A stretch of DNA of 64,000 bases. Origin: Gammaproteobacteria bacterium (GTDB taxonomy: Bacteria > Pseudomonadota > Gammaproteobacteria > SZUA-152). Numbering within the stretch: position 1 is the first letter of the stretch; the number at the start of each line of letters is the position of its first letter. Of this stretch, positions 1-64,000 are shown piece after piece. The notes under the pieces are model-generated. The model was not told where the DNA came from. It searched no databases and saw only the letters and a program-made list of their open reading frames with translations. The stretch lies in the NCBI GenBank assembly GCA_021647705.1, contig JAKIUF010000001.1, positions 62,001 through 126,000 of the forward strand, given 5' to 3'. The position numbers and the translations under genes are program-made.

Positions 1-711
1 ATTTGCCGGACGACGTAAATCAGTATCAGGAATTAAACTTGTTACCCCAGATGCCAAATTTGCCAAAACAAAAATGGGTAATGTGCTTAAATCGACTTGT
101 CCCGCCTTCAGCGCCAAATTGGTTTGCAAGGCTTGATGTTGTGCAACTAAAAAACCATGGCTGCGTACAGCGCCTTTCGGGTTTCCTGTGCTGCCGCTGG
201 TAAATGTAATCAATGCGGGATCATTTGTATTGCGGTGAATAATATCGTTGTTTGCTATTGTTGTATTGGCAGAGCGCCAGTTAATAGCCGCCGGGACATA
301 AACACCAATGAAAAATTTATGCGGAATACGACGTAAGGCCGGACTCAATAGCCGCAATAAATGCGATTTTGTCGTACCAATAAACCCTTGAGGGGCATGT
401 AAATTACAACAATGTGTTATATGCGTTCGCCCGGCTGAAGGGTCAATAAACATTGCAACCAGGCCAAGGCGGAATATTGCGATTAACGTGACATAAAGAT
501 CAATGGAGACGGGTAAAAAAACCAATATTGCATCACCGGGTTTAAAACCTTGCTGGTGCAATAATGCCGCCGCTTTTGCACTTTTTTTGTCCAGTTCAGA
601 AAAACTGCATTGCTGATCAACGCCATGAACAGTGTTGATCAGTGCGATGGCATCCGGGTTGCGTGTAGCCTGTATTTTTATAATTTCACCAATATTCATC
701 TGATTTTTCAT
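1..711 (-). CDS. AMP-dependent acyl-CoA synthetase/ligase, N-terminal part
   Basis: This is an adenylate-forming enzyme that activates a carboxylic acid as its acyl-AMP, usually before transfer to CoA or a carrier. Only the first 237 codons lie in the window; the 3' end is beyond the left edge. The ATP-binding P-loop signature TFTSGSTGNPKG is visible at about residues 166-177, preceded by the usual N-terminal fold. The ATG at 711 lies one base after the stop of the GNAT gene, so it is translationally coupled as the last visible gene of the operon that begins with HMG-CoA reductase. The substrate cannot be read from this part. Family assignment is firm; the role in lipid or natural-product assembly is inferred from context. 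Confidence 0.9.
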   Translation of the reverse strand, partial: MKNQMNIGEIIKIQATRNPDAIALINTVHGVDQQCSFSELDKKSAKAAALLHQQGFKPGDAILVFLPVSIDLYVTLIAIFRLGLVAMFIDPSAGRTHITHCCNLHAPQGFIGTTKSHLLRLLSPALRRIPHKFFIGVYVPAAINWRSANTTIANNDIIHRNTNDPALITFTSGSTGNPKGAVRSHGFLVAQHQALQTNLALKAGQVDLSTLPIFVLANLASGVTSLIPDTDLRRPAN

Positions 712-712
712 A

Positions 713-1738
713 TCATAATTGTTTGTGATAAAGGCTGTAACGACGTATCACTTTGGCATAATGACTGCTGATGTTGCGCGAGCTGTTGTCATCGTACATC
801 AACGCATGTATGGCACGACGATAGCCCATTTTATGTGCGCGGCATTGTGCCTCACCGACTAATAATCCCCCCAGTCCACTACCACGATACTGAGAGGCTA
901 CAGTGACTGTTTTAATGATAAATGTATCGATGGTTTTTCCACGTTGCTTCTGTAATAAATCGGGAATGGCAAACAAATATCCGACAAGCTCACCTTTATG
1001 TTCAGCCAATAAGGTCAAATCTGCTTGCACATACGGTTTGATTTTGGCATACATTTCGATAAATTCGTCTTTATCAATAGAGGTGTAGAGAAAGTTTTCC
1101 TGGAAGCTTGTGACTGAAAGTGCATAAATACGGGTGAGCTCATCGTCAAAATTCATCATATCTAATGAGCGCACGGTAATACCTTGCGCTTCCAGACGCT
1201 GACGAACATCGACTAAACGCTTGTCTTGCACAGTAAGGTCGGTATTTAAGGCGGAGCTGTAACTCGCCATTTCACTAAAACCATTTTCTGTAAATTCATC
1301 AGGCCAGTGATCCGCATTGTCAGGCTCAAGAAAAAAACCTGCTTCATTACCCCTTTCGCTAATAAAGCGATAGTGCCGCCAAGTATTACCATCCATCGGG
1401 CCGACTGCTAGGCTACAACTAGCCTGGCGTAATACATCACAGGCATAAGTTAATAAAAATTCTGTCGCTTTTGGGTTGTCAGAGAAAAAATGTCCGATGA
1501 CACCCAGGCGCTCATTGGGATAAGTGGGTACCATTTTCCACCATAAAGAACAGCGTGCGTGAACTTGCTCGTTTTCATCGATATAAACCGCATGATGGTC
1601 AACTTCATGTGATTGTATTGAATGAATATCAAAATGTTTATAACAAAAACTGTTTTTATAAGCCGTCAGTTGATGCGTATTGATAATGTGAATAACTTTC
1701 GACACTTTATATTTCCCCAAATAAATATAGTGGGACAC
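713..1738 (-). CDS. GNAT-family acyltransferase (341 aa)
   Basis: Probable acyl-CoA-dependent N-acyltransferase. The C-terminal third carries the acetyl-CoA-binding signature QYRGSGLGGLLV at residues 283-294, matching the family's R/Q-x-x-G-x-G/A loop. At 341 residues it is about twice the usual single GNAT domain, so the N-terminal half may be a degenerate second domain or a substrate-binding region. The first 32 bases overlap the end of the upstream CTP-kinase-like gene, and the stop is one base from the acyl-ligase start. The acceptor is unknown. Its place between a lipid-type kinase and an acyl ligase suggests acylation of the pathway product, which is inference. Confidence 0.75.
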   Translation of the reverse strand: MSHYIYLGKYKVSKVIHIINTHQLTAYKNSFCYKHFDIHSIQSHEVDHHAVYIDENEQVHARCSLWWKMVPTYPNERLGVIGHFFSDNPKATEFLLTYACDVLRQASCSLAVGPMDGNTWRHYRFISERGNEAGFFLEPDNADHWPDEFTENGFSEMASYSSALNTDLTVQDKRLVDVRQRLEAQGITVRSLDMMNFDDELTRIYALSVTSFQENFLYTSIDKDEFIEMYAKIKPYVQADLTLLAEHKGELVGYLFAIPDLLQKQRGKTIDTFIIKTVTVASQYRGSGLGGLLVGEAQCRAHKMGYRRAIHALMYDDNSSRNISSHYAKVIRRYSLYHKQL

Positions 1739-3047
1739 TGCTAATTAATGCCGCTGATATTGCTATGCTGCCTTGTCGCCACCACCGTGCATTATCGGTC
1801 GGGCAGTCCTGCATTTGTGGTTGCCAGTGTAGAAATAAATAAGCGGACAAAAAAACAAGCACAGCCGCTATTAGTGCGTAATAGATTGAGCCCAGTGTGA
1901 ATGCTACTATCGTCAATGGAATCAGTAATAATATCCATCCTTGAAAACTTGCTTGAAGTAAAACGCGTGTGTTGTTGAATTCGGCATGATCAAATTTGAT
2001 CCGGGCCAGACCGATCAAGGTTAACTGGACGGCATAGGCCAGAGTATAAGGATAAAGGAGTTGCGGTTGATCTAACCCTCTGGCCAGGAATAAAACCATC
2101 AAACTTGGCATTCCGACACACACCACGGCTTGAATTGAATGGGTGCGTTCCACACGGGTATTTGCATTCAAGTTGAATAAAACATAAGCGATGAATACGG
2201 TGCAAGGTGCAAGTAACCATAACCAACTCTCTACAGACCACGTTACGTAAGCAATTAAAACGAGGCCAAGAATGGCGCTGTCGTCCAGCGTTGTTTTTCG
2301 GCGAATAAGATAAAACCCAACAAGCAATAAAGCCAATACAAATAATTTGAGTATTAACGAATCTGTATCCATGGGTAAATACGTTTTCAATAAAATGAAG
2401 GATCCCAAAGGGATAAACAAGTTATCTAAACCACGCCAAGCAATTGCTTCAAAGAGCATCACTAATATGCCCATAATTAAAGCGATTAATAAGGATTCTG
2501 TGCGCCCCACGTCACTAAACAACAATAAGGGAATATGTACACTTAAAAAGGCAACGGTAAAAAAAGCCAATGAGCCTTCCAGGCTTTTGCTGCCTTCACT
2601 GGTTTTATATTTTACTTGTCCATATCGTACGCCAATCAAGGCTGCCAGGGCATCAGCCAGGGTGAGAATTAAAATAGGAATGCAAAACAGCAAGGCATTA
2701 CCATCAGCTAATACAAATAATAGTGCGACCGCAGCTGGGAAATATATTTCACCCAGTGAATTACGTGATACCCCATGCAATACATCCCCCCATTGCTGGC
2801 GCATGGCCTTATAGTTTTTTAATACCCAAAGGCCGATAATTGTGGATGCGGCCAGGGTGACGACAGGCCATGTTTCATTAAATAACCAGGGGAAGGTGAG
2901 CGTGATACTACCCATCATAATATGCAGTAATTTACGCACGAATTCAGGGTGAGGCGAATAACGAGTTTGGTAGACACGCAAACCCGCAAACAAGGCCAGT
3001 AGCACTAGGGTGACTATCGCCATTGTCAGCCATGGGTTTAAGCTCAT
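1707..3047 (-). CDS. Dolichol/phytol kinase-like CTP-dependent membrane enzyme (446 aa)
   Basis: Polytopic membrane protein of the phosphatidate cytidylyltransferase / dolichol-kinase superfamily (SEC59, VTE5 phytol kinase, CDP-archaeol synthase relatives), whose members use CTP on lipid or polyprenol substrates. Sequence support: RKLLHI at residues 38-43, ADALAALIG at 131-139 followed by RYG, and KSLEGSLAFF at 154-163, the usual CTP-site signatures. About 12 hydrophobic segments follow, and the C-terminal half is an extra membrane region beyond the usual 200-250 residue catalytic part. It overlaps the upstream BtaA-like gene by 4 bases (ATGA). Phosphorylation of an isoprenoid alcohol is the likeliest activity given the neighbouring HMG-CoA reductase and prenyltransferase, but cytidylyl transfer cannot be excluded. 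Confidence 0.75.
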   Translation of the reverse strand: MSLNPWLTMAIVTLVLLALFAGLRVYQTRYSPHPEFVRKLLHIMMGSITLTFPWLFNETWPVVTLAASTIIGLWVLKNYKAMRQQWGDVLHGVSRNSLGEIYFPAAVALLFVLADGNALLFCIPILILTLADALAALIGVRYGQVKYKTSEGSKSLEGSLAFFTVAFLSVHIPLLLFSDVGRTESLLIALIMGILVMLFEAIAWRGLDNLFIPLGSFILLKTYLPMDTDSLILKLFVLALLLVGFYLIRRKTTLDDSAILGLVLIAYVTWSVESWLWLLAPCTVFIAYVLFNLNANTRVERTHSIQAVVCVGMPSLMVLFLARGLDQPQLLYPYTLAYAVQLTLIGLARIKFDHAEFNNTRVLLQASFQGWILLLIPLTIVAFTLGSIYYALIAAVLVFLSAYLFLHWQPQMQDCPTDNARWWRQGSIAISAALISSVPLYLFGEI

Positions 3048-4141
3048 TTCACTTCCTCAACAACATAGGCCATATAGAAAAAAGCCTTGTCCTGGGCGTA
3101 TAAGCGCTCGCTTAACTCCGTTAATGCGTCCAGTTGATCAGCCATGCTGTCGGGGCGGCGTCTCGGTGCAAGCATATTCCAATAGGCTAGGCGTGAGCCG
3201 GGTGTTGATGCTGCAATCAGGCGACGCAGTAAATGTTGATAATTCTCTTCAGACATGTATTCAAAAATATCACTGAGGTTATAGCGATGAATGCGCTGAT
3301 CCTGGTGTTTGTCGAGATAATCCTCTACCGAGAGTAAATGCCATTCAATTTTGTCAATTCTGTCGCGAATGACATCAAAATTTTCTTGGCGTAATGCCAT
3401 CGGCAATGCACTGATGTGTGTGCCGGTTAAAATCCATTGCAGATAAGGGTTTTCTGCGGGATTCAATTCAGTGAGTGCATAGCGGGTATGTTTGAGAATA
3501 TGTTCGGCCACGCTGCCTTCGACATATTGAAAAAAACTGGGGTCACGTCCCATACGTCCCATGACAAAGCGGGAGAAAAATATTTTAAAAATAGCGCGCC
3601 AACGCCAATTATCCCAGGTCTCGTTGTAAAACCGTTCTCGTTCGGCGCGGTCTCCGCCACTAATCAACTGGTCTATGCGGTGACGATTATGTACTAAGGA
3701 TAAAATACGTTGACGAAATAAAGCGAAATAACGTTCAAATTTCCCGGCACTACCAATACCCTGATCAACTTGATCTAAATGTGCATCCCAAAACTGTCTA
3801 GCTTCCGGTGTTAGGCTTTTTCGGCATTTTGTATATAATTCACGGCGTCGCTGACTGGGCCGTGAACCCATCAATTTCAGCAAGCTTTGATGATCCAGGC
3901 AGCGGTATGCTGAAACACGTAATGCCAGACAGGCCAATTGCGCCGGGTTTAAATCTAAAGCAATCACACGGGCAGGATCACGACACAGCATAGCGAGGGC
4001 ATTGTCACCCGCAGAGGAAATCGATAAACAGGTATCCCCCGGTTGTATATCCAACCCTTCTATTAAAATGTCGGCATCTTCCCAAACCTGGGCATAACGA
4101 ATTAGAGAAAAATCTGCTCTGCTTTCTACTTCACTACTCAT
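3044..4141 (-). CDS. BtaA-like (DUF3419) S-adenosylmethionine 3-amino-3-carboxypropyl transferase
   Basis: Member of the DUF3419 family, whose characterised member BtaA transfers the 3-amino-3-carboxypropyl group of SAM to diacylglycerol in betaine-lipid synthesis. The SAM-binding motif LSISSAGDNALAML is at residues 39-52 and the acidic loop ALDLNPAQL at 61-69. The C-terminal part (FEYMSEENYQHLLRRL, then a LAYWNM strand) is typical of the family. Length 365 is slightly short of BtaA. There is no BtaB-like N-methyltransferase beside it, so the product is not obviously a betaine lipid. It overlaps both neighbours by 4 bases (ATGA). Family is firm; the acceptor lipid is unknown. Confidence 0.85.
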   Translation of the reverse strand: MSSEVESRADFSLIRYAQVWEDADILIEGLDIQPGDTCLSISSAGDNALAMLCRDPARVIALDLNPAQLACLALRVSAYRCLDHQSLLKLMGSRPSQRRRELYTKCRKSLTPEARQFWDAHLDQVDQGIGSAGKFERYFALFRQRILSLVHNRHRIDQLISGGDRAERERFYNETWDNWRWRAIFKIFFSRFVMGRMGRDPSFFQYVEGSVAEHILKHTRYALTELNPAENPYLQWILTGTHISALPMALRQENFDVIRDRIDKIEWHLLSVEDYLDKHQDQRIHRYNLSDIFEYMSEENYQHLLRRLIAASTPGSRLAYWNMLAPRRRPDSMADQLDALTELSERLYAQDKAFFYMAYVVEEVK

Positions 4142-6798
4142 AGACTGTCCTCTGCTTCAATTCGCCGTACGGTTCCTCGGCTACCATCCATTTCTACCCA
4201 GTCGCCATCTTTTAGCCAGCGGGTGACTCCGCTGATAGATACAATAGCCGGTATGCCCATTTCTCGCGCTACGATTGCGGAATGTGACAATAAACTGCCT
4301 CGCTCGACCAGTAATGCCGAGGCGGAAGGAAATAGCATAATCCATCCTGGATCCGTACGTTCTGCCACCAGTATTTCACCGGCTTTCAGTTTTGCATTAC
4401 GCGGGTCAGTTATGACTCGTACGGGACCGCGTACAATACCGGGGCAACAGGCGATACCTTTTGCAAAGTCCCCCTCCGTTTCTTCGGGAGCATGCGCACT
4501 TTCAAAACGATTGCCGTGATGAACAATGCCATAAGTATCAAAGCGGTCAGCAGGTGCTGGCATTGTTTCATAAGTATCAAACTCAGCTCGCCGTAAGGCA
4601 ATCAAACCTTTCAATGATACTAATGAGGTTGTGCCTTCCACTACCCCCATGATTTCATTGACTTCCAGATAAAAAATATCTTTCGGTTTTGCCAACATGT
4701 CAACGTCGGTAAATCGCTTGCCAAGCTCGACAAAGATACGTCGAACATGACCAAATAAGCGTGTTCGTTCAAAACGTAGATTTTCCCTGTCACGCACGCG
4801 ATGACGGGCATGTTTCAGCACCCAGTTAAACACGGATTTTTTAATACCCTTGTTACCTAAGCTATCGATCACTTTTTGTTCTGCCTGTGCCCTGATAGTT
4901 GCTTCAACATTATTGCCTGATACGTCAGGGTCAGTTTGCAAGCGTTTTGCCAGTTGGCCCACAGAACAAAATAATAAACCGGGATCATCATGCAGAGTAA
5001 TGCTTTCGAGTTTCAATTCATCCAGGCAGCGGTCGCCAAATTTATTAAGATAATCTTCAATATGTTGCGCCAGTACGGGGCGTTCACTGATTGCCTGATG
5101 AATTTCCGTCAGGTTTGCGTCACATAAAAGATCAATCATTGCGGTGTCGTCAATTAATAATTTCGCCATCGTGCGTACACGTTGCGCAGGTTCCGCACTG
5201 ATCATTCCGCCTTCTCCGCAGAGCAGGTCATTATGCAATGTATCATCTTTATCGTGACACCATTTGACGGTTAACTTGCTTAATACGCCATGAAAAATCA
5301 TCGCAAAAAAATCATTGACTAATGGCGCATCCCAGCGTGTCAATAATTGTTGCTCTAATTCATGATAATGATGGCATAAGGCATCGGCACGCAGAGTTGA
5401 CAGTGTTTGATAATCCGTTTTCAGTGCCTTGTTTAAACGCGCATAAAAACGGTCTATCGTTTTTGGTAATGTGAAATGGTTGACAATCAAGCCGCCAAAC
5501 ATGTTGAGTAAATTCAAGCCATCACGAAACCGGGCTCCACCACTGGCCTGACTTAATTCGGAGACTATGGCATCAGGTAGACCTTCTTTAACGCCCATCA
5601 TTTGTTCCATAAAAGGACGATTAAACGTAAAACCTGGCAACATGGCTAATACACGGTACCAGGACAGCATGTTGTAATAGACACGCCCTCGAATGAGCCC
5701 CAGCATACGCCGATAAGTGGTGTCATTGTCATCAATAACGTGAGAGGGCACCTTTAGAATTCGACAAAACTGACGGTACACTTCTTCATAAGCCTTACTG
5801 GCAAATGAAAATGTTAAGGGTGTTGTCACTCCGCCATAACTTTCAGCAATATTACTGTTATCCCAGATATTTAATGCCCCTTCGGGGTCAGCCATGTCGG
5901 CCAATGAGGTGATGGGGCGTGATTGCAGCAGGTATAATTCACCTTGATGGTAAGCCCATTCGATATCTTGCGGACAATTAAAGTGTTGACTGGTTGTGCG
6001 GACCAAATCTGCCACGGCCAGAATCTGAGCATCATTTAATGATGCTTGGTTTATTTTTTCATCGGCAACTGCTTTGGCGCTAACGCCTTCATCCTGGCTA
6101 TTATCAAAATGATGAGCAAAACGTTTTTCTGCAATATCCCGTTGAATAATATTATTTTTTAAATCGACGTGAAAGGTATCCGCATCAACATCTCCTGACA
6201 CCAGGGCTGTACCCAAACCATATAAAGCGCCTATTACTGCCACTGAGCGATGGCCCGTCACCGGGTCGGCGGCAAATGCCACGCCTGATACTTCGGCATC
6301 AATCATACGTTGTATCAATACCGCAGGCACTTCCGGCATTAATGACAAGCCGGCTTCTTGCCGGTAAGACAAGACCCGTTCACTGAATCCTGAGCGCCAG
6401 ACATCAACAACTCTTTGCGCCACTGTTGCTTTATCAACAAATAAATAGCTTTCCAGTTGGCCTGCAAACGAATGGTTTTCGCCATCTTCATCGACGGCTG
6501 ATGAACGTACGGCCACTGGCTCACCTGCTGGGCAAAGCTGTGACATTGCTTTATTCAGCGCGGTGAGAAAATCATCACTTAATACCAATTGATCCAATAT
6601 TGTCTGAAATTGGGTTATTTCATCCGCGACCGTTAAGTCATGATATTGTTCATCGCTTATACAGGATTTAAAGGCCAGGGGGCTAACCACAAACCAGGCG
6701 GGAATAGAAAGCTGTGTCGCACTTAATTCAGCTAAAGCATTGGCTTTGCCGCCGAGCAGGTGACTGCCATGCGCGCCTGGAAACAATATATTACTCAT
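4138..6798 (-). CDS. Rifampicin-phosphotransferase-like PEP/pyruvate-binding dikinase (886 aa)
   Basis: ATP-dependent dikinase of the PEP-synthase superfamily. An ATP-grasp domain occupies roughly residues 1-320 (GGKANALAEL at 16-25, VRSSAVDEDGENHSFAGQ from 97, QSRPIT near 306). A large variable middle domain follows. The C-terminal swivelling phosphohistidine domain has GSLLSHSAIVAREMG, catalytic His839. The PEP/pyruvate TIM barrel of true PEP synthase is absent. This order (ATP-grasp, acceptor domain, His domain) is that of rifampicin phosphotransferase, so the beta-phosphate of ATP probably goes to a small acceptor. I chose the ATG at 6798 because it forms an ATGA overlap with the UbiA stop; an in-frame start at 6864 would reach 70 bases into that gene. 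A pathway intermediate is the inferred acceptor. Confidence 0.85.
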   Translation of the reverse strand: MSNILFPGAHGSHLLGGKANALAELSATQLSIPAWFVVSPLAFKSCISDEQYHDLTVADEITQFQTILDQLVLSDDFLTALNKAMSQLCPAGEPVAVRSSAVDEDGENHSFAGQLESYLFVDKATVAQRVVDVWRSGFSERVLSYRQEAGLSLMPEVPAVLIQRMIDAEVSGVAFAADPVTGHRSVAVIGALYGLGTALVSGDVDADTFHVDLKNNIIQRDIAEKRFAHHFDNSQDEGVSAKAVADEKINQASLNDAQILAVADLVRTTSQHFNCPQDIEWAYHQGELYLLQSRPITSLADMADPEGALNIWDNSNIAESYGGVTTPLTFSFASKAYEEVYRQFCRILKVPSHVIDDNDTTYRRMLGLIRGRVYYNMLSWYRVLAMLPGFTFNRPFMEQMMGVKEGLPDAIVSELSQASGGARFRDGLNLLNMFGGLIVNHFTLPKTIDRFYARLNKALKTDYQTLSTLRADALCHHYHELEQQLLTRWDAPLVNDFFAMIFHGVLSKLTVKWCHDKDDTLHNDLLCGEGGMISAEPAQRVRTMAKLLIDDTAMIDLLCDANLTEIHQAISERPVLAQHIEDYLNKFGDRCLDELKLESITLHDDPGLLFCSVGQLAKRLQTDPDVSGNNVEATIRAQAEQKVIDSLGNKGIKKSVFNWVLKHARHRVRDRENLRFERTRLFGHVRRIFVELGKRFTDVDMLAKPKDIFYLEVNEIMGVVEGTTSLVSLKGLIALRRAEFDTYETMPAPADRFDTYGIVHHGNRFESAHAPEETEGDFAKGIACCPGIVRGPVRVITDPRNAKLKAGEILVAERTDPGWIMLFPSASALLVERGSLLSHSAIVAREMGIPAIVSISGVTRWLKDGDWVEMDGSRGTVRRIEAEDSL

Positions 6799-7715
6799 GA
6801 CACACTCCACACTGACCACAACATAGGCATAGCTCCCAGAGACAAGTACATTAACAAGGTCCAAATACCGGAAATCAATTCAAAACGTTTTGCGGTTTTT
6901 GGCTCACGATTTTTTATAAACCGGTATCCGGTTATCAACGCAAAACTTAATAATACGGTTAACAACATCGCTACTGGTACAATAAATCCCACTTTCCACG
7001 CCGCCATTAACGCACATAGCGTTGTTAGCCCCAGCGCTGCTAACCAAGCGGCAACCGCACGTCGCGCACCCCATAACACCGTATAAGTTTCTACACCTTT
7101 TTCTTCATCTTGCGGTGCCCGTATTTTTCGCCCGACTTCGATAACAACGCCATTAAAAAAGCTCACTAATAAAAACCAGAACAGGCCGGATGGCATTCCT
7201 TCTCCTGCCAGCCACCAGTCACATGCCGTTGCATAAAGATCAATCAACGGCATGATCAACATGTGGCTCCACATATAGGTTAATGGCCTTGCTTTAAGCC
7301 AGTCATGAACAAAAAACTCTTTACTCATCAGGGCTAGGTACAACCAGACCAGTAGCAATAAACCGACCAGGCCGGGTGCCAGCCAAAGGGCTAATAATAG
7401 TTGCACCAGCATACTGCCAGCGGCGACCCAGCCCAGTTCTCGTAAACTGACCAGACCGCGTGGTACCGGGCGATATGCACGGTAACGGCAGTCCTCTTCA
7501 TGGTCTTTGAATTCATCTGCAATGCGTAATTGTAGAAATAACAATAATGCGGTTAAAAATGCGACCAGACTGGGTAGTAAGTCCGGTATGCTTATATCAC
7601 CGCGCAACAATGATGAATAACATAAAGCAGAAAAGCTGAACGCTATGACCAAAGGTCCATGAGCCAACACGGGAAAACGTTCGCGTTGATAGATCCACCA
7701 ACGATTAGTTAACAT
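6795..7715 (-). CDS. UbiA-family prenyltransferase (306 aa)
   Basis: Integral-membrane prenyltransferase that would join an isoprenyl diphosphate to an acceptor. The first Asp-rich site is DEFKDHEED at residues 67-75, followed by the family's YRPVPRG segment (81-87). The second polar site is at about 189-211 (EVGRKIRAPQDEEKG), with Asp203, Glu204 and Glu205. There are eight or nine hydrophobic segments. The usual Asn opening the first motif (NxxxDxxxD) is replaced by Ala-Asp, so it is not a standard UbiA or MenA. It starts two bases after the last base of the HMG-CoA reductase stop and ends in an ATGA overlap with the dikinase. It could be a DGGGP-synthase-like lipid enzyme or an aromatic prenyltransferase; the sequence alone does not decide. 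Confidence 0.85.
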   Translation of the reverse strand: MLTNRWWIYQRERFPVLAHGPLVIAFSFSALCYSSLLRGDISIPDLLPSLVAFLTALLLFLQLRIADEFKDHEEDCRYRAYRPVPRGLVSLRELGWVAAGSMLVQLLLALWLAPGLVGLLLLVWLYLALMSKEFFVHDWLKARPLTYMWSHMLIMPLIDLYATACDWWLAGEGMPSGLFWFLLVSFFNGVVIEVGRKIRAPQDEEKGVETYTVLWGARRAVAAWLAALGLTTLCALMAAWKVGFIVPVAMLLTVLLSFALITGYRFIKNREPKTAKRFELISGIWTLLMYLSLGAMPMLWSVWSVS

Positions 7716-7716
7716 C

Positions 7717-8982
7717 TTAGCCTCGTGCTAACGACTGGTGGGCGCTTGCAAAATGATCAGCACAAAGCGCACCGATAATGGATAATTCACCCGCTAATGA
7801 GACTGACGCGCAGACTTCCGCCAGGGCTTGTGCTTTACCTTGTCCCCCCAGGCCCATAATATCGAGGCAGGCACGTTGGCTAGGCAAGCCTGTGCCGCCA
7901 CCGACCGTACCAACAATGAGATTAGGTAAGGTCACTGCGGCATATAAATCGCCTTCTGCCGTCACTTCAAAGCGGGTTACTCCTACGGAAGATTCTGATA
8001 CGCACGCGGCATCCTGACCACAGGCAATATAAAATGCGGCGAGACCATTTGCATAGTGTCCTTGTACGCCGATAGTGCCACTTAGCACGCCACCTAAAGC
8101 AGACATTCGCCAATAATCAACCATGCGAGTAACGGTTGTGTGTAAGGTTTTTTTGACCAGTTCTGCCGAAATGACCACTTCGGCGGTGACTTTTTTGCCC
8201 CTGACTGACTGAAATGATTGTGCGCAGGCTTTTTTATCCCCGGAGAGGTTGGCCTCAATAAAGGCATAATCTATATTGACCGGGCTTGCTTGTTTTATGT
8301 ATTCAAAAATGGCATGAGTCGCAATCGTCACCATATTTTGTCCTGAAGCATCCCCGGTGAGATATTCAAAATTCAAATACACATGGTTTCCTTCAACCGT
8401 GACCCGCATATCCTGTAACTTGCCAAACCGTGTTGTCGCTTCAGCTAAACGTTTAAATTCATCAATTTGACCGAGCGTCCATGCGACAAAGGCACCTGCA
8501 TCGATCAACGATTTAAAGGCAAAGCCGGGGGCTCGGCTTACTCCTTCATTCAGTAACAAAGCCGTACATCCACCCGCTTTCGTCATCAGGGTGGCTCCCC
8601 GGCTGTACGAAGCCACTAATGCAGCCTCACTGGTGGCCAGAGGCACATAATAATCGCCTTGTGCAAAGAGCCCATTTACTCGTAGTGGTCCGGCAATTCC
8701 CACAGGCAGCTTTACTGTGCCGATGAAATTTTCAATATTGCGCTGGTAAACCGCTTGCTGTTCTTTAGTGCGTTCGTCCAGGAGTTCCTGTTGGACAGAT
8801 GCATCACAATCCAGCGTTTTCCAGCGCTGGGTAACGGTCTTCTCAGTAATTCGAGGGTCTCGCGGTATACTGTGAGCAGGCGTATCGTGCTTTGGAGAAA
8901 GCCGGTCTTTTAGCTGCTCAAGGCTGTATTTTTTAAGCAAGTGCCCCAAATGTTTATTGGCCTGATGTTGTTGAGTTGCCAT
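7717..8982 (-). CDS. 3-hydroxy-3-methylglutaryl-CoA reductase
   Basis: Reduces HMG-CoA to mevalonate, the committed step of the mevalonate pathway. All four catalytic positions of the class I family can be placed: Glu84 in ENFIGTV, Lys250/251 in SGDKKAC, Asp324 in CGQDAA and His410 in CADHFASAH. The substrate loops LATSEAALVASYSRG and VGTVGGGTGLPSQ are also present. The 421-residue length is that of the soluble catalytic domain, with no membrane anchor. A GAGGA ribosome-binding site lies 7 bases before the ATG. It is the first gene of the seven-gene minus-strand operon. Most gammaproteobacteria use the MEP pathway, and no other mevalonate gene is visible here, so its presence is notable and may indicate transfer. 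Confidence 0.95.
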   Translation of the reverse strand: MATQQHQANKHLGHLLKKYSLEQLKDRLSPKHDTPAHSIPRDPRITEKTVTQRWKTLDCDASVQQELLDERTKEQQAVYQRNIENFIGTVKLPVGIAGPLRVNGLFAQGDYYVPLATSEAALVASYSRGATLMTKAGGCTALLLNEGVSRAPGFAFKSLIDAGAFVAWTLGQIDEFKRLAEATTRFGKLQDMRVTVEGNHVYLNFEYLTGDASGQNMVTIATHAIFEYIKQASPVNIDYAFIEANLSGDKKACAQSFQSVRGKKVTAEVVISAELVKKTLHTTVTRMVDYWRMSALGGVLSGTIGVQGHYANGLAAFYIACGQDAACVSESSVGVTRFEVTAEGDLYAAVTLPNLIVGTVGGGTGLPSQRACLDIMGLGGQGKAQALAEVCASVSLAGELSIIGALCADHFASAHQSLARG

Positions 8983-9278
8983 ACACTAATCCTCGTTTGT
9001 TGTTTGAATAAATACAAAATCAATTATCAACTAAATAGAACCATAAAAAATCAAATCGACCAAAGTCTCTGTTACCTAAACAGAAGGTCTACTAAAATGC
9101 TACGATGATGAAAATCAACAAGTCAGTCAGGCCCGCTGTCCAGTATGTTGCTGATTTAATAGCCAAAATCAGTCTGGCTCAGTATACTGCATTCGTGCTT
9201 CCAGTGGCTTGGTTAGTGATTTTTTAGTCGCCCTGTTAGCCATCCCGTATAAAAACACACCTAAATAGATCACTTAAT
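8983..9278. promoter_or_regulatory. Divergent control region between HMG-CoA reductase operon and sulfotransferase-P450
   Basis: A 296-base AT-rich region between divergent starts. Two inverted repeats stand out: TCTGTT-ACCTA-AACAGA at 9068-9084, and CTGATTT/AAATCAG at 9151-9157 and 9166-9172. CAGTAT occurs on either side of the second (9141-9146, 9180-9185). Either could be a regulator site shared by the two units. No regulator gene is adjacent, and I cannot place a convincing -35/-10 pair. Confidence 0.4.
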
Positions 9279-10403
9279 ATGGCTGATAAACTTGATTTAA
9301 AACATCGCTGGAGTATCGGCCATAATCATATGAGCGGTATTACTGCCGGAAAATGGTGGCAGTTGTTACGCGATGTCAACTTTGATGTTGATGCTGTCTA
9401 TGCCCACCGGGTTGCTTTTATTTCATTACTGAGCCTCAATAATTCATTGTGGGCCGCCATTGAAAAAATGCGCTACCAGAAAAAAATTGATCAGGTCGAG
9501 CGAGTACATCCTCCTGTTTTTGTGCTTGGTCATTGGCGTAGTGGAACGACGCACCTGCATAATCTCTTTTGTCAGGATGTTGAGCAATTTGCTTACCCAA
9601 ATACCTATCAAGCAATCAACCCCTATACTTTTTTAAGCACTGAAAATATCAACACGCGATTGTTTGGATGGTTGTTGCCAAAAACACGCCCTATGGACAA
9701 TATGGCGATGTCATTTTCTGAGCCGCAAGAAGATGAGCTGGGCCTCAGCATGGTTTGTTTACGGTCCCTGTATTTTGGCATCACCTTTCCTCGTCTGGAA
9801 AAGCATTTTTCTCAATACCTGACCTTTGATAATGCTGAACCTCAGGCGCGTGAAGATTTCAAGCAGGCATTAGCGTGGTTTGTGCGTAAGCTCACTCTTA
9901 AATATGACAAACCTATTGTTATTAAGTCCCCCTCACATACCGCGCGTATAAAATTACTGCTGGAGTTATACCCCGATGCACGTTTCGTTCATATTCACCG
10001 AAACCCCTATGAGGTGTTTCTCTCGTCGCAGAAATATCATGATACCGCCACCTGGTATACCTATTTGCAAAGACCGGACCGTAATTTTCTTGATGATGAA
10101 ATTCTTCGACGCTATGTAATGCTGTTTGATGGTTTTTTTGCCGGTCGTGATTTAATTCCTGACGGACAGTTTCATGAAATGAGTTTCTGTGAACTGGAGG
10201 CAGCTCCCCTGGAAACGATGCGAAACACTTATAATGCATTGGGTCTCTCTGGGTTTTCAAAGGCTGAACCAAGGTTAAAAAACTACATCAGTTCATTAAA
10301 AAACTACAAAAAAAATGATCATCCTGAATTATCCGCACATTTTCGCCAGCGTGTTGCTGAAAACTGGGGTCGGTCATTTGATACCTGGGGGTATGAGCGC
10401 TAA
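9279..10403 (+). CDS. PAPS-dependent sulfotransferase-family protein (374 aa)
   Basis: Cytosolic-type sulfotransferase that would transfer sulfate from PAPS to a hydroxyl or amine. The 5'-phosphosulfate loop VFVLGHWRSGTTHLHNL is at residues 80-96, with the Arg-Ser-Gly-Thr-Thr core. The 3'-phosphate region RFVHIHRNPYEVFLSSQ begins near residue 234. No signal peptide or membrane segment is seen. Its TAA overlaps the ATG of the P450 gene by one base (TAATG), so the two are translated together. It is divergent from the HMG-CoA reductase operon. Sulfation of a hydroxyl introduced by the P450 is a natural reading but is inferred. Confidence 0.85.
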   Translation: MADKLDLKHRWSIGHNHMSGITAGKWWQLLRDVNFDVDAVYAHRVAFISLLSLNNSLWAAIEKMRYQKKIDQVERVHPPVFVLGHWRSGTTHLHNLFCQDVEQFAYPNTYQAINPYTFLSTENINTRLFGWLLPKTRPMDNMAMSFSEPQEDELGLSMVCLRSLYFGITFPRLEKHFSQYLTFDNAEPQAREDFKQALAWFVRKLTLKYDKPIVIKSPSHTARIKLLLELYPDARFVHIHRNPYEVFLSSQKYHDTATWYTYLQRPDRNFLDDEILRRYVMLFDGFFAGRDLIPDGQFHEMSFCELEAAPLETMRNTYNALGLSGFSKAEPRLKNYISSLKNYKKNDHPELSAHFRQRVAENWGRSFDTWGYER

Positions 10404-11695
10404 TGCCTACGCTTGCTCCAGGCCCTAAAGGTTTGCCGTTTATCGGCTGTCTTCCCGAGCTGAAAAAAGATGTGCTGGGTTTAATGATGCGCTCATTTGC
10501 AGGCTATGGTGATATTGTCCGGTTTAAAATGGGCCCTATGACGATACATCTGGTTAGTCATCCCGATGATATTAAGCGTGTACTTAAAAACAGAAATGCC
10601 TTCGATAAACAAACGCGAACCTCCAAGGTAATACGCCAAGTTACTGGTGAAAGCGTACTGGTTAACAATGGCGATGCCTGGGAGCGTCATCGCCGCTTAT
10701 TGCAGCCCGCTTTTGCACCACTGGAACTTAAACGGTTTTTCACTGTTATCTCTGAAGCGACAGATGAGTTAATTACTGAACTGGAAACCATTGCAGACCG
10801 CAAAAAACCCGTTGATATTGCCTCTTATATGATGCGTATCACTTACCGCATTATCGAAAAATCCTTATTCAGTACGGATGCCAATACCGATATGGGGGCG
10901 CTGGAACAAGCCATTGCTGTTGTGCTGGCCGATACCTACCGTCGTATTGAACAACCTTTCAGTATCCCTCATTGGTTACCGACGCCACGTAATCGCGCTT
11001 ATCATCGTGCCATGACTTTGCTGAATGAACGTGTTTATTTGCTGATTAGTGAACACTATGCACAAACGGGCGATGATTTATTACACCGTCTTTGTCGTGA
11101 TACATCATTTACTGATACTGAAATGCGTAATGAGGTCATCTCCCTGCTTATTGCGGGGCATGAAACCACCGCAAATGCACTCACATGGTTTTGGCATCTT
11201 CTTGCTCAACACCCGGATGCAGAGGAGGCCATTCTCAGTGAATTGCCAAATGGACCCATTACCGCTCAAGACCTTTCCTCACTGGAAGCAACAACGCGTA
11301 CTGTTAATGAAGTCATGCGACTTTATCCGCCCATTTGGGCTATTGTCAGGCGAGTTGTGGGTGAGCAAGAGCTGGGCGGGTATGATTTGGCCGCAGGCTC
11401 AAGTTTGGTGATTAGTCCTTACGTGGTTCATCGGCATCCTGAGTTTTGGACAGCCCCGGACAAGTTTGACCCGCAACGCCAACAGCCCGATCACCATTAT
11501 GCCTGTATTCCGTATGGTGGCGGACCAAGATTGTGTATCGGGCATAATTTCGCGAGGATGGAAGCGGATATTATTGTCGCTAAGCTCATGCAACGATTTC
11601 GCTTTAAACCTCTGCCAGACCATCCTGTGGAAGCACATGCCAGTATCGTATTACGGCCACGTCAGGGGTTAAAAGTGATTGTGGAATCCCGATGA
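10403..11695 (+). CDS. Cytochrome P450 monooxygenase (430 aa)
   Basis: Haem-thiolate monooxygenase for hydroxylation of a lipophilic substrate. The oxygen-binding I-helix motif AGHETTAN is near residues 251-258 and the K-helix ExxR (EVMRLYPP) near 302. The haem loop YGGGPRLCIGHNFARME places the cysteine ligand near 377. There is no N-terminal membrane anchor and no fused reductase, so redox partners must come from elsewhere. Translationally coupled to the upstream sulfotransferase. The motif style resembles bacterial fatty-acid or terpene hydroxylases, but the substrate cannot be assigned. The 67 bases to the convergent glutamine-synthetase-like gene show no obvious terminator. Confidence 0.93.
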   Translation: MPTLAPGPKGLPFIGCLPELKKDVLGLMMRSFAGYGDIVRFKMGPMTIHLVSHPDDIKRVLKNRNAFDKQTRTSKVIRQVTGESVLVNNGDAWERHRRLLQPAFAPLELKRFFTVISEATDELITELETIADRKKPVDIASYMMRITYRIIEKSLFSTDANTDMGALEQAIAVVLADTYRRIEQPFSIPHWLPTPRNRAYHRAMTLLNERVYLLISEHYAQTGDDLLHRLCRDTSFTDTEMRNEVISLLIAGHETTANALTWFWHLLAQHPDAEEAILSELPNGPITAQDLSSLEATTRTVNEVMRLYPPIWAIVRRVVGEQELGGYDLAAGSSLVISPYVVHRHPEFWTAPDKFDPQRQQPDHHYACIPYGGGPRLCIGHNFARMEADIIVAKLMQRFRFKPLPDHPVEAHASIVLRPRQGLKVIVESR

Positions 11696-11762
11696 AATTT
11701 CAACACAGACAGGGTCACAGGGTACATGATGTTGACCTTCGTTACGCTTTGAAACATTCACA

Positions 11763-13130
11763 TCAAATAATTTCCAGGTAACGCGCCAATTCCCAATCGG
11801 TAATGTGCTTGCGAAACTCACGTTCCTCCCATTCCCGGCTTGCGGCGAAATGTTCAACAAAATCATCTCCAAATGCCTGTCTTGCCATGGTGGATTGTTT
11901 TAAGCGTTGTGCCGCATCCCACAGGGTAGGGGGGAAATGCAGGTGTTCCGCAAACTGTTGATCATAGGCATTGCCTTGCACCCCGGCTTCCAGCTCCAGA
12001 CCTTGTTCAATCCCCCATAGCCCGGATGCCAGTGCCGCCGCCAGAATGAGATAAGGGTTGGCATCCGCTGCACCCACACGGTATTCAACCCGTTGCGCCT
12101 GCGCGCTGCCTGTAATTACACGCAATGCACAGGTGCGATTATCCATGCCCCAGGTAGCCACTGTGGGTGCCCAAAAGCCAGGCACCAGTCGTGAATAAGC
12201 ATTAATGGTTGGCGCGATCATGGCCAATAATTCCGGCATCAGTTTTTGCTGTCCTGCGACAAACTGGCGCAAGGTTGCGCTCATATTGTCGGAGCCAGCG
12301 GCATCAAAAAATACCGGATTGTCTTTGTCGTCCTTTAACGAAATGTGAATATGGCCACTTTGCCCCGGGTAGTCCGGTGACCACTTAGCCATGAAGGTCG
12401 CCAGCAGCCCTTGTCGTTGCGCTAGCACTTTGGTGAAGGTTTTGAATAATGCCGCTTTATCGGCAGCATGAAGGGCATAATCCGCAACGAGAGCAGCTTC
12501 CAGAACACCCGGTCCCGTTTCCTCATGCAAGCCTTCGAGCGGGAAATCCATTGATTCACTGATATCCAGTATTTGCTGATAGATATCGGTATCAACACTG
12601 TTACGCAGCATGGAGTAGCCAAAGTTTCCCGGAGCGAGTGTCTTCAGATTATGGTGGTGTTTTTCACGAATGGATTCGCGTGTTTCGTTAAACACAAAAA
12701 ACTCGTACTCAAAACCCACATACGCAGAAAACCCCATGGTATGGGCTTTGTCGATGACGCGGCGCAAAATGCCGCGTGGGCAGATTTTTTCAGCAGGAGT
12801 GGAAAATTCAGCGAGAAAAAACAGGGTGTCCGGTTCAAACGGAATCTCACGACAGGACTCCGGCAGAATACGCACCGGTGCATCTGGATAACCGGTATGC
12901 CATCCGGTATATTTCGTGTTGTCATACAACTGGTCATTGCAATCCCAGCCCAGTACGACATCACAAAACCCAAAACCTTTATCCAGTGCAGACAAAAACT
13001 TTTCACGGGACATGTATTTGCCGCGTAATATGCCATCAATATCAAACACACCGACCTTAACGTGTGACAATTCACGGGAGACAATGATTTCCCTGGCGTC
13101 AGTAGTGGTTTTTACTTGTTTTGCCTCCAT
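11763..13130 (-). CDS. Glutamine synthetase-family gamma-glutamyl-amine ligase (455 aa)
   Basis: ATP-dependent ligase of the type I glutamine-synthetase fold, most like the gamma-glutamylpolyamine/methylamide synthetase branch (PuuA, GmaS). Visible active-site segments are FEYEFFVF (metal-binding Glu pair), EETGPGVLEAAL, GQSGHIHISL, NAYSRLVPGFWAP, NRTCALRV and RVEYRVGAADANPYL. The tyrosine-adenylylation loop of true GlnA is absent, so ammonia assimilation is unlikely. The partner amine is unknown. A class I amidotransferase is transcribed divergently 77 bases away, a pairing also seen in gamma-glutamyl catabolic loci. Whether it belongs with the isoprenoid cluster upstream is uncertain. Confidence 0.85.
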   Translation of the reverse strand: MEAKQVKTTTDAREIIVSRELSHVKVGVFDIDGILRGKYMSREKFLSALDKGFGFCDVVLGWDCNDQLYDNTKYTGWHTGYPDAPVRILPESCREIPFEPDTLFFLAEFSTPAEKICPRGILRRVIDKAHTMGFSAYVGFEYEFFVFNETRESIREKHHHNLKTLAPGNFGYSMLRNSVDTDIYQQILDISESMDFPLEGLHEETGPGVLEAALVADYALHAADKAALFKTFTKVLAQRQGLLATFMAKWSPDYPGQSGHIHISLKDDKDNPVFFDAAGSDNMSATLRQFVAGQQKLMPELLAMIAPTINAYSRLVPGFWAPTVATWGMDNRTCALRVITGSAQAQRVEYRVGAADANPYLILAAALASGLWGIEQGLELEAGVQGNAYDQQFAEHLHFPPTLWDAAQRLKQSTMARQAFGDDFVEHFAASREWEEREFRKHITDWELARYLEII

Positions 13131-13207
13131 TCGGCGGTCTCCTGTCTAACGTTATTTTTTGGGTTGTACGATTAGTTTTTATATACAGGGCTCAGCAAAC
13201 ATATAGC

Positions 13208-13909
13208 ATGATTATCGGAATATTACAGACAGGCTCAGTCAAGCCGGAATTCAGTACATTGTTTGGTGAATACCCGGCGATGCTCCAGTCTCTTCTGAGC
13301 AACATTGATCCTCGTTTGAGATTCAAGGTTTACGATGTGCAGAACAATCATTATCCCGATGATATTCATGAATGCGATGCCTACATCACCACCGGGAGCA
13401 GGGCGAGTGTTTATGATCCTGAACCGTGGATCAGCGTTTTGCAGGCATTTATCGTTACGTTGGATCAGCAACAAAAAAAATTGGTAGCCGTGTGTTTTGG
13501 TCATCAGCTGGTGGCCCAGGCATTTGGTGGTAAAACCGAAAAATCAGATAAAGGCTGGGGTGTCGGTGTGCATTCCTGTCAGGTTTGGAAACACAAACAC
13601 TGGATGAAACCTGTAATGCAGGATTACAAACTGATTGTCTGTCATCAGGATCAGGTGACAAGGCTGCCGGATAATGCCGAACTGCTTGCGGGCAGTGAGT
13701 TTTGTCCGATCAGCATGTACCAAAGAGGCGATAATATCCTGGCGATGCAAGCCCATCCAGAATTCAGTAAAGCATATGCGGAAATACTGATACATCACCG
13801 CCAGAACCTTCTGGGGAAAATGGTGTTTAACTCAGGAATTCGTTCATTGCAATCAGCAACCGATGAAATGGGTATTGCGAAATGGGTGTTAGCCTTTATG
13901 GCGAATTAG
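13208..13909 (+). CDS. Class I glutamine amidotransferase-family protein (233 aa)
   Basis: GMP-synthase-type amidotransferase or gamma-glutamyl hydrolase domain standing alone. The catalytic triad is complete: nucleophile Cys96 in AVCFGHQ, His183 and Glu185 in AMQAHPEF. No synthetase domain follows, so it either hydrolyses a gamma-glutamyl compound or supplies ammonia to a separate enzyme. I chose the ATG at 13208 (MIIGILQTG); an upstream in-frame start at 13121 would add a non-family leader and overlap the divergent gene. The divergent gamma-glutamyl ligase suggests paired formation and cleavage of a gamma-glutamyl amide, which is inference. Confidence 0.85.
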   Translation: MIIGILQTGSVKPEFSTLFGEYPAMLQSLLSNIDPRLRFKVYDVQNNHYPDDIHECDAYITTGSRASVYDPEPWISVLQAFIVTLDQQQKKLVAVCFGHQLVAQAFGGKTEKSDKGWGVGVHSCQVWKHKHWMKPVMQDYKLIVCHQDQVTRLPDNAELLAGSEFCPISMYQRGDNILAMQAHPEFSKAYAEILIHHRQNLLGKMVFNSGIRSLQSATDEMGIAKWVLAFMAN

Positions 13910-14455
13910 TCCTGTTAGTAGTAGGGGTTTTGAATGGGTATAAGCAAGTGTGCTGTGTGCAAGGCAGTGTCTACCAGCTTATCGAACTCTCCAGATAGTC
14001 AGTACAAAGCTTAAGGATCGAATACGGCTTGCCGATGTGGTAACAGGATTCAACGTCAGCGGACCTGCTGCTGATTACTTTTCATTGTCAATTCCTGTTT
14101 GCAGGTTGAATATACGTATCAATCGCCAGCTTATTGATAATGAGAGTCAGTGTAGATTGAATCGAAATTGAAGTGGTTGATATGCTGTGAATTTCATGAA
14201 AAAAGGTGTTGCGTGTCTCAATACCAATGATTTCAAGGTGGTACGGTCGGTTTCAAGATGGTATGGTGAATTTCAAAATGGCGCAGTCCTTCTTCGTTTG
14301 GTTATGAGAGGGTCGCTTGTCGGGGGTGTCAAACCGCCGGATCTTGTGGTAACTCATATCATTTCTGCATCACCAATACCGGCGATCAAAGCAGAGAAAT
14401 GAGTATTTTTGTAATAAATACATTTGTACTTTTGTACATTTGAGGTAGTCAACTT
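13910..14455. other. Intergenic region with no convincing gene
   Basis: The 546 bases contain only short open frames without recognisable products. They hold the 20-bp tandem repeats listed separately. Just before the lipoprotein gene, two TTTGTAC direct repeats (14423-14437 region) sit where a promoter or operator would be expected. Confidence 0.5.
14231..14290 (+). repeat. Three in-register 20-bp tandem repeats (TTTCAAgrTGGtryggt)
   Basis: Units start at exactly 14231, 14251 and 14271, each opening TTTCAA(G/A)(G/A)TGG. A related half unit (GAATTTCATGAA) lies about 40 bases upstream. Ends of IS21-family insertion sequences carry several such short repeats, so this may be a solo IS end. An iteron-like regulator site is the alternative. 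No istA or istB sequence is nearby. Confidence 0.6.
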
Positions 14456-16735
14456 ATGTTGCTCAAATTGAACTTCAGTTTCACGTCATGGCCACTATTT
14501 CTAGTGATCTTAAGCACATCGTTATTATTTTCCTGTATGCCGGTTCCTGGTGATGAGGAAAAAGAAGATGATATAACGACAGGCAACGATTGCACTACAG
14601 TGCCGGATTTATTCACAAAAACAGTATGGCCGTCTGTCAGGGGAATTTGTGTTGATTGTCACAACCCGGGAGGGGTAGCCAATAATACCCGATTAGTTTT
14701 TAGCCAAGATGCTGATAAACAGACCGAAAACTACAATGTGTTACGGAATTTTTCTTTAGGCAATGCTGTAACGTTGTTAAACAAAACCATTGGATTACCT
14801 GTACACGGTGGTGGTGCCCCGTATGTTGATCAGTCCCAGCAGGAATATCAGAACTTGGATAGTCTGATTTCAGTGATGGAGAGAGAGTGTGGGGCGACAT
14901 CCACCGTTTCATTCTTTGATGATGTTCAGTTTTACAGTGAACAGGAAACACTGAAAAAAGCGGCGATTGTATTGGCTGGAAGACGCCCTGCGGTTAGTGA
15001 GCTTAATGCCGTGGCGGCAGGTGGGGAAGACAGCTTGCGAGTGACAATACGCAATATGATGCAGGGAGAGCGCTTTGAGCGTTTTTTGTCAGAAACGGCC
15101 AACAATCATTTTCTCAGTACAGGCCTTTCAGGTGGGGCAAATCGTTACCCGGTCGCCAGTGACTATCCAAAAGTAGATGACATTGCCAATAACACCGAGC
15201 GGACCATCTTTCGTGCAGCTGTACAGCAAGAGCCGCTGCAATTGCTTCGGTACATTATACGCAATGAGCTCCCTTACACAGAAATTTTAACCGCAAATTA
15301 TACTGTCGTGAATCCCGTTTTGGCGTCTATTTATGAGGCTGATGTACCAGGAGGATTTGATAATGAAATGGATAATTCGGAATGGCGGAAAGCAACGATT
15401 CCTGAGATGTTGCGTTTTGGAAGAATATATCCTCATGCGGGTGTATTAACCACTCACGCATGGCGGCAGCGTTTCCCTACGACAGCATCGAATCGTAATC
15501 GTCAGCGTGCAAAAATGGTATTGCTCCAGTTTTTAGGCGTAAATCTAGAGGCGTTGGCACAGCGCCCACTGGTAAGCGAAAGCCCGTTTCTTGTACCAAC
15601 GCTGGAAGATCCTGCTTGTACTTCTTGCCATAATATAATGGACCCGGTGGCTGGAGCCTTTCAAAACTGGGCAGACCTCAATCGATATCGACGATTCAGT
15701 GCTAACACGACGGCGCTTCCCTCTAGTTATAGAGGAAATAATTATCCGAGAGATGCTGATGGTAATGCTTATTATCAACGAGGGGATAATTGGTTTCGTG
15801 ATGTACTTCCACCGGGGTTTAACGGAGTTCTTGCACCAGGGGGGCATGAGGGAAATGAGGCAGCATTGCAGTGGCTTGGGCAAGAAATGGCGAAGGATAG
15901 CCGGTTTTCTATGGGAGCCGTCCATTTTTGGTATCACGGGCTATTTGGTGAAAAAGTATTAACCTCGCCGGGTGATAGCAGTGCCGCAGACTATCAAAAA
16001 CGCTTGAACGCTTTTAATGCCCAAGACAAAATTTTCCGGGAAATTGCAGCCCGCTTTCCCGATGACCGGGGCCATGGCGCTTACAATGTGAAAGACCTTC
16101 TGGTTGATTTGATTACCAGTCAATGGTTTCGGGCGTCGGGCATAGCGGAAGATGTTGCAGAAGAGCGGGCTATCGAGCTGGAAGCCGTCGGATCATATCA
16201 CTTGCTGACCCCAGAGCAGCTTTCGCGGAAAATGGAAGCGACAATGGGTGAATCCTGGAGTCGGCTGATGCCAATTACAAGAAGTTATGGTCTTCTTTAT
16301 GGCGGGTTTAATGCGAGAAACCTGATCGAAAGAAATACCTCAATCACTACCGTGCTCAATGCAGTATTGGAACGTATGGGCAATGAAGTTGGCTGTGATA
16401 TTGTCAAAAATGATTTTTTGGAATCAACGGACCAGCGTTTATTATTTCCCCTTGTTGAGTTAAATCACACGCCTGACAATGCCAGGGAAAATATTCTGCT
16501 CAATATTCAATACTTGCATAATCACATGTTAGGCGAGTTGTTGGCATTGGATGCTACTGAATTACTGCAAACGTACGACCTTTTTCAGGAGGTTTGGGAA
16601 AACCGTGATATTGCTCCGGAGGTTACATTGCGATGTAGTCTTAATAATCAAAATGATGCTGAATATAGCGGTCGCTCCTGGGTGATCGTGTTGTTGTATT
16701 TGATGAATGACCCACGATATATATACAGCTATTAA
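14456..16735 (+). CDS. Two-haem c-type cytochrome lipoprotein, DUF1592/DUF1588-like (759 aa)
   Basis: Exported lipoprotein with lipobox LLFSC (Cys27) and two c-haem sites, CVDCH at residues 65-69 and CTSCH at 388-392. Between and after them the sequence resembles the DUF1592/DUF1588 modules of planctomycete-type cytochromes: RNRQRAKMVLLQFLG before the second haem, then an NIMDPV segment after it. The size and one-haem-per-half layout suggest a surface or periplasmic electron carrier or oxidase; the activity is unknown. A GAGG Shine-Dalgarno precedes the ATG by about 10 bases. It is followed after 29 bases by a Tat-exported DUF1501 protein, a recurrent pairing for this family. Confidence 0.75.
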   Translation: MLLKLNFSFTSWPLFLVILSTSLLFSCMPVPGDEEKEDDITTGNDCTTVPDLFTKTVWPSVRGICVDCHNPGGVANNTRLVFSQDADKQTENYNVLRNFSLGNAVTLLNKTIGLPVHGGGAPYVDQSQQEYQNLDSLISVMERECGATSTVSFFDDVQFYSEQETLKKAAIVLAGRRPAVSELNAVAAGGEDSLRVTIRNMMQGERFERFLSETANNHFLSTGLSGGANRYPVASDYPKVDDIANNTERTIFRAAVQQEPLQLLRYIIRNELPYTEILTANYTVVNPVLASIYEADVPGGFDNEMDNSEWRKATIPEMLRFGRIYPHAGVLTTHAWRQRFPTTASNRNRQRAKMVLLQFLGVNLEALAQRPLVSESPFLVPTLEDPACTSCHNIMDPVAGAFQNWADLNRYRRFSANTTALPSSYRGNNYPRDADGNAYYQRGDNWFRDVLPPGFNGVLAPGGHEGNEAALQWLGQEMAKDSRFSMGAVHFWYHGLFGEKVLTSPGDSSAADYQKRLNAFNAQDKIFREIAARFPDDRGHGAYNVKDLLVDLITSQWFRASGIAEDVAEERAIELEAVGSYHLLTPEQLSRKMEATMGESWSRLMPITRSYGLLYGGFNARNLIERNTSITTVLNAVLERMGNEVGCDIVKNDFLESTDQRLLFPLVELNHTPDNARENILLNIQYLHNHMLGELLALDATELLQTYDLFQEVWENRDIAPEVTLRCSLNNQNDAEYSGRSWVIVLLYLMNDPRYIYSY

Positions 16736-16764
16736 ATACGCTTCAATTTAATCAGGAGACTATG

Positions 16765-18069
16765 ATGAAACGACGGGATTTCTTGAAACTCGTTAGCTCA
16801 GCGGGGGTTTGTGCAGCGATACCTTTCCCGTTGGGAACGGCATTTGGCGCAACATATTCACCTTATGAAGGCCCGATTTATTTTAATATTCATGTCAGTG
16901 GAGGATTGGATCAAAGTACATTTACCGATCCTCGTGAAGATTCGCTGATTAATACATGGGCAGATAATCAAGATGCCGGCATCGCGGGCAATATTCGTTA
17001 CGCACCGGTTCCTGGAAATCAGGCATTTTTTGATAAATATTACAAAGACATGCTGGTCATAAATGGCATTGACGGAGAAACTAATGGCCATGCTTCAGGT
17101 ACTGTTTCCCGCTGGAGTGGCCGATTGTCACGAGGTTACCCGAATACATGTGAGCTTATAGCCGCCACTTATGGTCAAGGTTTATCATTGCCGTATATAT
17201 CCCGGGGAGGGTATGAGGCAGGCGTTGGTATTATGCCGTATACGCGATTGTTTGATCTGAATATGATGAGAGCAGTTTCTTTGCCCAATCAAGCCAGTGC
17301 GACGAGCAACCACCTTAAGCAATCCGATCTTGATATTTTGCAGCGATACAAGCAGGCACGTATCGATACACTTAACAATACAAATACTTATCTGCCTGCA
17401 TTGACTCGTGCTTTCAGCGAAGTGGATATTGCATATCAAGGTAGAGACTCTCTGGAACGATTGGCCGACTATATTCCGTCCACAGGTCTCGATACTACAG
17501 ATGCCCAAGGGAATTCAACAAATTTTGTCAGAAATATCCACCTTGCACTGATTAGTGCGCAAGCGGGTTTGACGACATGTGTGAACTTAGCCAGTGGTAT
17601 CGGCTTTGACCTGCATGACAACTTTGATGCTCAGTCTGATGTAAGAATGCCTCAACTAACGGGGGCTATTGATTACTTGTGGGAAAAGTCAGAAGAATTA
17701 GGTCTGGCGGACAGATTGGTTGTTTTCATCAATACAGAATTAGGTCGAACTCCCCACTACAATGCTAACCAGGGAAAAGATCATCATAGAATTGGTAGTG
17801 CCATGTTTATGAAAAAAGATGCGACATGGGGCAATCGCGTGGTGGGTGCAAGTGATGAACGACATGCTGTTCTGAAAATAAACCCTCAGACTTTGCAGGT
17901 CGATGAAAACGGGATAGTGCTTAAACCAAAACACCTGATCCAAGCTTACCGGCAGCTCGCGGGTGTTGACCAAGGGGGACTGGCACAAAGTTATCCATTA
18001 AACGCGGAAGATGTTGATTTTTTTAACCCTGGAAAAAACACAGGATATACTGTTAATTTTAGAGCCTGA
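16765..18069 (+). CDS. Tat-exported DUF1501-family protein (434 aa)
   Basis: Secreted protein of the alkaline-phosphatase-like clan. The Tat signal KRRDFLKLVSSAG lies at the N-terminus, so it is probably folded with cofactor before export. The family's C-terminal metal region is recognisable in ELGRTPHYN and GKDHHRIGS. The ATG at 16765 has AGGAG 6 bases upstream, while the ATG three bases earlier is too close. Biochemical function of DUF1501 proteins is unknown; they usually sit beside DUF1588/1592 cytochromes, as here. It ends 5 bases before the thioredoxin gene, so they form one transcript. Confidence 0.75.
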   Translation: MKRRDFLKLVSSAGVCAAIPFPLGTAFGATYSPYEGPIYFNIHVSGGLDQSTFTDPREDSLINTWADNQDAGIAGNIRYAPVPGNQAFFDKYYKDMLVINGIDGETNGHASGTVSRWSGRLSRGYPNTCELIAATYGQGLSLPYISRGGYEAGVGIMPYTRLFDLNMMRAVSLPNQASATSNHLKQSDLDILQRYKQARIDTLNNTNTYLPALTRAFSEVDIAYQGRDSLERLADYIPSTGLDTTDAQGNSTNFVRNIHLALISAQAGLTTCVNLASGIGFDLHDNFDAQSDVRMPQLTGAIDYLWEKSEELGLADRLVVFINTELGRTPHYNANQGKDHHRIGSAMFMKKDATWGNRVVGASDERHAVLKINPQTLQVDENGIVLKPKHLIQAYRQLAGVDQGGLAQSYPLNAEDVDFFNPGKNTGYTVNFRA

Positions 18070-18074
18070 GCGCT

Positions 18075-18581
18075 ATGCATCATACTATTCCGGTTTGTAT
18101 CCTGATTTTAATTGTTTTCATCGTTCTGTCTGCCCCGGCAAACTCAGCAAAAATTGGCGATTCATATCCCATAACGCTGCCGTCCCTGTTCGATAGCAAA
18201 AAAAATATTTCATCAAATGATTTCAAAGAAAAAGTTCTCTATGTGGACTTTTGGGCTTCGTGGTGTATTCCATGTAGAAAGTCGTTACCACAATTGAATG
18301 AATTGAGGGAACGCTTAAAACGTAACGGCAAAGACTTTGAAATTCTGGCGATAAACCTGGATAGCGACCCAAATGAGGCGATAGCATTTTTGAATAAATA
18401 CCCTGTTGACTATCCTGTTGTATATGACGCCGAGGGAAAATACCCAAAGCTTTATGGCGTAAAAGGTATGCCGACATCTTATATTTTGGACCTTCAAGGG
18501 AAAATTAGATATGTACACAGTGGATTCAGAAGTAGTGACATCAAAAAAATTGAGGCACTGGTTCATGAGATGCTGCCTTAA
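18075..18581 (+). CDS. TlpA/ResA-like periplasmic thioredoxin (168 aa)
   Basis: Periplasmic thiol-disulfide oxidoreductase. A hydrophobic signal segment occupies residues 5-22. The redox site WASWCIPCRKS has cysteines 64 and 67, and the cis-proline loop is GMPTSY. Length is normal for TlpA/ResA proteins that reduce cysteines before haem attachment or keep partner thiols reduced. It lies between a c-type cytochrome pair and a small lipoprotein with a cysteine tail, so either could be its client. Its last 17 bases overlap the chosen start of the DUF4266 gene. Confidence 0.9.
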   Translation: MHHTIPVCILILIVFIVLSAPANSAKIGDSYPITLPSLFDSKKNISSNDFKEKVLYVDFWASWCIPCRKSLPQLNELRERLKRNGKDFEILAINLDSDPNEAIAFLNKYPVDYPVVYDAEGKYPKLYGVKGMPTSYILDLQGKIRYVHSGFRSSDIKKIEALVHEMLP

Positions 18582-18822
18582 AATACGCTCAGAATATTTT
18601 TTTTCCATTCGGTTTTATGGAGGGGTGATTATTTTGTTAAGCCTTTCCGGGCTGACAGGCTGTGCATCAGTTGAACCGTGGGAAAAGGGAATGTTGGCAA
18701 AACCCGAAATGGGTTGGACCCCCGACCCTATTGAGGCGGCAATGGAAAGTCATATTTTTTTTAGTAAAGAAGGCTCTTCCGGCGGTAATGTCTCAGGAGG
18801 CGGTGGATGTGGTTGTAATTGA
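18565..18822 (+). CDS. DUF4266-type small lipoprotein with C-terminal GCGCN tail (85 aa)
   Basis: Tiny lipoprotein. The signal ends in lipobox LTGC (Cys33); the mature part begins CASVEPWEKGMLAKPEM, the conserved core of DUF4266. A Gly/Ser-rich linker leads to the last residues G-C-G-C-N (Cys82, Cys84). The mature chain is only about 53 residues. The start at 18565 gives an Arg/Lys-containing signal and overlaps the thioredoxin gene by 17 bases; GTG or TTG codons further down would remove the positive charge. Function is unknown. The paired C-terminal cysteines look like a metal, thiol-redox or attachment site, and a TlpA-like protein sits immediately upstream. Confidence 0.8.
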   Translation: MRCCLKIRSEYFFSIRFYGGVIILLSLSGLTGCASVEPWEKGMLAKPEMGWTPDPIEAAMESHIFFSKEGSSGGNVSGGGGCGCN

Positions 18823-18851
18823 TCTGAGACTAACTAAAGAGGCCGTTATTG

Positions 18852-20003
18852 ATGGCTAAAAAACGACATCAAAATGCGGCTTTATTAACGCTGGTGACCA
18901 GCGCTTTTTCCTTGCCTGGAATAAGTGCAAAGGCAGAAGGGGTGCCAGATTCCACGTCGGTTAAATATCGTTATACATCGTATGTAGAAGATAACGCACC
19001 GGAACGATTCACTGTGGAAGGCGATCTTGGAAGGTATAAAATTCAGGCCAATCAAATTCAGCTTGTACAGCCAGTTGGCGAGCGCGCATCAATTACTTTT
19101 GATTATTTGTCAGAAACGATGAGTGGTGCATCACCTTGGGGAGTCAAACAGGGTGCTGACAATCAGCCAGAACTGATTATGAGTGGGGCAAGTATCAAGG
19201 AAGAGCGTCAAGATGTTGCTGTCCGATTAAAAGTTTATGACAAAGAAAGCAGCGTCAGTTTCATGGGAGGGCATTCGACTGAAAATGATTACAAAGCCGT
19301 GTATGGAGGGCTTGAAAATGAATTACATTTCAATCAAAAAAATACGACTGTTAAATCAGGGTTGAAAGTTTCTATAGATCGCATTAACCCGACGCAGGAA
19401 GAAGGGCAGAGCCGTGTCAGCGAAGAAGAAAAAAATAGCACCTCTTATAGTATTGGTCTTGCGCAGGTGCTAAACCCATCGGCTATTGTGCAGGTTGGTT
19501 TGGAGTATGCTCAGTTATCCGGTTATCTGACAGATCCATACAAATTACAGGATTCACGCCCGGATATTCGTAAACAAACAATAGCAAGTCTCGGTTATCG
19601 ACAATTTATTACATCAACCGATAGTGCCTTTCATTTGGATTATCGTTCTTATACGGATGATTGGAAAGTAAAATCACATACCATCAATGTTGCTTGGTAT
19701 CAAAATTTTGGTAGCAGGCATGTAATCGTTCCGTCAATACGTCTGTATAGCCAGAAAAAAGCAAAATTTTATGGCGTTTATTTTGAGGGGGGGGAAGCGA
19801 CCGAATATTTTTCCAGCGATTATCGGCTGTCTTCTTACGAGGCAATGAGTTATAAGTTAAAGTATATAAAATATTTTGACACTTGGTCGTTCACGGTTGC
19901 AGGGGAGCGATATGAAAGCGAGGGTAGCTCGGGAGAAATTGAAAACCCGGCTCTTGTGAGTTTTACTCGCTGGACAGTCGGGTTTGATATTAAATTTGAT
20001 TAA
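18852..20003 (+). CDS. DUF3570 outer-membrane beta-barrel protein (383 aa)
   Basis: Exported protein with a signal peptide (residues 1 to about 28, SAKA end) and a long series of alternating amphipathic strands ending in an aromatic-rich terminus (TVGFDIKFD), typical of a barrel. It matches the DUF3570 family by layout and by its position after DUF4266. ETMSGASP at residues 88-95 and a second MSGAS at 110-114 resemble the D-x-x-S/T-G-A-S/T sequence modified by ApbE flavin transferases, with Glu in place of Asp in the first. The ATG at 18852 is preferred to a TTG three bases earlier. It is followed after 108 bases by apbE. Function is unknown. Confidence 0.8.
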   Translation: MAKKRHQNAALLTLVTSAFSLPGISAKAEGVPDSTSVKYRYTSYVEDNAPERFTVEGDLGRYKIQANQIQLVQPVGERASITFDYLSETMSGASPWGVKQGADNQPELIMSGASIKEERQDVAVRLKVYDKESSVSFMGGHSTENDYKAVYGGLENELHFNQKNTTVKSGLKVSIDRINPTQEEGQSRVSEEEKNSTSYSIGLAQVLNPSAIVQVGLEYAQLSGYLTDPYKLQDSRPDIRKQTIASLGYRQFITSTDSAFHLDYRSYTDDWKVKSHTINVAWYQNFGSRHVIVPSIRLYSQKKAKFYGVYFEGGEATEYFSSDYRLSSYEAMSYKLKYIKYFDTWSFTVAGERYESEGSSGEIENPALVSFTRWTVGFDIKFD

Positions 20004-20111
20004 TTAATTTTTCTCATTCATCGTTTAAGCTGGGGCCAGGAATGCATGTGCATGAATGATAAAAAATGCCTTGAGCTAGAAATTTTAGAGCTTTGCTACT
20101 GATTCAATTTT

Positions 20112-20996
20112 ATGCAGACTCTCCATAAGCCAACGATTTCAGTGCTTTCTTTCACAGCAATGGGTAGCCCCTGTAAGCTGCATTTATATCTTACACAGAA
20201 ACAAGCCAATACAGTGCCGCAAGCGGCTTTAGATTGTGTTTTTGCGCTGGAAAAAAAATATTCCCGGTATCAAAGTGACAGTATTACGAGCATTATTAAT
20301 CGTAGTGCAGGTAGTGGACAATGCGTTCGTGTTGATTCAGAAACAGCAGCATTATTGGATTATGCGAATGATGCCTTTGAACAAAGCGATGGATTGTTTG
20401 ATATTACATCGGGTGTGTTAAGGAAAATATGGGATTTTAAAAGCGGAATTTTACCTTCCCAGGAAACAATCAACCAAACCCTTACGTTGATTGGCTGGCA
20501 AAAAATACGATGGCATAACCCATATATTGAACTCCCTGAAGATATGGAGCTCGATTTTGGTGGTTATGTAAAAGAATATGCTGCTGATACTCTGGCTACC
20601 TTCTGTATGGATAATGGTGTTACACACGGGTTAATTGACCTCGGTGGTGATATTCGTGTTATCGGCCCGCACCTGGATGGTAAGCCCTGGAAAATTGGTA
20701 TTCGTAATCCTGATAACCCGGAGAAAGCTTTGGCACACGTTGAAAGTACAGGAGGAGGGGTTGCGACAAGCGGTAATTATGAACGATGTATGGTTGTTGA
20801 TGGACATCGTTATGGCCATGTTTTTAATCCTCTCACTGGTTGGCCTGTCCAGGGATTGGCAAGTGTCACTGTGCAAGCGGAACACTGCCTGATTGCCGGT
20901 ACCCTGAGTACCATTACGATGTTAAAAGGCCGACCGGGAGGAGGGGAGTGGTTGCAAGACATGGGGCTGCCTAACCTTATAATAGAAGAACCCTGA
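20112..20996 (+). CDS. apbE: FAD:protein FMN transferase, lacking an export signal
   Basis: ApbE transfers FMN from FAD to a Thr/Ser of target proteins. Family segments are in order: DITSGVLRKIWDF, ELDFGGYVKEYAADTL (the usual DxGGxxKG region), GLIDLGGDIRVIG, ATSGNYER and GHVFNPLTGWPV. Length 294 is normal without a leader. The chain starts directly with family sequence, and an in-frame TGA 12 bases upstream rules out a longer signal-bearing form, so the enzyme appears cytoplasmic, whereas most proteobacterial ApbE proteins are exported lipoproteins. Its nearest candidate target is the DUF3570 barrel immediately upstream, which is inference. Confidence 0.92.
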   Translation: MQTLHKPTISVLSFTAMGSPCKLHLYLTQKQANTVPQAALDCVFALEKKYSRYQSDSITSIINRSAGSGQCVRVDSETAALLDYANDAFEQSDGLFDITSGVLRKIWDFKSGILPSQETINQTLTLIGWQKIRWHNPYIELPEDMELDFGGYVKEYAADTLATFCMDNGVTHGLIDLGGDIRVIGPHLDGKPWKIGIRNPDNPEKALAHVESTGGGVATSGNYERCMVVDGHRYGHVFNPLTGWPVQGLASVTVQAEHCLIAGTLSTITMLKGRPGGGEWLQDMGLPNLIIEEP

Positions 20997-21074
20997 TAAT
21001 GTTGAGTTGAGCCTGGGTTCATTCCTTTTGTTTGTTTTTAGTCAAAATTTAGAGGCTTAAGCTTCGAACAATCG

Positions 21075-21217
21075 TTCCAGAGTGTTGTGATGTTGTCGTG
21101 GTACTGACAAGTGCCGTGTTATAAACGCAGAGGTCGCAGAGGTCGCAGAGGCGCAAAGGGCGCAGAGAAAAACACTAAAAACTCTGCATTTCTGTGTCTC
21201 TGCCGCCTCTGCGTTTA
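21075..21217 (+). repeat. Palindromic intergenic repeat, copy 1 (AACGCAGAGG family)
   Basis: The core at 21123-21217 is a long imperfect inverted repeat opening AAACGCAGAGGTCGCAGAG and closing with its complement. A left flank (CAATCGTTCCAG...GTACTGACAAGT) recurs beside other copies near 23600 and 49880. It lies between apbE and the convergent fghA gene, and could act as a two-way terminator. Confidence 0.85.
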
Positions 21218-21245
21218 CAAGCACTAGATTTGACCAAGTACGCTT

Positions 21246-21370
21246 AACTTAACATGCCTATGTATTTAACTCAGCCAGACCATAAGTTGGGCGGAAAAAT
21301 GCCCGTTACAGCCGCTAAATGCTGATAAAAAGTGAATCGGCTGAGTCAAGTGCAGAGGCATGTAACTTAA
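21246..21370. repeat. 112-bp MITE-like element with terminal inverted repeats, copy 1
   Basis: The core spans 21252-21363. Ends are ACATGCCTATG and AGGCATGT. The complete element aligns along its whole length, in reverse orientation, with 51553-51664. It is non-coding, and sits just before the 3' end of fghA. Confidence 0.85.
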
Positions 21371-21403
21371 TGACATTGGGTATTTCAGCTTTTACTTCAT
21401 ATT

Positions 21404-22243
21404 TCAATCTGTTGATTTCAGAATATTGGAATGGTATCGAATATGGTCGCCAATGAACGTTGAGATAAAATGATAGCTATGGTCATAACCCGTTCTCATT
21501 CTTAGGTCTAATGGGTACTTATTCTTTTCACAGAGATACTGTAGTTTTTGTGTCATTAATTGGTCGTCTAAAAACTCATCATTTGTTCCTTGATCAATTA
21601 AGATCGGAATCATATGTGTACATTTTTCTATCAGGTGACAGGTGTCATATTCTGCCCACTCACTTTTATCATTACCCAGATATTTTTGAAAAACCTCTTT
21701 ACCCCAGGTGCATTCAGTGGGGTGGCAAACAGGTGAAAACGCAGAAACACTTTGGTACATTTCCGGGTTTTTTAATGCGCAGGTCAATGCGCCATGCCCA
21801 CCCATTGAATGCCCGCTTATGCTTTTCCGGGCGGTTACCGGGAAATTTTTTTCGATTAACTGCGGTAATTCCTTTGTGATGTAACTGTACATTTTATAGT
21901 TTTTATTCCAGGGTGGCTGGATAGCGTCGATATAAAACCCGGCACCTTTTCCCAGGTTATAGCGATCAGGCACATCGGGTACATTATCGCCTCTTGGACT
22001 GGTGTCGGGCATCACCAGTGCAATTCCATGTTCCGCAGCATATCGTTGGGCTCCGGCTTTAATTCGAAAGTTATCATCCGTACAGGTCAATCCAGATAAC
22101 CAGTACAACACCGGTACGGGCTGCATTTCTGCTTGTGCCGGCAAATAGATTGAAAACGTCATTTCACAGTGACACACTTCTGAAGTGTGCAGGTATCGTG
22201 ATAACCAGCCATCAAATTCTTTTACGGTGTCAGTTTTTTGCAT
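21404..22243 (-). CDS. fghA: S-formylglutathione hydrolase
   Basis: Esterase-D-family serine hydrolase that splits S-formylglutathione to formate and glutathione, completing glutathione-dependent formaldehyde oxidation. The nucleophile elbow is GHSMGGHGAL with Ser146. The GLTCTDDNF loop and the late Asp/His region (DQGTNDEF, GYDHSYHF) are typical. Length 279 is standard. It starts 18 bases after the adhC stop and is co-transcribed with it. The same pair occurs widely for formaldehyde detoxification or methylotrophy; nothing in the window distinguishes the two. Confidence 0.95.
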   Translation of the reverse strand: MQKTDTVKEFDGWLSRYLHTSEVCHCEMTFSIYLPAQAEMQPVPVLYWLSGLTCTDDNFRIKAGAQRYAAEHGIALVMPDTSPRGDNVPDVPDRYNLGKGAGFYIDAIQPPWNKNYKMYSYITKELPQLIEKNFPVTARKSISGHSMGGHGALTCALKNPEMYQSVSAFSPVCHPTECTWGKEVFQKYLGNDKSEWAEYDTCHLIEKCTHMIPILIDQGTNDEFLDDQLMTQKLQYLCEKNKYPLDLRMRTGYDHSYHFISTFIGDHIRYHSNILKSTD

Positions 22244-22261
22244 AATGATTCTGTGCTCATT

Positions 22262-23371
22262 CTAAAAAGTGATCACTGAACGAATGCTCTTGCCTTCATG
22301 CATGTAATCAAAGGCTTTATTAATGTCTTCCAGGGGCATGGTGTGGGTTATCAAATCATCAATAACAATTTTGCCTTGCATATACTGTTCTACATATCCT
22401 GGCAATTCGGTGCGTCCTTTGACACCGCCAAATGCGGTGCCTTTCCAGGTTCTTCCGGTAACAAGCTGGAAAGGTCGGGTATGTATTTCCTGTCCCGCGC
22501 CCGCAACACCGATGATTGTGGAAACACCCCATCCCATATGACAGCATTCAAGCGCTTCCTGCATTACGCCAACATTACCAATGCACTCAAAAGAATAATC
22601 AACTCCGCCATTGGTCATATCATTAATAAACTCAACCAGGCTGCCGTTTATTTCTTCAGGATTAATACAATCTGTTGCCCCCAACGCTTTGGCCATCGCA
22701 AATTTGTCTGAATTAAGATCGATTGCGATTATCCGTTCGGCTTTTGCCATGACGGCCCCCTGAATAACCGACAGTCCAATGCCACCCAGGCCAAAAACAG
22801 CAACAGAAGAACCGGCTTCCACTTTTGCGGTATTGAGAACGGCACCGATACCTGTGGTAATACCGCAGCCGAGCAGGCAGACCTTGTCCAGTGGCGCTGC
22901 CTTGTTGATTTTGGCCAAAGCGATTTCAGGTACAACGGTATATTCAGAAAATGTAGAGCACCCCATGTAATGATAAATGGGTGATCCGTTTTTTGAGAAA
23001 CGGCGACTGCCGTCCGGCATGAACCCCGTCCATACCGTGGATGCAATTGACTGGCACAAGTTGGTTTTTGCAGAATGACAGTATTCGCATGCGCCACATT
23101 CAGGGATATAAAGCGGTATAACATGGTCGCCAACCGACAAGCCGGCAACGCCCGGTCCGCATTCGATGACTTCACAGCCGCCCTCATGACCCAGTACACA
23201 AGGAAATGCGGCTTCCGGGTCTTCGCCGGATAAAGTAAATGCATCGGTGTGGCACACGCCGGATGCGACAACTTTCAGTAACACCTCACCCTTTTTGGGT
23301 GCTTCAATGTCTATTTCTTCAATTTCCAGTGGGCGATTAGCGGCCCAGGCAACTGCGGCTTTTCCTTTCAT
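22262..23371 (-). CDS. adhC: S-(hydroxymethyl)glutathione dehydrogenase (class III alcohol dehydrogenase)
   Basis: Zinc-dependent NAD dehydrogenase that oxidises the formaldehyde-glutathione adduct to S-formylglutathione. Catalytic zinc ligands Cys40 (GVCHTD) and His62 (GHEGG) are present. The structural zinc loop [15 protein letters not shown] runs from residue 92, and the Rossmann motif is [11 protein letters not shown]. Length 369 is normal for the class III enzyme. First gene of an adhC-fghA operon. The upstream 590 bases to rpsF hold a repeat and the rpsF promoter. Confidence 0.96.
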
Positions 23372-23458
23372 CCGGGATTCCTTCAGGTCATATTAATTGG
23401 CGATGATAATACACCGTCTTAATGTGAATTAATTAACTGATGTTATGCAGGCCTCAAA

Positions 23459-23645
23459 TGTGAATTAAGCGCTAAAAACATCTGTTTTAAAATTACCGGG
23501 TATTTAACGCAGAGGTCGCAGAGGCGCAAAGGCGCAGAGAAAAACACTAAAAACTTTGCGTCCTCTGCGTCTTTGCGCTCTCTGCGTTTATAACGCACCA
23601 TTTGTCAGTACCACGACAGCATAATCTCCCAATTGGGTTGGAGCG
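23459..23645. repeat. Palindromic intergenic repeat, copy 2, with side motif
   Basis: The side motif TGTGAATTAAGCGCTAAA is at 23459-23476, the palindromic core at 23505-23590, and the flank holding ACTTGTCAGTACCACGAC-like sequence up to about 23645. It lies in the divergent gap between adhC and rpsF. The rest of that gap up to the promoter shows no gene. Confidence 0.85.
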
Positions 23646-23813
23646 CTTCTGATATTGCGCAGGCTTCAGTCAGAATATGAGTTGAGGCGTCATGTAAAAA
23701 CCGTCAGTCATTGATTCATTATTCGAGTGCGTAACATCCGTTAATTGAAAGGCTCCGGCAATAGGTGATATTGCAGCGGTACTGATCCGTTCATGCCTGT
23801 TTTTTCCCTTTCA

Positions 23814-23842
23814 TTGCTTCTGCGCAGAGCCTACGGTAGAAT
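23814..23842 (+). promoter_or_regulatory. Probable sigma-70 promoter of the rpsF operon
   Basis: TTGCTT (23814-23819) and TAGAAT (23837-23842) are separated by 17 bases. The GC-rich discriminator GCGTCGC follows, as at growth-rate-controlled ribosomal promoters. It lies about 120 bases before the rpsF start. Confidence 0.6.
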
Positions 23843-23860
23843 GCGTCGCTCAAAATTCGG

Positions 23861-23878
23861 GTTGCCCCAAAAGGCAAC
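23861..23878 (+). other. Short hairpin in the rpsF leader
   Basis: GTTGCC-CCAAAA-GGCAAC forms a perfect 6-bp stem in the 5' untranslated region of rpsF. It may belong to an S6/S18 autoregulatory leader, but I do not recognise the full consensus of that RNA. Confidence 0.4.
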
Positions 23879-23962
23879 AAACCTTGCTTCACCGTGTTGT
23901 ATCTTCTTTTTTTCTTTATAAAAACGAAGGTGCGCGGGAGGCGTTAACCATAAGGAATGCTC

Positions 23963-24454
23963 GTGAGACACTACGAAATCGTGTTTCTGGTCCACCCTGA
24001 CCAGAGTGATCAGGTTCCCACCATGATCGAAAAATACAAGGCAACAGTTGAAGGTGATGGCGGTAAAGTCCATCGTCAGGAAGACTGGGGTCGTCGCCAA
24101 CTGGCTTATCCCATCAACAAAATCCACAAAGCGCATTATGTGCTCATGAACGTTGAGTGTACCGCTGAAGCGTTGGAAGAGCTGGAAACCGCCTTCCGCT
24201 TTAACGATGCGGTAATTCGCAACATGGTGATGCGCACCAAGACAGCAATCACAGATGCCTCTCCGCTGGCCCGTTCACGGGAAGACGAGTCTCGTGAACG
24301 TCGTCCTGCATCGGCTGAAAAAACCGAAGCGCCGAAAACAGATGCTGCTGAAGCAACGCCTGCCGAGGCTCCTGAAGCTGAAGCGGCTACAGAAGCTCCT
24401 GCGGCTGAAAGTGCAGCAGCACCCGTGGAAAAAACCGGAAGCGCCGAGGCCTAA
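23963..24454 (+). CDS. rpsF: 30S ribosomal protein S6
   Basis: Small-subunit protein that pairs with S18. The start [14 protein letters not shown] uses the GTG at 23963, which has AAGGA 6 bases upstream. The ATG at 23957 overlaps that site and would add two residues the family lacks. The RNA-binding core ends near residue 103 (VMRTKTAIT). An unusually long Ala/Glu/Pro/Thr-rich acidic tail of about 55 residues follows, taking the protein to 163. It heads an rpsF-rpsR-DUF2232-rplI operon. Confidence 0.97.
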
Positions 24455-24493
24455 TAGCCCCGCTTGTTGAAGAAATGTTGAGAGGATAAGTGA

Positions 24494-24721
24494 ATGTCAC
24501 GTTTTTATCGTCGTAGAAAATATTGCCGCTTCACTGCGGAAGGCGTCAAAGAGATCGATTACAAGGATCTGAATACGCTGAAAGCCTATGTATCGGAATC
24601 AGGCAAAATTGTGCCTAGCCGTATTACCGGCACCAAAGCCAAATACCAGCGTCAGCTGACCACGGCTATTAAACGCGCCCGTGCGCTGGCACTGTTGCCA
24701 TATAGCGATTCACACCAGTAG
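24494..24721 (+). CDS. rpsR: 30S ribosomal protein S18
   Basis: Small-subunit protein that binds 16S rRNA with S6. The 75-residue sequence [17 protein letters not shown] and the conserved [27 protein letters not shown] segment are full length. AGAGGA precedes the ATG at normal spacing. It lies 39 bases after rpsF. Confidence 0.98.
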
Positions 24722-24797
24722 GTCCGGTGTTAATTCTGTCACTGCCCACGGCAGAGTGGGTGGTGGGTCTGCTATGTAATGAGCGAGGCGGAATGAA

Positions 24798-25706
24798 GTG
24801 AAGGCGTTGGCGACATTCATTCTGCGTGGGCCGAGTCAGGCAATATTGCTTACGGTTGGCGCGGCGGTGCTGGCACTGATGTTGCCACCCCTGAGTGTGC
24901 TCAGTGGTGCGGCGATTGCTTTGGTGACCCTGCGCAATGGTCCACGTTCCGGTGCGATAGTGATGCTGGGCAGCACGGCCTTTGTGGCTCTGATGGCCTG
25001 GTTGTCATTGGGCAATGTGCTGCCCGGCGTGGTGTTTCTGGCCGTATTGTGGCTGCCGCTGTGGGTGCTGGGCTGGGTATTGCGCGAGATGCGCTCCTTG
25101 GCGTTGGCAACCACGGTAGCGGGTGCGCTGGGCATTGTTGGCGTGTTGGTGATTTATGCCATCGTCGGTGATGTTAGTGCTTGGTGGCTGCAAATGTTGA
25201 TGGCTATGTTTGAGCCCGCTATGGAAGCTGATGGCCCTCTGGCTGATCGCGCTATGGTAGAGCCGATTCTGGCGGATCTTTCCAGAATCATGACCGGCAT
25301 TGCAGCAGCAGGCGTGAGCCTGAATGTGTTGCTGTGTTTGTTTCTGGCTCGGGCTTGGCAGGCACAGTTATACAACCCTGGTGGTTTTCGTAACGAGTTT
25401 CATGCGTTGCGTCTGGGACAAAAACTGGCGCTGGTATCGCTGGGTTTTATCGCATTGTCGCTGTTGCCACTGGGCGTGGTGTCACACATGGCAGGCGAGA
25501 TTGTCATCGTGATTCTCAGTCTGTATGTGATACAGGGACTGGCGTTGCTGCACTCGATTGTTGCCCAGCGCGGATTGCATGTGACTTGGTTGGTGGTGCT
25601 TTATCTGGTCATGTTATTTATCATGCCACATTTGGTGGTATTGGTGGCGGTGATGGGATTGGTGGATACCTGGGCGGATTTTCGTCGGCGACTTGCTGCA
25701 AAATAA
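24798..25706 (+). CDS. DUF2232-type polytopic membrane protein (302 aa)
   Basis: Inner-membrane protein with about eight hydrophobic helices, of the DUF2232 (YybS-like) type regularly found between rpsR and rplI. It begins at a GTG (MKALATFILRG). Function is unknown despite the conserved location. No catalytic motif is visible. Composition is more GC-rich than the flanking copper or isoprenoid clusters, matching its ribosomal neighbours. Confidence 0.8.
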   Translation: MKALATFILRGPSQAILLTVGAAVLALMLPPLSVLSGAAIALVTLRNGPRSGAIVMLGSTAFVALMAWLSLGNVLPGVVFLAVLWLPLWVLGWVLREMRSLALATTVAGALGIVGVLVIYAIVGDVSAWWLQMLMAMFEPAMEADGPLADRAMVEPILADLSRIMTGIAAAGVSLNVLLCLFLARAWQAQLYNPGGFRNEFHALRLGQKLALVSLGFIALSLLPLGVVSHMAGEIVIVILSLYVIQGLALLHSIVAQRGLHVTWLVVLYLVMLFIMPHLVVLVAVMGLVDTWADFRRRLAAK

Positions 25707-25768
25707 CCGGCACGGTATATCGAACAGATTTTTTAAATCAAATATTGATGTAAGTTGAGGAAGCTGCA

Positions 25769-26218
25769 ATGAACGTAATTTTATTGGAACGAGTGCAAAA
25801 CCTGGGTGACCTGGGTGATCAGGTGAATGTGAAGGCCGGTTACGGTCGTAACTTTTTGATTCCGCAAGGCAAGGCAGTGTCTGCTAGCAAGGACAATGTT
25901 GCCAAATTTGAAGCACGTCGTGCCGAACTGGAAAAGACTGCTGCTGAAAAGCTGGCCGCTGCCGAAGCCCGCAAGACGGCTTTGGAAGCGTTGGAAATTA
26001 CCATTACCCAACAGGCCGGTGATGAAGGCAAGCTGTTTGGTTCCGTGGGTACTCATGACATCGCCGAGGCGATTACGGTTGCCGGTGCTGAAGTGAGCCG
26101 TGCCGAAGTGCGTTTGTCGGAAGGTGCGCTACGTCAAATTGGTGACTACGAAATCAGCATTGAATTGCATAGTGATGTACAGGCTACAGTGAAACTCAGT
26201 GTGGTTGCTGAAGCTTAA
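25769..26218 (+). CDS. rplI: 50S ribosomal protein L9
   Basis: Large-subunit protein binding 23S rRNA. The N-terminal domain [36 protein letters not shown] is diagnostic. The long connecting helix and C-terminal domain complete a standard 149 residues. TGAGGAAGC precedes the ATG. It is the last gene before two strong hairpins that probably end the ribosomal transcript. Confidence 0.98.
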
Positions 26219-26234
26219 TAATACCTGCGCTCAC

Positions 26235-26258
26235 GTTTCCTGCCAGCAGGCAGGAAAC
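26235..26258 (+). other. Perfect 10-bp hairpin after rplI
   Basis: GTTTCCTGCC-AGCA-GGCAGGAAAC, 17 bases after the rplI stop. There is no T-run directly behind it, so it is more likely a 3'-end stabiliser or first half of a tandem terminator than a terminator alone. Confidence 0.7.
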
Positions 26259-26273
26259 ATGTAGAGAGGTAAG

Positions 26274-26316
26274 GCGGTATCCCGGGGCAGCTTCGGGGTG
26301 CCGCTTTTGTTTTTTT
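26274..26316 (+). terminator. Rho-independent terminator of the rpsF-rplI operon
   Basis: An 11-bp stem GCGGTATCCCG/CGGGGTGCCGC (two G-U pairs) encloses a 9-base loop and is followed by TTTTGTTTTTTT. It lies 55 bases after rplI and separates it from dnaB. Confidence 0.88.
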
Positions 26317-26318
26317 AC

Positions 26319-26402
26319 TGTGAATTAAGGATAAATTGCCCTGTATTCAGGATATGCAGCAGAGCTTGGGTAATGAAAGCCCAACGCAAAGGCGCGGAGA
26401 TT
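26319..26402 (+). repeat. Truncated palindromic repeat, copy 3
   Basis: It runs from TGTGAATTAAGGATAAA through GCAGCAGAGCTTGGGTAATG to CGCAAAGGCGCGGAG. This is the complement of the 31200-31275 segment, but the second half of the palindrome is missing. It lies between the rplI terminator and dnaB. Confidence 0.8.
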
Positions 26403-26548
26403 TTATGGTGCGATAATTCGTCGCCGAGAAATGCTCCGTTCTGCTGAATGTAAACCAGTGGCTTTGTATTTGCCCGGATATTTTTCTGTCTGTTTCTCAC
26501 CGTTTTATCCCGGTCTTTTCGGCCACAATCAGGTAACATAATGCGACG

Positions 26549-27967
26549 ATGAACGAGCTAGAGTATCCACCCGAAATCGCCGACATGGCTACCGAAGCGT
26601 TGCGCATGGCTCCGCAGTCTGTCGAGGCTGAGCAGTCTGTATTGGGCGGTTTGATGCTGGATAACGAGGCCTGGGACAAGGTCGCTGATTTGGTGGTGGA
26701 AGAGGATTTCTATCGTCGTGATCATCGGCTGATTTTCCGCGCTGTGGCCAGTCTGGCATCGCACAGCAACCCTTTTGATATCGTCACACTTTCCGAATGG
26801 CTATCGCAGCAAACCCTGTTGGATGAGGCCGGTGGTCTGGCCTATCTGGGTGCGCTGGTCAAAAACACACCCAGTGCAGCAAATATCAAGGCCTATGCCG
26901 AAATTGTGCGTGACCGCTCAGTGCTACGCCAGTTGATCACTGTGGGTAATGATATCAGTGGCAGCGCGTATCAAACCGAAGGCCGCACTACCGAAGAATT
27001 ACTGGATGGCGCTGAAGGTGCGGTATTCAAGATTGCTGAGCAAGGCGCGCGCGGTAAAAAAGGGTTTACCGCCATCAAGGACTTGCTGGTCAAAGCGGTG
27101 GATCGCATCGACGAGCTGTTTCAGCAAGACAACCCCATTACCGGTGTGCCTACAGGCTGGGACAGCTTTGACGAAATGACTTCTGGCCTGCAAAAAGGTG
27201 ATTTGGTGATCGTCGCCGGTCGTCCCTCCATGGGTAAAACTTCCTTTGCCATGAATATCGCTGAGCATGCGGCTATCAAGGGTGGTGTGCCCACTGCTGT
27301 ATTCAGCATGGAAATGCCCGGTGAGCAACTGGCAATGCGTATGTTGTCGTCGTTGGGGCGTATTGACCAGCACAAGATTCGTACGGGTAAACTGGAAGAT
27401 GAAGACTGGCCGCGATTGACGTCGGCAGTGGGCATTCTCGCCGAAGCACCGTTATTTATTGATGATACACCGGCACTGTCGCCCAATGATCTGCGTGCCC
27501 GTGCCCGCCGCCTGAGTCGTGAGCATGGCCTGGGGCTGGTGGTGATTGACTATTTGCAGTTAATGCAGGTGCATGGCAGCAAGGAAAACCGTACCAATGA
27601 AATCTCGGAAATTTCACGTTCCCTGAAAGCGCTGGCCAAGGAGCTGGAAGTGCCGGTGATTGCGTTGTCACAGCTCAATCGTGGCCTGGAGCAGCGTCCC
27701 AATAAACGTCCGATAATGTCGGACTTGCGTGAGTCGGGTGCTATCGAGCAAGACGCCGACGTGATTGCCTTCATTTATCGTGATGAAGTGTATAACGAAG
27801 ACAGCCCGGACAAGGGCACCGCCGAAATTATCATCGGTAAACAGCGTAATGGCCCCATTGGCACCACACGCCTGACCTTTCTGGGCCAGTTCACCCGCTT
27901 TGAAAACTTTATTCACGATATCTATTCCGATGATGACGGCTACTCGCACTCGGGCCCAGGGACATGA
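26549..27967 (+). CDS. dnaB: Replicative DNA helicase DnaB
   Basis: Hexameric 5'-3' helicase at the replication fork. The N-terminal DnaG-binding domain contains SVEAEQSVLGGLMLD. The RecA-like domain has Walker A AGRPSMGKTS at about residues 219-228, and later VVIDYLQLM and SDLRESGAIEQDADVI, which are DnaB signatures. Length 472 is normal and no intein is present. Its stop overlaps the alr start by 4 bases (ATGA). Confidence 0.97.
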   Translation: MNELEYPPEIADMATEALRMAPQSVEAEQSVLGGLMLDNEAWDKVADLVVEEDFYRRDHRLIFRAVASLASHSNPFDIVTLSEWLSQQTLLDEAGGLAYLGALVKNTPSAANIKAYAEIVRDRSVLRQLITVGNDISGSAYQTEGRTTEELLDGAEGAVFKIAEQGARGKKGFTAIKDLLVKAVDRIDELFQQDNPITGVPTGWDSFDEMTSGLQKGDLVIVAGRPSMGKTSFAMNIAEHAAIKGGVPTAVFSMEMPGEQLAMRMLSSLGRIDQHKIRTGKLEDEDWPRLTSAVGILAEAPLFIDDTPALSPNDLRARARRLSREHGLGLVVIDYLQLMQVHGSKENRTNEISEISRSLKALAKELEVPVIALSQLNRGLEQRPNKRPIMSDLRESGAIEQDADVIAFIYRDEVYNEDSPDKGTAEIIIGKQRNGPIGTTRLTFLGQFTRFENFIHDIYSDDDGYSHSGPGT

Positions 27968-29052
27968 GCCGGGCGGCACGCGCCGTCATTGATCTCGATG
28001 CCCTGCGACATAACCTGCAATGGGCATATACCGCCAGTCCCGAGGCCAGACAATTTCCTGTTATTAAGGCTGATGCCTATGGTCATGGTCTGTTGCCAGT
28101 AGCGCAGGCGCTGACTGACGCTGATGGTTTTGCTGTCGCCAGTCTCGAAGAGGCATTGGTGTTACGTGAGGCCGGTATCCAGCAACCGATTTTGTTGCTC
28201 GAAGGATTTTTTCATCCTGACGAGTTAGTCAACATTCAACAACACCGGTTAGATATCGTGGTACATCATGCGGCACAACTGGATGCTTTGGAGTCTTTAG
28301 TTCGGCAGCAGGATATTGTAAAGCCGGTGACCGTCTGGCTGAAAGTGGATACTGGCATGCACCGGTTAGGTTTTTCCCTGGAGGCTGTGTCGGACGCATG
28401 GGCACGACTTAGAGCCTGTGATGCGGTGAATCAGCCACCACGGCTGATGACCCATCTGGCCTGTGCCGATGATTTTCACAGCACTCGCACTCAGCAGCAA
28501 ATCGAATCTTTTTACCGTGTGTTACCCGGCGTGCAGGCTGAGCGCAGCATCGCCAACTCGGCAGGCATTCTGGGCTGGCTGGGCAGTCATGCTGACATTG
28601 ATCGTCCCGGCATCCTGCTTTATGGCGCGTCTCCTTTTTTGGACGAGACCGGTGCTGATCGCCGTTTGCGCCCGGTGATGACCTTGCGTAGTGAATTGAT
28701 TGCGATCAATGCATGTCAGGCGGGAGATAGGGTGGGGTATGGTGGTCGCTGGGTTTGCCCTGAAGCCATGACCGTTGGTGTAGTGAGCATCGGTTATGGC
28801 GATGGTTATCCGCGCCATGCACCGACGGGTACACCCGTGTTGGTGAATGGTGTGGAAGTGCCGCTTGTTGGGCGTGTTTCCATGGATATGATCAGTGTGG
28901 ATTTGCGTGGACTGCCTGATGCGCAAGTGGGTGATGATGTTGTGTTGTGGGGAGAAGGACTGCCCGCGGAAACCGTGGCGCGTGCGGTGGGTACCATTGC
29001 TTATGAATTATTTTGCAGTGTTACCGCGCGCGTACCGCGTAATTACGTGTAG
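27964..29052 (+). CDS. alr: Alanine racemase
   Basis: PLP-dependent racemase supplying D-alanine for peptidoglycan. The PLP lysine is Lys35 in PVIKADAYGHG. The catalytic tyrosine region GYGDGYPRHAPTG and the GRVSMDMISVDL segment are present. Length 362 is normal. It is coupled to dnaB by an ATGA overlap. Its final Val codon and TAG stop lie inside the left arm of a REP-like inverted repeat. Confidence 0.97.
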   Translation: MSRAARAVIDLDALRHNLQWAYTASPEARQFPVIKADAYGHGLLPVAQALTDADGFAVASLEEALVLREAGIQQPILLLEGFFHPDELVNIQQHRLDIVVHHAAQLDALESLVRQQDIVKPVTVWLKVDTGMHRLGFSLEAVSDAWARLRACDAVNQPPRLMTHLACADDFHSTRTQQQIESFYRVLPGVQAERSIANSAGILGWLGSHADIDRPGILLYGASPFLDETGADRRLRPVMTLRSELIAINACQAGDRVGYGGRWVCPEAMTVGVVSIGYGDGYPRHAPTGTPVLVNGVEVPLVGRVSMDMISVDLRGLPDAQVGDDVVLWGEGLPAETVARAVGTIAYELFCSVTARVPRNYV

Positions 29053-29297
29053 GGTGGAACAAGCGTAGCGGTTCCACCAAATGGGAAAGGGATATATTCA
29101 AGGTTCGATCAACTATCGATGTTCACCTTGATTCGTCGTTTGCAGGTGAGTTGTTGTATGAGGGCTTTTTCTCCTGTTTCAGGTAATCAGATCTTTGTTG
29201 CAGGATGCTGGTTTTTTTGTCAGCGACCGTGAGCATAGAGGCGATTTATTGTTTCTTATAGCCTGTTGGTGGAACCGCTGCGCTTGTTCCACCCTAC
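29049..29297. repeat. Paired REP-like inverted repeat (249 bp)
   Basis: Two 31-bp arms, 29049-29079 and 29267-29297, are inverted copies with one mismatch. Each arm is itself a hairpin, GGTGGAAC...GTTCCACC. The left arm begins in the last alr codons. The 187 bases between have no recognisable gene. This is a BIME-type arrangement of two REP hairpins. The remaining bases to radA at 29424 show nothing further. Confidence 0.85.
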
Positions 29298-29423
29298 GGT
29301 TTTATGCTGTGTTGAAGGGTGTAAAGGCACGGCCTGCTATTGGGTACAATCCAGACAGGGAATGGGGCAGTGCTCACCCTGCGAAATCGAATATTGACTA
29401 TCGTATAACGAGAAATAGATAAC

Positions 29424-30797
29424 ATGGCGAAAAGCAAAATCGCTTACGTGTGCAGTGACTGCGGCTCGGACTTTCCCAAATGGCAGGGCCGCTGTGACGA
29501 TTGCGGTGCGTGGAATACCCTGTCGGAATTTCGTACCGGAAGCCCGGCCAGTGGTGGCAGCAAACCCCGGGCCGGGCAGTTTGCCGGTTATGCGGGCAGT
29601 CTGTCAGATGTCAAAACCCTGGCAGAGATTGATCTGACCGAACTGCCGCGTCTGGGCACAGGGGTTGATGAGCTGGACCGGGTGCTGGGTGGCGGCTTGG
29701 TACCGGGCTCGGCGATTCTCATTGGTGGCCATCCCGGTGCGGGTAAAAGCACGTTGCTGTTGCAGGTGCTGTGCAAACTGGCGCAATCGCAAAGTGCCAT
29801 GTATGTAACCGGCGAAGAATCCCTGCAACAGGTGGCAATGCGCGCACAGCGCTTGTCGCTGCCCACAGACAGTCTGAAAATGCTCAGTGAAACCAGCGTG
29901 GAAAGTATTTGCGCGGTGGCCGAAAAACATAAACCCAAATTACTGGTGGTGGATTCCATTCAGGTCATGAGCCGTGAAGAAGTGCCCTCGGCTCCTGGTG
30001 GTGTGGCGCAGGTGCGCGAATGCGCAGCTTACCTGATACGTTACGCCAAACTGACCAATACCGTGCTGATTCTTGTCGGTCATGTCACCAAAGACGGCAC
30101 CCTGGCCGGGCCCAAGGTGCTGGAACACATGATCGACTGCTCTGTGATGCTGGAGAGTTCCACCGATAATCGCTTTCGCACCCTGCGCGGGGTGAAAAAC
30201 CGTTTTGGTGCAGTTAACGAGCTGGGTGTGTTTGCGATGACGGAAAAAGGCTTGCGCGAAGTGAAAAACCCTTCAGCGATTTTTCTTTCGCGCGCTGATG
30301 AACCTGCTGCCGGTAGTGTGGTGATGGTGGTGTGGGAAGGGACGCGGCCGATTCTGGTAGAACTTCAGGCGCTGGTGGATGACAGCAATTATGGCAATCC
30401 GCGACGACTGGCAGTGGGTGTGGATCAGAATCGTTTGTCCATGCTGATTGCTGTGCTGCATCGTCATGGTGGTGTGCAGGTGGGTGATCAGGACGTATTT
30501 ATTAATGTAGTGGGTGGCCTGAAAGTGATGGAGACCAGTGCGGATCTGGCGTTATTACTGGCGCTTATCTCCAGTCTGCGTGACCGCCCGTTGTCCACGG
30601 ACTTGGTGGTGTTTGGCGAAGTGGGCCTGTCGGGTGAAATCCGCCCGGTACCCAGTGGTCAAGAGCGTTTGAATGCCGCGGCCAAGCATGGTTTCCGGCA
30701 GGCTATTGTGCCCGAAGCCAATGTGCCCAAAGGGGGCGTCAAGGGTATGAAGGTCATAGGTGTAAAAACCCTGGCGGCGGCATTGGCGGCCTTATAA
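29424..30797 (+). CDS. radA: DNA repair protein RadA (Sms)
   Basis: RecA-like ATPase that promotes branch migration in recombinational repair. The zinc finger has Cys10, 13, 24 and 27 (YVCSDCGSDFPKWQGRCDDCG). Walker A is GGHPGAGKST at residues 101-110, the RadA-specific KNRFG motif is near residue 258, and the C-terminal Lon-like domain contains FINVVGGLKV. Length 457 is standard. It is transcribed separately from alr, behind the REP-like element. Confidence 0.97.
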   Translation: MAKSKIAYVCSDCGSDFPKWQGRCDDCGAWNTLSEFRTGSPASGGSKPRAGQFAGYAGSLSDVKTLAEIDLTELPRLGTGVDELDRVLGGGLVPGSAILIGGHPGAGKSTLLLQVLCKLAQSQSAMYVTGEESLQQVAMRAQRLSLPTDSLKMLSETSVESICAVAEKHKPKLLVVDSIQVMSREEVPSAPGGVAQVRECAAYLIRYAKLTNTVLILVGHVTKDGTLAGPKVLEHMIDCSVMLESSTDNRFRTLRGVKNRFGAVNELGVFAMTEKGLREVKNPSAIFLSRADEPAAGSVVMVVWEGTRPILVELQALVDDSNYGNPRRLAVGVDQNRLSMLIAVLHRHGGVQVGDQDVFINVVGGLKVMETSADLALLLALISSLRDRPLSTDLVVFGEVGLSGEIRPVPSGQERLNAAAKHGFRQAIVPEANVPKGGVKGMKVIGVKTLAAALAAL

Positions 30798-30843
30798 AAA
30801 TAACAGTGGTCGAATCAGCCCTTAGTTCATTTTTAATCGTATC

Positions 30844-31436
30844 TGTGAATTAAGTGCTAAAAACATCCAAACGAATAAAGTCATTGGTTTATATTCTGCG
30901 AGACAGGCCGTTCCTGGGTCACTAATAACAGAACCATAAAATCTAACGCAAAGGCGCGGAGACGCAAAGAACGCAGAGAAAAGCACTAAAAACTTTGCGC
31001 TCTCTGCTTCTCTGCGCCTTTGCGTTGGGTTTTCATTACCCAAACTCTGCTGTATACGCCAAAAACAGAGCAATTTAGCCCTTAATTCATATTGTATTGT
31101 AGGGGTACTGACAAGTGGCGAGTTATAAACGCAGAGGTCGCAGAGACGCAAAGGACGCAGAGAAAGGCACTAAAAGCTTTGCGCTCTCTGCTTCTTTGCG
31201 CCTTTGCGTTGGGTTTTCATTACCTAAACTCTGCTGCATACGCCGAAAACAGAGCAATTTAGCCCTTAATTCACATTGTATTGTAGGGGTACTGACAAGT
31301 GGCGAGTGATAAACGCAGAGGTCGCGGAGACGCAAAGAACGTAGAGAAAAGCACTAAAAACTTTGCGATCTTTGCGCCTTTGCGATCAATTACGCATTGT
31401 TTTTTGGGATGAGGGTGTTTTAGCGCTTAATTCACT
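30844..31436. repeat. Tandem array of palindromic repeats, three cores, 184-bp period
   Basis: Palindromic cores lie at 30944-31026, 31126-31210 and 31310-31385. The unit from the end of one core through TTTTCATTACC, CAGAGCAATTTAGCCCTTAATTC and GTACTGACAAGTGGCGAG to the next core repeats with a 184-base period. The TGTGAATTAAG(N)GCTAAA motif appears at 30844 and, inverted, at 31074, 31258 and 31416. The array fills the gap between radA and the convergent PilZ gene. Confidence 0.9.
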
Positions 31437-31792
31437 TTCATCAACTCGGTCAACTCACGGTTTAGCATCTCATTGTCACCCAGGTTTAACTCCACCAGAC
31501 GACGCAAGTGGGAAATGCTGTCCAGGTCGATGTGCTCGCAACGGAAACCCGCATGTTGTTTTTCAACGTGGGCGACAGAGACTTCCATACGAATTGTTGC
31601 ATCCGGAGTATCTGTCAGCATCTCCACAAGGTAATGGTCGCCGACTTTGCTGTGCCAGCCGTCAGGCATCATGGCCAGAATACCTTTCAGGGAAATATCA
31701 ATGAGTTGGGCATCCCAGCTGCCTTCCGCGTTGACCATGTGAATGTCCGTCACAAATGAAATGCGTGAAAAACGTCTTTTTTCAGTGTCCAT
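31427..31792 (-). CDS. PilZ-domain protein (121 aa)
   Basis: Single-domain probable cyclic-di-GMP receptor. The binding loop is KRRFSR near the N-terminus, and the strand motif D-I-S-L-K-G follows about 30 residues later, matching RxxxR and D/NxSxxG. The ATG at 31792 has AAGG 6 bases upstream; an in-frame start at 31879 would add a leader outside the family. The last two codons and the stop fall inside a copy of the TGTGAATTAAG repeat motif. Target is unknown. Confidence 0.85.
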   Translation of the reverse strand: MDTEKRRFSRISFVTDIHMVNAEGSWDAQLIDISLKGILAMMPDGWHSKVGDHYLVEMLTDTPDATIRMEVSVAHVEKQHAGFRCEHIDLDSISHLRRLVELNLGDNEMLNRELTELMKVN

Positions 31793-32207
31793 GTCAGGCC
31801 TTTTTCTTGATTTACCCCGGGTAAAACATTTATTCATCGTATCTACGGCAATAATAGTCGCGACTGTACACAACGCCAAATATTTCTGTTGGGAGTGTCA
31901 GACCATATGAATTACCGGTGGTATGATTGTTTATTATTAGCTGAATCAGAGGGATACACCGTTTTCGAGCTGCGGGCTACTGGCGTTTTTGTATTTTGTA
32001 CGGGTGTGTTTTTGGGGTATGTGCTTCAGGTTTTTTTGTATAAATTATCGGAAATTCAAATTACCTGACTTATTATCATGTCTGCCACTCAGGCCGGGTG
32101 GTTAAAGTACATTTCGGAATAGCCGAAATTAGGAGGTGTTAGCACCCCGAAAAACCCTGTAGTGAAAAGAGCCTATCTGTGTACCCAAAAAACAAAAAGA
32201 CAATTCC
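31793..32207. other. Intergenic leader region with consecutive hairpins
   Basis: At 32090-32159 the sequence can fold as ATTTCGG-AATAG-CCGAAAT (32111-32129) followed by GGTG-TTAG-CACC (32135-32146). CAGG (32090) and CCTG (32156) could close a junction around them. It lies about 50 bases before the kinase start. It matches no riboswitch I know. The rest of the gap shows nothing. Confidence 0.35.
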
Positions 32208-34661
32208 TTGATACGAGTGCTGACTAACCACCGGTGGTGGATATTTCTGCTGGGACTGGCCTTGCTGGGGTGGAGTTTTCTGCCGGGTGCGCAGCAGTTG
32301 GAATATGCGCTGTACACCCGACTGGCAGTATTGATGCCTGTGTCGGATGCGCCCGTCAAAACGGTGGTGGTGACGCTGGATTCAGCCGGGCAGCAGGTTT
32401 CCCACAAAAAACTGGCGGATTTGCTGCGTCGTTTACAAACTGCCAGGGTAAAGGCGGTGGGTATCACGGCATCGCTGAATGTGCCGCAGACCCTTCTGGA
32501 TGCCGGAGCGAAGACTCGTTTGCAGTCGTTACTGGATAAGAAAAAAGCAGCGGATATCGAGTCAATGCTGGACCCTGATGCTGCTCTGCACACAGCCTTG
32601 CAATTAATGCCGATGACTGTGGTGCTGGCTGCGCCGCCCGTATCTGCATCACTGACTCCCCTCGCTGTTGAAATGCCGGACAATGGTTTGGCCATGCTGC
32701 TGCCAGTGTTATTACCCCCGCAACTTGTAGGTATGAATGATGTTGCGCCTGTTGTTTCCGAGCCTTTAACGATGTTTACGGAAGTGGCAACGACGGCGGC
32801 CTTTGTGAGTGAGCGGCAGAAGGTGCGGGCTGCTGCACCACTGGCCATTGCGGTGGGACAAGCAGCAGAGCGACGCTATTTCCCTTCTTTCGAAATGCGT
32901 TTGGCAGCACAAACACTGGGCGTACCGGTGGAACGTATCACAGTGCATCCGGGGCAGGGGGTGTCTCTGGGTACAGCTTGGTATGCCACAGATGCGGGCC
33001 TGCGTGTTTATCCCCAGGTGCCGGATGCCTCACGGTCTATTCCCGTGTTGACGGCAAAACAGGTATTAAACGATTCATCATTTAAGAAAGTCGTAAAAAA
33101 AGAATTGCGTGGCAAGACGGTGCTGGTGGGGGCCAGCGATAGCCTGCTGGCAGACTCAGTGCGAGCTTCCGGTTTATTTGCCAATACCGGGTTGCTCTGG
33201 TCGGCACAGGCCGTGAATGCAATTATGACGGAATCCTTTGTCAACGTTCCTTGGTGGTCATCAGGTGTACAGCGTGGCATGTTGTTGCTGGTTGCCGTCT
33301 ATTTGTTGTTATTGACGCTGCGCCTGCGTGGTAATCTGGGATTATTGATCGGTGTTGGTCTGGCTATTTTGTTACTTAACGGTAATTTGTTGCTGATGGT
33401 TGTACACAACACTTGGCTGCCACTGGCGTTACCAGTGATGTTTTTGTTGCTGGGGCAGAGTCTGTTGTGGTTACATCATCGAGGGAGTCGGCATTATACC
33501 CGGCTGCGGGATGAGCGAGATGCCGCCTTGCTGGAATTGTCTGCCAACCTGCGTGCGCAGGGCCAGTTGGATCAAGCCATGGCGCGCTTGAGTGATTGTG
33601 CCGCAAGCACGCAGGTGCAAGAAGCCTTTTATCAATTAGGCCTGGATTTTGAACGTCGTCGTCAGTTTAACAAAGCGTTGATTGCTTACGATTACATTGC
33701 TGAACAAGATGATAATTTCCGTGATATCCGTGAACGCAGGGCGAGGCACCAACCAGAGTTGAAACCGGTATCGCTGGCGGCCACTTCGGTTTCGTATGCC
33801 TCTACCAGACTGGTGGTGGATGACCCCAAAGTGGAGCGTCCGGTGCTGGGCCGCTATGAAATCGAACGCGAACTGGGCCGTGGTGCCATGGGCACGGTGT
33901 ACCTGGGGCGTGATCCACGCATCGGTCGCACTGTAGCCATCAAAACCATGGCACTCACTGAGGAATTTGAAAGCGAGCAACTGGAAGACGTGCGTCGGCG
34001 CTTTTTTCAGGAGGCGGAAACGGCCGGGCGTCTCAATCACCCCGATATTGTTACTATTTATGATGTCGGCGAGGAGCATGATCTCGCTTATATCGCCATG
34101 GATTATATTACTGGTCACAGTCTTGACCAACATATTCGTAAAGAAGAATTGCTGCCCATGGCCCAGGTGTTTGCTATCGGTGTGCAAGTGGCTGAGGCAT
34201 TAGGTTATGCCCATGAGCAAAAGGTGGTGCATCGTGATGTGAAGCCGGGCAACATTATTTTTGACCAGGAAAAGGGACAACTGAAAGTGACCGACTTTGG
34301 TATCGCCTGTCTAACGGATAATAGCAAGACACGTACTGGCACTGTGCTGGGTAGCCCGTTTTATATGTCGCCGGAACAGATCGCCGGTAAAAAAGTGGAT
34401 GGCCGCTCAGACTTATTTTCCTTGGGCGTCACCTTGTATCAGCTGTTTACCGGTTGTCTGCCCTTTAAGGGTGACTCACTGACCAATCTCATGTATCAGA
34501 TTGCTAACGAAAAACCCGAGGGTATACGCAAGCTGCGCCCGGAACTGCCCACCTGCGTGACTCGTCTCATCAACAAGGCGCTGGAAAAGGATCCGGCCAA
34601 ACGTTTTGACACAGGGCAGAGCATGGCAGATGCCATCAGACGCTGTGTGGAAAAAACCTGA
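32208..34661 (+). CDS. CHASE2-domain transmembrane serine/threonine protein kinase (817 aa)
   Basis: Sensor kinase. An N-terminal membrane helix (residues 10-28) leads to an extracytoplasmic CHASE2 sensor to about residue 350. Three membrane helices follow (about 355-440), then a short helical linker. The Hanks-type kinase runs from about residue 548 to the end: LGRGAMGTVYLG, VAIK lysine, HRDVKPGNIIF catalytic loop, DFGIA and SPFYMSPEQ. All catalytic residues are present. The start codon is TTG at 32208, or GTG at 32217; neither has a clear Shine-Dalgarno. It is followed by PP2C and FHA genes, a classic phospho-signalling set. Confidence 0.92.
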   Translation: MIRVLTNHRWWIFLLGLALLGWSFLPGAQQLEYALYTRLAVLMPVSDAPVKTVVVTLDSAGQQVSHKKLADLLRRLQTARVKAVGITASLNVPQTLLDAGAKTRLQSLLDKKKAADIESMLDPDAALHTALQLMPMTVVLAAPPVSASLTPLAVEMPDNGLAMLLPVLLPPQLVGMNDVAPVVSEPLTMFTEVATTAAFVSERQKVRAAAPLAIAVGQAAERRYFPSFEMRLAAQTLGVPVERITVHPGQGVSLGTAWYATDAGLRVYPQVPDASRSIPVLTAKQVLNDSSFKKVVKKELRGKTVLVGASDSLLADSVRASGLFANTGLLWSAQAVNAIMTESFVNVPWWSSGVQRGMLLLVAVYLLLLTLRLRGNLGLLIGVGLAILLLNGNLLLMVVHNTWLPLALPVMFLLLGQSLLWLHHRGSRHYTRLRDERDAALLELSANLRAQGQLDQAMARLSDCAASTQVQEAFYQLGLDFERRRQFNKALIAYDYIAEQDDNFRDIRERRARHQPELKPVSLAATSVSYASTRLVVDDPKVERPVLGRYEIERELGRGAMGTVYLGRDPRIGRTVAIKTMALTEEFESEQLEDVRRRFFQEAETAGRLNHPDIVTIYDVGEEHDLAYIAMDYITGHSLDQHIRKEELLPMAQVFAIGVQVAEALGYAHEQKVVHRDVKPGNIIFDQEKGQLKVTDFGIACLTDNSKTRTGTVLGSPFYMSPEQIAGKKVDGRSDLFSLGVTLYQLFTGCLPFKGDSLTNLMYQIANEKPEGIRKLRPELPTCVTRLINKALEKDPAKRFDTGQSMADAIRRCVEKT

Positions 34662-34698
34662 TCACTAACAGGTCAATGAATGACCCGGGATATTGACG

Positions 34699-35484
34699 AT
34701 GACAATTGAAATAAGCATCCAATGTAGTGTGCATGTTATTGGTGTAACAGACACCGGCCGCGCCCGTACTCACAATGAAGACGCCATTGCTTGGGATGTG
34801 CCACATGGCCTTGCGATGCTGGCTGATGGTATGGGGGGGCACAATGCGGGTGACGTGGCTAGTCGTCTGTGTTTGGAAACGCTCAACGGGGCATTACAGA
34901 CCGCGCTGGACAAACCGCTGCGTCTGCGTCCCAATAAAGGTATGAGCAAGCACGCCACCCTGGTGCGTCGTTCGGTGAACAAGGCCAATACCGCGATTTT
35001 TGAAAATGCGGAAGCCAATCCCGAACGTAAGGGTATGGGAACCACTCTGGCGATGGTGCTTTTTTATGAAAATAAAGCGGTGGTGGCCCATGTCGGTGAT
35101 TCGCGAGTGTATCGCCTGCGTGACCGCACACTGGAACAAATAACGGCAGACCATTCATTGGTGCGTGAGCTGTTGGAAAAGGGGGCAATTTCTGCCGAAG
35201 AGGCTGAAAACAACCCCTACCGTCATGTCATTACTCGCGCGGTGGGTGTACGCTCCCGCATGGTTACCGAAGTACAGGAACAGGAAACCCGGCCTGGTGA
35301 TGTGTTTTTGTTATGTTCGGACGGACTTACCGATCTGGTCAGTGATGACGTTATTGAAGATATTCTAGTGGTTGCCGGAGGAAATTGGGAGCACGCCGCG
35401 CAACACTTGATTGACCTCGCCAATAATAATGGCGGACGAGACAATATCTCCGTGGTGATTGCAGCGCTGGGTGGGCCGCGTTGA
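34699..35484 (+). CDS. PP2C-family serine/threonine phosphatase (261 aa)
   Basis: Metal-dependent phosphatase that would reverse the neighbouring kinase. The conserved metal and phosphate motifs are all present: RTHNEDA, LADGMGGHNAGDVAS, GMGTTLAM, AHVGDSRVYRL, LLCSDGLTDLVSDD and GGRDNISVV. The ATG at 34699 has GGGA about 8 bases upstream and is preferred to a TTG at 34693. It starts 37 bases after the kinase. Cytoplasmic, with no extra domain. Confidence 0.93.
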   Translation: MTIEISIQCSVHVIGVTDTGRARTHNEDAIAWDVPHGLAMLADGMGGHNAGDVASRLCLETLNGALQTALDKPLRLRPNKGMSKHATLVRRSVNKANTAIFENAEANPERKGMGTTLAMVLFYENKAVVAHVGDSRVYRLRDRTLEQITADHSLVRELLEKGAISAEEAENNPYRHVITRAVGVRSRMVTEVQEQETRPGDVFLLCSDGLTDLVSDDVIEDILVVAGGNWEHAAQHLIDLANNNGGRDNISVVIAALGGPR

Positions 35485-35563
35485 GTGCATTGCATTGATT
35501 ACAAGAAAATATTTACGTCACAATGATCCTTATTCTATTTGCTATTGTTGAAGGTGCAAACTT

Positions 35564-35914
35564 ATGCCAAAACTTGTTCATTCCCGTGAAGGTCAGTTTC
35601 TGGAAGACATTTCCCTTGAAGAGGGTAGCTGGCTGATTGGCCGTCGGCCCGAATGTGATATTCGTGTAGATGATGAAACCGTTAGCGGTAAACATGCAAA
35701 AATCACAGTTGTGCCCAGTGCCTACATGGAAGGTTTGCTGGATGTACACATCGAAGACCAGGGGAGTACCAATGGTACTACGGTGAATGACAAAGTGATC
35801 AAACGTCACATGTTAAAGCACGGTGAAGTGGCAAAGGTTGGCAGTCATGAATTTGCCCTGGTAGATGAAGCAACGCGGGGGTTTGAAACCACCACAGTCA
35901 TTCTGCCAGACTGA
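35564..35914 (+). CDS. FHA-domain protein (116 aa)
   Basis: Single forkhead-associated domain that binds phosphothreonine. Motifs WLIGRRPECDI, VSGKHAKI and DQGSTNGTTVND give the Arg, Ser/His and Asn recognition residues. It is the third member of the kinase-phosphatase-FHA cassette, 79 bases after the phosphatase, and probably the kinase's substrate or adaptor. What lies downstream of it in signalling cannot be seen. Confidence 0.92.
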   Translation: MPKLVHSREGQFLEDISLEEGSWLIGRRPECDIRVDDETVSGKHAKITVVPSAYMEGLLDVHIEDQGSTNGTTVNDKVIKRHMLKHGEVAKVGSHEFALVDEATRGFETTTVILPD

Positions 35915-35950
35915 CATCAATATTCATTGTCACCCTATTTTAATACTGTT

Positions 35951-38900
35951 TCAAAATTCTGAATCTGAGTCTGAATGAGCAAGGGCTTTCAACTGCCTGC
36001 TTTTCCACAGCATGTACAAGACAGGTATCAACACCATAGAAACCAAAGGTGCGGTAATCATGCCACCTAACATTGGTGCTGCAATGCGTTGCATCACTTC
36101 TGAACCGGCCCCTGAACCCATCATAATAGGTATTAAACCGGCAATCACAACCGCAGCTGACATCGCTTTTGGCCTGACGCGCAAAACCGCACCATCAATA
36201 ATAGCCTCACGCAGTTGTTGCTCATTGCTGGGTTTATAGTCTTTTATCGCCTGATTAAGGTAGACCAGCATGATTACACCAAATTCCGCAGCCACACCGG
36301 CTAATGCAACAAAGCCCACACCAACAGCAACTGACAAATTATAATCGAGTGCATAAACTAACCAGACCCCACCAACCAACGCCAATGGTACTGAACCCAT
36401 TACCATAAAACACTCTGTAAAATTACGAAAATTTAAATAAAGCAATAAAAATATTATGGCTAATGTCAGTGGCACAACATAGGCCAGTTTTGCTTTTGCG
36501 CGTAGCATATATTCATATTGCCCCGACCAGCCCACAGAATAACCCGCGGGTAAATTAATATTTTGTTCCACGGCTTTTTGCGCATCTACTACATACCCGC
36601 CTAAATCCCGGTCTTTGATATCGACATATACCCAGCCAATTCGTCGCGCATTTTCACTTTTAATCATCCCAGGCCCATCAACAATTCGTATTTCCGCCAC
36701 TTCATGTAAAGCAACCTGTGATAAATTTGGCGTAACTATAGGCAATTGCCGGAGTTTGTCCACGGAATCACGCACCGCACGTGGATAACGCATATTGACA
36801 GGGTAGCGCTCCAATCCTTCAACGGTTTGAGTCACATTTGAGCCACCGACAGCGGTACTGATGACCTCCTGAATGTCGGCGATATTGAGTCCAAATCGGG
36901 CAGCGGCACGGCGATCAATATCGATATCAATATATCGGGCACCTGCCACACGCTCTGAAAATACAGATAAAGTCCCAGGTATTTCTTTGATCACTTTTTC
37001 TATTTCTTGGCCAATTTTTTGTATTTCTACCAAATCTGGACCGGAAATTTTTATACCGAGTGGTGTTTTGACGCCTGTAGAAATCATATCAATACGGGTT
37101 TTTATAGGCATCACCCAGGAATTTGTCAGGCCCGGAATTGCAACTGTTTTTTGTAAATCCTGTTTGAGTTTCTCCAGCGTCATGCCTTCACGCCATTCAC
37201 TCTTTGGGCGTAATTGGATAGTGGTTTCTATCATTGTTAGTGGTGCAGGGTCAGTCGCAGTTTCAGCGCGTCCGACTTTTCCAAATACCGTAAGCACTTC
37301 CGGAATGGTGCGAATAAGCTTATCTGTTAACTGTAATAATTCACCAGCCTTGCCAACGGATATTCCGGTAAATGCGGTTGGCATATACAATAAATCACCC
37401 TCATCCAGTTCCGGCATAAACTCGGATCCTAATTTTGACATCGGATAATATATGGATACAACAGTGAGTACTGACAATAAAATGGTGATTATGGGAAAAC
37501 GCAATACACCATGGATAACAGGCATATAAATGGCCACCAATATTTGTCGCAGGATATTTTTTTCTTCCGGCATAATATGGCCGCGAATGAAATAACCCAT
37601 CAGCACAGGCATTAACGTAATAGATAGCCCAGCAGCAGCTGCCATAGCATAGGTTTTGGTAAAGGCTAGTGGGCTAAATAACTTTCCTTCTTGTGCCTCT
37701 AGTGTAAATACCGGTAAAAAACTCAATGTAATTATCAGCAATGAAAAAAACAATGCAGGACCCACTTCAATTGTAGATTTCGCGATTATTTCCCACCTGT
37801 TTTTTTTTGTAACAGGCTCTCTTTCCATATGTTTGTGAGCATTTTCTATCATCACTATTGCAGCATCAACCATTGCACCTATTGCAATAGCAATACCGCC
37901 TAAAGACATTATATTGGCACTTATTCCTTGTTTCTGCATGATAATAAATGCAATAAGTATGCTAATGGGTAAAATGATAATGGCAATAAATGCCGAGCGT
38001 AGGTGAAATAAAAAAACGATACAGACCAGTGCGACAATTAAAAATTCTTTTGCTAGTTTTTCACCTAAATTCTTCACAGCACGTTCAATCAAAATAGAAC
38101 GATCATAGGTCTCCACGATTTCTACACCATCGGGAAGACCATTTTTTAACTGATCAAGTTTTAATTTTACAGCTTTAATGGTATCTAATGCATTTTCTCC
38201 CCAGCGCATTACAACAATCGCACCAACAACTTCACCTTCACCATTAAGCTCAGCAATACCACGACGCATTTGTGGGCCCAAGCGAATGTCAGCTATATCA
38301 TCGAGCAGAATGGGTGTCCCTTTTCTATTTACACTGACAGGTATTTGCCTAAGATCTTCTACATTTTTCAAATAACCACGAGCACGAATCATATACTCTG
38401 CTTCAGCTTGCTCAATGACCGAACCGCCGACTTCTTGGTTTGCGCGTTGTATTGCTTTTCTGACCTTTTCCAACGGAATTCCATAAATTCGGAGCTTATC
38501 AGGATCTAAAACAACCTGATATTGCTTAACCATGCCTCCTATTGTCGCCACCTCAGCTACCCCGGCAACTGTTTGCAGCTCATATTTCAAAAACCAGTCC
38601 TGCAAACTGCGTAATTGTGAAAGGTTATGGCCGCCAGTCCGATCAACCAATGCATATTCATACACCCAACCCACACCTGTTGCATCTGGCCCAAGTTGCG
38701 GTTTGGCTGAATTTGGTAAATTGCTCGCCACCTGACTTAAATATTCAAGCACACGCGAGCGTGCCCAATAAATATCAGTGCCATCCTCAAAAATGACATA
38801 AACGTAAGAATCACCAAAAAATGAAAACCCTCTTACTGCCACTGTTCCAGGTACAGATAACATTGCCGTGGTAATAGGGTAGGTTACCTGATCTTCTACA

Positions 38901-39079
38901 ACCTCAGGTGCTTGACCAGGATAGGAGGTTTTTATAATAACTTGTAAGTCAGATAAGTCAGGGATTGCATCAAGTGGTGTGCGCATTAAAGAAAAAATTC
39001 CCCAGCCAATGAATAACAAAGTCAGGAGAAGAACTAGCGGTCTGTTTTGTATGGACCAACGAATAATATGTGCAATCAT
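35951..39079 (-). CDS. cusA: CusA/CzcA-type heavy-metal RND efflux pump (1042 aa)
   Basis: Inner-membrane trimeric pump that exports monovalent copper or silver by proton antiport. The start MIAHIIRWSIQNRPLVLLL, the TM4 proton-relay segment IAIGAMVDAAIVMIENAHKHMERE, and twelve predicted helices with two large periplasmic loops fit the HME family. Length is normal. It is downstream of cusB (67 bases) on the minus strand and convergent with the FHA gene. Copper/silver specificity rests on the CusF and CusB metal motifs of the locus. Confidence 0.93.
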   Translation of the reverse strand: MIAHIIRWSIQNRPLVLLLTLLFIGWGIFSLMRTPLDAIPDLSDLQVIIKTSYPGQAPEVVEDQVTYPITTAMLSVPGTVAVRGFSFFGDSYVYVIFEDGTDIYWARSRVLEYLSQVASNLPNSAKPQLGPDATGVGWVYEYALVDRTGGHNLSQLRSLQDWFLKYELQTVAGVAEVATIGGMVKQYQVVLDPDKLRIYGIPLEKVRKAIQRANQEVGGSVIEQAEAEYMIRARGYLKNVEDLRQIPVSVNRKGTPILLDDIADIRLGPQMRRGIAELNGEGEVVGAIVVMRWGENALDTIKAVKLKLDQLKNGLPDGVEIVETYDRSILIERAVKNLGEKLAKEFLIVALVCIVFLFHLRSAFIAIIILPISILIAFIIMQKQGISANIMSLGGIAIAIGAMVDAAIVMIENAHKHMEREPVTKKNRWEIIAKSTIEVGPALFFSLLIITLSFLPVFTLEAQEGKLFSPLAFTKTYAMAAAAGLSITLMPVLMGYFIRGHIMPEEKNILRQILVAIYMPVIHGVLRFPIITILLSVLTVVSIYYPMSKLGSEFMPELDEGDLLYMPTAFTGISVGKAGELLQLTDKLIRTIPEVLTVFGKVGRAETATDPAPLTMIETTIQLRPKSEWREGMTLEKLKQDLQKTVAIPGLTNSWVMPIKTRIDMISTGVKTPLGIKISGPDLVEIQKIGQEIEKVIKEIPGTLSVFSERVAGARYIDIDIDRRAAARFGLNIADIQEVISTAVGGSNVTQTVEGLERYPVNMRYPRAVRDSVDKLRQLPIVTPNLSQVALHEVAEIRIVDGPGMIKSENARRIGWVYVDIKDRDLGGYVVDAQKAVEQNINLPAGYSVGWSGQYEYMLRAKAKLAYVVPLTLAIIFLLLYLNFRNFTECFMVMGSVPLALVGGVWLVYALDYNLSVAVGVGFVALAGVAAEFGVIMLVYLNQAIKDYKPSNEQQLREAIIDGAVLRVRPKAMSAAVVIAGLIPIMMGSGAGSEVMQRIAAPMLGGMITAPLVSMVLIPVLYMLWKSRQLKALAHSDSDSEF

Positions 39080-39146
39080 TTTTATAGTGTTTTGTAGATG
39101 AATACAGAAAGAAAAATATTATAAAATTTTGGATAAAGGCTGGAGA

Positions 39147-40511
39147 TCAGCCACCACTCAGGCGTGATAAGCTAGCCCTTAAACTACTTTCAGAATCGAT
39201 TAAAAATTGACTGGATACAACAACCTCATCACCTTCTTGCAGGCCATTAAGGATTTCAATTTTATTATTAGACTCGATACCTATTTTTACTGGAACAGGT
39301 TTAAATCTTCCATTGCCCAGTGCAACAATGACGCGATCACCTTCGCCAGTACGGATTAGTGATTCTCGTGGTATGGTAAGCGCATTACGTTTAGGGTTAA
39401 CGAAAATATTGACATCGGCATACATGTTAGCTTTAAGCATTTCATTTGGATTGTTAAATCGTAGGCGGACTTCCAGGCTGCGTGTTTTAGAGTCCAACAC
39501 TGGATAAATATATTCAACTGTTCCTTCCCATATTTTTCCTGGCATAAAAGATAATTCCACTTCGGCACGATCGCCTACCTTTACCCAGTCTGATTGGCTT
39601 TCAAAAATATTGGCGACTAACCATACTGTCATCATGTCAGCTAAGCTTATAATTGATTTGGATGGTTTTACATACATTCCTTCTCGAATGTTCAGTTCGG
39701 ACACTACACCATTTTGTGGTGCAAAATAACTGACTAGAGGGATAGATTTTTTTGATTTTTCAATCTTCCTGATTTGATGCTTTGACATACCTAATGAAAC
39801 TAACCTGTCTCGTGATGCAGATAACAAAGGCATGTTTTTCATATTCAAAGATTGTAATAATTCTTCTTGTGCGTTGACAAGTTTCGGAGAATATACTTTA
39901 AATAATAAATCACCTTTTTTTACCCGTTCCCCCAATGTTTTAACTGCCAAATGCTCAATCCACCCATCTGTTCGTAAATGAATGTGACGAATTTTATTCT
40001 CGTCATATTTTATATTTCCGACACTGTCTATGCGACGATATAAAGTTATTTTTTTAACTTTATTGGTTTGAACTCCAAGCATATTAATAACCCGAGGGGA
40101 AATGGACACAATGCCTTCTTCACCATCGATATTGTCAATAATAACTAGATCCATGCCGCAAATTGGACATGTTGCATCAGGGTCTTTGCTTAATACATCA
40201 GAATGCATTGGGCATACATAGGTTGGGTCCGTGTGTTTTTTGGCATGTTCCAAGGCGTTTTCTTTGGAAGTGTTTTTGATTAAGGCGGATGCTGAAATTT
40301 CATCATTTTCGGAAAATGATGCAATGGCATTCATCTCAGTATTTGTATCCAAGATGTAATATCTAAAAGCGATTGCTGAAAAAATAATGACAATGGCGAA
40401 AAATACTTGTTTTTGCAATACAGCAATAAATTTATTTATTGCTGGTTTAAACCGATAGCGATAACTACAGTCGAAAAGCCATAAACTGTACTTTATTTTT
40501 TTATGGTCCAT
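39147..40511 (-). CDS. cusB: CusB-type periplasmic adaptor with heavy-metal-binding domain (454 aa)
   Basis: Membrane-fusion adaptor linking CusA to an outer-membrane channel. An N-terminal anchor helix (about residues 34-52) is followed by the small heavy-metal-binding domain Y-V-C-P-M-H...C-P-I-C-G-M-D (Cys100, Met102, His103, Cys115, Cys118, Met120). The barrel-sandwich and hairpin regions of CusB come after it. The hydrophilic N-terminus before the anchor is longer than usual. It is preceded by a hairpin at 40691-40720. Confidence 0.92.
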   Translation of the reverse strand: MDHKKIKYSLWLFDCSYRYRFKPAINKFIAVLQKQVFFAIVIIFSAIAFRYYILDTNTEMNAIASFSENDEISASALIKNTSKENALEHAKKHTDPTYVCPMHSDVLSKDPDATCPICGMDLVIIDNIDGEEGIVSISPRVINMLGVQTNKVKKITLYRRIDSVGNIKYDENKIRHIHLRTDGWIEHLAVKTLGERVKKGDLLFKVYSPKLVNAQEELLQSLNMKNMPLLSASRDRLVSLGMSKHQIRKIEKSKKSIPLVSYFAPQNGVVSELNIREGMYVKPSKSIISLADMMTVWLVANIFESQSDWVKVGDRAEVELSFMPGKIWEGTVEYIYPVLDSKTRSLEVRLRFNNPNEMLKANMYADVNIFVNPKRNALTIPRESLIRTGEGDRVIVALGNGRFKPVPVKIGIESNNKIEILNGLQEGDEVVVSSQFLIDSESSLRASLSRLSGG

Positions 40512-40690
40512 GTTTATAGCCTTTCAGTTAAATAAATCAATAAAGAAATATTTTTAATGCTTACAGCTCTTTTTCGGGTCCATAGTCTTTTATTTATTAA
40601 TGGAGCAGTTAATGTTTCTATGTTTTATGAAAATGTAATTAATATTTTTCGTTTCAATTTTTTATAGATTAATGATTTATGGCTAGGATT

Positions 40691-40720
40691 GGCTGGATCA
40701 TTAGTGTTAATGGTCCAGCC
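40691..40720 (-). other. 13-bp hairpin between the outer-membrane-type gene and cusB
   Basis: GGCTGGATCATTA pairs with TAATGGTCCAGCC (one wobble) around a 4-base loop, 29 bases after the upstream stop. No T-run follows on the transcribed strand, so attenuation or mRNA processing is likelier than full termination. Confidence 0.5.
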
Positions 40721-40748
40721 ATTCCGGTTGGAAATTTATCAGGCTATA

Positions 40749-41900
40749 TCACCCGCCATAAATATACTGATAACTAACCGCGTACAAAGCATCTGTTTTT
40801 AATTGTGGGCCATTCAGGTCCTGATGAATGGGAGCCCCAACTTCCAGGCTCAGCATGTGATATTTATTGATATGGCCACTCACCCCAAATAATAAATCGA
40901 CTCTTGTCCCACCGGTTGCGTCAGGATCTGCTGCTGGAGACAGCATTGGGTTTATATCCGGGCTCTGACCGTCAATTTTTCCCCAGTCAAAAACATTGAT
41001 CCGGCCGGACAGCGTTAAATTCGGATGAACTGAATATGTCCCCCAGGCCGTTATTTCCAGCTGATTACCCAGTGTATATTTATTGTCATTTTCCCCTAAG
41101 CGTAGCGTGTACGTTGCTTGGCTCCCAATTCCCCATAGGCCCATATTCCTGTTATAAGTTATTGCTGGAATCAAGTCATATGTGCCTGAGCCTAATTGCA
41201 TTGAATAAGGTGCTTGCATTGGGCCGTTGATAACAGTCGGCATGGGTGCGCCGGTTGAAAAATTGGTACCACTCATTGTCATCGTTATTTTTTCATCAAT
41301 GCTACCCGTTGGCAGGCTTAACCCAAGGCTTGTGGTCAGCTGGTGACTTGCCTGATACATCACATCGAATCGGGTATCACCAATTCCACTGGTCTCCATT
41401 GAGCCAAACATATCTCCCATTGGCATGCCGTTAGCCATTTGCATATGCATCACCATATCCATTTCATTATCGAGGTAATGCAACATACCCATGATGCTGG
41501 TTTTTTCATTGATTCCGTACATTGCCATGAGCATATGCATATTCATGGTCATTTTTGTCGGTGACATTCTGTAATCAAATCCAGGAGCTGGCGTCATTGA
41601 GCCGGTACGTGCAGCTGAAATACTGTTGCTGTTGATGCTGTCTGTTCCGTCTAATAAGCCTTTCATATTCATGCTCATGAACTTGTATTCAAACATGAAT
41701 CCACCAGAACCATGTTCATGATGGATATGCATTGCGGATGTTGAGGTGTCATGTCCGCCATGTTTCGACATGTCATGATCATTTCCATGTTGACTATGAT
41801 CCATTTCTTCTGCAAATACTGATGCTGAAATAAGGAACAAAATCAGAATAAAAGCGTTATAAATAATAATGTTATTGAAAAATTTTTTAGTTAAAAACAT
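40749..41900 (-). CDS. Met/His-rich outer-membrane transporter-like protein of the copper locus (383 aa)
   Basis: Exported protein of the phenol-degradation-transporter (MetA-like) barrel type often found in copper loci. A signal peptide ends at VFAEE. The mature N-terminus is dense in His and Met (MDHSQHGNDHDMSKHGGHD), then MFEYKFMSMNMKGLLDG and amphipathic strands to a C-terminal aromatic (SYQYIYGG). The ATG at 41900 has AGGAG 9 bases upstream; a start at 41957 adds a charged leader. It occupies the place where a CusC channel would be expected, but it is not a TolC-type helical channel. Copper binding or outer-membrane passage is inferred. Confidence 0.75.
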   Translation of the reverse strand: MFLTKKFFNNIIIYNAFILILFLISASVFAEEMDHSQHGNDHDMSKHGGHDTSTSAMHIHHEHGSGGFMFEYKFMSMNMKGLLDGTDSINSNSISAARTGSMTPAPGFDYRMSPTKMTMNMHMLMAMYGINEKTSIMGMLHYLDNEMDMVMHMQMANGMPMGDMFGSMETSGIGDTRFDVMYQASHQLTTSLGLSLPTGSIDEKITMTMSGTNFSTGAPMPTVINGPMQAPYSMQLGSGTYDLIPAITYNRNMGLWGIGSQATYTLRLGENDNKYTLGNQLEITAWGTYSVHPNLTLSGRINVFDWGKIDGQSPDINPMLSPAADPDATGGTRVDLLFGVSGHINKYHMLSLEVGAPIHQDLNGPQLKTDALYAVSYQYIYGG

Positions 41901-42363
41901 ATCCTGCTTCTCCTGCCTGAAAGAGTATAATTTTTTTGTAACAAGTACCGAAATCACAATTTGTAATTACAGTCATGTCAAATATGATGCATATATGCAT
42001 GCCTTCGCCTAAACCTAAAATTGCGATTGCTTGGTATATATACCCGTAGCGATTGAGATTTAGGTCCAATTACACGCCCTATTTACCCCATGGCTGCGTT
42101 GAAACTCCTTGCAATAGAACAACTATTTCGCGTCATTTCGCCTTGCCATGGAGAAAATATGACGCACACTTAAACCTAAATCCCAAACGCTACGGGTATA
42201 TTTTTATAAATGTGGGGTTTTATATATTAATCGCACATTCCGTGTGTTTTATAACTCTATTATTTTTTCTATAAATATATCCATATATTTTTCATTGAAA
42301 TTGATCTGTAAATATTTAGTTCCTAAATACTAACGCTGCAGATAGATCTATGTTTTTCTAAAT
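41901..42363. other. Gap between cusF and the outer-membrane-type gene
   Basis: No gene is seen. The gap is largely filled by the 168-bp inverted-repeat element at 42036-42203; the remainder is AT-rich. Confidence 0.6.
42036..42203. repeat. 168-bp element with 30-bp terminal inverted repeats
   Basis: The left arm 42036-42065 (ATACCCGTAGCGATTGAGAT core) pairs with 42174-42203 (ATCCCAAACGCTACGGGTAT core), with a few mismatches. An inner inverted pair CCATGGC/GCCATGG lies between. The element is non-coding and MITE-like. No second copy is seen in the window. Confidence 0.75.
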
Positions 42364-42690
42364 TTATTCAGCCATAACTTTTTCTGAATTTTCGATTATT
42401 TCGAGATCTGTTATCGTAAGATTTCCTTTTTTATCCTCATCGAGAGTGAACTTTATTGTGTTGCCAATGTTGACATCACTTAACATTTCAGGGTATGCAA
42501 CTTTAAAGTCCATTTTCATTGCGCCCATTAATCCTTTTACAGGGCCGTGCGATATGGTGAGTTTCTTCGATTCAGACTTGATTTCATTTACAGTACCTTT
42601 TGCAGTGTATTCTTTGGCCATTGCAGTAAAACTGGAAAACATGATAAACATCATGGAAATTAAAATAATAAATTTTTTGGCGGTGGTCAT
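42364..42690 (-). CDS. cusF: CusF-like periplasmic copper-binding protein (108 aa)
   Basis: Small periplasmic metallochaperone delivering Cu(I)/Ag(I) to CusB. A signal peptide occupies residues 1-25 (AMAKE). The OB-fold metal region is SHGPVKGLMGAMKMDFKV, giving His48, Met58 and Met60 as ligands. At the position of the tryptophan that caps the metal in E. coli CusF (three before the first ligand Met) stands Met55. First gene of the copper locus on the minus strand, with a palindrome just upstream. Family is firm; the altered cap is an observation. Confidence 0.85.
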   Translation of the reverse strand: MTTAKKFIILISMMFIMFSSFTAMAKEYTAKGTVNEIKSESKKLTISHGPVKGLMGAMKMDFKVAYPEMLSDVNIGNTIKFTLDEDKKGNLTITDLEIIENSEKVMAE

Positions 42691-42719
42691 GATGGTATTT
42701 CCTTTTTATTAATAACATT

Positions 42720-42737
42720 AATGTAAAAACTTACATT
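42720..42737 (-). promoter_or_regulatory. Palindrome in the cusF promoter region
   Basis: AATGTAA-AAAC-TTACATT is perfect, 30 bases before the cusF start. Another CTTACA...TGTAAG pair (42730-42764) overlaps it. The position fits a binding site for a copper-responsive response regulator; no regulator gene is in the window. Confidence 0.55.
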
Positions 42738-43420
42738 GCATAAATAGGCGATGGAAGTTGTAAGGATTTATGACATATCAATATTTTATCGTCAAGGATG
42801 ACGGTTATATTTGGTATGGATTTATGGATGATGAATGGGTGGTGATTTACTGATGTCTATCAGTAATATTGATATTTTTTGAAAAATAACCGTCTGTAAA
42901 TACGGTCTTTCTATAGAAACTTAAGAATAAACGGGGAATAAATTTCTAATTGGTTTATCGGAATCAGACCATAACAATAAATATCAAACCACAAAAATTT
43001 ACCATACTTCTTGTGGTTATAGAGTTTTTTCAGGAAACAGTTTATTGAAAATATTTTGTGTTTTTAAGGCAGTGCTGGCGAGAAAAATATAAAGACCCTT
43101 TAAACAACCCCTGTATTATAGGCAATATAATTTTTTTACATGTGTAGTCATTTTTTATTGAGTGGTGACGCCTTATGTTTATTCTCCCCACGTTTAGCTT
43201 TTCAAAAATTACACTTCAGTTGGGGCCCACCTTTTTTCTGTAATTAATCGGCTAGCTTTTTATACAAAATGGCTGCTGGGTGCATGCATCGGATTTTTGG
43301 CTGTTTTCATTGAGTCTTCACCATTATTTGTATGAAATGATCAGAGCCGGATTTAAAGGGGTTTTTTCGTTATAATCATCACCGATTTTTGACCGATATT
43401 GCTTGCTTGGAAAATTACCT
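42738..43420. other. AT-rich intergenic region, no gene seen
   Basis: About 680 bases between divergent cusF and the CYTH gene. Only short AT-rich frames and a weak hairpin ACCGT...ACGGT near 42889-42906. No recognisable element. Confidence 0.5.
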
Positions 43421-43903
43421 ATGTCAATTGAAATTGAACGTAAATTCCTGTTGATTAATGATGACTGGCGCACGCAGGCCGATAGTGGTGTAGTGATGCG
43501 CCAGGGGTATCTGAACAGTATTTCTCCCAATACTGAGCAAAAGTCCTCTGTTCGTGTACGTATTGCGGGAGAGCAGGCCAGTCTCAATATCAAAGGTGCC
43601 ACTCTGAGTATTACCCGCCGGGAATATGAATACCCCATTCCATTGCGTGATGCCCACGAATTGCTTGACTCCCTGGCCGATGGTCCGCTTATTGAGAAAA
43701 AACGGTATCATGTGCAGCATGATGCACATATATGGGAAATCGATGTCTTTGCGGGCGACAATCAAGGGCTGGTGGTGGCCGAAATTGAACTGGCAAGCGA
43801 AGATGAAGTCTTTGCCCGGCCTGCATGGCTGGGTGAGGAAGTCTCGGCAGATGCCCGTTATTACAATGTCTGCCTGGTCCGGCATCCCTATAAAAACTGG
43901 TAA
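43421..43903 (+). CDS. CYTH-domain protein, probable inorganic triphosphatase (160 aa)
   Basis: Single CYTH (triphosphate tunnel) domain. The signature E-I-E-R-K is at residues 4-8, and further charged strands line the tunnel (VRVRIAG, SLNIKGA, EYEYPIP, EIDVFAG, LVVAEIEL). Small bacterial CYTH proteins usually hydrolyse inorganic triphosphate; adenylate cyclase is the alternative. The ATG at 43421 matches the family start MSIEIERKFL. The solute-binding lipoprotein gene follows 22 bases later. Confidence 0.9.
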   Translation: MSIEIERKFLLINDDWRTQADSGVVMRQGYLNSISPNTEQKSSVRVRIAGEQASLNIKGATLSITRREYEYPIPLRDAHELLDSLADGPLIEKKRYHVQHDAHIWEIDVFAGDNQGLVVAEIELASEDEVFARPAWLGEEVSADARYYNVCLVRHPYKNW

Positions 43904-43925
43904 CCCCCTGAACCTGTTTCCGGCT

Positions 43926-45407
43926 TTGCGCTTCATATTGATGCTGAGTATTTTCATGCTGTCGGCTTGTGCGCCGGTGTCTGACAACACACTGCGTATC
44001 GGTCTTGCCAGTGCGCCAGTCACCCTGGACCCGCGTTTTGCCACCGATGCCACATCCAGCCGTGTTAATCGCCTGTTATATACACGGCTGGTGGAATTTG
44101 ATGAGCGACAACTGCCTGTGCCGGGCATTGCCCGTTGGGAAATGATTAAGCCCACACATTATCGCTTCATTTTACACAAGGCGGATATTGGCCGTATTTT
44201 CTCCGATGGCAGCCGTCTGACCGCACGGGATGTAAAAGCAACCTACGACGCTGTCTTAAATTCAGACAATGCATCACCACACCGTGCCACTTTGTCCATG
44301 ATCATGCGTATTGATACACCGGATGACAACACCATTGACTTTTATTTAAGCAAACCGGATTTATTGTTTCCGGGCTATTTGGTTATCGGCATTCTGCCCG
44401 CATCAAAAATTGCTGCACAGCATCCTTTTAATCAACAACCTGTTGGTAGTGGCCCGCTTCGCTTTGTGGCCTGGCCGGAAACAGGACGATTGCAATTACA
44501 GCGGCAACGTGACCAGCAAAATATCAGTTTTATTCGTGTCAGTGATGCCACTGTACGTGTGCTTAAATTACTGCGCGGTGAACTGGATATGTTGCAAAAT
44601 GACTTATCACCGGAATTGGTGACTTTTTTGCAAAACAAAGCGGATATTAATGTTACCCGCGCACGCGGTTCCAATTTCACCTACCTGGGATTTAATCTGG
44701 ATGATGATATTACCGGTCAACAGGATATACGCCGGGCCATTGCTCTGGCCATTGACCGGAAAAAAATCATTCGCTACGTTATGGGAGGAGCAGCACGTCC
44801 GGCCAGTGCGCTGTTACCACCTAACCACTGGGCCGGAAATCCCTCCTTGCCTGAAATTAAATATGATCCCGATGCGGCGCGATTCTTGTTGGCCAAACAT
44901 GGCTACAGCCTGAAGCGCCCGTTATACATTACCTACAAAACCTCCACCGATGCTTTTCGCGTACGTTTGGCCACGGTGTTACAAAGTCAGCTCAAGGCTG
45001 TGGGTATTAACGTGGATTTACGCAGTTATGACTGGGGGACATTTTACGGCGACATCAAAGCCGGTAATTTCCAGATGTTCAGTTTATCGTGGGTGGGCAT
45101 AAAGACACCGGATGTTTTTCGTTATATTTTTCATAGCGATTCAGTGCCGCCCAATGGTGCAAACCGGGGGCGCTTTCAGGATAACACTGTGGACCGTCTA
45201 ATTGCGGTAGCAGGCAAGGCGGCGACCCTGGCGTCGCAAAGCACAGCCTATGGTGAACTGCAACAACGGTTATTGGAAACCTTACCTTATGTACCGCTAT
45301 GGTATGAGGATCATGTGTTTATTTCACGCAAGGAAATTAGCGGTTACACGCTTGGGCTGGATGGGAACTATGATGGTTTGCGTACTGTGCAGGGTGTTGC
45401 TGATTAG
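43926..45407 (+). CDS. Peptide-type ABC transporter solute-binding lipoprotein (SBP family 5)
   Basis: Periplasmic lipoprotein of the DppA/OppA family. Lipobox MLSAC follows a short signal; LRIGLASAPVTLDPRFATDATSS and the GLDGNYDG C-terminal region are typical of SBP_bac_5. The start is uncertain: TTG at 43926 gives MRFILMLSIFMLSAC, a proper charged lipoprotein signal, while ATG at 43941 leaves no charged region and earlier in-frame starts run deep into the CYTH gene. No permease or ATPase gene is adjacent, so the binding protein is an orphan here. Ligand unknown. Confidence 0.85.
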   Translation: MRFILMLSIFMLSACAPVSDNTLRIGLASAPVTLDPRFATDATSSRVNRLLYTRLVEFDERQLPVPGIARWEMIKPTHYRFILHKADIGRIFSDGSRLTARDVKATYDAVLNSDNASPHRATLSMIMRIDTPDDNTIDFYLSKPDLLFPGYLVIGILPASKIAAQHPFNQQPVGSGPLRFVAWPETGRLQLQRQRDQQNISFIRVSDATVRVLKLLRGELDMLQNDLSPELVTFLQNKADINVTRARGSNFTYLGFNLDDDITGQQDIRRAIALAIDRKKIIRYVMGGAARPASALLPPNHWAGNPSLPEIKYDPDAARFLLAKHGYSLKRPLYITYKTSTDAFRVRLATVLQSQLKAVGINVDLRSYDWGTFYGDIKAGNFQMFSLSWVGIKTPDVFRYIFHSDSVPPNGANRGRFQDNTVDRLIAVAGKAATLASQSTAYGELQQRLLETLPYVPLWYEDHVFISRKEISGYTLGLDGNYDGLRTVQGVAD

Positions 45408-45417
45408 CAGTATCTTC

Positions 45418-45855
45418 CTAAACAAGCACTTTTTTTAACATCTGTTGTAATTCCACAAATTCAGAAGGTGTCAGTTTAGTCCCGAAGTTTTTCTGTATAG
45501 ATCGGCTATATACTGGCCAGATTTTTTTCATTATTTTCACGCCCTCATCAGTGATCTTTATTTTGGTGCCACGGCCATCTTCTTCGCAGGCATGGCGTGT
45601 AACGAGTTTGTTTTTTTCCAATCGGTCTATCAATCGTGAAAGGTTGTGTTTACTCAGCAATATCTTTTCGCCAATTTCATATTGACGCAGTCCGGAAGAT
45701 TTTTCCCGGTGCAGTTCCAGAAGCACGTCATACCAGCCAAGAGGAGGGAGTCCGGCATCCTTAAGCGCTTTTTCCACACTTTCCAATAAGCGCCGGTGCG
45801 CATGGTGCAGTTGTATCCAGGCCTGTGTTGCCTCTTCACTCAGTTTTTTATTCAT
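45418..45855 (-). CDS. MarR-family transcriptional regulator (145 aa)
   Basis: Winged-helix repressor. The recognition region QYEIGEKILLSKHNLSRLIDRLEKNKLVTRHACEEDGRG is typical, with dimer helices at both ends. The ATG at 45855 is preferred to the TTG at 45861. Divergent from the rhodanese-DoxX pair with two identical operator cores between them, so it probably represses both itself and that operon. No cysteine pair of the OhrR type is obvious; only one Cys lies in the wing. Confidence 0.9.
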   Translation of the reverse strand: MNKKLSEEATQAWIQLHHAHRRLLESVEKALKDAGLPPLGWYDVLLELHREKSSGLRQYEIGEKILLSKHNLSRLIDRLEKNKLVTRHACEEDGRGTKIKITDEGVKIMKKIWPVYSRSIQKNFGTKLTPSEFVELQQMLKKVLV

Positions 45856-45872
45856 GCTCAAAGTTTAGTTTA

Positions 45873-45927
45873 ATATAGTTGCAGTTGCAACTATATTGGG
45901 CTAAGCTTTATTTGATTGCAGTTGCAA
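45873..45927. promoter_or_regulatory. Double MarR operator between marR and rhodanese
   Basis: A near-perfect 24-bp palindrome at 45873-45896 (ATATAGTTGCA / TGCAACTATAT) and a second copy of its 12-bp core TTGCAGTTGCAA at 45916-45927, centres 37 bases apart. The first begins 18 bases before the regulator start and the second ends about 30 bases before the rhodanese start. Confidence 0.8.
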
Positions 45928-45956
45928 CCACTTGGCTGATCGACTGGAGAATGAAT

Positions 45957-46289
45957 ATGACCCCTACAATCACTCGTGAACAAATTAAAAAGAATCTTGA
46001 CAGTAATGTCACAATGACGCTTATTGAAGCGCTCCCCAAAAAATACTTTGAGTCAGGGCATTTGCCCGGTGCGTTAAATATTCCACATGACGAGATACGA
46101 CAAAAAGCCTCGGAAATGCTGGCAGATACGAATGCATTTATTGTTGTGTACTGCGCCAGTGCTGAATGCCAAAACTCAAAAATAGCAATGAATACATTAC
46201 AACAGATGGGATATAACAATGCTTACGAGTATGTGGAAGGAAAAAACCATTGGCTCGAAGCGGGTTTTCCTGTGGACTCAACAGCGTGA
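45957..46289 (+). CDS. Single-domain rhodanese sulfurtransferase (110 aa)
   Basis: Rhodanese-fold protein that carries a persulfide or senses redox state. The active-site cysteine lies in VVYCASAEC. LPGALNIPHDEI and GKNHWLEAGFPV are family landmarks. The ATG at 45957 has GGAGA 7 bases upstream; the ATG at 45951 is too close to it. First gene of a two-gene unit with DoxX, under the MarR operators. Confidence 0.88.
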   Translation: MTPTITREQIKKNLDSNVTMTLIEALPKKYFESGHLPGALNIPHDEIRQKASEMLADTNAFIVVYCASAECQNSKIAMNTLQQMGYNNAYEYVEGKNHWLEAGFPVDSTA

Positions 46290-46297
46290 GCACAGTA

Positions 46298-46717
46298 ATG
46301 ACATCTATCGATAATAAATATGCAGCTGATGCTGCGTTACTTTTACGCTTGGGATTAGGGATAATGTGGATTTCGCATGCGCTGCTGAAATGGTTTGTGT
46401 TTACGATTCCAGGCTTTTCAGCTTGGCTGGAAAGTCAGGGACTACCGGGTTTTATGGCATATCCTGTGTTTTTATTTGAGCTTGTTGGCGGCGTAATGAT
46501 TTTAATCGGTTTGTATGGCCGATATGTTTCGGCTGTTTTGATGCCGGTGATGCTTGTTGCTGCATGGACGCATTTCCCTAACGGTTGGCTGTTTACCAAT
46601 GAGGGTGGCGGTTGGGAGTATCCTGTATTTTTAGTGTTGGCTTCGGCGGTGCATGTTCTTCTTGGTGATGGTCGATTTGCGATACGCAGCAGACAACATC
46701 TTTTTGTGGCTTCGTAA
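46298..46717 (+). CDS. DoxX-family membrane protein (139 aa)
   Basis: Four-helix inner-membrane protein. LLLRLGLGIMWISHALLKW, FLFELVGGVMILIGLYGRY and AAWTHFPNGWLFTNEGGGWEYPVFLV match the DoxX pattern. Starts 8 bases after the rhodanese stop. DoxX-like proteins are linked to sulfur and redox stress metabolism in several bacteria; together with rhodanese and MarR a stress-response role is inferred. Confidence 0.88.
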   Translation: MTSIDNKYAADAALLLRLGLGIMWISHALLKWFVFTIPGFSAWLESQGLPGFMAYPVFLFELVGGVMILIGLYGRYVSAVLMPVMLVAAWTHFPNGWLFTNEGGGWEYPVFLVLASAVHVLLGDGRFAIRSRQHLFVAS

Positions 46718-46759
46718 GATTTTTGGAAAGTTATCGTAGCGCTGACAAACTATGTGTTG

Positions 46760-46828
46760 TAGACACAAAGGCCGCAAGGAAAATATAAAATTTTGCGGCC
46801 TCTGCATCTTTGCAACCTTTGCGTTACA
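46760..46828. repeat. Diverged palindromic repeat, copy 7
   Basis: Starts AGACACAAAGGCCGCAAGG and ends CTTTGCAACCTTTGCGTTA, a degenerate version of the AACGCAGAGG element. It is preceded by GCTGACAAACTATG, like the flank of other copies. Lies between convergent doxX and the dihaem cytochrome gene. Confidence 0.65.
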
Positions 46829-46837
46829 TACTCATGT

Positions 46838-48793
46838 TTATCCGTTATTATCCACAACCCGAATATCTTTCAGATATTCGATAAGTTGATAACGCTCTTC
46901 TTTTGATAAACCTCTTCCTATTACGCCTTTCCCAGGTGTGTTTGAGAATTCATGCCCTTTATTTGAATTACCCGTGATCGTGGTATCAAGCTCAAAAAAC
47001 CCTTTTGCCTTGATCATTTTGTAGCCCATTTTTTTAGTGTCGTAGTCAAGGCTGCCAAGGTAAAACTTTTTGGGTCTTTCGTTTACAGGAGACAATAAAG
47101 TGTAAATATTAGGCACTGCTCCATTGTGTAAAAAAGGTGCTGTCGCCCATATACCATTTAACGGCCTGGCTTTATAGGCAAAGGGTGCTCGCAAACAGTT
47201 TTTCCGATAACCATTCATTTTTTCCTGTTGTGCGATTGGCGTGTTGTGGTTTTGGTACCAGTAATTATTGACGCTTTGTACCGTGGCCCCCAATGAAAGC
47301 GAGAAAGGCTGAGCCTTTCCATCAGTAACCATGACAGGCTTGCAATCTGTGCTTTTTGAGCCGAAATAGACAGGGTTGTCTTCTGTGAACCATTCTTTAT
47401 CTTCCAGATAAACGCGAGTGTTTAATCCGATGTTGGTTGTATCAACTTTTCGTTTTATTAATACCAGCGCTTCCTGTGGGTCGGTGCCAATGTAATCAAT
47501 ATCGACAATGGGAAGGTCAAGATAGCTCAGGTTTTTTTCATCCGGTTTTGTCCAATAAGTATCAGACCAGAATTTTTCGCTGTCCATGGGGGGCAAATGA
47601 CATCCCTGACAAAGTTTGGCATATAGTCTGGCACCCTGAGCATGTTTTTTCTGGTTTATTTCACCAAAAATATCTTCACGCCATTGAGGGGGCTGTAAGC
47701 CATAGAATTTCTTGTTTTTTGTTGGTGGTGTGGTGCCACCCAATAACGATTCCATCCAGAATAAATTATCCAGTTTTACCGATGAGTCAAAATTATTGGG
47801 GGAATTCTGGTCGAGTGTTACATAGGCTGCTACACCCAGTGCTTCACCTGAATTACGGATCATCGGGCCCATAATGGAAGCGTCGTACTGAACCCAGAGG
47901 AACCACGATGTGTTCCATAGGTGGGGATAGTTAACAGGTGCATCGGTTTTGACTATATTTTTCAAGTTACCTGTGGCTGTACCAAATACGGTATTACCAA
48001 TCCGGTTTAGTGCATCCAGCCGGGTAAAGCCTTCAGCGGTGGATTTTTTTCTGTCTTTAATGATATCCCGGATTGTTTTTATACGGTTTCTAAAAGGATG
48101 CTCTTTGATATCTTTTCGGGCTTTATCACGTAAACCGGCCAGTTGTAATTCCTCCAGCTTGACAATGCCTTGTATCTGGTTTTTAAGTGTGTGTTTCAAT
48201 GATTTTCTAAGGTTTTTTCGATTAGCTTCGGTATTTGTAATACCAAGAATGCGCTGGGAAAAACGTGAAAATTTAGCTTCATCCACATAGGTTTCGATTA
48301 ACGCGATGCTCAGAACACTGATGAGTTCAGTCAGATTGGTCATGGCGGGCCCGCCGTCATAGCGCACTGATATATCATTGACTCTCATTTGCCCGGTATG
48401 ACAGGCTGCACAGGTTAAACCAATGGCATTAAAGGTGGTTTTTGAAATGGCGGGATTGGTTACGTTATAGTCAACAGAAAAGCCAACAGGCAGACCAGCT
48501 TGGTTATAGGGTGTGACTTCACCCGTAATAAAACCCAGGCGGGCGAGATACCCATTTTCAACAACCAGTCCTTTGGTGCCAAATAATTTGAAACCGGGTT
48601 GTTCCAGTGCGGAAAACCATTCATAGGGAATAGGTAACGTCATGGTTCCCTGGCTGGTGTGGTGGAATTTTTGTCTTTCCTGTTCCGTCCAGCCTTGTTC
48701 CAGCCATGTAATATTGTTGCTGGTGGGCATGGTGGGAATGTTTGTACATCCGCTCACAAAAATGATAAATCCTATCAGTATTATGTTTTTCAT
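46838..48793 (-). CDS. RoxA-like dihaem c-type cytochrome lipoprotein (651 aa)
   Basis: Exported lipoprotein (lipobox VSGC, Cys16) with two c-haem sites, CAACH at residues 128-132 and CQGCH at 395-399. The conserved opening WLEQGWTEQERQKFHHTSQGT, the WNTSWFLWVQYDASIMGP block and RNSGEALGV resemble the RoxA rubber-oxygenase / dihaem peroxidase-like family. The start at 48793 gives a normal lipoprotein signal; the in-frame 48835 start adds 14 hydrophilic residues. The substrate is unknown and rubber cleavage should not be assumed. Divergent from a methyltransferase gene, with a palindrome in between. Confidence 0.75.
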   Translation of the reverse strand: MKNIILIGFIIFVSGCTNIPTMPTSNNITWLEQGWTEQERQKFHHTSQGTMTLPIPYEWFSALEQPGFKLFGTKGLVVENGYLARLGFITGEVTPYNQAGLPVGFSVDYNVTNPAISKTTFNAIGLTCAACHTGQMRVNDISVRYDGGPAMTNLTELISVLSIALIETYVDEAKFSRFSQRILGITNTEANRKNLRKSLKHTLKNQIQGIVKLEELQLAGLRDKARKDIKEHPFRNRIKTIRDIIKDRKKSTAEGFTRLDALNRIGNTVFGTATGNLKNIVKTDAPVNYPHLWNTSWFLWVQYDASIMGPMIRNSGEALGVAAYVTLDQNSPNNFDSSVKLDNLFWMESLLGGTTPPTKNKKFYGLQPPQWREDIFGEINQKKHAQGARLYAKLCQGCHLPPMDSEKFWSDTYWTKPDEKNLSYLDLPIVDIDYIGTDPQEALVLIKRKVDTTNIGLNTRVYLEDKEWFTEDNPVYFGSKSTDCKPVMVTDGKAQPFSLSLGATVQSVNNYWYQNHNTPIAQQEKMNGYRKNCLRAPFAYKARPLNGIWATAPFLHNGAVPNIYTLLSPVNERPKKFYLGSLDYDTKKMGYKMIKAKGFFELDTTITGNSNKGHEFSNTPGKGVIGRGLSKEERYQLIEYLKDIRVVDNNG

Positions 48794-48871
48794 CCGTGGA
48801 TTTTCCTGTTTTTGGTATGATATTTTGTATGTCAATCAGACAGGTAATATGATACATACACCATGTGTTGA

Positions 48872-48893
48872 TATTATTTTATATAAAATAATA
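48872..48893. promoter_or_regulatory. Perfect 22-bp AT palindrome upstream of the dihaem cytochrome
   Basis: The half-site is TATTATTTTAT, 79 bases before the cytochrome start. A separate inverted pair GTATGT (48827-48832) and ACATAC (48854-48859) lies closer to the gene. Either could be a regulator site. No regulator is adjacent. Confidence 0.5.
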
Positions 48894-49088
48894 CATAATT
48901 ATTTCGTATGCGGAGTGGTTGATTTTTGTCCTGTGTCAGGACGCTTAAATCATTCGGGGCATATCGAAAAACGAACTATAGACCAGGAATAGTGCAATTC
49001 AAGAATGCTTTCATATAAATATGAATAAACAATCATAACGGGCTTTATTGTCCCGTTTCTCTTCTATATCTGTTGAATATGAATACCT

Positions 49089-49721
49089 ATGAAGCTGAAT
49101 GAAAAAAATATATTTTTGCAAAGTAAATATAATGTGACGGCATTTTTTTACGATATTCTGGATTATCCCTGGGAAAGGCGTTACCGAAAATGGCGACCGG
49201 CTTTGGTGGGTGATTTGCGAGGGAAAGTATTGGAGGCGGGTGTTGGTACCGGAAGAAATCTGGAATTTTACCATCAGGATGTTGAGCTGCTGGGTATTGA
49301 GCTGAATACACAAATGTTGCGTAAGGCGGAAAAACGAAAAGCAAAGGCCCGCTGTGATGCCACCTTGATTAATGAAGATGCTACCGTTATGTCATCGGTA
49401 CCTTCCGGTCAATTCGATTGGGTGTTTTCCACATTCATGTGTTGTGTGATGCGGGATGATATACAGGCACTGGCTATTGAACAATTTGCCAGGGTGTTGA
49501 AGCCGGGGGGGCGATTTCGGTTGCTGGAGATGGTGTATTCAAAGAATGAGCGAATACGAAAAAAACAGGCAGCTTTTGCGCCTTTTGTGGAAAAGGTTTA
49601 CGGCGCGAGATTTGATCGGAATACGCTGCGCTATCTTGAGCAATCAGCCACGTTAACAGTGAGCAGCACGTCTTTTTTGAAAGACGATACTTATTTGTTG
49701 ATTGAGGGTGTTCGTGATTAA
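49089..49721 (+). CDS. Class I SAM-dependent methyltransferase (210 aa)
   Basis: Rossmann-fold methyltransferase. Motif I is VLEAGVGTGRNLEFY, the acidic strand is LLGIELN, and the post-motif regions are FDWVFSTFMCCV and LKPGGRFRLLEMVYS. It resembles small UbiE-like or phospholipid N-methyltransferase-type enzymes, but the substrate cannot be assigned. Stands alone between the divergent cytochrome gene and a palindromic repeat. Confidence 0.88.
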   Translation: MKLNEKNIFLQSKYNVTAFFYDILDYPWERRYRKWRPALVGDLRGKVLEAGVGTGRNLEFYHQDVELLGIELNTQMLRKAEKRKAKARCDATLINEDATVMSSVPSGQFDWVFSTFMCCVMRDDIQALAIEQFARVLKPGGRFRLLEMVYSKNERIRKKQAAFAPFVEKVYGARFDRNTLRYLEQSATLTVSSTSFLKDDTYLLIEGVRD

Positions 49722-49785
49722 GGAATGGGGCAACCCAGAATATAGGGAGCCCGGAAAACAGTCGCTTTATCAAATTCAGTGCTTG

Positions 49786-49955
49786 TAAACGCGGAGGTCG
49801 CAGAGACGCAAAGGGCGCAGAGTTTTTAGTGTTTTTCTCTGCGTCCTTTGCGTCTCTGCGACCTCTGCGTTTATAACTCGCTACTTGTCAGTATTACTTG
49901 TGAGTACTACGACAACATAACCTCCCAATACACTGGAACGATTGTCCGAGCGCTT
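49786..49955. repeat. Palindromic intergenic repeat, copy 8, with long flank
   Basis: The core at 49786-49873 is a strong inverted repeat (GTAAACGCGGAGGTCGCAGAG to its complement). The flank to about 49955 carries ACTTGTCAGTATTACTTG, GACAACATAACCTCCCAAT and ACTGGAACGATTGT, matching copies 1 and 2 in reverse. It lies between convergent methyltransferase and tal. Confidence 0.88.
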
Positions 49956-49998
49956 TAGTCATTGGTTTTGACAGCGCGCCCTGTTATCAATGTTTTTT

Positions 49999-50970
49999 TC
50001 AGGCCGCTTGTTGACGTGCGACGTTCTGCACTAATTGTTCCAGTTTCAGCGTATCAGCGGTGAAACCACGGATGCCCTCGGCCAGTTTTTCAGTGGCCAT
50101 AGCATCTTCATTCATCATCCAACGGAAATGGTTTTCGTTGAGTTCGATGCGCTCAATGGTGGATTCGCTGGCAGTCTCCGGTGACAGTTTCCGTGGTAGT
50201 TCACCTTCACTGTTTTGCAGTTCTTCCATCAGAGCAGGAGCAATCGTGAGCAGGTCACAGCCTGCCAGTTCGGTGATTTCACTGCTGTTACGGAAGCTGG
50301 CACCCATCACCACAGTGGAGTAGCCGAATTTTTTGAAATACTGGTAAATCGTACTGACAGATTTCACGCCAGGATCATCCTCCGCTGCATACCCGTCTAC
50401 GCCTTCGGCTTTTTTGTACCAGTCCATAATGCGACCGACGAAGGGAGAAATCAGCGTTGCCCCTGCTTCGGCGGCACCGATGGCTTGGGCGAGACTGAAC
50501 ATCAACGTCAGGTTGCAGTGTAAACCTTTTTTCTCCAATTGCTCGGCGGCACGGATGCCTTCCCAGGTGGCGGCGATTTTGATCAGGATACGTGAGCTGT
50601 CTACTCCGGCTTCACGATACAGGGCGATAAGCTGCTCGGCACGCGCGACGGTGGCGGCGGTGTCGAAAGACAGACGTGCGTCCACTTCGGTTGAGACCCG
50701 GCCAGGGACTGTGCCGAGAATTTCTTTGCCGAAATTGACGGCGATTTTGTCCAGCGTCAGCAGGCGCTGTTGTTCTTCGTTACCGCCTTTTGCCTGGCCA
50801 TATTCGATGGCTGAATGCACCAGCGACTGGTATTGCGGCATTTGTGCCGCCTTAAATAAGAGTGAGGGATTGGTGGTGGCGTCACTGGGCTGGTATTGCT
50901 GGATTGATTCGATGTCACCCGTGTCGGCGACCACGGTGGTCATGCTGCGTAATTGTTCGAGTTTGTTCAT
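49999..50970 (-). CDS. tal: Transaldolase
   Basis: Pentose-phosphate enzyme moving a dihydroxyacetone unit between sugar phosphates. The Schiff-base lysine is Lys131 in [25 protein letters not shown] and [15 protein letters not shown] are signatures. Length 323 fits the TalB type. The ATG at 50970 has AAGGA about 8 bases upstream; an in-frame start at 51132 would add 54 residues absent from the family. Confidence 0.96.
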
Positions 50971-51667
50971 TGCGTCTGTCCTTTGTGCTGGGTGGAAATG
51001 TCCTGTTTGTATTTTCTCTATTGATAGATTCAGGGCCTGTAGATTGAAGCTAACGGCTTTGCGGTGCAGGACTTTAGTTGTGGGAAGGTCAACTGGCTCT
51101 GGAGCCGATGATGTCCTGTTAACTTCACGCAAGGTGTGTTGGATAGTGTTGTTGCTCAGGCGGCATTGGTCAAGTTTTGCTCATGGTAATGTAAGATATC
51201 CATTCTGGTTCCCACGGTCTTCCATCACTGCCATTAAGCTAAAGCATCCTACTTGTTGATGCAGGCTGGCGGTGAAAGTCATTGATTTTGTTCGTTTGGA
51301 TATTTTTAGAAAAAAGAATACACCTATTAAGTTAATGTTAATGAATGAGTGTCTCTTTTTTCTTTTTAGCGCTTTAGTGTGGGGGAAATGATGTTGAGTG
51401 CTGCTGACAAATGGCGTGTTATGAACGCAGAGGTCGCAGAGGCACAGAGAAAAACCTTAAAACTCTGTGGCCTCTGTGTCTCTGCGACCTCTGTGTTAAA
51501 TACTCGGTGATATTTAAAGGTAGCGTGTTTTTAGCGCTTAATTCACATTTTAACATGCCTATGCACTTGGCTCAGCTGGTTCGTTTTTTATCAACATTTG
51601 GCGGTTATAACGGGAATTTTCCGCTCAATCTATGGCCAAGCATGAGTTAAATGCATAGGCATGCATT
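50971..51667. other. Repeat-rich intergenic region, no gene
   Basis: About 700 bases between tal and the sterol-desaturase-family gene. Contains the ninth palindromic repeat and the second 112-bp element, listed separately; no coding sequence is recognised in the remainder. Confidence 0.6.
51400..51547. repeat. Palindromic intergenic repeat, copy 9, with side motif
   Basis: The flank GCTGACAAATGGCGTGTTATG leads into the core 51424-51498. The inverted side motif TTTAGCGCTTAATTCACA is at 51530-51547. Confidence 0.85.
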
Positions 51668-51672
51668 TTAAT
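51549..51672. repeat. 112-bp MITE-like element, copy 2, inverted relative to copy 1
   Basis: The core 51553-51664 begins ACATGCCTATGCAC and ends GCATAGGCATGC. It aligns end to end with the reverse complement of 21252-21363. It lies immediately beside the stop codon of the hydroxylase gene. Confidence 0.85.
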
Positions 51673-52534
51673 GCTTTTCATCAGGTTTGCTCCATTCCCG
51701 ACGGTTAATCGCATACCCGGTTATTTTTCCCACGAAAGGCAGGGTCAGCATGCCGGGTAACTGGTTTACCTGTTTCGGGTCACGATACCCGTGAATACCA
51801 ATGGTCATATTGTCATGACCTTCACGGGGCTGGGCGATGTAGGTGCCGAACAGGCGATCCCAGATGGAGAGATTAAATCCAAAGTTGCTATTGGCCTCGT
51901 TGTCTTCCACGGAGTGATGCACGCGGTGCATGTCAGGGGTGACCACAAACAGGCGTACGATGCGGTCCAGCCGGGAGGGCAGACTCACGTTGCTGTGATT
52001 GAACATGGCCATGGCGTTGAGTACCACCTCAAATATAATGACAGCAACCACGGGTGGGCCGAGGACGAGAATCGTGGCAAATTTGATCAACATGGAAAGA
52101 ATGATTTCCAGCGTATGGAAACGAGCGCCAGTGGTTACGTCATAATCGAGATCGGCATGGTGTACCCGGTGCAGTCGCCATAGTGCCGGTACTGCGTGGA
52201 CCAATACATGTTGTAGATAGATGATGAAGTCCAGAACCACAATTGCCAGCAATACGCTGAATGCAAAGGGCAGCTGGAAATAGTTGAGCAACCCCCAGCC
52301 CTGTTCGGCAGCGAAGGCAGCTACACCGACTGCGGCCATGGGGAAAATCAGCCGAAGAATGGCGCTGTTTAAAAACACCAATCCCAGGTTATTAGCCCAC
52401 CGCACCGCTTTGGATACCGTCAGCGCGCGGCGTGGGGCCAACACTTCCCACAATCCCATTATGGCGAAAACACCAAAAAAGAAGCCCAGACGAATGGGTG
52501 TTTCGTTTTGCAGGATAAAGTCATGGAAAGTCAT
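51668..52534 (-). CDS. Sterol desaturase / fatty acid hydroxylase superfamily membrane protein (288 aa)
   Basis: Membrane di-iron oxygenase. Histidine clusters: QHVLVH near residue 100, HRVHH about ten residues later, HRVHHS in the C-terminal half, plus supporting His in FHTLE and NHSN. Four or five hydrophobic helices are seen. Substrates in this superfamily include sterols, fatty acids, carotenoids and alkyl chains; none is indicated here. Divergent from an ArsR-rhodanese regulator with a 36-bp palindrome between them, so it is probably under that regulator. Confidence 0.88.
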   Translation of the reverse strand: MTFHDFILQNETPIRLGFFFGVFAIMGLWEVLAPRRALTVSKAVRWANNLGLVFLNSAILRLIFPMAAVGVAAFAAEQGWGLLNYFQLPFAFSVLLAIVVLDFIIYLQHVLVHAVPALWRLHRVHHADLDYDVTTGARFHTLEIILSMLIKFATILVLGPPVVAVIIFEVVLNAMAMFNHSNVSLPSRLDRIVRLFVVTPDMHRVHHSVEDNEANSNFGFNLSIWDRLFGTYIAQPREGHDNMTIGIHGYRDPKQVNQLPGMLTLPFVGKITGYAINRREWSKPDEKH

Positions 52535-52608
52535 AGCGTGGTTTTCTCTTTGGTGTGGTGCTGAGCCCAGGGTGGTGGTTTATTACTGACAGGCTATACT
52601 AACCAATA

Positions 52609-52644
52609 ATTCTACTATTCAATAGAGTTATTGAATAGTAGAAT
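52609..52644. promoter_or_regulatory. Long perfect inverted repeat, probable ArsR-type operator
   Basis: Arms of 16 bp, AATTCTACTATTCAATA-like, flank a 4-base centre GAGT (arms 52609-52624 and 52629-52644). It sits in the divergent gap, 75 bases before the hydroxylase start and 113 before the regulator start. Confidence 0.8.
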
Positions 52645-52757
52645 AGCAGTCCGGGAACACCTGTCAAATTATTTGGATAAATCCGAGTGTTTATAAATTC
52701 AGTTTCATCAATTCAGGTCATTATCGCGTAGCGTTAACGGTCGAGACAGAGGTACCA

Positions 52758-53468
52758 ATGCCCAAAACAATCAAGCCCGCCACTGTTACATGCGCTGATT
52801 CACCCACAGCATCTCACTTTAAACAGGCGTTGTTTGCTCAGTTTGCCCGTGTGGGCAAGGCATTAAGCAATGGTAACCGGCTGGAGCTGCTGGAGTTACT
52901 GGCCCAGGGGGAGCGCAGTGTCGATGAACTGGCCAGGGTTTCCGGGCTGGCGGTGGCCAATACTTCCCAGCATTTGCAACAGCTACGTCAGGCGGGGTTG
53001 ATTGTTTCACGCAAGCAGGGGCTGAAGGTTTTTTACCGGCTCAGTGGCGACGATGTGTTGAGTTTGTTTGAGGTCTTGCGTGTGGTGGCGGGGCGTCACG
53101 TTGCCGAGGTGGAGCGATTGATTAATACCTTTCTTACGGTGAAGGATGCATTGGAACCTGTTTCGCGTGAGGAGTTGCTGGAGCGCACCCGGCAAGGACA
53201 GGTGACAGTACTGGATGTACGTCCGCCGGAGGAGTTTGCCGCTGGACATGTGCCAGGGGCGGTGAATGTTTCGTTGGCTGAACTGGAAGGTTATTTACAG
53301 AAACTGGACCCCTATCAGGAAGTAGTGGCCTACTGCCGTGGCCCACATTGTGTGCTGGCTTTTGAGGCTGTGGCACGGTTGCGTGCCAAAGGGTTAAATG
53401 CACGACGCTTGCAGGATGGCTTTCCCGAATGGAAACGGGCGGGCATGCCAGTAGAGACTGCGAATTAA
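52758..53468 (+). CDS. ArsR-family regulator fused to a rhodanese domain (236 aa)
   Basis: N-terminal winged helix (about residues 25-110; ELLELLAQGERSVDELARVSGLAVANTSQHLQQLRQAGLI) joined to a C-terminal rhodanese (about 130-232) with active loop YCRGPHC, Cys193 and Cys198. This fusion is known in sulfur-responsive regulators: a persulfide on the rhodanese is thought to affect DNA binding. The classic CXC metal site of ArsR is absent. The palindrome at 52609-52644 is its likely operator. The RND adaptor gene follows 193 bases downstream on the same strand. Confidence 0.92.
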   Translation: MPKTIKPATVTCADSPTASHFKQALFAQFARVGKALSNGNRLELLELLAQGERSVDELARVSGLAVANTSQHLQQLRQAGLIVSRKQGLKVFYRLSGDDVLSLFEVLRVVAGRHVAEVERLINTFLTVKDALEPVSREELLERTRQGQVTVLDVRPPEEFAAGHVPGAVNVSLAELEGYLQKLDPYQEVVAYCRGPHCVLAFEAVARLRAKGLNARRLQDGFPEWKRAGMPVETAN

Positions 53469-53661
53469 TGTTATGCTGGCGACCATTAAGGGAACGCTGC
53501 TTAGTTGACCAGGGTTTGGTCGCAGAATGACATAAAATAAGCAGGGCGCTGATACGGGCCTATTCATGGATGATGACTGCTATCAAATCAAATAAGATTT
53601 TCCTCGTTACCATGACTGGTTCGTTCTGTCCCCGGAGTTGCTGTAGTGACAGGGAGGCATC

Positions 53662-54891
53662 ATGAATCATTTATCACGTATTTTTCTACCCGCTGCGGTG
53701 TTGGGTCTCGGTATTTTTTCCGGTTTGATGTTGATGGCTACCGGACCGGAAGCGACACTGCGCTCGCCAATTCCTGCATTGCCGGTTGTGGAAACACACA
53801 TAGTGCAGCCGCAAAACTATCAGGTGTTGTTGCGCACTCAGGGTACGGTAACGCCACGCACACAGAGTACGCTGATTCCAGAAGTGGCGGGACGTATTGT
53901 TTCCATTGCCACCAATTTTCGTAATGGGGGTTCGTTCGCTGTTGGTGAAACTCTGCTGGTGATCGCTCCGACGGATTACGAGAATGCCATCATTATTGCC
54001 CGTGCCGATCTGGCCCGGGCTCATCTGGCTTTAGAGCAGAAAAAGGCATTGGCACGAAACGCACTGAATGACTGGAAAAAACTGGGTCGTACGGAGCAAC
54101 CTACTGATCTGACACTGTACAAGCCGCAAGTTGCCAGTGCCCGCGCCGACATGGCCGCTGCCGAGGCACATTTACAGCAGGCTGAAACCAATCTGGCGCG
54201 TACCAGAATTCGTGCGCCTTATGCGGGACGGGTGCTGGAGAAAAAGGTGGATGTGGGACAGTACGTTGCTCCCGGTACTGTGGCAGCCACCATTTATGCC
54301 ATGGATGCTGCCGAAGTGCGTTTACCGTTGACTGACAGCCAATTGGCATTTGTGGATTTGCCCGGTTTTGGTGAGCAAAACAGCAAACACCAGGCTGCCG
54401 TCACACTCCGTCATCGTGTGGGTAACAGGGTGTACCAATGGCAGGGGCGGTTAGTGCGTACCGATGGCGCTATTGATACCGCCAGTCGTCAATTGTTTGT
54501 AGTGGCACAAATTGATAACCCTTTTCAATATAAAAAACAGTATCAAAAGCAGAGCAATGGCAATGTCCCACCCTTAAACATTGGCCAGTTTGTGGAGGCG
54601 AACATTCAGGGACAGCAATTGCAGGATGTGTTTGTGCTGCCGCGTTCAGCCGTGGAGATTGGCAACACGGTGTTGATGGTGAAAAAAGACGGACGTATTG
54701 AACGTCGTGCGGTACAGGTGGTTTTACGCAGAGGCGAACAAGTTATCGTTAGCGCAGGTTTGCAGGCCGGGGAACGCATTTCTCTGACACCTATGCCCTT
54801 TGCCCATGAAGATACTGTCGTTGCTGTTTTTGGTGAAAAAAGCAGTGAAGACAATATTGCCTATTCCACAGTGCCCGCCCTGGAGCGCTAA
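53662..54891 (+). CDS. RND efflux periplasmic adaptor (membrane fusion protein, 409 aa)
   Basis: HlyD/AcrA-type adaptor. An N-terminal membrane anchor (about residues 5-26) precedes the paired lipoyl half-domains (VTPRTQSTLIPEVAGRIVSI and RIRAPYAGRVLEKKVDVGQYV) around a coiled-coil hairpin, then beta-barrel and membrane-proximal domains. Length is normal. It pairs with the pump gene 92 bases downstream. No outer-membrane factor is in the window. Substrate unknown. Confidence 0.92.
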   Translation: MNHLSRIFLPAAVLGLGIFSGLMLMATGPEATLRSPIPALPVVETHIVQPQNYQVLLRTQGTVTPRTQSTLIPEVAGRIVSIATNFRNGGSFAVGETLLVIAPTDYENAIIIARADLARAHLALEQKKALARNALNDWKKLGRTEQPTDLTLYKPQVASARADMAAAEAHLQQAETNLARTRIRAPYAGRVLEKKVDVGQYVAPGTVAATIYAMDAAEVRLPLTDSQLAFVDLPGFGEQNSKHQAAVTLRHRVGNRVYQWQGRLVRTDGAIDTASRQLFVVAQIDNPFQYKKQYQKQSNGNVPPLNIGQFVEANIQGQQLQDVFVLPRSAVEIGNTVLMVKKDGRIERRAVQVVLRRGEQVIVSAGLQAGERISLTPMPFAHEDTVVAVFGEKSSEDNIAYSTVPALER

Positions 54892-54983
54892 TTCACGTCT
54901 CTTGCCAGAGTCTGAAAGTACAGTATGTTGAAACCGGTTTTTTATGTCACTGAAATTTGTCTGCTGAGAGACATGGGTTAAGC

Positions 54984-57900
54984 ATGTACGGCATGATCAA
55001 CTGGTTTGTTCGTAACCCGGTGGCAGCCAATCTGTTGATGGTGATCATTCTCGCGCTGGGCGCATATGCAACATTTAATCGTGTTCTGCTGGAAGAGTTT
55101 CCATCATTTGAAAGCGACATGGTGAGCATCGGCCTTACATACCGGGGTGCAACGCCCATTGAGATGGAACAGTCACTGGTGATTCGTGTCGAGGAAGCCA
55201 TCATCAGCCTTGATGGCATCAGAAAAATAACCTCAGTGGCGGATGAAGGCAGGGCACGCATTCGTGTCGAAGTGCTCAAGGGTATTGATCCACATAAACT
55301 GCTGAAGGATATCAAGGCACGGGTGGATGCTATCACCACCTTTCCTACTGGCGTGGAACGTGCCACATTCAACGTGGTGGAGTTTCGCCGTGCAGTCATC
55401 GGTGTGGTTGTGTCGGGCGAATTGTCGGAGCATGAGTTGCGCCGGTATGGTGAGGAAGTGCGCGATGAACTCGCCGCCTTGCCAATGTTGAATCAGGTGG
55501 AATTGAATGCGGTGCGCTCGCCGGAAATCAGCATCGAACTGAGTGAGCAGGCGTTGAATCGCTACGGGTTGACCTTTGATGCTGTTGTGCAGGCTATTCA
55601 ACGCTCATCAGTGGATTTGCCGGCCGGTTCCATTCGTACCGAGGGCGGTGAGATTTTATTACGCACCCAGGGACAAGCCTATGGCAGTGATGATTTTGCC
55701 GCCATTGTATTACGTGCGCGCGCCGATGGTTCACGACTCACGCTGGGCGACGTGGCACGTATTGTTGATGGTTTTGAACAGAACCCGTTGGCTATGAATT
55801 TTGATGGCAAACCCGGTGTGCTGGTCAAAGTGTTTCGTACTGGTGAGCAAAGTACGCTGATTATTGGCCAGGTGGTCAAGGATTACATCACCGGAAAAAA
55901 TGCACAGTTGCCAGTCAATGTATCGCTGGGACAATGGCAGGATCGTTCACACATCGTCAAGATGCGTTTGCAGACGCTGCTGAACAGTGCCTGGCAGGGT
56001 GGGTTGCTGATCTTTCTTATTCTGGCGCTGTTTCTGCGTCTCTCGGTGGCGCTGTGGGTGTGCGTGGGTATTCCCATCAGTTTTATGGGCGCGCTATGGT
56101 TGATGCCGGAACTGGGTGTCACCATCAATATCATCAGCCTGTTTGCGTTTATTCTGGTACTGGGCATTGTGGTGGATGATGCCATTGTTACCAGCGAAAA
56201 TATTTTCAGCCATCTCAAACGTTCAGAAGATCCGGTGGAGGCAGCCGTGCGCGGCGCACAGGAAGTTTCTGTGCCAGTGACTTTCGGTTTGCTGACGACC
56301 ATAGTGGCTTTTACGCCACTGTTGTTTGTGGATGGGTATCGTGGGCTGATTTTTGCGCAGATTCCCACCATTGTGATTCCGGTGTTGTTGTTTTCCTGGA
56401 TAGAATCCAAACTGATATTGCCCGCGCACCTGCGTCATGTACGCATTGAATATCAACAGAAAAAATTCAATCCATTATCGCATCTGCAACGCAAAGTGGC
56501 GAATGGATTGGAATATGTGGTCATACATTTTTACCAGCCACTATTGGCTGCTGCAATACGGCAGCGTTATTTAACACTGGCACTTTTTATTGCTGTATCG
56601 TTTGTGGTGGTCAGCTTTGCCATGAGTGGCCGTTATGCATTTATTTTTTTTCCGCGCGTGGAAAGTGAAATTGCGTACGCCACCCTGGTGATGCAGCCCG
56701 GCACATCCGAGCAGGTGACCGCACAGCACCTGAATACCATGGCTCAAGCTGCCGAAGTGCTGCGTGAACGCTACGTGGATAGCGAGGGCCATTCAGTGAT
56801 CAGCAACATCATGATCAACACCGGCTGGAGTGGCGGTGGCGGTACGCCATCGACCAATGGCAGCGAGAGTGGATTGCCACCAGTGGGCAGTGCCGAACTG
56901 GGGCAGGTGAGTTTGGCACTGGTACCGCCGGAAGAACGAAAAATGGCAGTATCGACCCGCGAGCTGGTGCATGCCTGGCGTCGCGCCGTGGGCGAAATTC
57001 CGGGAGCCAAAGGGCTGACGTATCGTGCCGAGATCGGTCGCGGCGGTGACCCCATCGACGTGCAGCTTGCCGGACGGGACTTTGCCGTGCTGACGGAAAT
57101 TGCGGACGTGGTGCGTACCCAGTTGCGCCAGTATCCGGGAGTGTACGATATTCGCGACAGCTTCAAAGATGGCAAACCGGAAATCAAACTCACAGTGCGA
57201 CCCGAAGCGGAATTGCTGGGATTGTCTACGAGTGAGCTGGGAAGACAAGTACAGCAGGCTTTTCTGGGTGCCGAGGCGCAGCGTATTCAACGAGGTCGCG
57301 ACGATGTACGGGTGATGGTACGTTACCCCGAAGTTGAGCGTCGTGACCTGGGCAGTCTTGACACCATGCGTATTCGCACAGCCGACGGCACGCAGGTGCC
57401 ATTTGGTAATGTCGCGGCAGTGGAAATGGGTCATGGTTTTTCCAGTATTCGACGTGTTGATCGGCAGCGGGTGGTAAATGTGACCGCCGATCTTGACAAA
57501 GAAACCACCGATGCCCGTGCGATTACGGATGACTTGCGACGATTCATGGATGGGCTACTGCTGGGATATCCTGGTGTGTCCTACAGTCTCGAAGGTGAGC
57601 AACGTGAACAAGGTGAGACTTTTGGCAGTCTTATCGCAGGCGCGATTTTTACTTTGTTTGCCATTTACGCATTGTTAGCTATTCCGTTTCGTTCCTACGT
57701 GCAACCATTACTGGTGTTGATTGTGATCCCGTTCAGCATTGTCGGCGCGTTGCTGGGGCATATGGTAATGGGGCTGAGTCTCAATGTTCTGAGTGTCCTG
57801 GGCATGTTGGCACTGGCGGGTGTGGTGGTTAATGACAGTCTGGTACTGGTGGACTGGATCAATCGCAAACGCCGTGAAGGCATGCGGCTGGATGAGGCGC

Positions 57901-58163
57901 TACGCACCGCCGGAGGAGCACGTTTCCGCCCCATCCTGCTGACCTCACTCACAACGTTTGCAGGACTGACGCCACTGTTGCTGGACAAAAGTACCCAGGC
58001 ACAGTTTTTGATTCCCATGGCTGTGTCATTGGGGTTTGGCATTTTGTACGCGACGTTTTTAACATTACTGTTAATTCCCACAGGTTATCGAATTCTGGAA
58101 GATATGAAGCAGGGTGTCCGGCGGTTGTGGGTTGTTACCCCGAATGTCTATCGAGATAAATAA
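54984..58163 (+). CDS. RND efflux pump permease, AcrB-like (1059 aa)
   Basis: Proton-driven inner-membrane exporter. The N-terminal helix is MINWFVRNPVAANLLMVI, and the TM4 proton-relay segment FAFILVLGIVVDDAIVTSENIF carries the Asp-Asp pair. Twelve predicted helices and two large periplasmic loops are seen. It is closer to the general HAE-type pumps of environmental bacteria than to CusA, with no metal motifs. ATG at 54984 chosen; TTG at 54957 and ATG at 54993 are alternatives, and none has a strong ribosome site. Confidence 0.92.
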   Translation: MYGMINWFVRNPVAANLLMVIILALGAYATFNRVLLEEFPSFESDMVSIGLTYRGATPIEMEQSLVIRVEEAIISLDGIRKITSVADEGRARIRVEVLKGIDPHKLLKDIKARVDAITTFPTGVERATFNVVEFRRAVIGVVVSGELSEHELRRYGEEVRDELAALPMLNQVELNAVRSPEISIELSEQALNRYGLTFDAVVQAIQRSSVDLPAGSIRTEGGEILLRTQGQAYGSDDFAAIVLRARADGSRLTLGDVARIVDGFEQNPLAMNFDGKPGVLVKVFRTGEQSTLIIGQVVKDYITGKNAQLPVNVSLGQWQDRSHIVKMRLQTLLNSAWQGGLLIFLILALFLRLSVALWVCVGIPISFMGALWLMPELGVTINIISLFAFILVLGIVVDDAIVTSENIFSHLKRSEDPVEAAVRGAQEVSVPVTFGLLTTIVAFTPLLFVDGYRGLIFAQIPTIVIPVLLFSWIESKLILPAHLRHVRIEYQQKKFNPLSHLQRKVANGLEYVVIHFYQPLLAAAIRQRYLTLALFIAVSFVVVSFAMSGRYAFIFFPRVESEIAYATLVMQPGTSEQVTAQHLNTMAQAAEVLRERYVDSEGHSVISNIMINTGWSGGGGTPSTNGSESGLPPVGSAELGQVSLALVPPEERKMAVSTRELVHAWRRAVGEIPGAKGLTYRAEIGRGGDPIDVQLAGRDFAVLTEIADVVRTQLRQYPGVYDIRDSFKDGKPEIKLTVRPEAELLGLSTSELGRQVQQAFLGAEAQRIQRGRDDVRVMVRYPEVERRDLGSLDTMRIRTADGTQVPFGNVAAVEMGHGFSSIRRVDRQRVVNVTADLDKETTDARAITDDLRRFMDGLLLGYPGVSYSLEGEQREQGETFGSLIAGAIFTLFAIYALLAIPFRSYVQPLLVLIVIPFSIVGALLGHMVMGLSLNVLSVLGMLALAGVVVNDSLVLVDWINRKRREGMRLDEALRTAGGARFRPILLTSLTTFAGLTPLLLDKSTQAQFLIPMAVSLGFGILYATFLTLLLIPTGYRILEDMKQGVRRLWVVTPNVYRDK

Positions 58164-58262
58164 TGTTAACAAACCTTATGGAAGCAATTGAGTAACCGTT
58201 TTCATTGGAATAAACATCCGTGTTCTGTCATTGTATTTATCGCGTTTTTTGAAACCATATTT

Positions 58263-58580
58263 TTAATAGAACTGCTTTGCACTATCGTTCCAACAGTCAG
58301 TGATAATTGTGTAAACTTTTATATGAGCATTTACTTCCGATAAATACTCAAGTGCCTTTATAAGGGTGACTTTCCTCAATCCGTGACCATGAAATTCTGT
58401 ATGTACAGCAAAATGAGCAAGAAGAAATACAGGTACAGGATAAAGTGGAAGTTTTTTTGCCAATGTTTCTGGTAGCATTTTCTGCTGATAAAGCTGGGAT
58501 TTGCCGTATAGAATGGGTTTGTCGGGTTGTAAAAATCGCAAACCGAGCCCCGTCAGATCGCCAAAACCCCGATAAATATA
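58263..58580 (-). pseudogene. Remnant of a TacT-like GNAT toxin gene
   Basis: The open frame encodes only the central part of a type II GNAT toxin: LPLYPVPVFLLAHFAVHTEFHGHGL, an LIKAL helix and the WNDSAKQFY end. The N-terminal third is absent and the frame stops right after QFY. The acetyl-CoA loop is altered (HGHGLRK). No ribbon-helix-helix antitoxin gene is adjacent. The 5' side ends against the promoter of the toxin-antitoxin module next door. The rest of the 58164-58620 gap has no gene. Confidence 0.7.
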
Positions 58581-58593
58581 TTATCTTTTAAGA

Positions 58594-58612
58594 TATACGC
58601 CAATGGCGTATA
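58594..58612 (+). promoter_or_regulatory. Palindromic operator overlapping the toxin-antitoxin promoter
   Basis: TATACGCCA-A-TGGCGTATA is a perfect odd palindrome. Its right arm overlaps a -10 element TATACT at 58609-58614. It ends 8 bases before the toxin start; autoregulation by the antitoxin is expected. Confidence 0.8.
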
Positions 58613-58620
58613 CTTGTGCT

Positions 58621-58941
58621 ATGATTATTATTGAATCTACGATATTCACTCGATTAATTACTGAGCTGCTGAGCGATGAAGAATACGCTTCCTTCCAGGA
58701 GGTGTTGGTTGGTCGCCCCGATATGGGAGATTTAATTACCGGTGGCGGTGGTTTAAGAAAGGTTCGCTGGCGGCTGGAAGGCCGAGGTAAAAGTGGTGGT
58801 ATACGGATAATTTATTATTGGGTTACGCAAGATGACCAGCTTCGCATGCTGTATGTTTACCCAAAGAACAAGCAGGTGGATTTAAGTAAACAGCAAGTGG
58901 CGACGTTACGCGATATTGTTAAGAGGTGGAACGATGGATGA
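58621..58941 (+). CDS. RelE/HigB-type toxin (106 aa)
   Basis: Probable mRNA interferase of the RelE/ParE superfamily, HigB2-like: SDEEYASFQEVLVGRPDMGDLITGGGGLRKVRWRLEGRGKSGGIRIIYYW is characteristic, with the basic Arg/Lys cluster that contacts RNA, then LYVYPKNKQVDLS. The ATG at 58621 fits the family start. Toxin-first order with the antitoxin overlapping by 8 bases is the HigBA arrangement. Confidence 0.92.
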   Translation: MIIIESTIFTRLITELLSDEEYASFQEVLVGRPDMGDLITGGGGLRKVRWRLEGRGKSGGIRIIYYWVTQDDQLRMLYVYPKNKQVDLSKQQVATLRDIVKRWNDG

Positions 58942-59224
58942 AAAAATGTTTACCGAGTTATTAGAGAGCGTGCAAGAGATGGACGCTATCCATAAAGGCA
59001 CGAAAAAACCTTCTCGTACGTTTGAGTTTCCAGAGCCGGAGGTAAAAACGATTCGGACAAAAACAGGGTTATCGCAAATGCAGTTTGCCAACTTGATTGG
59101 TGTGAGTAAGCGTACTTTGGAAAACTGGGAGCAGGGTCGTCGGCATCCGACAGGGCCCGCGAAAGCCCTTTTGAAAATCCTGGATGTTGATCCACATGGT
59201 GCGGTGCGTGCGTTGCATGGTTAA
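58934..59224 (+). CDS. HigA/NadS-type helix-turn-helix antitoxin (96 aa)
   Basis: Xre-family antitoxin. The N-terminal helical part contacts the toxin; the HTH TKTGLSQMQFANLIGVSKRTLENWEQGRRHPTGPAKALLKIL binds the operator. The ATG at 58934 (MDEKMF) overlaps the toxin end by 8 bases. It probably represses through the palindrome at 58594-58612. Confidence 0.93.
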   Translation: MDEKMFTELLESVQEMDAIHKGTKKPSRTFEFPEPEVKTIRTKTGLSQMQFANLIGVSKRTLENWEQGRRHPTGPAKALLKILDVDPHGAVRALHG

Positions 59225-59393
59225 TCGTCGAGCTATCACGATATTTTAAAAAAATGTGTCCAGGAGACTGTCGAGCATAGAAATCTACTGCGAAAAAGTT
59301 ATTTTTGCCCATTTTTTCGATCCTTTTCGTTGGTGTGAACAAAGGCACTCATTAATCACTGCCAGCCTGAAATGGAGCATTTTCTCACCACCC

Positions 59394-61556
59394 TTATTTC
59401 ACCACCGTCACTTTGATATTACCTTCTCGTCGCAAAACGTTAACTCCCACGTCGTTGTCGTAACGCTGAAGAAAAACATCAACCGAGGCAGTACCCACGG
59501 CGAGTTTTTTGATTTCCAGGGAGTCCAGCCAGGGTGGCAGCCAGGGTTTGCAAAAAGTAATTTGTGCTTGTGAGGTGTTGCTTATTTCTATGCCCAGGCA
59601 GGCTTGTAACAGGGCAAATACCACTGTGCTGGACCAGGCTTGTGGCGCACAGGCCAGCGGGTAAAGTGTTGGGCCTTCACCTTTGCGTTTGAGAAACCCG
59701 CAAAACAATTCCGGCATACGTCGCAGGTCAAGAAACAGGCTGGCTTCAAACAAACTGGTGAGTATTTGTGCCGCTTCTTTTCGGTAGCCGTAGCGGGCAA
59801 ATCCCAGGGCGACCATGGCGTTGTCATGGGGCCAAACGGCTCCATTGTGATACGACATAGGGTTGTAACGTTTTTCGGTAGTGGCAATGGTGCGTATCCC
59901 CCAGCCGGAATAACCGGTTTTGTCTAATAGGGTTTCGACGGTACGTTGGGCATGTTGCCGGGTGGCGATGCCACTGAACAGGGTATGCCCGGCATTGGAG
60001 GAGCGTACTTGGCAGAGGCGTTTGTCACCGTCCAATGCCAGTGCATAGGTACCCAGTTCCTCACACCAAAAGACATGGTTAAAATGTTTTTTCAAGGCGC
60101 GTGCCTTTTTCTCCAGTGCTTCGGCTTTGTTGTGTTTGTCTAACGCCAAGTAGAGTTTTGCGGCGCAGCACCAGGCATCATAAACATAAGCCTGAACTTC
60201 ACAAAGAGCGATGGCTCCGCTAGCGGCACTGCCATCGGCGTGAAATATCGAGTCGTCGGAATCTTTCCAACCTTGCTGTGACAGGCCTTTTTCATTTTGG
60301 CTGGCATATTCAAAAAAGCCGTCACCATCTTTGTCACCGTAGTTATCAATCCAGTCCAGTGCGGCTTCGATGTTTTGCCAGATGGAATCAATGAAAGCGC
60401 GATCCCCCGTGTGTTGATAATAAGCACCCGCCAGCACGACAAACAGCGGTGTTGCATCAATGGTGCCGTAATATTGCGCAAAGGGCACTTCACCCAGTGT
60501 GGACATTTCGCCGCCACGGGTTTCGTGCAGGATTTTGCCGGGTTCGGCTTCACGCAGGGGATCAATTTCGGTGGCCTGATTGGCGGCAAGAAAAGCCAAC
60601 ACGCCACGGGCAGTATTGGGGTTGATCCACAGTGAATGCAAAGCGGTGATAATGCCATCACGTCCAAACGGTGTGCTGAACCAGGGTACACCGGCGAAGG
60701 GGTAGGGACCGTAAGGTGTGTCGCTGATGAGCAGATTGAGATCCACCTGCGAGCGGTTCAGCCAGTCGTTGAATTGTTCATTGGAAGTATGAATGGCGCA
60801 GTGGTTTTCGCGTGCTGTTTTTAATTCAGCGGATAATTTTTGCAGGGCATCGAAGTAACTGGTGGTGGGTGTGGCACTCTGGCTCGCATTACATTGGATG
60901 TTGATATAAATGTCTTTGTCTTCGCCGGGGGCGAGCGCCACTTCAAAATGGGCGTTGTTATTGCTGATACTGGCATTGGCATTCTCCAGCTGAATGTAGG
61001 TGTGGCGAGTGATGTTATCCAGACCGGTGTACGCCAGGGTGATGGTTTGTTGTTGTCCATCCACCTCCACGGGCAGGCAATGGCCGCGTGCTTCGCGTTG
61101 CTTGCCGCGTACTTCAAAAATGTCGGCGAAGTCGGCATCGAAGGCCAGTGCAAAGGGAAGATTGATGGCCGAGGCTCCGTAGTTGCACAGGCGCAGGTGT
61201 TCGTAGCAGGTGTCCTGGTAGAGCAGTTTGGCACGAAATACATGCACGGTATCGATATGCACTATGGGTGTGTTTGCGTCGTTGACTATTTCCGGGATCG
61301 TCAGGTCAACGGTGAGCAGGCTGTTGTCTTGTTTGAGTGTTGAGTTCAGTAGCACCGGGCGACGGCCATCGGCCAGCCGCAGGTCCAGTTGCGACAAAAA
61401 CCGGGTATCTTGATGGTAAATTCCCTGTTCACTGTGCCCCTGGGCATGAATGTCGCCGTAGCGATCAAACACAGCAAAACTGTTGCCGTGTTTGAGTACC
61501 AGGGTGCGGTCATCCAGTGAGCAACTGCCGGTCTGGATGATGTCGTCATTACTCAC
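59394..61556 (-). CDS. Glycogen debranching enzyme / amylo-alpha-1,6-glucosidase (720 aa)
   Basis: Bacterial-archaeal type debranching protein. The N-terminal domain (about residues 1-300) contains LKHGNSFAVFDRYGDIHAQG and YHQDTRFLSQLDLRL. The C-terminal (alpha/alpha)6 barrel contains VPWFSTPFGRDGIITALHSLW, a DWIDNYGDKDGDGFFEY segment and YHNGAVWPHDNAMVALG, where the glycosidase acids lie. It is coupled by an ATGA overlap to a glycosyltransferase gene, a pairing suggesting joint work on a glucan or trehalose-type store. Confidence 0.9.
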   Translation of the reverse strand: MSNDDIIQTGSCSLDDRTLVLKHGNSFAVFDRYGDIHAQGHSEQGIYHQDTRFLSQLDLRLADGRRPVLLNSTLKQDNSLLTVDLTIPEIVNDANTPIVHIDTVHVFRAKLLYQDTCYEHLRLCNYGASAINLPFALAFDADFADIFEVRGKQREARGHCLPVEVDGQQQTITLAYTGLDNITRHTYIQLENANASISNNNAHFEVALAPGEDKDIYINIQCNASQSATPTTSYFDALQKLSAELKTARENHCAIHTSNEQFNDWLNRSQVDLNLLISDTPYGPYPFAGVPWFSTPFGRDGIITALHSLWINPNTARGVLAFLAANQATEIDPLREAEPGKILHETRGGEMSTLGEVPFAQYYGTIDATPLFVVLAGAYYQHTGDRAFIDSIWQNIEAALDWIDNYGDKDGDGFFEYASQNEKGLSQQGWKDSDDSIFHADGSAASGAIALCEVQAYVYDAWCCAAKLYLALDKHNKAEALEKKARALKKHFNHVFWCEELGTYALALDGDKRLCQVRSSNAGHTLFSGIATRQHAQRTVETLLDKTGYSGWGIRTIATTEKRYNPMSYHNGAVWPHDNAMVALGFARYGYRKEAAQILTSLFEASLFLDLRRMPELFCGFLKRKGEGPTLYPLACAPQAWSSTVVFALLQACLGIEISNTSQAQITFCKPWLPPWLDSLEIKKLAVGTASVDVFLQRYDNDVGVNVLRREGNIKVTVVK

Positions 61557-62701
61557 AGGCTGCTTGTCCGATCAGTGAAAGTGACTGCGGTTGTTAACGT
61601 GTCATCAGTGGTTGTGATCAGGTTTTGTAGGGCGTGGTTTGTGGTCTCTGGACGTTTTTTGTGCAATTCATCTTTTTGCTGTTGGCGGATTTGTTGCTCG
61701 TAAAGGCGCAGGTAACTTTGAGTCATGCGTTGTGATGAGAAACGTTGTTCAAAAACACGGCGGCATTGTTGGCGGTCGATGGTATCCAGTTGGCCAACGG
61801 CGTGGATGGCTTCCTGCTGTGTGTTGACGATAAATCCGCTGACTCCGTGTTCTATTACTTCGGGTACTGCGCCGCGATTATAGGCGATCACCGGTGTGCC
61901 GCAGGCCATGGCTTCGGTCATTACCAGTCCAAAGGGTTCCGGCCAACTGATGGGAAACAGTAGGGCGCTGGCATTGCCGAGGAAGTCTTGTTTTTGCGCG
62001 TCGTTAATCTCGCCAATGAATTCGACACCAGACTGCTTCAATAATGGTTGAATGGTTTTCGCGAAATAATGTTTATCCACCAGATCGACCTTGGCGGCAA
62101 TTTTTAATTTGCGTCCCGTCTGTCGGGCAATGTTGATGGCTTCATCGATGCCTTTTTCCGGGGAGGCACGCCCCAGAAAGGCCAGGTAATCCTCCGCTTT
62201 GGCGCGATATTGGTAGAGGTCGAGAGGCAGGCCGTTGTAGACCGTGCCCTGCCAGTTGGCATAGGGCAGGGGTTCGCGTTGCGAGTCAGAAATGGAGACC
62301 ACGGGAATTTCATGAAATTCACGATTCAGCCCTTCCAGTTCCGCGATGTCCAGGCGGCCATGCTGGGTGGTGATGTGCGGTGTTGTTAATCGGCGTCCCA
62401 GGGGGAAATGTTGATAACCGGTATGAAAGTGAATGATGTCAAAGTCAGCTGCCCGCCGGTAAAGCTCTTCAAACATGACCAGGTGGTGTGCCGGTGACTC
62501 CTGGCAGGCATCGAGCCGCAAGGCGTGTTTGCAGGGAGCGATGAGTCGTGCCGAGGTTACCGAGTCTCCGCTGGCAAACAGAGTGACATCATGGCCCTGA
62601 GCCACCAGTTCTTCTGTCAAATAGGAAACGATGCGTTCAATACCGCCGTACTGCCGGGGAGGTACGCTTTCGATAAGAGGGGAAACCTGGGCTATTTTCA
62701 T
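61553..62701 (-). CDS. Family 4-type (GT-B) glycosyltransferase (382 aa)
   Basis: Nucleotide-sugar-dependent transferase. The N-terminal acceptor domain starts MKIAQVSPLIESVPPRQYGGIERIV. The donor domain has FLGRASPEKGIDEAI and the EPFGLVMTEAMACGTPVIAYNRGAVPEV signature with the E-x7-E pair. Length is normal apart from a polar C-terminal tail of about 40 residues rich in Gln/Thr. First gene of a two-gene unit with the debranching enzyme. Donor and acceptor are not determined. Confidence 0.9.
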   Translation of the reverse strand: MKIAQVSPLIESVPPRQYGGIERIVSYLTEELVAQGHDVTLFASGDSVTSARLIAPCKHALRLDACQESPAHHLVMFEELYRRAADFDIIHFHTGYQHFPLGRRLTTPHITTQHGRLDIAELEGLNREFHEIPVVSISDSQREPLPYANWQGTVYNGLPLDLYQYRAKAEDYLAFLGRASPEKGIDEAINIARQTGRKLKIAAKVDLVDKHYFAKTIQPLLKQSGVEFIGEINDAQKQDFLGNASALLFPISWPEPFGLVMTEAMACGTPVIAYNRGAVPEVIEHGVSGFIVNTQQEAIHAVGQLDTIDRQQCRRVFEQRFSSQRMTQSYLRLYEQQIRQQQKDELHKKRPETTNHALQNLITTTDDTLTTAVTFTDRTSSL

Positions 62702-62930
62702 CGTGTGCTTTTCCTTGTCAGCGGGACTGCCCGGTTACGCGCGACGACTTTACGTTCCCGGACAGGCTTCTATAGGGGAGGCTATGCAAATTTCTTCAGC
62801 CAATGGTTTATTCGTTGGCTAATTGTAGTTCGTTTTCCTGGATTTCAAGGCAGGTTCCCGGATTTTGTGGTTTTTTTGGAGAAATTCTGCAAAAAAAGAA
62901 ATAAGTGGAAGAGGGTGTTGTGGGACCGAC

Positions 62931-64000
62931 TCAGAGGTTTGCGACGATACCGGTGACAGCCTGGGTGAGGGTGGAGAGATCCTCCTCCTCAATAATGAAG
63001 GGTGGCATCAGGTAAATCAGTTTGCCAAAGGGACGTACCCAGACACCGGCATCCACGAAACGTGGTTGCAGGGTTTTCATTTCAACGGGATGGTGCAGTT
63101 CCACCACACCAATGGCACCCAGTACACGAACATCCGCCACCGGATCAAGCGAACGACAGGAGGCGAGCCCGTCCTCCAGGCCGCGTGCGATACGTTGCAC
63201 GTTTTGTTGCCAGGGTGAGTCGAGCAGTATTTGCAGGCTGGCCAGACCCGCGGCGCAAGCCAGAGGGTTGGCCATGAACGTGGGGCCGTGCATAAACAGC
63301 CCCGGTTCACCTGCACTAATGGTTTCAGCAATATCATTTGTGGCGAGAGTAGCAGCCAGGGTGAGGTAACCGCCGGTGAGCGACTTGCCGAGACAAAGAA
63401 TATCGGGGGCCGTATCGGCGTATTCGCAGGCAAACAGTTTACCGGTACGGCCAAAGCCGGTGGCGATTTCATCGAAGATCAATAACACGCCGTATTCATC
63501 ACAAAGTGCGCGTGCCTTTTTCAGATAATCGGCGGAATAAAACCGCATGCCGCCAGTGCCCTGTACGATGGGCTCTAAAATAAGTGCAGCGATGTGCTGG
63601 TGTTCAGTTTCCAGTGTTTGCATCAGCGAGGCGATGTGCGCATCTGTGCAGGGCTCGCCAAACCGGCACTCTGGCGCATCCACAAAAAACTGTTGGGTGA
63701 GTACGTCGGAGAATAGTGTATGCATGCCCGTAACCGGGTCACATACCGACATGGCAGCGAAAGTATCGCCATGGTAACCGTGTCGAAGAGTGACAAAACG
63801 TTGTTTGCCCGGTTGGCCTTTGGCGTGCCAATACTGGATTGCCATCTTCATTGCCACTTCCACAGCCACGGAACCGGAGTCGGCAAAAAATACGGTTTGC
63901 AGCGGTTCTGGTGTTAGCGCCACCAATTGCTGCGCCAGCTCAATGGCAGGAGGATGAGTGAGACCGCCGAACATCACATGGGCCATATTTTCCATCTGCA
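62931..64000 (-). CDS. bioA: Adenosylmethionine-8-amino-7-oxononanoate aminotransferase, C-terminal part
   Basis: PLP enzyme of biotin synthesis making 7,8-diaminopelargonate with SAM as amino donor. The visible part starts in the middle of the chain ([22 protein letters not shown]) and runs to the stop. [50 protein letters not shown] and [16 protein letters not shown] (PLP lysine) are diagnostic of BioA. The 5' end lies beyond the right edge. The 229 bases to the glycosyltransferase hold no gene. Confidence 0.95.

Follow-up and report, generated by a model that had tools for sequence, protein, structure and literature searches.

What does a gammaproteobacterium make with seven tightly coupled genes that place a relative of HMG-CoA reductase among enzymes of prenyl, phosphoryl, aminocarboxypropyl and acyl transfer? 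The genes lie at one end of the 64,000-nucleotide stretch of DNA analysed here (the window). An earlier note on this DNA had held the combination to be uncharacterised and, indeed, no description of it was found in the CC-licensed PMC literature. The eLife ‘lipocone’ paper (PMC12419801), in which both HMG-CoA reductase and UbiA are mentioned, was considered as a candidate description and rejected, the relevant passages concerning other operons.

Organization of the operon

All seven genes are encoded on the reverse strand. The first specifies an HMG-CoA-reductase-like protein (7717–8982, 421 aa; PF00368, 390.6 bits) and is followed by a UbiA-superfamily membrane transferase (6795–7715, 306 aa; PF01040, 61.4 bits) and a PEP-synthase/rifampin-phosphotransferase-like (RPH-like) phosphotransferase (4138–6798, 886 aa; PPDK_N and PEP-utilizers). 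The start of the latter was set at the ATG at 6798, within the ATGA overlap with the UbiA stop, the mechanical open reading frame being 4138–6864. Next come a DUF3419 (BtaA-family) 3-amino-3-carboxypropyl transferase-like protein (3044–4141, 365 aa; PF11899, 236.7 bits, 6.6e-70), a membrane protein resembling CTP-dependent lipid kinases and the CdsA superfamily (1707–3047, 446 aa), a tandem-GNAT N-acyltransferase-like protein (713–1738, 341 aa; PF13527, 26.2 bits for a cut-off of 25) and, last, an AMP-forming acyl ligase (1–711; PF00501). This ligase runs 873 bases past the window edge: 237 of its 527 aa (L002:17128-18711) lie inside the window and the remainder in L002:17128-18000. Pfam cut-offs were exceeded for HMG-CoA_red, UbiA, PPDK_N and PEP-utilizers, DUF3419, GNAT and AMP-binding; the same search gave the CTP-kinase-like protein no match of its own.

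One-base gaps separate the reductase from UbiA (7715/7717) and the GNAT from the ligase (711/713). Four-base overlaps join UbiA to the RPH-like gene (6795–6798), the latter to DUF3419 (4138–4141) and DUF3419 to the CTP-kinase-like gene (3044–3047), which in turn overlaps the GNAT gene by 32 bases (1707–1738). The earlier note had described all six junctions in this way, and its family assignments for the seven genes are supported as well. A promoter and terminator scan upstream of the first gene returned one site, about the number expected by chance, on the opposite strand.

Divergent from the operon, on the forward strand, stands a sulfotransferase gene (9279–10403; PF13469), itself adjoined by a cytochrome P450 gene (10403–11695, forward strand; PF00067). 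The sulfotransferase also adjoins the operon in its closest relative, locus L006 (84% identity), where the P450 has a 78% relative; a 38% P450 relative lies directly upstream of the GNAT gene in L017. Both enzymes are possibly tailoring functions outside the core, the sulfotransferase a lineage-specific one.

Conservation across genomes

Synteny was counted in 80 loci collected by their DUF3419 protein. All seven families were present in 33 of these, spread over six phyla, and 32 had an identical gene order; at least five families were found in 60 loci (33 with seven, 17 with six and 10 with five), many of the loci with fewer families being truncated by contig ends. The check proposed in the earlier note, co-occurrence of five or more of the families elsewhere, thus gives a positive answer. 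Where at least 6 kb was available on both flanks (42 loci), 25 loci held seven families, 12 held six and three held five, and only two held DUF3419 alone. By our own informal estimate, this synteny goes far beyond what chance would give. A class sample of 369 evenly drawn genomes, which were not selected by DUF3419, agrees with the 80-locus result: operon-type DUF3419 occurred in seven genomes and operon-type reductase in eight, and in all six genomes holding both the two genes lay 4.5–5 kb apart inside the operon.

The occurrence of the operon is patchy (7/369, 8/191 and 7/188 genomes), and a complete copy is carried on a Roseinatronobacter plasmid. Twelve clostridial loci have a six-gene form that lacks the reductase, in the order DUF3419-kinase-GNAT-ligase-UbiA-PPDK, and 7 kb of other genes separates kinase and GNAT in L017. 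Parts of the set can also stand alone, since DUF3419 was found by itself in L053 and L073 and with GNAT in L057. In G024, the 16.9 kb that were read hold PPDK and DUF3419 but none of the other families, and in G127 the 16 kb that were read hold an operon-type reductase outside any such operon.

Distances between components correlate in all 21 pairs. Permutations reached correlations as high in 0/200 cases for each pair when Clostridia were included and in at most 7/200 when they were left out, the weak pairs being then UbiA-DUF3419 and UbiA-kinase (rho 0.30 and 0.31, respectively; 7/200 permutations). Two gene fusions were also encountered: the kinase-like protein with UbiA in L038, by which both may be linked to a common substrate, and a PPDK-acyl ligase-carrier protein fusion in L081; the clostridial ligase of L080 has no carrier domain. 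Family clustering had further linked PPDK to AMP-ligases, a link traced to second AMP-ligases and one real fusion, and the antisense cluster c5 is presumably an artefact of reading frames in GC-rich loci. Around the operon, no further family recurred in more than six loci, although small families of related Clostridia were only partly identified; an MMPL exporter lies beside it in five loci.

The seven genes travel and evolve together, and they probably constitute one dedicated pathway that is patchily distributed in distant bacteria. The co-expressed pathway proposed from the window is supported, and its synteny, conserved across phyla, extends well beyond the source genome.

The reductase, an HMG-CoA reductase relative probably outside the mevalonate pathway

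In common with class I HMG-CoA reductases of the mevalonate pathway, the operon enzyme belongs to the Pfam family and retains the catalytic residues: Glu559, Lys691, Asp767 and His866 (human numbering) are kept in 39, 40, 39 and 39 of 40 operon reductases, the rest being gaps. However, S684 is replaced by Glu in 40/40, and position 735 is never Lys in these 40; both changes are likewise found in 8/8 operon-type rows of the class sample, whereas both residues are retained in 11/11 canonical rows. In the window enzyme, E243 and M293 occupy the positions of Ser684 and Lys735. K735 forms a salt bridge to the HMG carboxylate, according to a passage of PMC9500038. Since 11/11 intermediate HMGR-like proteins from other contexts lack this lysine too, losing it is not by itself a mark of the operon pathway. 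In the tree, the operon reductases fall on one side of a branch that separates them from canonical HMGR (SH-aLRT 97). They further differ from the class I enzymes in being part of a seven-gene operon and in mostly having no synthase partner.

This last point comes from a check of 28 operon genomes (27 of the 80 loci and the source genome). DXR was found in 23, and a match to HMG-CoA synthase (PF08540) in two. In the source genome (G000) the match is flanked by genes for an acyltransferase, two enoyl-CoA hydratases and a ketosynthase, a gene content that polyketide beta-branching cassettes have, and it was rejected as a mevalonate gene; in G063 it lies in a distinct mevalonate cluster that includes a reductase of its own. 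The six-frame search gave this G063 synthase no more than 21 bits, which means that a divergent synthase could be missed, and leucine breakdown could be a source of HMG-CoA. Salvage of prenols by Clostridia lacking an isoprenoid route was also considered and set aside, with IspG in 9/12 and MDD_C in 0/12 clostridial genomes. DXR was not found in the three clostridial genomes tested for it (G062, G065 and G066), and IspG was absent from G062 and G066, which may reflect incompleteness.

Neither the genomic surroundings of the operon reductase nor its active site fit the mevalonate pathway. The role in isoprenoid supply that it had been given is not supported, in view of the two synthase matches, the 23 genomes with DXR and the changed HMG-carboxylate residues. 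We propose instead that it would be an acyl-thioester-to-alcohol reductase with a remodelled acid pocket. Its absence from the clostridial form, and from a few further ones, makes it look like a supply step.

The membrane proteins

UbiA enzymes usually use prenyl diphosphates. In the operon UbiA, the first Asp motif is kept (D67, D71 and D75 invariant in 20/20), and the second is replaced by E..RK (E193, R196 and K197 invariant in 20/20); in an alignment to the DGGGP synthase 6m31, a weak profile match, the KDxxD positions read R-K-x-x-A. Since the usual second motif is lost, a prenyl diphosphate donor is uncertain. The isoprenoid-linked lipid with an amino-acid head group that the earlier note had suggested is a possible product.

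For the CTP-kinase-like protein, the kinase assignment is weak. DUF92 was detected weakly in 4/20 orthologues (best E 5e-4), and a PDB profile search with the family gave a single chance match. Foldseek returned nothing at E 0.001 for the model, the best match of residues 44–225 being CdsA 4q2g with a probability of 0.97 but an E of 0.15; the VIA comparison with 4q2g (Z 8.3, 162 aligned, rmsd 5.0) shows a similarity that common helical arrangements also reach. The protein has an extra C-terminal membrane domain, and this half of the model had no convincing match among those listed.

Phytol salvage relies on the kinases VTE5 and VTE6 together with a UbiA-type homogentisate phytyltransferase. 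It thus shares with the operon the coupling of a CTP-dependent lipid-alcohol kinase, in the operon a putative relative, to UbiA, the two being fused in L038. However, the similarity of the operon kinase is weak, its UbiA has the second Asp motif replaced, and the operon adds a reductase, DUF3419, a GNAT and a ligase.

The RPH-like enzyme, the GNAT and the ligase

The RPH-like enzyme consists of an ATP-grasp domain, a large middle domain and a His domain, and at least 90% of the 54 rows compared retain its SLLSH motif; its best solved relatives are 5fbs and 5hv1. This layout, in which ATP-grasp and swivelling His domains flank a large central one, is shared with rifampin phosphotransferase and PEP synthase. 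The operon enzyme differs from them in standing in a biosynthetic operon, in lacking the C-terminal PEP/pyruvate-binding barrel (only PF01326 and PF00391 were found) and in scoring below the NCBIfam cut-offs (317.7 bits against 999 for the Rph model NF041857; PEP synthase models also below theirs). Relatives in the PPDK family include the prodigiosin ligases PigC and RedH.

A PDB profile search with the GNAT protein gave weak matches only. Its AlphaFold model (pLDDT 91.9) matched tandem GNATs best, with 7q3a at Z 22.6 (rmsd 4.2, 287 aligned) and MshD 2c27 at Z 20.3 (rmsd 3.7, 267 aligned).

In NCBIfam, the best models for the ligase were PRK09274 and then OleC-type ones, all below cut-off (for OleC, 240.0 bits where 850 are required and 239.2 bits where 900 are required). 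Olefin synthesis is therefore near in model ranking, and the ligase of a variant cluster (G296, below) is fused to an alpha/beta hydrolase; however, the score is far under the OleC cut-off, and no further olefin-pathway family recurs.

A variant cluster

In G296 (L133:9715-17705), an HMGR-like reductase is fused to an APH kinase and accompanied by a CDP-alcohol transferase-CarS fusion, a formyltransferase, the hydrolase-AMP-ligase fusion and a UbiA; its ligase and UbiA match the operon types at 447 and 200 bits. No DUF3419 was found in the 20 kb read, nor any published description of this cluster. Both systems combine an HMGR-like reductase, an AMP-ligase, a UbiA, a kinase and a CTP enzyme, the last of these putative in the operon, but the kinase is of APH type and sits on the reductase in G296 where the operon has the RPH-like enzyme, and a formyltransferase takes the place of the GNAT. 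The cluster supports a pathway logic in which reduction comes first and phosphorylation and CTP chemistry come after it.

A proposed pathway and its alternatives

On balance, we consider it probable, by a modest measure of confidence, that the seven genes encode a pathway to an undescribed membrane-associated amphiphile that uses a rebuilt HMGR relative. The ligase would activate a carboxylic acid, and the reductase, its HMG-carboxylate site rebuilt around an invariant Glu, would convert the thioester to a primary alcohol with four electrons. Pathway alcohols may be phosphorylated by the RPH-like enzyme and the putative CTP-dependent kinase, to the mono- and then perhaps the diphosphate, and UbiA would use the activated lipid, or accept it, in a transfer reaction within the membrane. 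DUF3419 is predicted to form a homoserine-type ether by transferring the 3-amino-3-carboxypropyl group of SAM to a hydroxyl, the amine of which would be acylated by the tandem GNAT, and the MMPL exporter may move the product in some hosts; the order of steps is likewise putative. Of the chemistry initially read from the window, 3-amino-3-carboxypropyl transfer, acyl activation and transfer, and phosphoryl transfer are supported.

A broader reading, more tentative as a whole and in our view somewhat short of probable, is that HMGR has been rebuilt outside the mevalonate pathway to reduce a non-HMG acyl thioester to the alcohol on which a whole unknown class of bacterial lipids is based. These would carry an N-acylated homoserine-type ether and a chain phosphorylated by the RPH- and CTP-dependent enzymes and transferred by UbiA, with relatives of the pathway in hosts as far apart as cyanobacteria, verrucomicrobia and gut Clostridia, and G296 would be a second such pathway, its reductase fused to the kinase that acts on the reductase's product.

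Alternatively, the operon could be a biosynthetic cluster whose product is not a membrane lipid but is secreted, a small specialised metabolite with a tail made by the lipid-like steps. The patchy occurrence and plasmid copy, the P450 and sulfotransferase adjoining the operon in the window and L006, and the kinship of PPDK-family proteins with PigC and RedH are consistent with such a product, but no regulator or resistance gene recurs in more than six loci among the families identified, UbiA and the kinase-like protein both belong to the membrane, DUF3419 has lipid-enzyme kin, and the exporter, where present, is of MMPL type; we regard this origin as rather unlikely.

A variant of betaine lipid synthesis, in which DUF3419 acts on diacylglycerol and the lipid so made is altered or regulated by the rest of the operon, appears improbable. 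BtaA and BtaB produce DGTS, the acceptor of BtaA being diacylglycerol, and the operon shares with this system a SAM:3-amino-3-carboxypropyl transferase of the DUF3419/BtaA family in a lipid context, surrounded by membrane enzymes. However, no BtaB-like methyltransferase recurs around the operon in more than six loci, and six extra enzymes are present, among them the RPH-like enzyme, UbiA and the reductase, that are not known to take part in betaine lipid synthesis. Moreover, the operon DUF3419 is a distinct subfamily, sharply separated in the class sample (above 490 bits, versus at most 194 for the others).

Finally, that the reductase makes mevalonate for isoprenoids used by the same-operon UbiA is very improbable: its Pfam score, its intact catalytic residues and the usual UbiA substrates speak for it, but the synthase, DXR and active-site results stand against it, and the operon has no further recurrent gene of the mevalonate route.

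Implications

Several named isolates hold the whole operon or most of it, so that a search for the product is possible now: all seven families are present in Haloferula sp. BvORR071 and Roseinatronobacter sp. S2, and five were found in Microcoleus sp. FACHB-1515 and in Phormidium tenue FACHB-886. If the pathway to an undescribed amphiphile is real, a widespread bacterial lipid or lipid-like metabolite would have gone unnoticed, with Clostridia of animal guts among its makers. Name-based family models would call its reductase a mevalonate HMGR in bacteria of the MEP pathway and would likewise miscall the RPH-like enzyme a PEP synthase. HMGR, a much-studied drug target, would then have a relative in nature that acts on another substrate and offers a testable case of how the HMGR pocket gets re-specified.

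A coupled operon and its distribution

Seven coupled minus-strand genes had been read at window 1-8982, and this layout is borne out in every checkable detail. Indeed, taken in gene order (HMG-CoA reductase-like reductase, UbiA, dikinase-like protein of the PPDK type, DUF3419 protein, kinase-like protein, GNAT and AMP-forming ligase), the junctions are a 1-base gap, a 4-base overlap (ATGA), two further 4-base overlaps, a 32-base overlap and a 1-base gap. The dikinase-like ORF is listed with a TTG start at 6864; we placed its start at 6798, because an ATG there overlaps the UbiA stop. The ligase is complete (527 aa) and extends 873 bases past the edge of the window, which occupies C78:62001-126000 within a 4.4 Mb draft genome. 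Divergent from the operon lies a sulfotransferase and P450 pair (window 9279-11695), retained in the closest relative, locus L006; a P450 relative also stands before GNAT in locus L017. Further along, window 14456-20003 holds a DUF1592 and DUF1501 pair, then a DUF3570 protein, adjoining uncharacterised families, and 32208-34661 a Ser/Thr protein kinase fused to a CHASE2 sensor.

To look beyond this genome, one genome per species from 84,980 species was scanned with a DUF3419 protein pattern, which yielded 94 relatives, the best 80 of which were used as loci. The operon, put forward in the earlier note as a candidate undescribed system, is widespread and not a local accident: 33 of these 80 loci contain all seven families by profile models (six in 17, five in 10, four in nine, three in six, two in two and one in three); many short loci end at contig edges. 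Of the 42 loci flanked on either side by 6 kb or more, 25 have seven families, 12 six, three five and two a single one. The exact gene order recurs in 32 of the 80, including L017, where 7 kb of other genes nevertheless separate the kinase from GNAT.

According to record titles, loci with all seven genes come from Pseudomonadota, Cyanobacteriota, Deinococcota (Trueperaceae), Verrucomicrobiota, Thermodesulfobacteriota (Geobacteraceae) and Planctomycetota, and forms with five or six genes additionally from Acidobacteriota, Elusimicrobiota, Krumholzibacteriota, Chloroflexota and Bacillota; both taxon names and locus edges call for caution, since most records are metagenome bins. The clostridial form (12 loci, some from animal gut by title) has the order DUF3419-kinase-GNAT-ligase-UbiA-PPDK, without the reductase. 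In a cultured alphaproteobacterium, Roseinatronobacter sp. S2, the entire set lies on a plasmid, with kinase and GNAT annotated as hypothetical proteins and the reductase spanning the record start (its two pieces match PF00368 positions 24-194 and 197-368). In the verrucomicrobial loci L014 and L055 the dikinase-like protein shares only about 25% identity, and in L015 none was seen before the contig end; these are perhaps another functional variant. In L002, the locus that contains the complete ligase of the window operon, a beta-lactamase-family hydrolase (15988-17070) follows the AMP-ligase on its strand after 57 bases, and further downstream are genes resembling, by eye, aldehyde and iron-type alcohol dehydrogenases.

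As these loci were retrieved through DUF3419, we also considered 369 genomes drawn evenly from the window's class, chosen independently of it. Operon-type DUF3419 was detected in seven (more than 490 bits; next match 194) and operon-type reductase in eight (more than 530 bits; next match 408.5). Both are present in six genomes, in every case inside the operon and separated by 4.5-5 kb. The exceptions are G265, whose reductase and UbiA end a 3.2 kb contig, G127, which has a reductase but no operon within the 16 kb read, and G024, where the 16.9 kb read holds PPDK and DUF3419 alone. DUF3419 was further found in two of 40 near relatives, one being the window's own genome, and in two other groups, in 8/191 genomes (seven already among the known loci) and 7/188 (two already known). 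The operon is thus accessory, carried by a few percent of species.

Its components evolve together. Pairwise-distance Spearman correlations are positive in all 21 family pairs (0.38 to 0.90, with 0/200 permutations as high in each), and with Clostridia excluded they range from 0.30 to 0.83, at most 7/200 permutations being as high. Two natural fusions also tie operon parts together: in L038, kinase and UbiA form a single 563-aa protein, with no second UbiA in that operon, and in L081 one protein of 1421 aa joins the dikinase-like part to an acyl ligase and a carrier protein. The clostridial L065, L066, L080 and L083 have another acyl ligase after the dikinase-like gene; a carrier domain accompanies it in L065, L066 and L083 and was not found in L080. 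No further family recurs around the operon in more than six of the loci. An MMPL/RND-type exporter lies in or beside it at five (L035:6714-9062, L038:3729-5996, L070:7707-9881, L071:7721-9850 and L084:4464-6590), hinting at an exported lipid.

A reductase with an altered pocket

The window reductase is a strong HMG-CoA reductase match, its nearest solved relative being 6hr7. We compared 40 aligned operon copies (human numbering); the pocket residues are listed in PMC3875450. The catalytic Glu, Lys, Asp and His are retained in every row with a letter at these positions, as are R590, N686, D690, K692 and N755. At the two positions that hold the HMG carboxylate, all 40 copies depart from the canonical enzyme: Ser684 is replaced by Glu, and Lys735 by Met, Leu, Ile, Val, Ala or Phe. 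In the class sample, whose alignment took in the 30 best loci only, 8/8 operon-type reductases have Glu684 and lack Lys735, and 11/11 canonical copies retain Ser684 and Lys735; the column matching 735 differs by one between the two alignments, Lys being absent there in both. Eleven further HMGR-like proteins of intermediate score also lack Lys735, with Ser at 684 in seven and Glu in four. In a quick-search tree, one branch (SH-aLRT 97) separates the 45 operon copies and another (SH-aLRT 96) the 14 canonical ones. We infer a substrate without a carboxylate where HMG has one; the invariant Glu684 may be a binding site for an amine or a hydroxyl group.

Eight HMGR-like proteins without Lys735 form a second clade in the window's class, with quite different neighbourhoods (L099-L102 and L104-L107; wider context L128-L130, L132 and L135-L139). 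These, likewise, are perhaps not mevalonate enzymes.

Genome content agrees with this reading of the pocket. The 28 operon genomes considered comprise the window's own and 27 that carry one of the 80 loci; 23 of the 28 have DXR of the MEP pathway, and two have an HMG-CoA synthase match. The synthase of the window's own genome (L087:1657-9977, contig C43) sits with acyltransferase, two enoyl-CoA hydratase and ketosynthase genes, a polyketide-type cassette, and was rejected as a mevalonate gene. The other, in a Woeseiaceae bin (G063), belongs to a mevalonate cluster (L086:3840-10178) with diphosphomevalonate decarboxylase and a 743-aa fusion of mevalonate kinase to a reductase of the other class (TIGR00532, 396 bits); this genome therefore holds two reductases for two tasks. 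A divergent synthase could escape detection, as the six-frame search gave that of G063 only 21 bits, and leucine breakdown is, as a caution, another possible source of HMG-CoA. A reductase is present in 24/28 genomes, as a single copy except in G063 (two partial matches in G064 were counted as one broken gene). None was found in the other four, which comprise three Clostridia and also Oscillatoria princeps, at whose locus UbiA, PPDK, DUF3419, GNAT and ligase are present. DXR (TIGR00243) had no match in the Clostridia G062, G065 and G066, which may carry a divergent form. IspG was seen in nine of the 12 clostridial genomes with the operon.

The other six enzymes and a candidate pathway

UbiA retains its first Asp motif, but the second is replaced by E..RK; the donor that it uses may therefore differ from an ordinary prenyl diphosphate. 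The dikinase-like protein combines ATP-grasp and His domains without the PEP/pyruvate barrel, a make-up like that of rifampin phosphotransferase, and falls below the cut-off of the named models (PEP synthase subfamily 813.6 of 883, Rph 317.7 of 999, PigC 322.5 of 1300). The kinase-like protein has a confident predicted fold (pLDDT 88.6), whose residues 44-225 resemble CDP-DAG synthetase, but within the range of chance helical matches; its second half had no convincing structural match among those listed. DUF92, the family of phytyl-phosphate kinase, matched 4/20 kinase-like orthologues. GNAT is modelled as a tandem GNAT (pLDDT 91.9) with the fold of mycothiol synthase and N-myristoyltransferase, and the ligase is nearest the PRK09274 and OleC models, below cut-off.

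Each of these families is already known. A search of openly licensed PMC articles found no account of the pathway, the product or a non-mevalonate role of the reductase, and a prior description elsewhere is possible; within the same scope, no paper that mentions DUF3419 concerned bacterial operons by its title. Around the observed gene grouping and altered reductase pocket, a pathway can be outlined whose substrates, step order and product we infer from the enzyme families. An acid would be activated by the AMP-ligase and reduced by the reductase, an intermediate would be phosphorylated, and UbiA transfer, aminocarboxypropyl transfer and N-acylation would follow, with export in some hosts. We regard this outline as slightly more probable than not, and any fixed order of its steps as less so.

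A variant cluster in genome G296 (L133:9715-17705) opens with a fusion of an HMGR-like reductase and an APH-type kinase; after it come a CDP-alcohol phosphotransferase-CarS fusion, a formyltransferase, a hydrolase-AMP-ligase fusion and UbiA. Its ligase is operon-type (447 bits) and its UbiA operon-like (200 bits); its reductase lies on a long branch of the tree, its exact kinship being unsure. A formyltransferase also adjoins UbiA, PPDK and ligase in L033. The G296 cluster possibly represents a sister pathway, and these two cases so point to a shared theme, in which an activated acid would be reduced to an alcohol, with phosphorylation, CTP chemistry, amine acylation or formylation and UbiA transfer, and in which parts may be swapped for analogues.

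Follow-up and report, generated by a model that had tools for sequence, protein, structure and literature searches.

DUF3570 proteins are common yet lack a known terminal partner, and the locus analysed here raises the question of whether a two-haem lipoprotein and a DUF1501 protein, encoded at the head of the same block as a DUF3570 unit, could be that partner. Our preferred reading, to which we assign a probability of roughly 0.4, is that the block forms an operon, spread by horizontal transfer, for a thiol-to-flavin-to-haem relay at the outer membrane, which would serve a surface enzyme formed by the di-haem and DUF1501 proteins. The linkage hands testable partners to both orphan sets (DUF3570 on one side, DUF1501 with the PSCyt/PSD proteins on the other).

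Organization of the six-gene block

An open reading frame (ORF) check of the window (the whole 64,000-nt stretch of DNA that was analysed) reveals six intact genes at positions 14456-20996, all on the plus strand and with operon-like spacing (gaps, in order, of 26, 5, -17, 29, and 108 bp), whose ends agree with the coordinates first noted, exactly or to about one codon (Table 1). The six named domains of the preliminary description are borne out by Pfam matches, and its count of five exported products is right because ApbE alone lacks an export signal; the others carry a lipobox-like LFSC (di-haem protein), a Tat signal (DUF1501), Sec signals (thioredoxin and DUF3570), and an LTGC lipobox (DUF4266). 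A promoter scan at the block gave scores no better than those of shuffled sequence.

Table 1. Features of the block and of its variable segment (window positions)
Feature	Coordinates	Strand	Basis or remark
Two-haem c-type cytochrome lipoprotein, 759 aa	14456..16735	+	PSD4/DUF1592 and PSCyt3/DUF1588-like core
DUF1501 protein, 435 aa, Tat signal	16762..18069	+	Pfam, NCBIfam, alignment
Exported TlpA/ResA-like thioredoxin, 168 aa	18075..18581	+	Pfam, NCBIfam
DUF4266 small lipoprotein	18565..18822	+	Pfam; C-terminal GGGGCGCN, CxC at 18808-18816
DUF3570 outer-membrane beta-barrel (predicted), ApbE substrate family, 383 aa from ATG	18852..20003	+	Pfam, model
Predicted flavinylation site 1 (SGAS), in the DUF3570 loop that joins strands 3 and 4	19122..19133	+	Motif, model; PMC8238504
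Second predicted flavinylation site SGAS, same strand 3-4 loop	19182..19193	+	Motif, model; PMC8238504
Flavin transferase ApbE, 294 aa, no signal peptide	20112..20996	+	Pfam, ORF
Segment missing from congener G019	14064..21106		Cassette with variable occupancy

The flavinylation unit and its predicted barrel

Four of the six families constitute a published flavinylation system of DUF4266, DUF3570, thioredoxin, and ApbE, for which Meheust 2021 (eLife 10:e66878, PMC8238504) gives DsbD as the electron source. DUF3570 had been counted among families of no known biochemical function, which is wrong, since the same paper shows it experimentally to be an ApbE substrate and describes its association with the other three. 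The proposal of a conserved DUF4266-DUF3570-ApbE unit agrees with that publication, and the unit was met again in about 100 loci in our study, where thioredoxin-DUF4266-DUF3570-ApbE is the order of most four-gene loci and of the window. The window and the published clusters thus share the four families, the [S/T]GA[S/T] motifs, the DUF4266 CxC, and the gene order; the window differs in that the di-haem lipoprotein and DUF1501 lead the operon, in its signal-less ApbE, and in the absence of DsbD from the locus. The genome does encode DsbD (two PF02683 genes, on other contigs and unlinked to the block), and since 316 clusters without DsbD are reported besides the "DsbD systems," DsbD in the cluster does not define the wider system. 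No link of DUF3570 to a cytochrome or to DUF1501 is mentioned in the sections of that paper used here.

The thioredoxin (redoxin/thioredoxin, 78.5 bits; active site CIPC at 18264-18275) matches PF08534/PF13905, the thioredoxin Pfam given for the published clusters being PF13899, and it stands beside a DUF4266 lipoprotein (PF14086, 74.5 bits) that has a CGC motif at its C-terminus and more likely starts at 18565 than at the ORF-list start 18511. DUF3570 (PF12094, 193.7 bits; alternative start TTG at 18849) retains both [S/T]GA[S/T] sites as SGAS at residues 92 and 112, and the G-A-S of the second site is kept in the Sulfurimonas relatives. NCBIfam matches of a Shiga-B-like kind were set aside as noise, being far under cut-off and spanning the end of the signal peptide.

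At the level of prediction, the claim of an outer-membrane barrel stands: besides the signal peptide, the model forms a closed barrel of 16 strands in which short turns alternate with long loops, and it resembles known outer-membrane barrels with Z of 15-21 (BamA 21.5, polysaccharide secretin 4y25 19.3, OmpG 17.3). The motif loop follows strand 3, and topology places this loop, and with it both predicted flavin sites, on the outside, an orientation, new to this study, that comes from a five-sequence model with a mean pLDDT of 71 (below 50 in the motif loop). If the flavins are truly on the outer face of the barrel, electrons could cross the outer membrane, or travel along it, with no need for a multihaem wire. 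A multihaem porin conduit of the MtrCAB type was rejected on the basis of the two CxxCH motifs and the 16-strand model; an outer-membrane barrel and an exported c-type cytochrome are common to both, whereas in MtrCAB a multihaem protein is enclosed by a wide barrel and the window has 16 predicted strands, two haems, and flavin sites on the barrel.

ApbE (PF02424, 240.7 bits) completes the cluster directly downstream of DUF3570, and its frame is closed by a stop codon 12 bp ahead of the ATG, in accord with the missing export signal. Most DUF3570-linked ApbEs likewise lack such a signal although their substrate is exported, a further new observation, which raises the question of where flavinylation takes place; given the signal-less ApbE, FMN loading onto the barrel is probably cytosolic, ahead of export. 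As a general rule, "ApbE is never exported" proved wrong, with a hydrophobic N-terminus in 9/105 rows of an ORF set that contains duplicate loci, mostly in class B-type loci, and a few class B DUF3570 paralogues come with a signal-bearing ApbE. The idea of motif-free DUF3570 paralogues without ApbE also failed, class B having SSAS/TTAS at the same place, and a paralogue on contig C45 was rejected as an ApbE-free system after a matching ApbE was found on contig C40.

The di-haem lipoprotein and DUF1501

The leading gene encodes a member of the PSCyt3/PSD4 di-haem family, with PSD4/DUF1592 at 30.7 bits (over the Pfam cut-off of 23.3), PSCyt3/DUF1588 at 24.5 bits (slightly below the 27-bit cut-off), and exactly two c-type haem sites, CVDCH (14648-14662, residue 65) and CTSCH (15617-15631, residue 388). 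Across 39 aligned relatives, the second site (C388/C391/H392) is invariant and the first (C65/C68/H69) nearly so. A fold search with its AF2 model (mean pLDDT 80) returned no usable PDB match and no solved relative; a phycobilisome-linker likeness of the C-terminus (Z up to 4.9) was dropped as too weak, and a RoxC-like rubber oxygenase (NF051462) was rejected at 25.5 bits over residues 12-147 only, where a full-length match of >900 bits would be expected. Relatives are fused to PA14, LamG, CBM96, F5/8C, and fn3 domains, and the window protein has no carbohydrate-binding domain. The PSCyt3/PSD proteins of Planctomycetes and Verrucomicrobia (He et al. 2017, PMC5615132) share with it the PSD4 and PSCyt3 domains, a conserved adjoining partner gene, and relatives with carbohydrate-binding domains; the window protein differs from them as a compact two-haem lipoprotein without such a domain, joined to a barrel predicted to be flavinylated.

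The gene of the di-haem lipoprotein almost always adjoins that of a Tat-exported DUF1501 protein. In the window, the latter scores 55.8 bits for PF07394 (cut-off 27) and carries the Tat signal KRRDFLK (TIGR01409, 18.5 bits against a cut-off of 16.7; the profile also matches the Tat peptide of CueO). Its invariant residues D50, D283, H285, D340, and H341 would, as a set, fit the metal ligands of an alkaline-phosphatase-superfamily two-metal site; a profile search of the PDB found no homologue. Haem-free lipoproteins also occur beside convergent DUF1501 genes; their kinship with the di-haem protein is undetectable (hhalign probability 0.1), and one of them gives a weak DUF1800 match.

Linkage and apparent mobility

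The whole six-gene block recurs across other gammaproteobacterial families and Sulfurimonas, a finding new to this study. The set is present in the window, G003, G254, G033, Bermanella, and two Sulfurimonas loci, in Saccharospirillum without the thioredoxin, and in divergent arrangement in a third Sulfurimonadaceae member, the Sulfurimonas side having been searched in the genomes behind the named loci. DUF3570 systems occur in 95/369 sampled gammaproteobacterial genomes, and DUF1501 lies ≤7 kb from DUF3570 in 16 of the 369, from 13 families, against 0.32 expected; this linkage, also new to this study, is far above chance. At the level of whole genomes, the odds ratio is 5.0 (P-value 2e-8). The di-haem protein is absent from most DUF3570 units, and DUF3570 from most di-haem/DUF1501 pairs. 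The absence of conserved linkage that would have refuted the earlier suggestion of the cytochrome pair as a possible electron partner is not what the co-occurrence check shows, the linkage being conserved across several gammaproteobacterial families and Sulfurimonas; the suggestion is corrected insofar as the partnership is not obligatory, each half mostly occurring alone.

The block also behaves as a cassette within the family of the window, which is likewise new. A congener (G019) has an empty site, with the two flanks 222 bp apart, and in a member of another genus (G003) the flanks differ and the G+C content is alien (0.44 vs 0.57-0.59). The block has apparently moved as one cassette and been held together in unrelated marine bacteria. 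A short ORF between the flanks of the empty site may be a transposase remnant, and searches of viral contigs and plasmids found no DUF3570.

Such apparent mobility, together with the solitary occurrence of each half in most genomes, is also what would be expected if the cassette carried two separate functions that exchange no electrons and have only their ecological setting in common (surface-attached, sulfur- or polymer-rich niches). We consider this rather unlikely, since the pairing of di-haem protein and DUF3570 arose repeatedly on both trees (a minimum of two origins by the DUF3570 tree and of three by the di-haem tree) and is found in at least five lineages, with mostly one gene order, and since DUF1501 and DUF3570 are associated in other gene arrangements too.

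Proposed relay

In the relay that we favor, the thioredoxin, recharged by the unlinked DsbD, would keep the CxC of DUF4266 reduced, DUF4266 would reduce the FMN groups on the barrel, and the barrel flavins would pass electrons to the di-haem protein, which with DUF1501 may form an outer-membrane enzyme; its substrate would lie outside the cell and would more probably be a polymer of carbohydrate type than a metal. The further claim of a new class of outer-membrane relay, combining outward-loop covalent FMN on a 16-strand barrel, a thioredoxin/CxC-lipoprotein feed, a two-haem lipoprotein powering a Tat-exported DUF1501 enzyme, cytosolic pre-export flavinylation, and movement as one cassette, is unlikely to hold in its entirety.

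The predicted surface flavins could alternatively reduce Fe(III) for iron assimilation with the di-haem protein as an accessory carrier, a role in keeping with the VIT1 ferrous iron transporter listed in 25 DUF3570 clusters of Meheust 2021 (PMC8238504). This ferric reductase is distinctly improbable, as inspection of the ORF list recognised no iron transporter flanking the block, and it leaves DUF1501 and the carbohydrate-binding fusions of the di-haem family unexplained. These fusions (PA14/LamG/CBM96/fn3), the putative alkaline-phosphatase-like ligands of DUF1501, and the sulfatases near CBM-bearing PSCyt proteins in Verrucomicrobia (PMC5615132) would instead fit an oxidative attack on polysaccharides, in which the role of the di-haem protein would be to activate oxygen or peroxide on a glycan, that of DUF1501 to strip phosphate or sulfate, and that of DUF3570 only to supply electrons or a pore. 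With no glycoside-active gene recognised in the listed flanking ORFs, no solved structure found among relatives of the di-haem protein, and an oxygen activation that is speculation, we hold this to be very unlikely. Least probable is a ResA/CcmG-like thioredoxin serving apocytochrome maturation of the two-haem protein instead of the flavin barrel, which is in line with ResA and DsbE as its best NCBIfam matches and with two loci (L066, L098) that lack DUF3570 and have a thioredoxin gene immediately 5' of the gene for the di-haem protein, but not with dozens of loci where the same thioredoxin stands beside DUF4266-DUF3570 with no cytochrome gene nearby.

For the flavin-to-haem step of the favored relay, there is a close likeness to flavocytochrome c sulfide dehydrogenase (FCSD), which also couples an exported two-haem cytochrome to a flavin partner. 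In characterised FCSD, the flavin is the electron donor to the haem, and by analogy the flow in the window would take the same direction. The window differs in its predicted FMN on a barrel and in a di-haem protein from another family, and a Pfam scan of the six proteins found neither the FCSD flavoprotein subunit (PF09242/PF21706) nor a further cytochrome family in the block. In the nearest sister di-haem/DUF1501 pairs (L076, L086), the third place is held by a Tat-exported FCSD-type flavoprotein, and a flavin next to these haems is thus recurrent.

Gene content and family assignment

The six-gene locus with named domains given in the preliminary description at 14456-20996 was confirmed, the Pfam and NCBIfam assignments falling on six intact plus-strand genes whose spacing (intergenic gaps of 26, 5, -17, 29, and 108 bp) resembles one operon. 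Export signals were likewise found on five of the six products, the exception being ApbE.

Genes of the block and coordinates of related features (L-numbers denote loci)
Feature	Position	Strand	Description
Di-haem protein	first gene of block	+	PSD4/PSCyt3-type (DUF1592/DUF1588) lipoprotein with two haems
DUF1501 protein	second gene	+	Tat-exported
Thioredoxin	third gene	+	secreted, TlpA/ResA-type, CIPC
DUF4266	fourth gene	+	lipoprotein, terminal sequence GGGGCGCN
DUF3570 protein	fifth gene	+	two SGAS sites
ApbE	sixth gene	+	no export signal; in-frame stop 12 bp upstream of ATG
Imperfect inverted repeat	window 21119-21220		AACGCAGAGG...CCTCTGCGTT, immediately 3' of block; related copies match congener flanks
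Haem-free lipoproteins (~550 aa)	L185:5143-8275		no solid Pfam match; 10 similar loci; always directly 5' of Tat-type DUF1501, mostly convergent with DUF3570 unit
Third DUF3570 class	L212:3-9293		similar at L202, L205, L206, L209, L214, L218, L226; mostly no linked ApbE; adjoins divergent PSCyt-like, LamG-cytochrome, and hydrazine-synthase-alpha-like genes; motif positions mostly SSAS/TTAS, not SGAS
Second thioredoxin-DUF4266-DUF3570 set	L003:4856-6899		genome G000, contig C45; adjoins divergent msrPQ-like pair; TGSS motif; matching ApbE on contig C40
tatABC, complete	L133:2964-15441		Vibrio maritimus plasmid; adjoins LamG-cytochrome/DUF1501 pair
Giant cytochromes (~3560 aa)	L081:2219-12898, L087:2246-12949		di-haem core fused to N-terminal extension; ten PA14 stretches and one fn3 domain found in L081
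FMN-binding protein, PepSY_TM protein, porin	L086:5567-8048		near Thiothrix di-haem/DUF1501/FCSD set; apparently another flavinylation system near the pair

The four 3' genes belong to a described system, since Meheust et al. 2021 (PMC8238504) report DUF3570 gene clusters that include ApbE, a thioredoxin-like protein, and DUF4266 (285 with DsbD, 316 without), with DUF3570 shown to be flavinylated by ApbE at two [S/T]GA[S/T] sites. This published clustering upholds the proposal of a conserved DUF4266-DUF3570-ApbE unit, and the flavinylation corrects the statement that DUF3570 has no known biochemistry. No mention of a link between DUF3570 and DUF1501 or PSCyt-type cytochromes was found in the consulted parts of that paper, the only source in the searched open-access literature to name DUF3570 or DUF4266. 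Verrucomicrobia PSCyt/PSD proteins with carbohydrate-binding modules have been described, function unknown (PMC5615132), and DUF1501-DUF1800 pairs adjoin chitin synthase genes (PMC5122149). We assigned the block to the DUF3570 flavinylation systems as a variant; classification as a porin-cytochrome conduit, a flavocytochrome c sulfide dehydrogenase (FCSD), or the rubber oxygenase RoxC was rejected.

Recurrence of the linkage

All six genes recur in order in G003, another genus of the window family (71-83% protein identity, different flanks), and the two halves of the block sit at contig ends in G001. Outside this family, the gammaproteobacterial genomes G254, G033, Bermanella, and Saccharospirillum (lacking the thioredoxin) carry the six-gene form, the last two having been chosen because the di-haem pair was already found elsewhere in them; two Sulfurimonas loci (L089 and L097) keep the block order with a ~195-aa two-CxxCH lipoprotein preceding the thioredoxin. 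The linkage of the cytochrome pair to DUF4266-DUF3570-ApbE is thus conserved. The otherwise complete di-haem gene of the G254 locus (L112, contig C24) contains an in-frame TAA, either a pseudogene or an assembly error.

A di-haem profile scan of 84,980 species gave 58 loci, picked irrespective of neighbors, and in nearly all of them DUF1501 follows the di-haem gene. Beyond the pair itself, the most recurrent neighbors were thioredoxin, DUF3570, and ApbE (5, 4, and 3 after removal of the window, L112, and L114, which were on the list and not neighbor-blind). DUF3570 lies within 10 kb at about four of the 58 loci, and the di-haem gene is in the operon at only a handful of ~100 DUF3570 loci examined; the linkage is a minority form. 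The preliminary interpretation stands in part, the linkage being recurrent and the pair and the unit not being exclusive to one another.

The DUF3570 tree (seven six-gene rows) needs at least two changes in pairing and the di-haem tree, a quick tree, at least three, forced by well-supported branches, so the pairing is not of single origin. Such repeated pairing is the strongest functional argument available here from sequence alone.

Across 369 gammaproteobacterial genomes, DUF1501 occurred in 68, DUF3570 in 95, and both in 37 (odds ratio 5.0; p 2e-8, nominal and uncorrected for kinship). By hand matching of coordinates, DUF1501 lies <7 kb from DUF3570 in 16 genomes of 13 families, versus 0.32 expected. 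The association is wider than the six-gene form, since 13 of these 16 are arranged otherwise, mostly as a convergent haem-free lipoprotein and DUF1501 next to the four-gene unit. Eight more loci, whose DUF3570 belongs to a third class, have close by, on the other strand, a gene for a di-haem-core homologue with a single CxxCH (hhalign probability 98%).

Flavinylation and predicted structures

Window-type DUF3570-linked ApbEs have no hydrophobic N-terminus; one was seen in 9 of 105 rows of the ORF set (duplicate loci included), mostly at loci of the class B type (paralogues with SSAS/TTAS variants), and other ApbEs in that set, including one from the window genome, are clear lipoproteins. Cytosolic ApbEs exist, for example for the Klebsiella fumarate reductase, a soluble substrate (PMC12052999), whereas the DUF3570 of the block is exported. 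On the simplest reading, flavinylation would precede export.

The outer-membrane barrel noted earlier holds as a prediction. A DUF3570 model built from five sequences (mean pLDDT 71, pTM 0.70) has 16 strands, with 2-4-residue turns mostly alternating with longer loops; it matched outer-membrane barrels throughout, both in Foldseek and by VIA (Z 21.5 for BamA, 19.3 for the polysaccharide secretin 4y25, and 17.3 for OmpG, whose strand order is the same). Both SGAS sites lie in or next to the loop that follows strand 3 (residues 93-117), and this loop would face the outer side if the termini are periplasmic, as in OmpG; given its pLDDT of <50, it may instead fold into the pore. In the di-haem model (39 sequences, mean pLDDT 80), helices predominate, and the fold search gave no clear PDB match. 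Residues D50, D283, H285, D340, and H341 are invariant over 50 DUF1501 sequences and are candidate metal ligands of the alkaline-phosphatase type.

Probable mobility of the block

In G019, a congener, 222 bp separate the left flank (window sequence up to 14063) from the right flank (21107 onward), and these 222 bp hold a short ORF fragment that we read as a putative transposase C-terminus. The right end of the block lies at the same place in G020 (98% identity), and the G003 block has a G+C of 0.44, as has the window copy, within DNA of 0.57-0.59. Together, the empty site, the shared right end, and the alien composition fit horizontal movement as one unit.

Proposed relay

Our main reading, given a probability of about 0.4, is that electrons would pass from thiol to flavin to haem at the outer membrane, serving an enzyme composed of the di-haem protein and DUF1501. 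In characterized FCSD, flavin feeds haem; in the sister di-haem/DUF1501 pairs, the place of the DUF3570 unit is taken by an FCSD-type flavoprotein, and by this likeness the flavin-to-haem direction is suggested. The putative substrate would be a polymer, as relatives of the di-haem protein carry PA14, LamG, CBM96, F5/8C, and fn3 domains, and Tat export of the pair is supported by the dedicated tatABC set adjoining the Vibrio maritimus pair.
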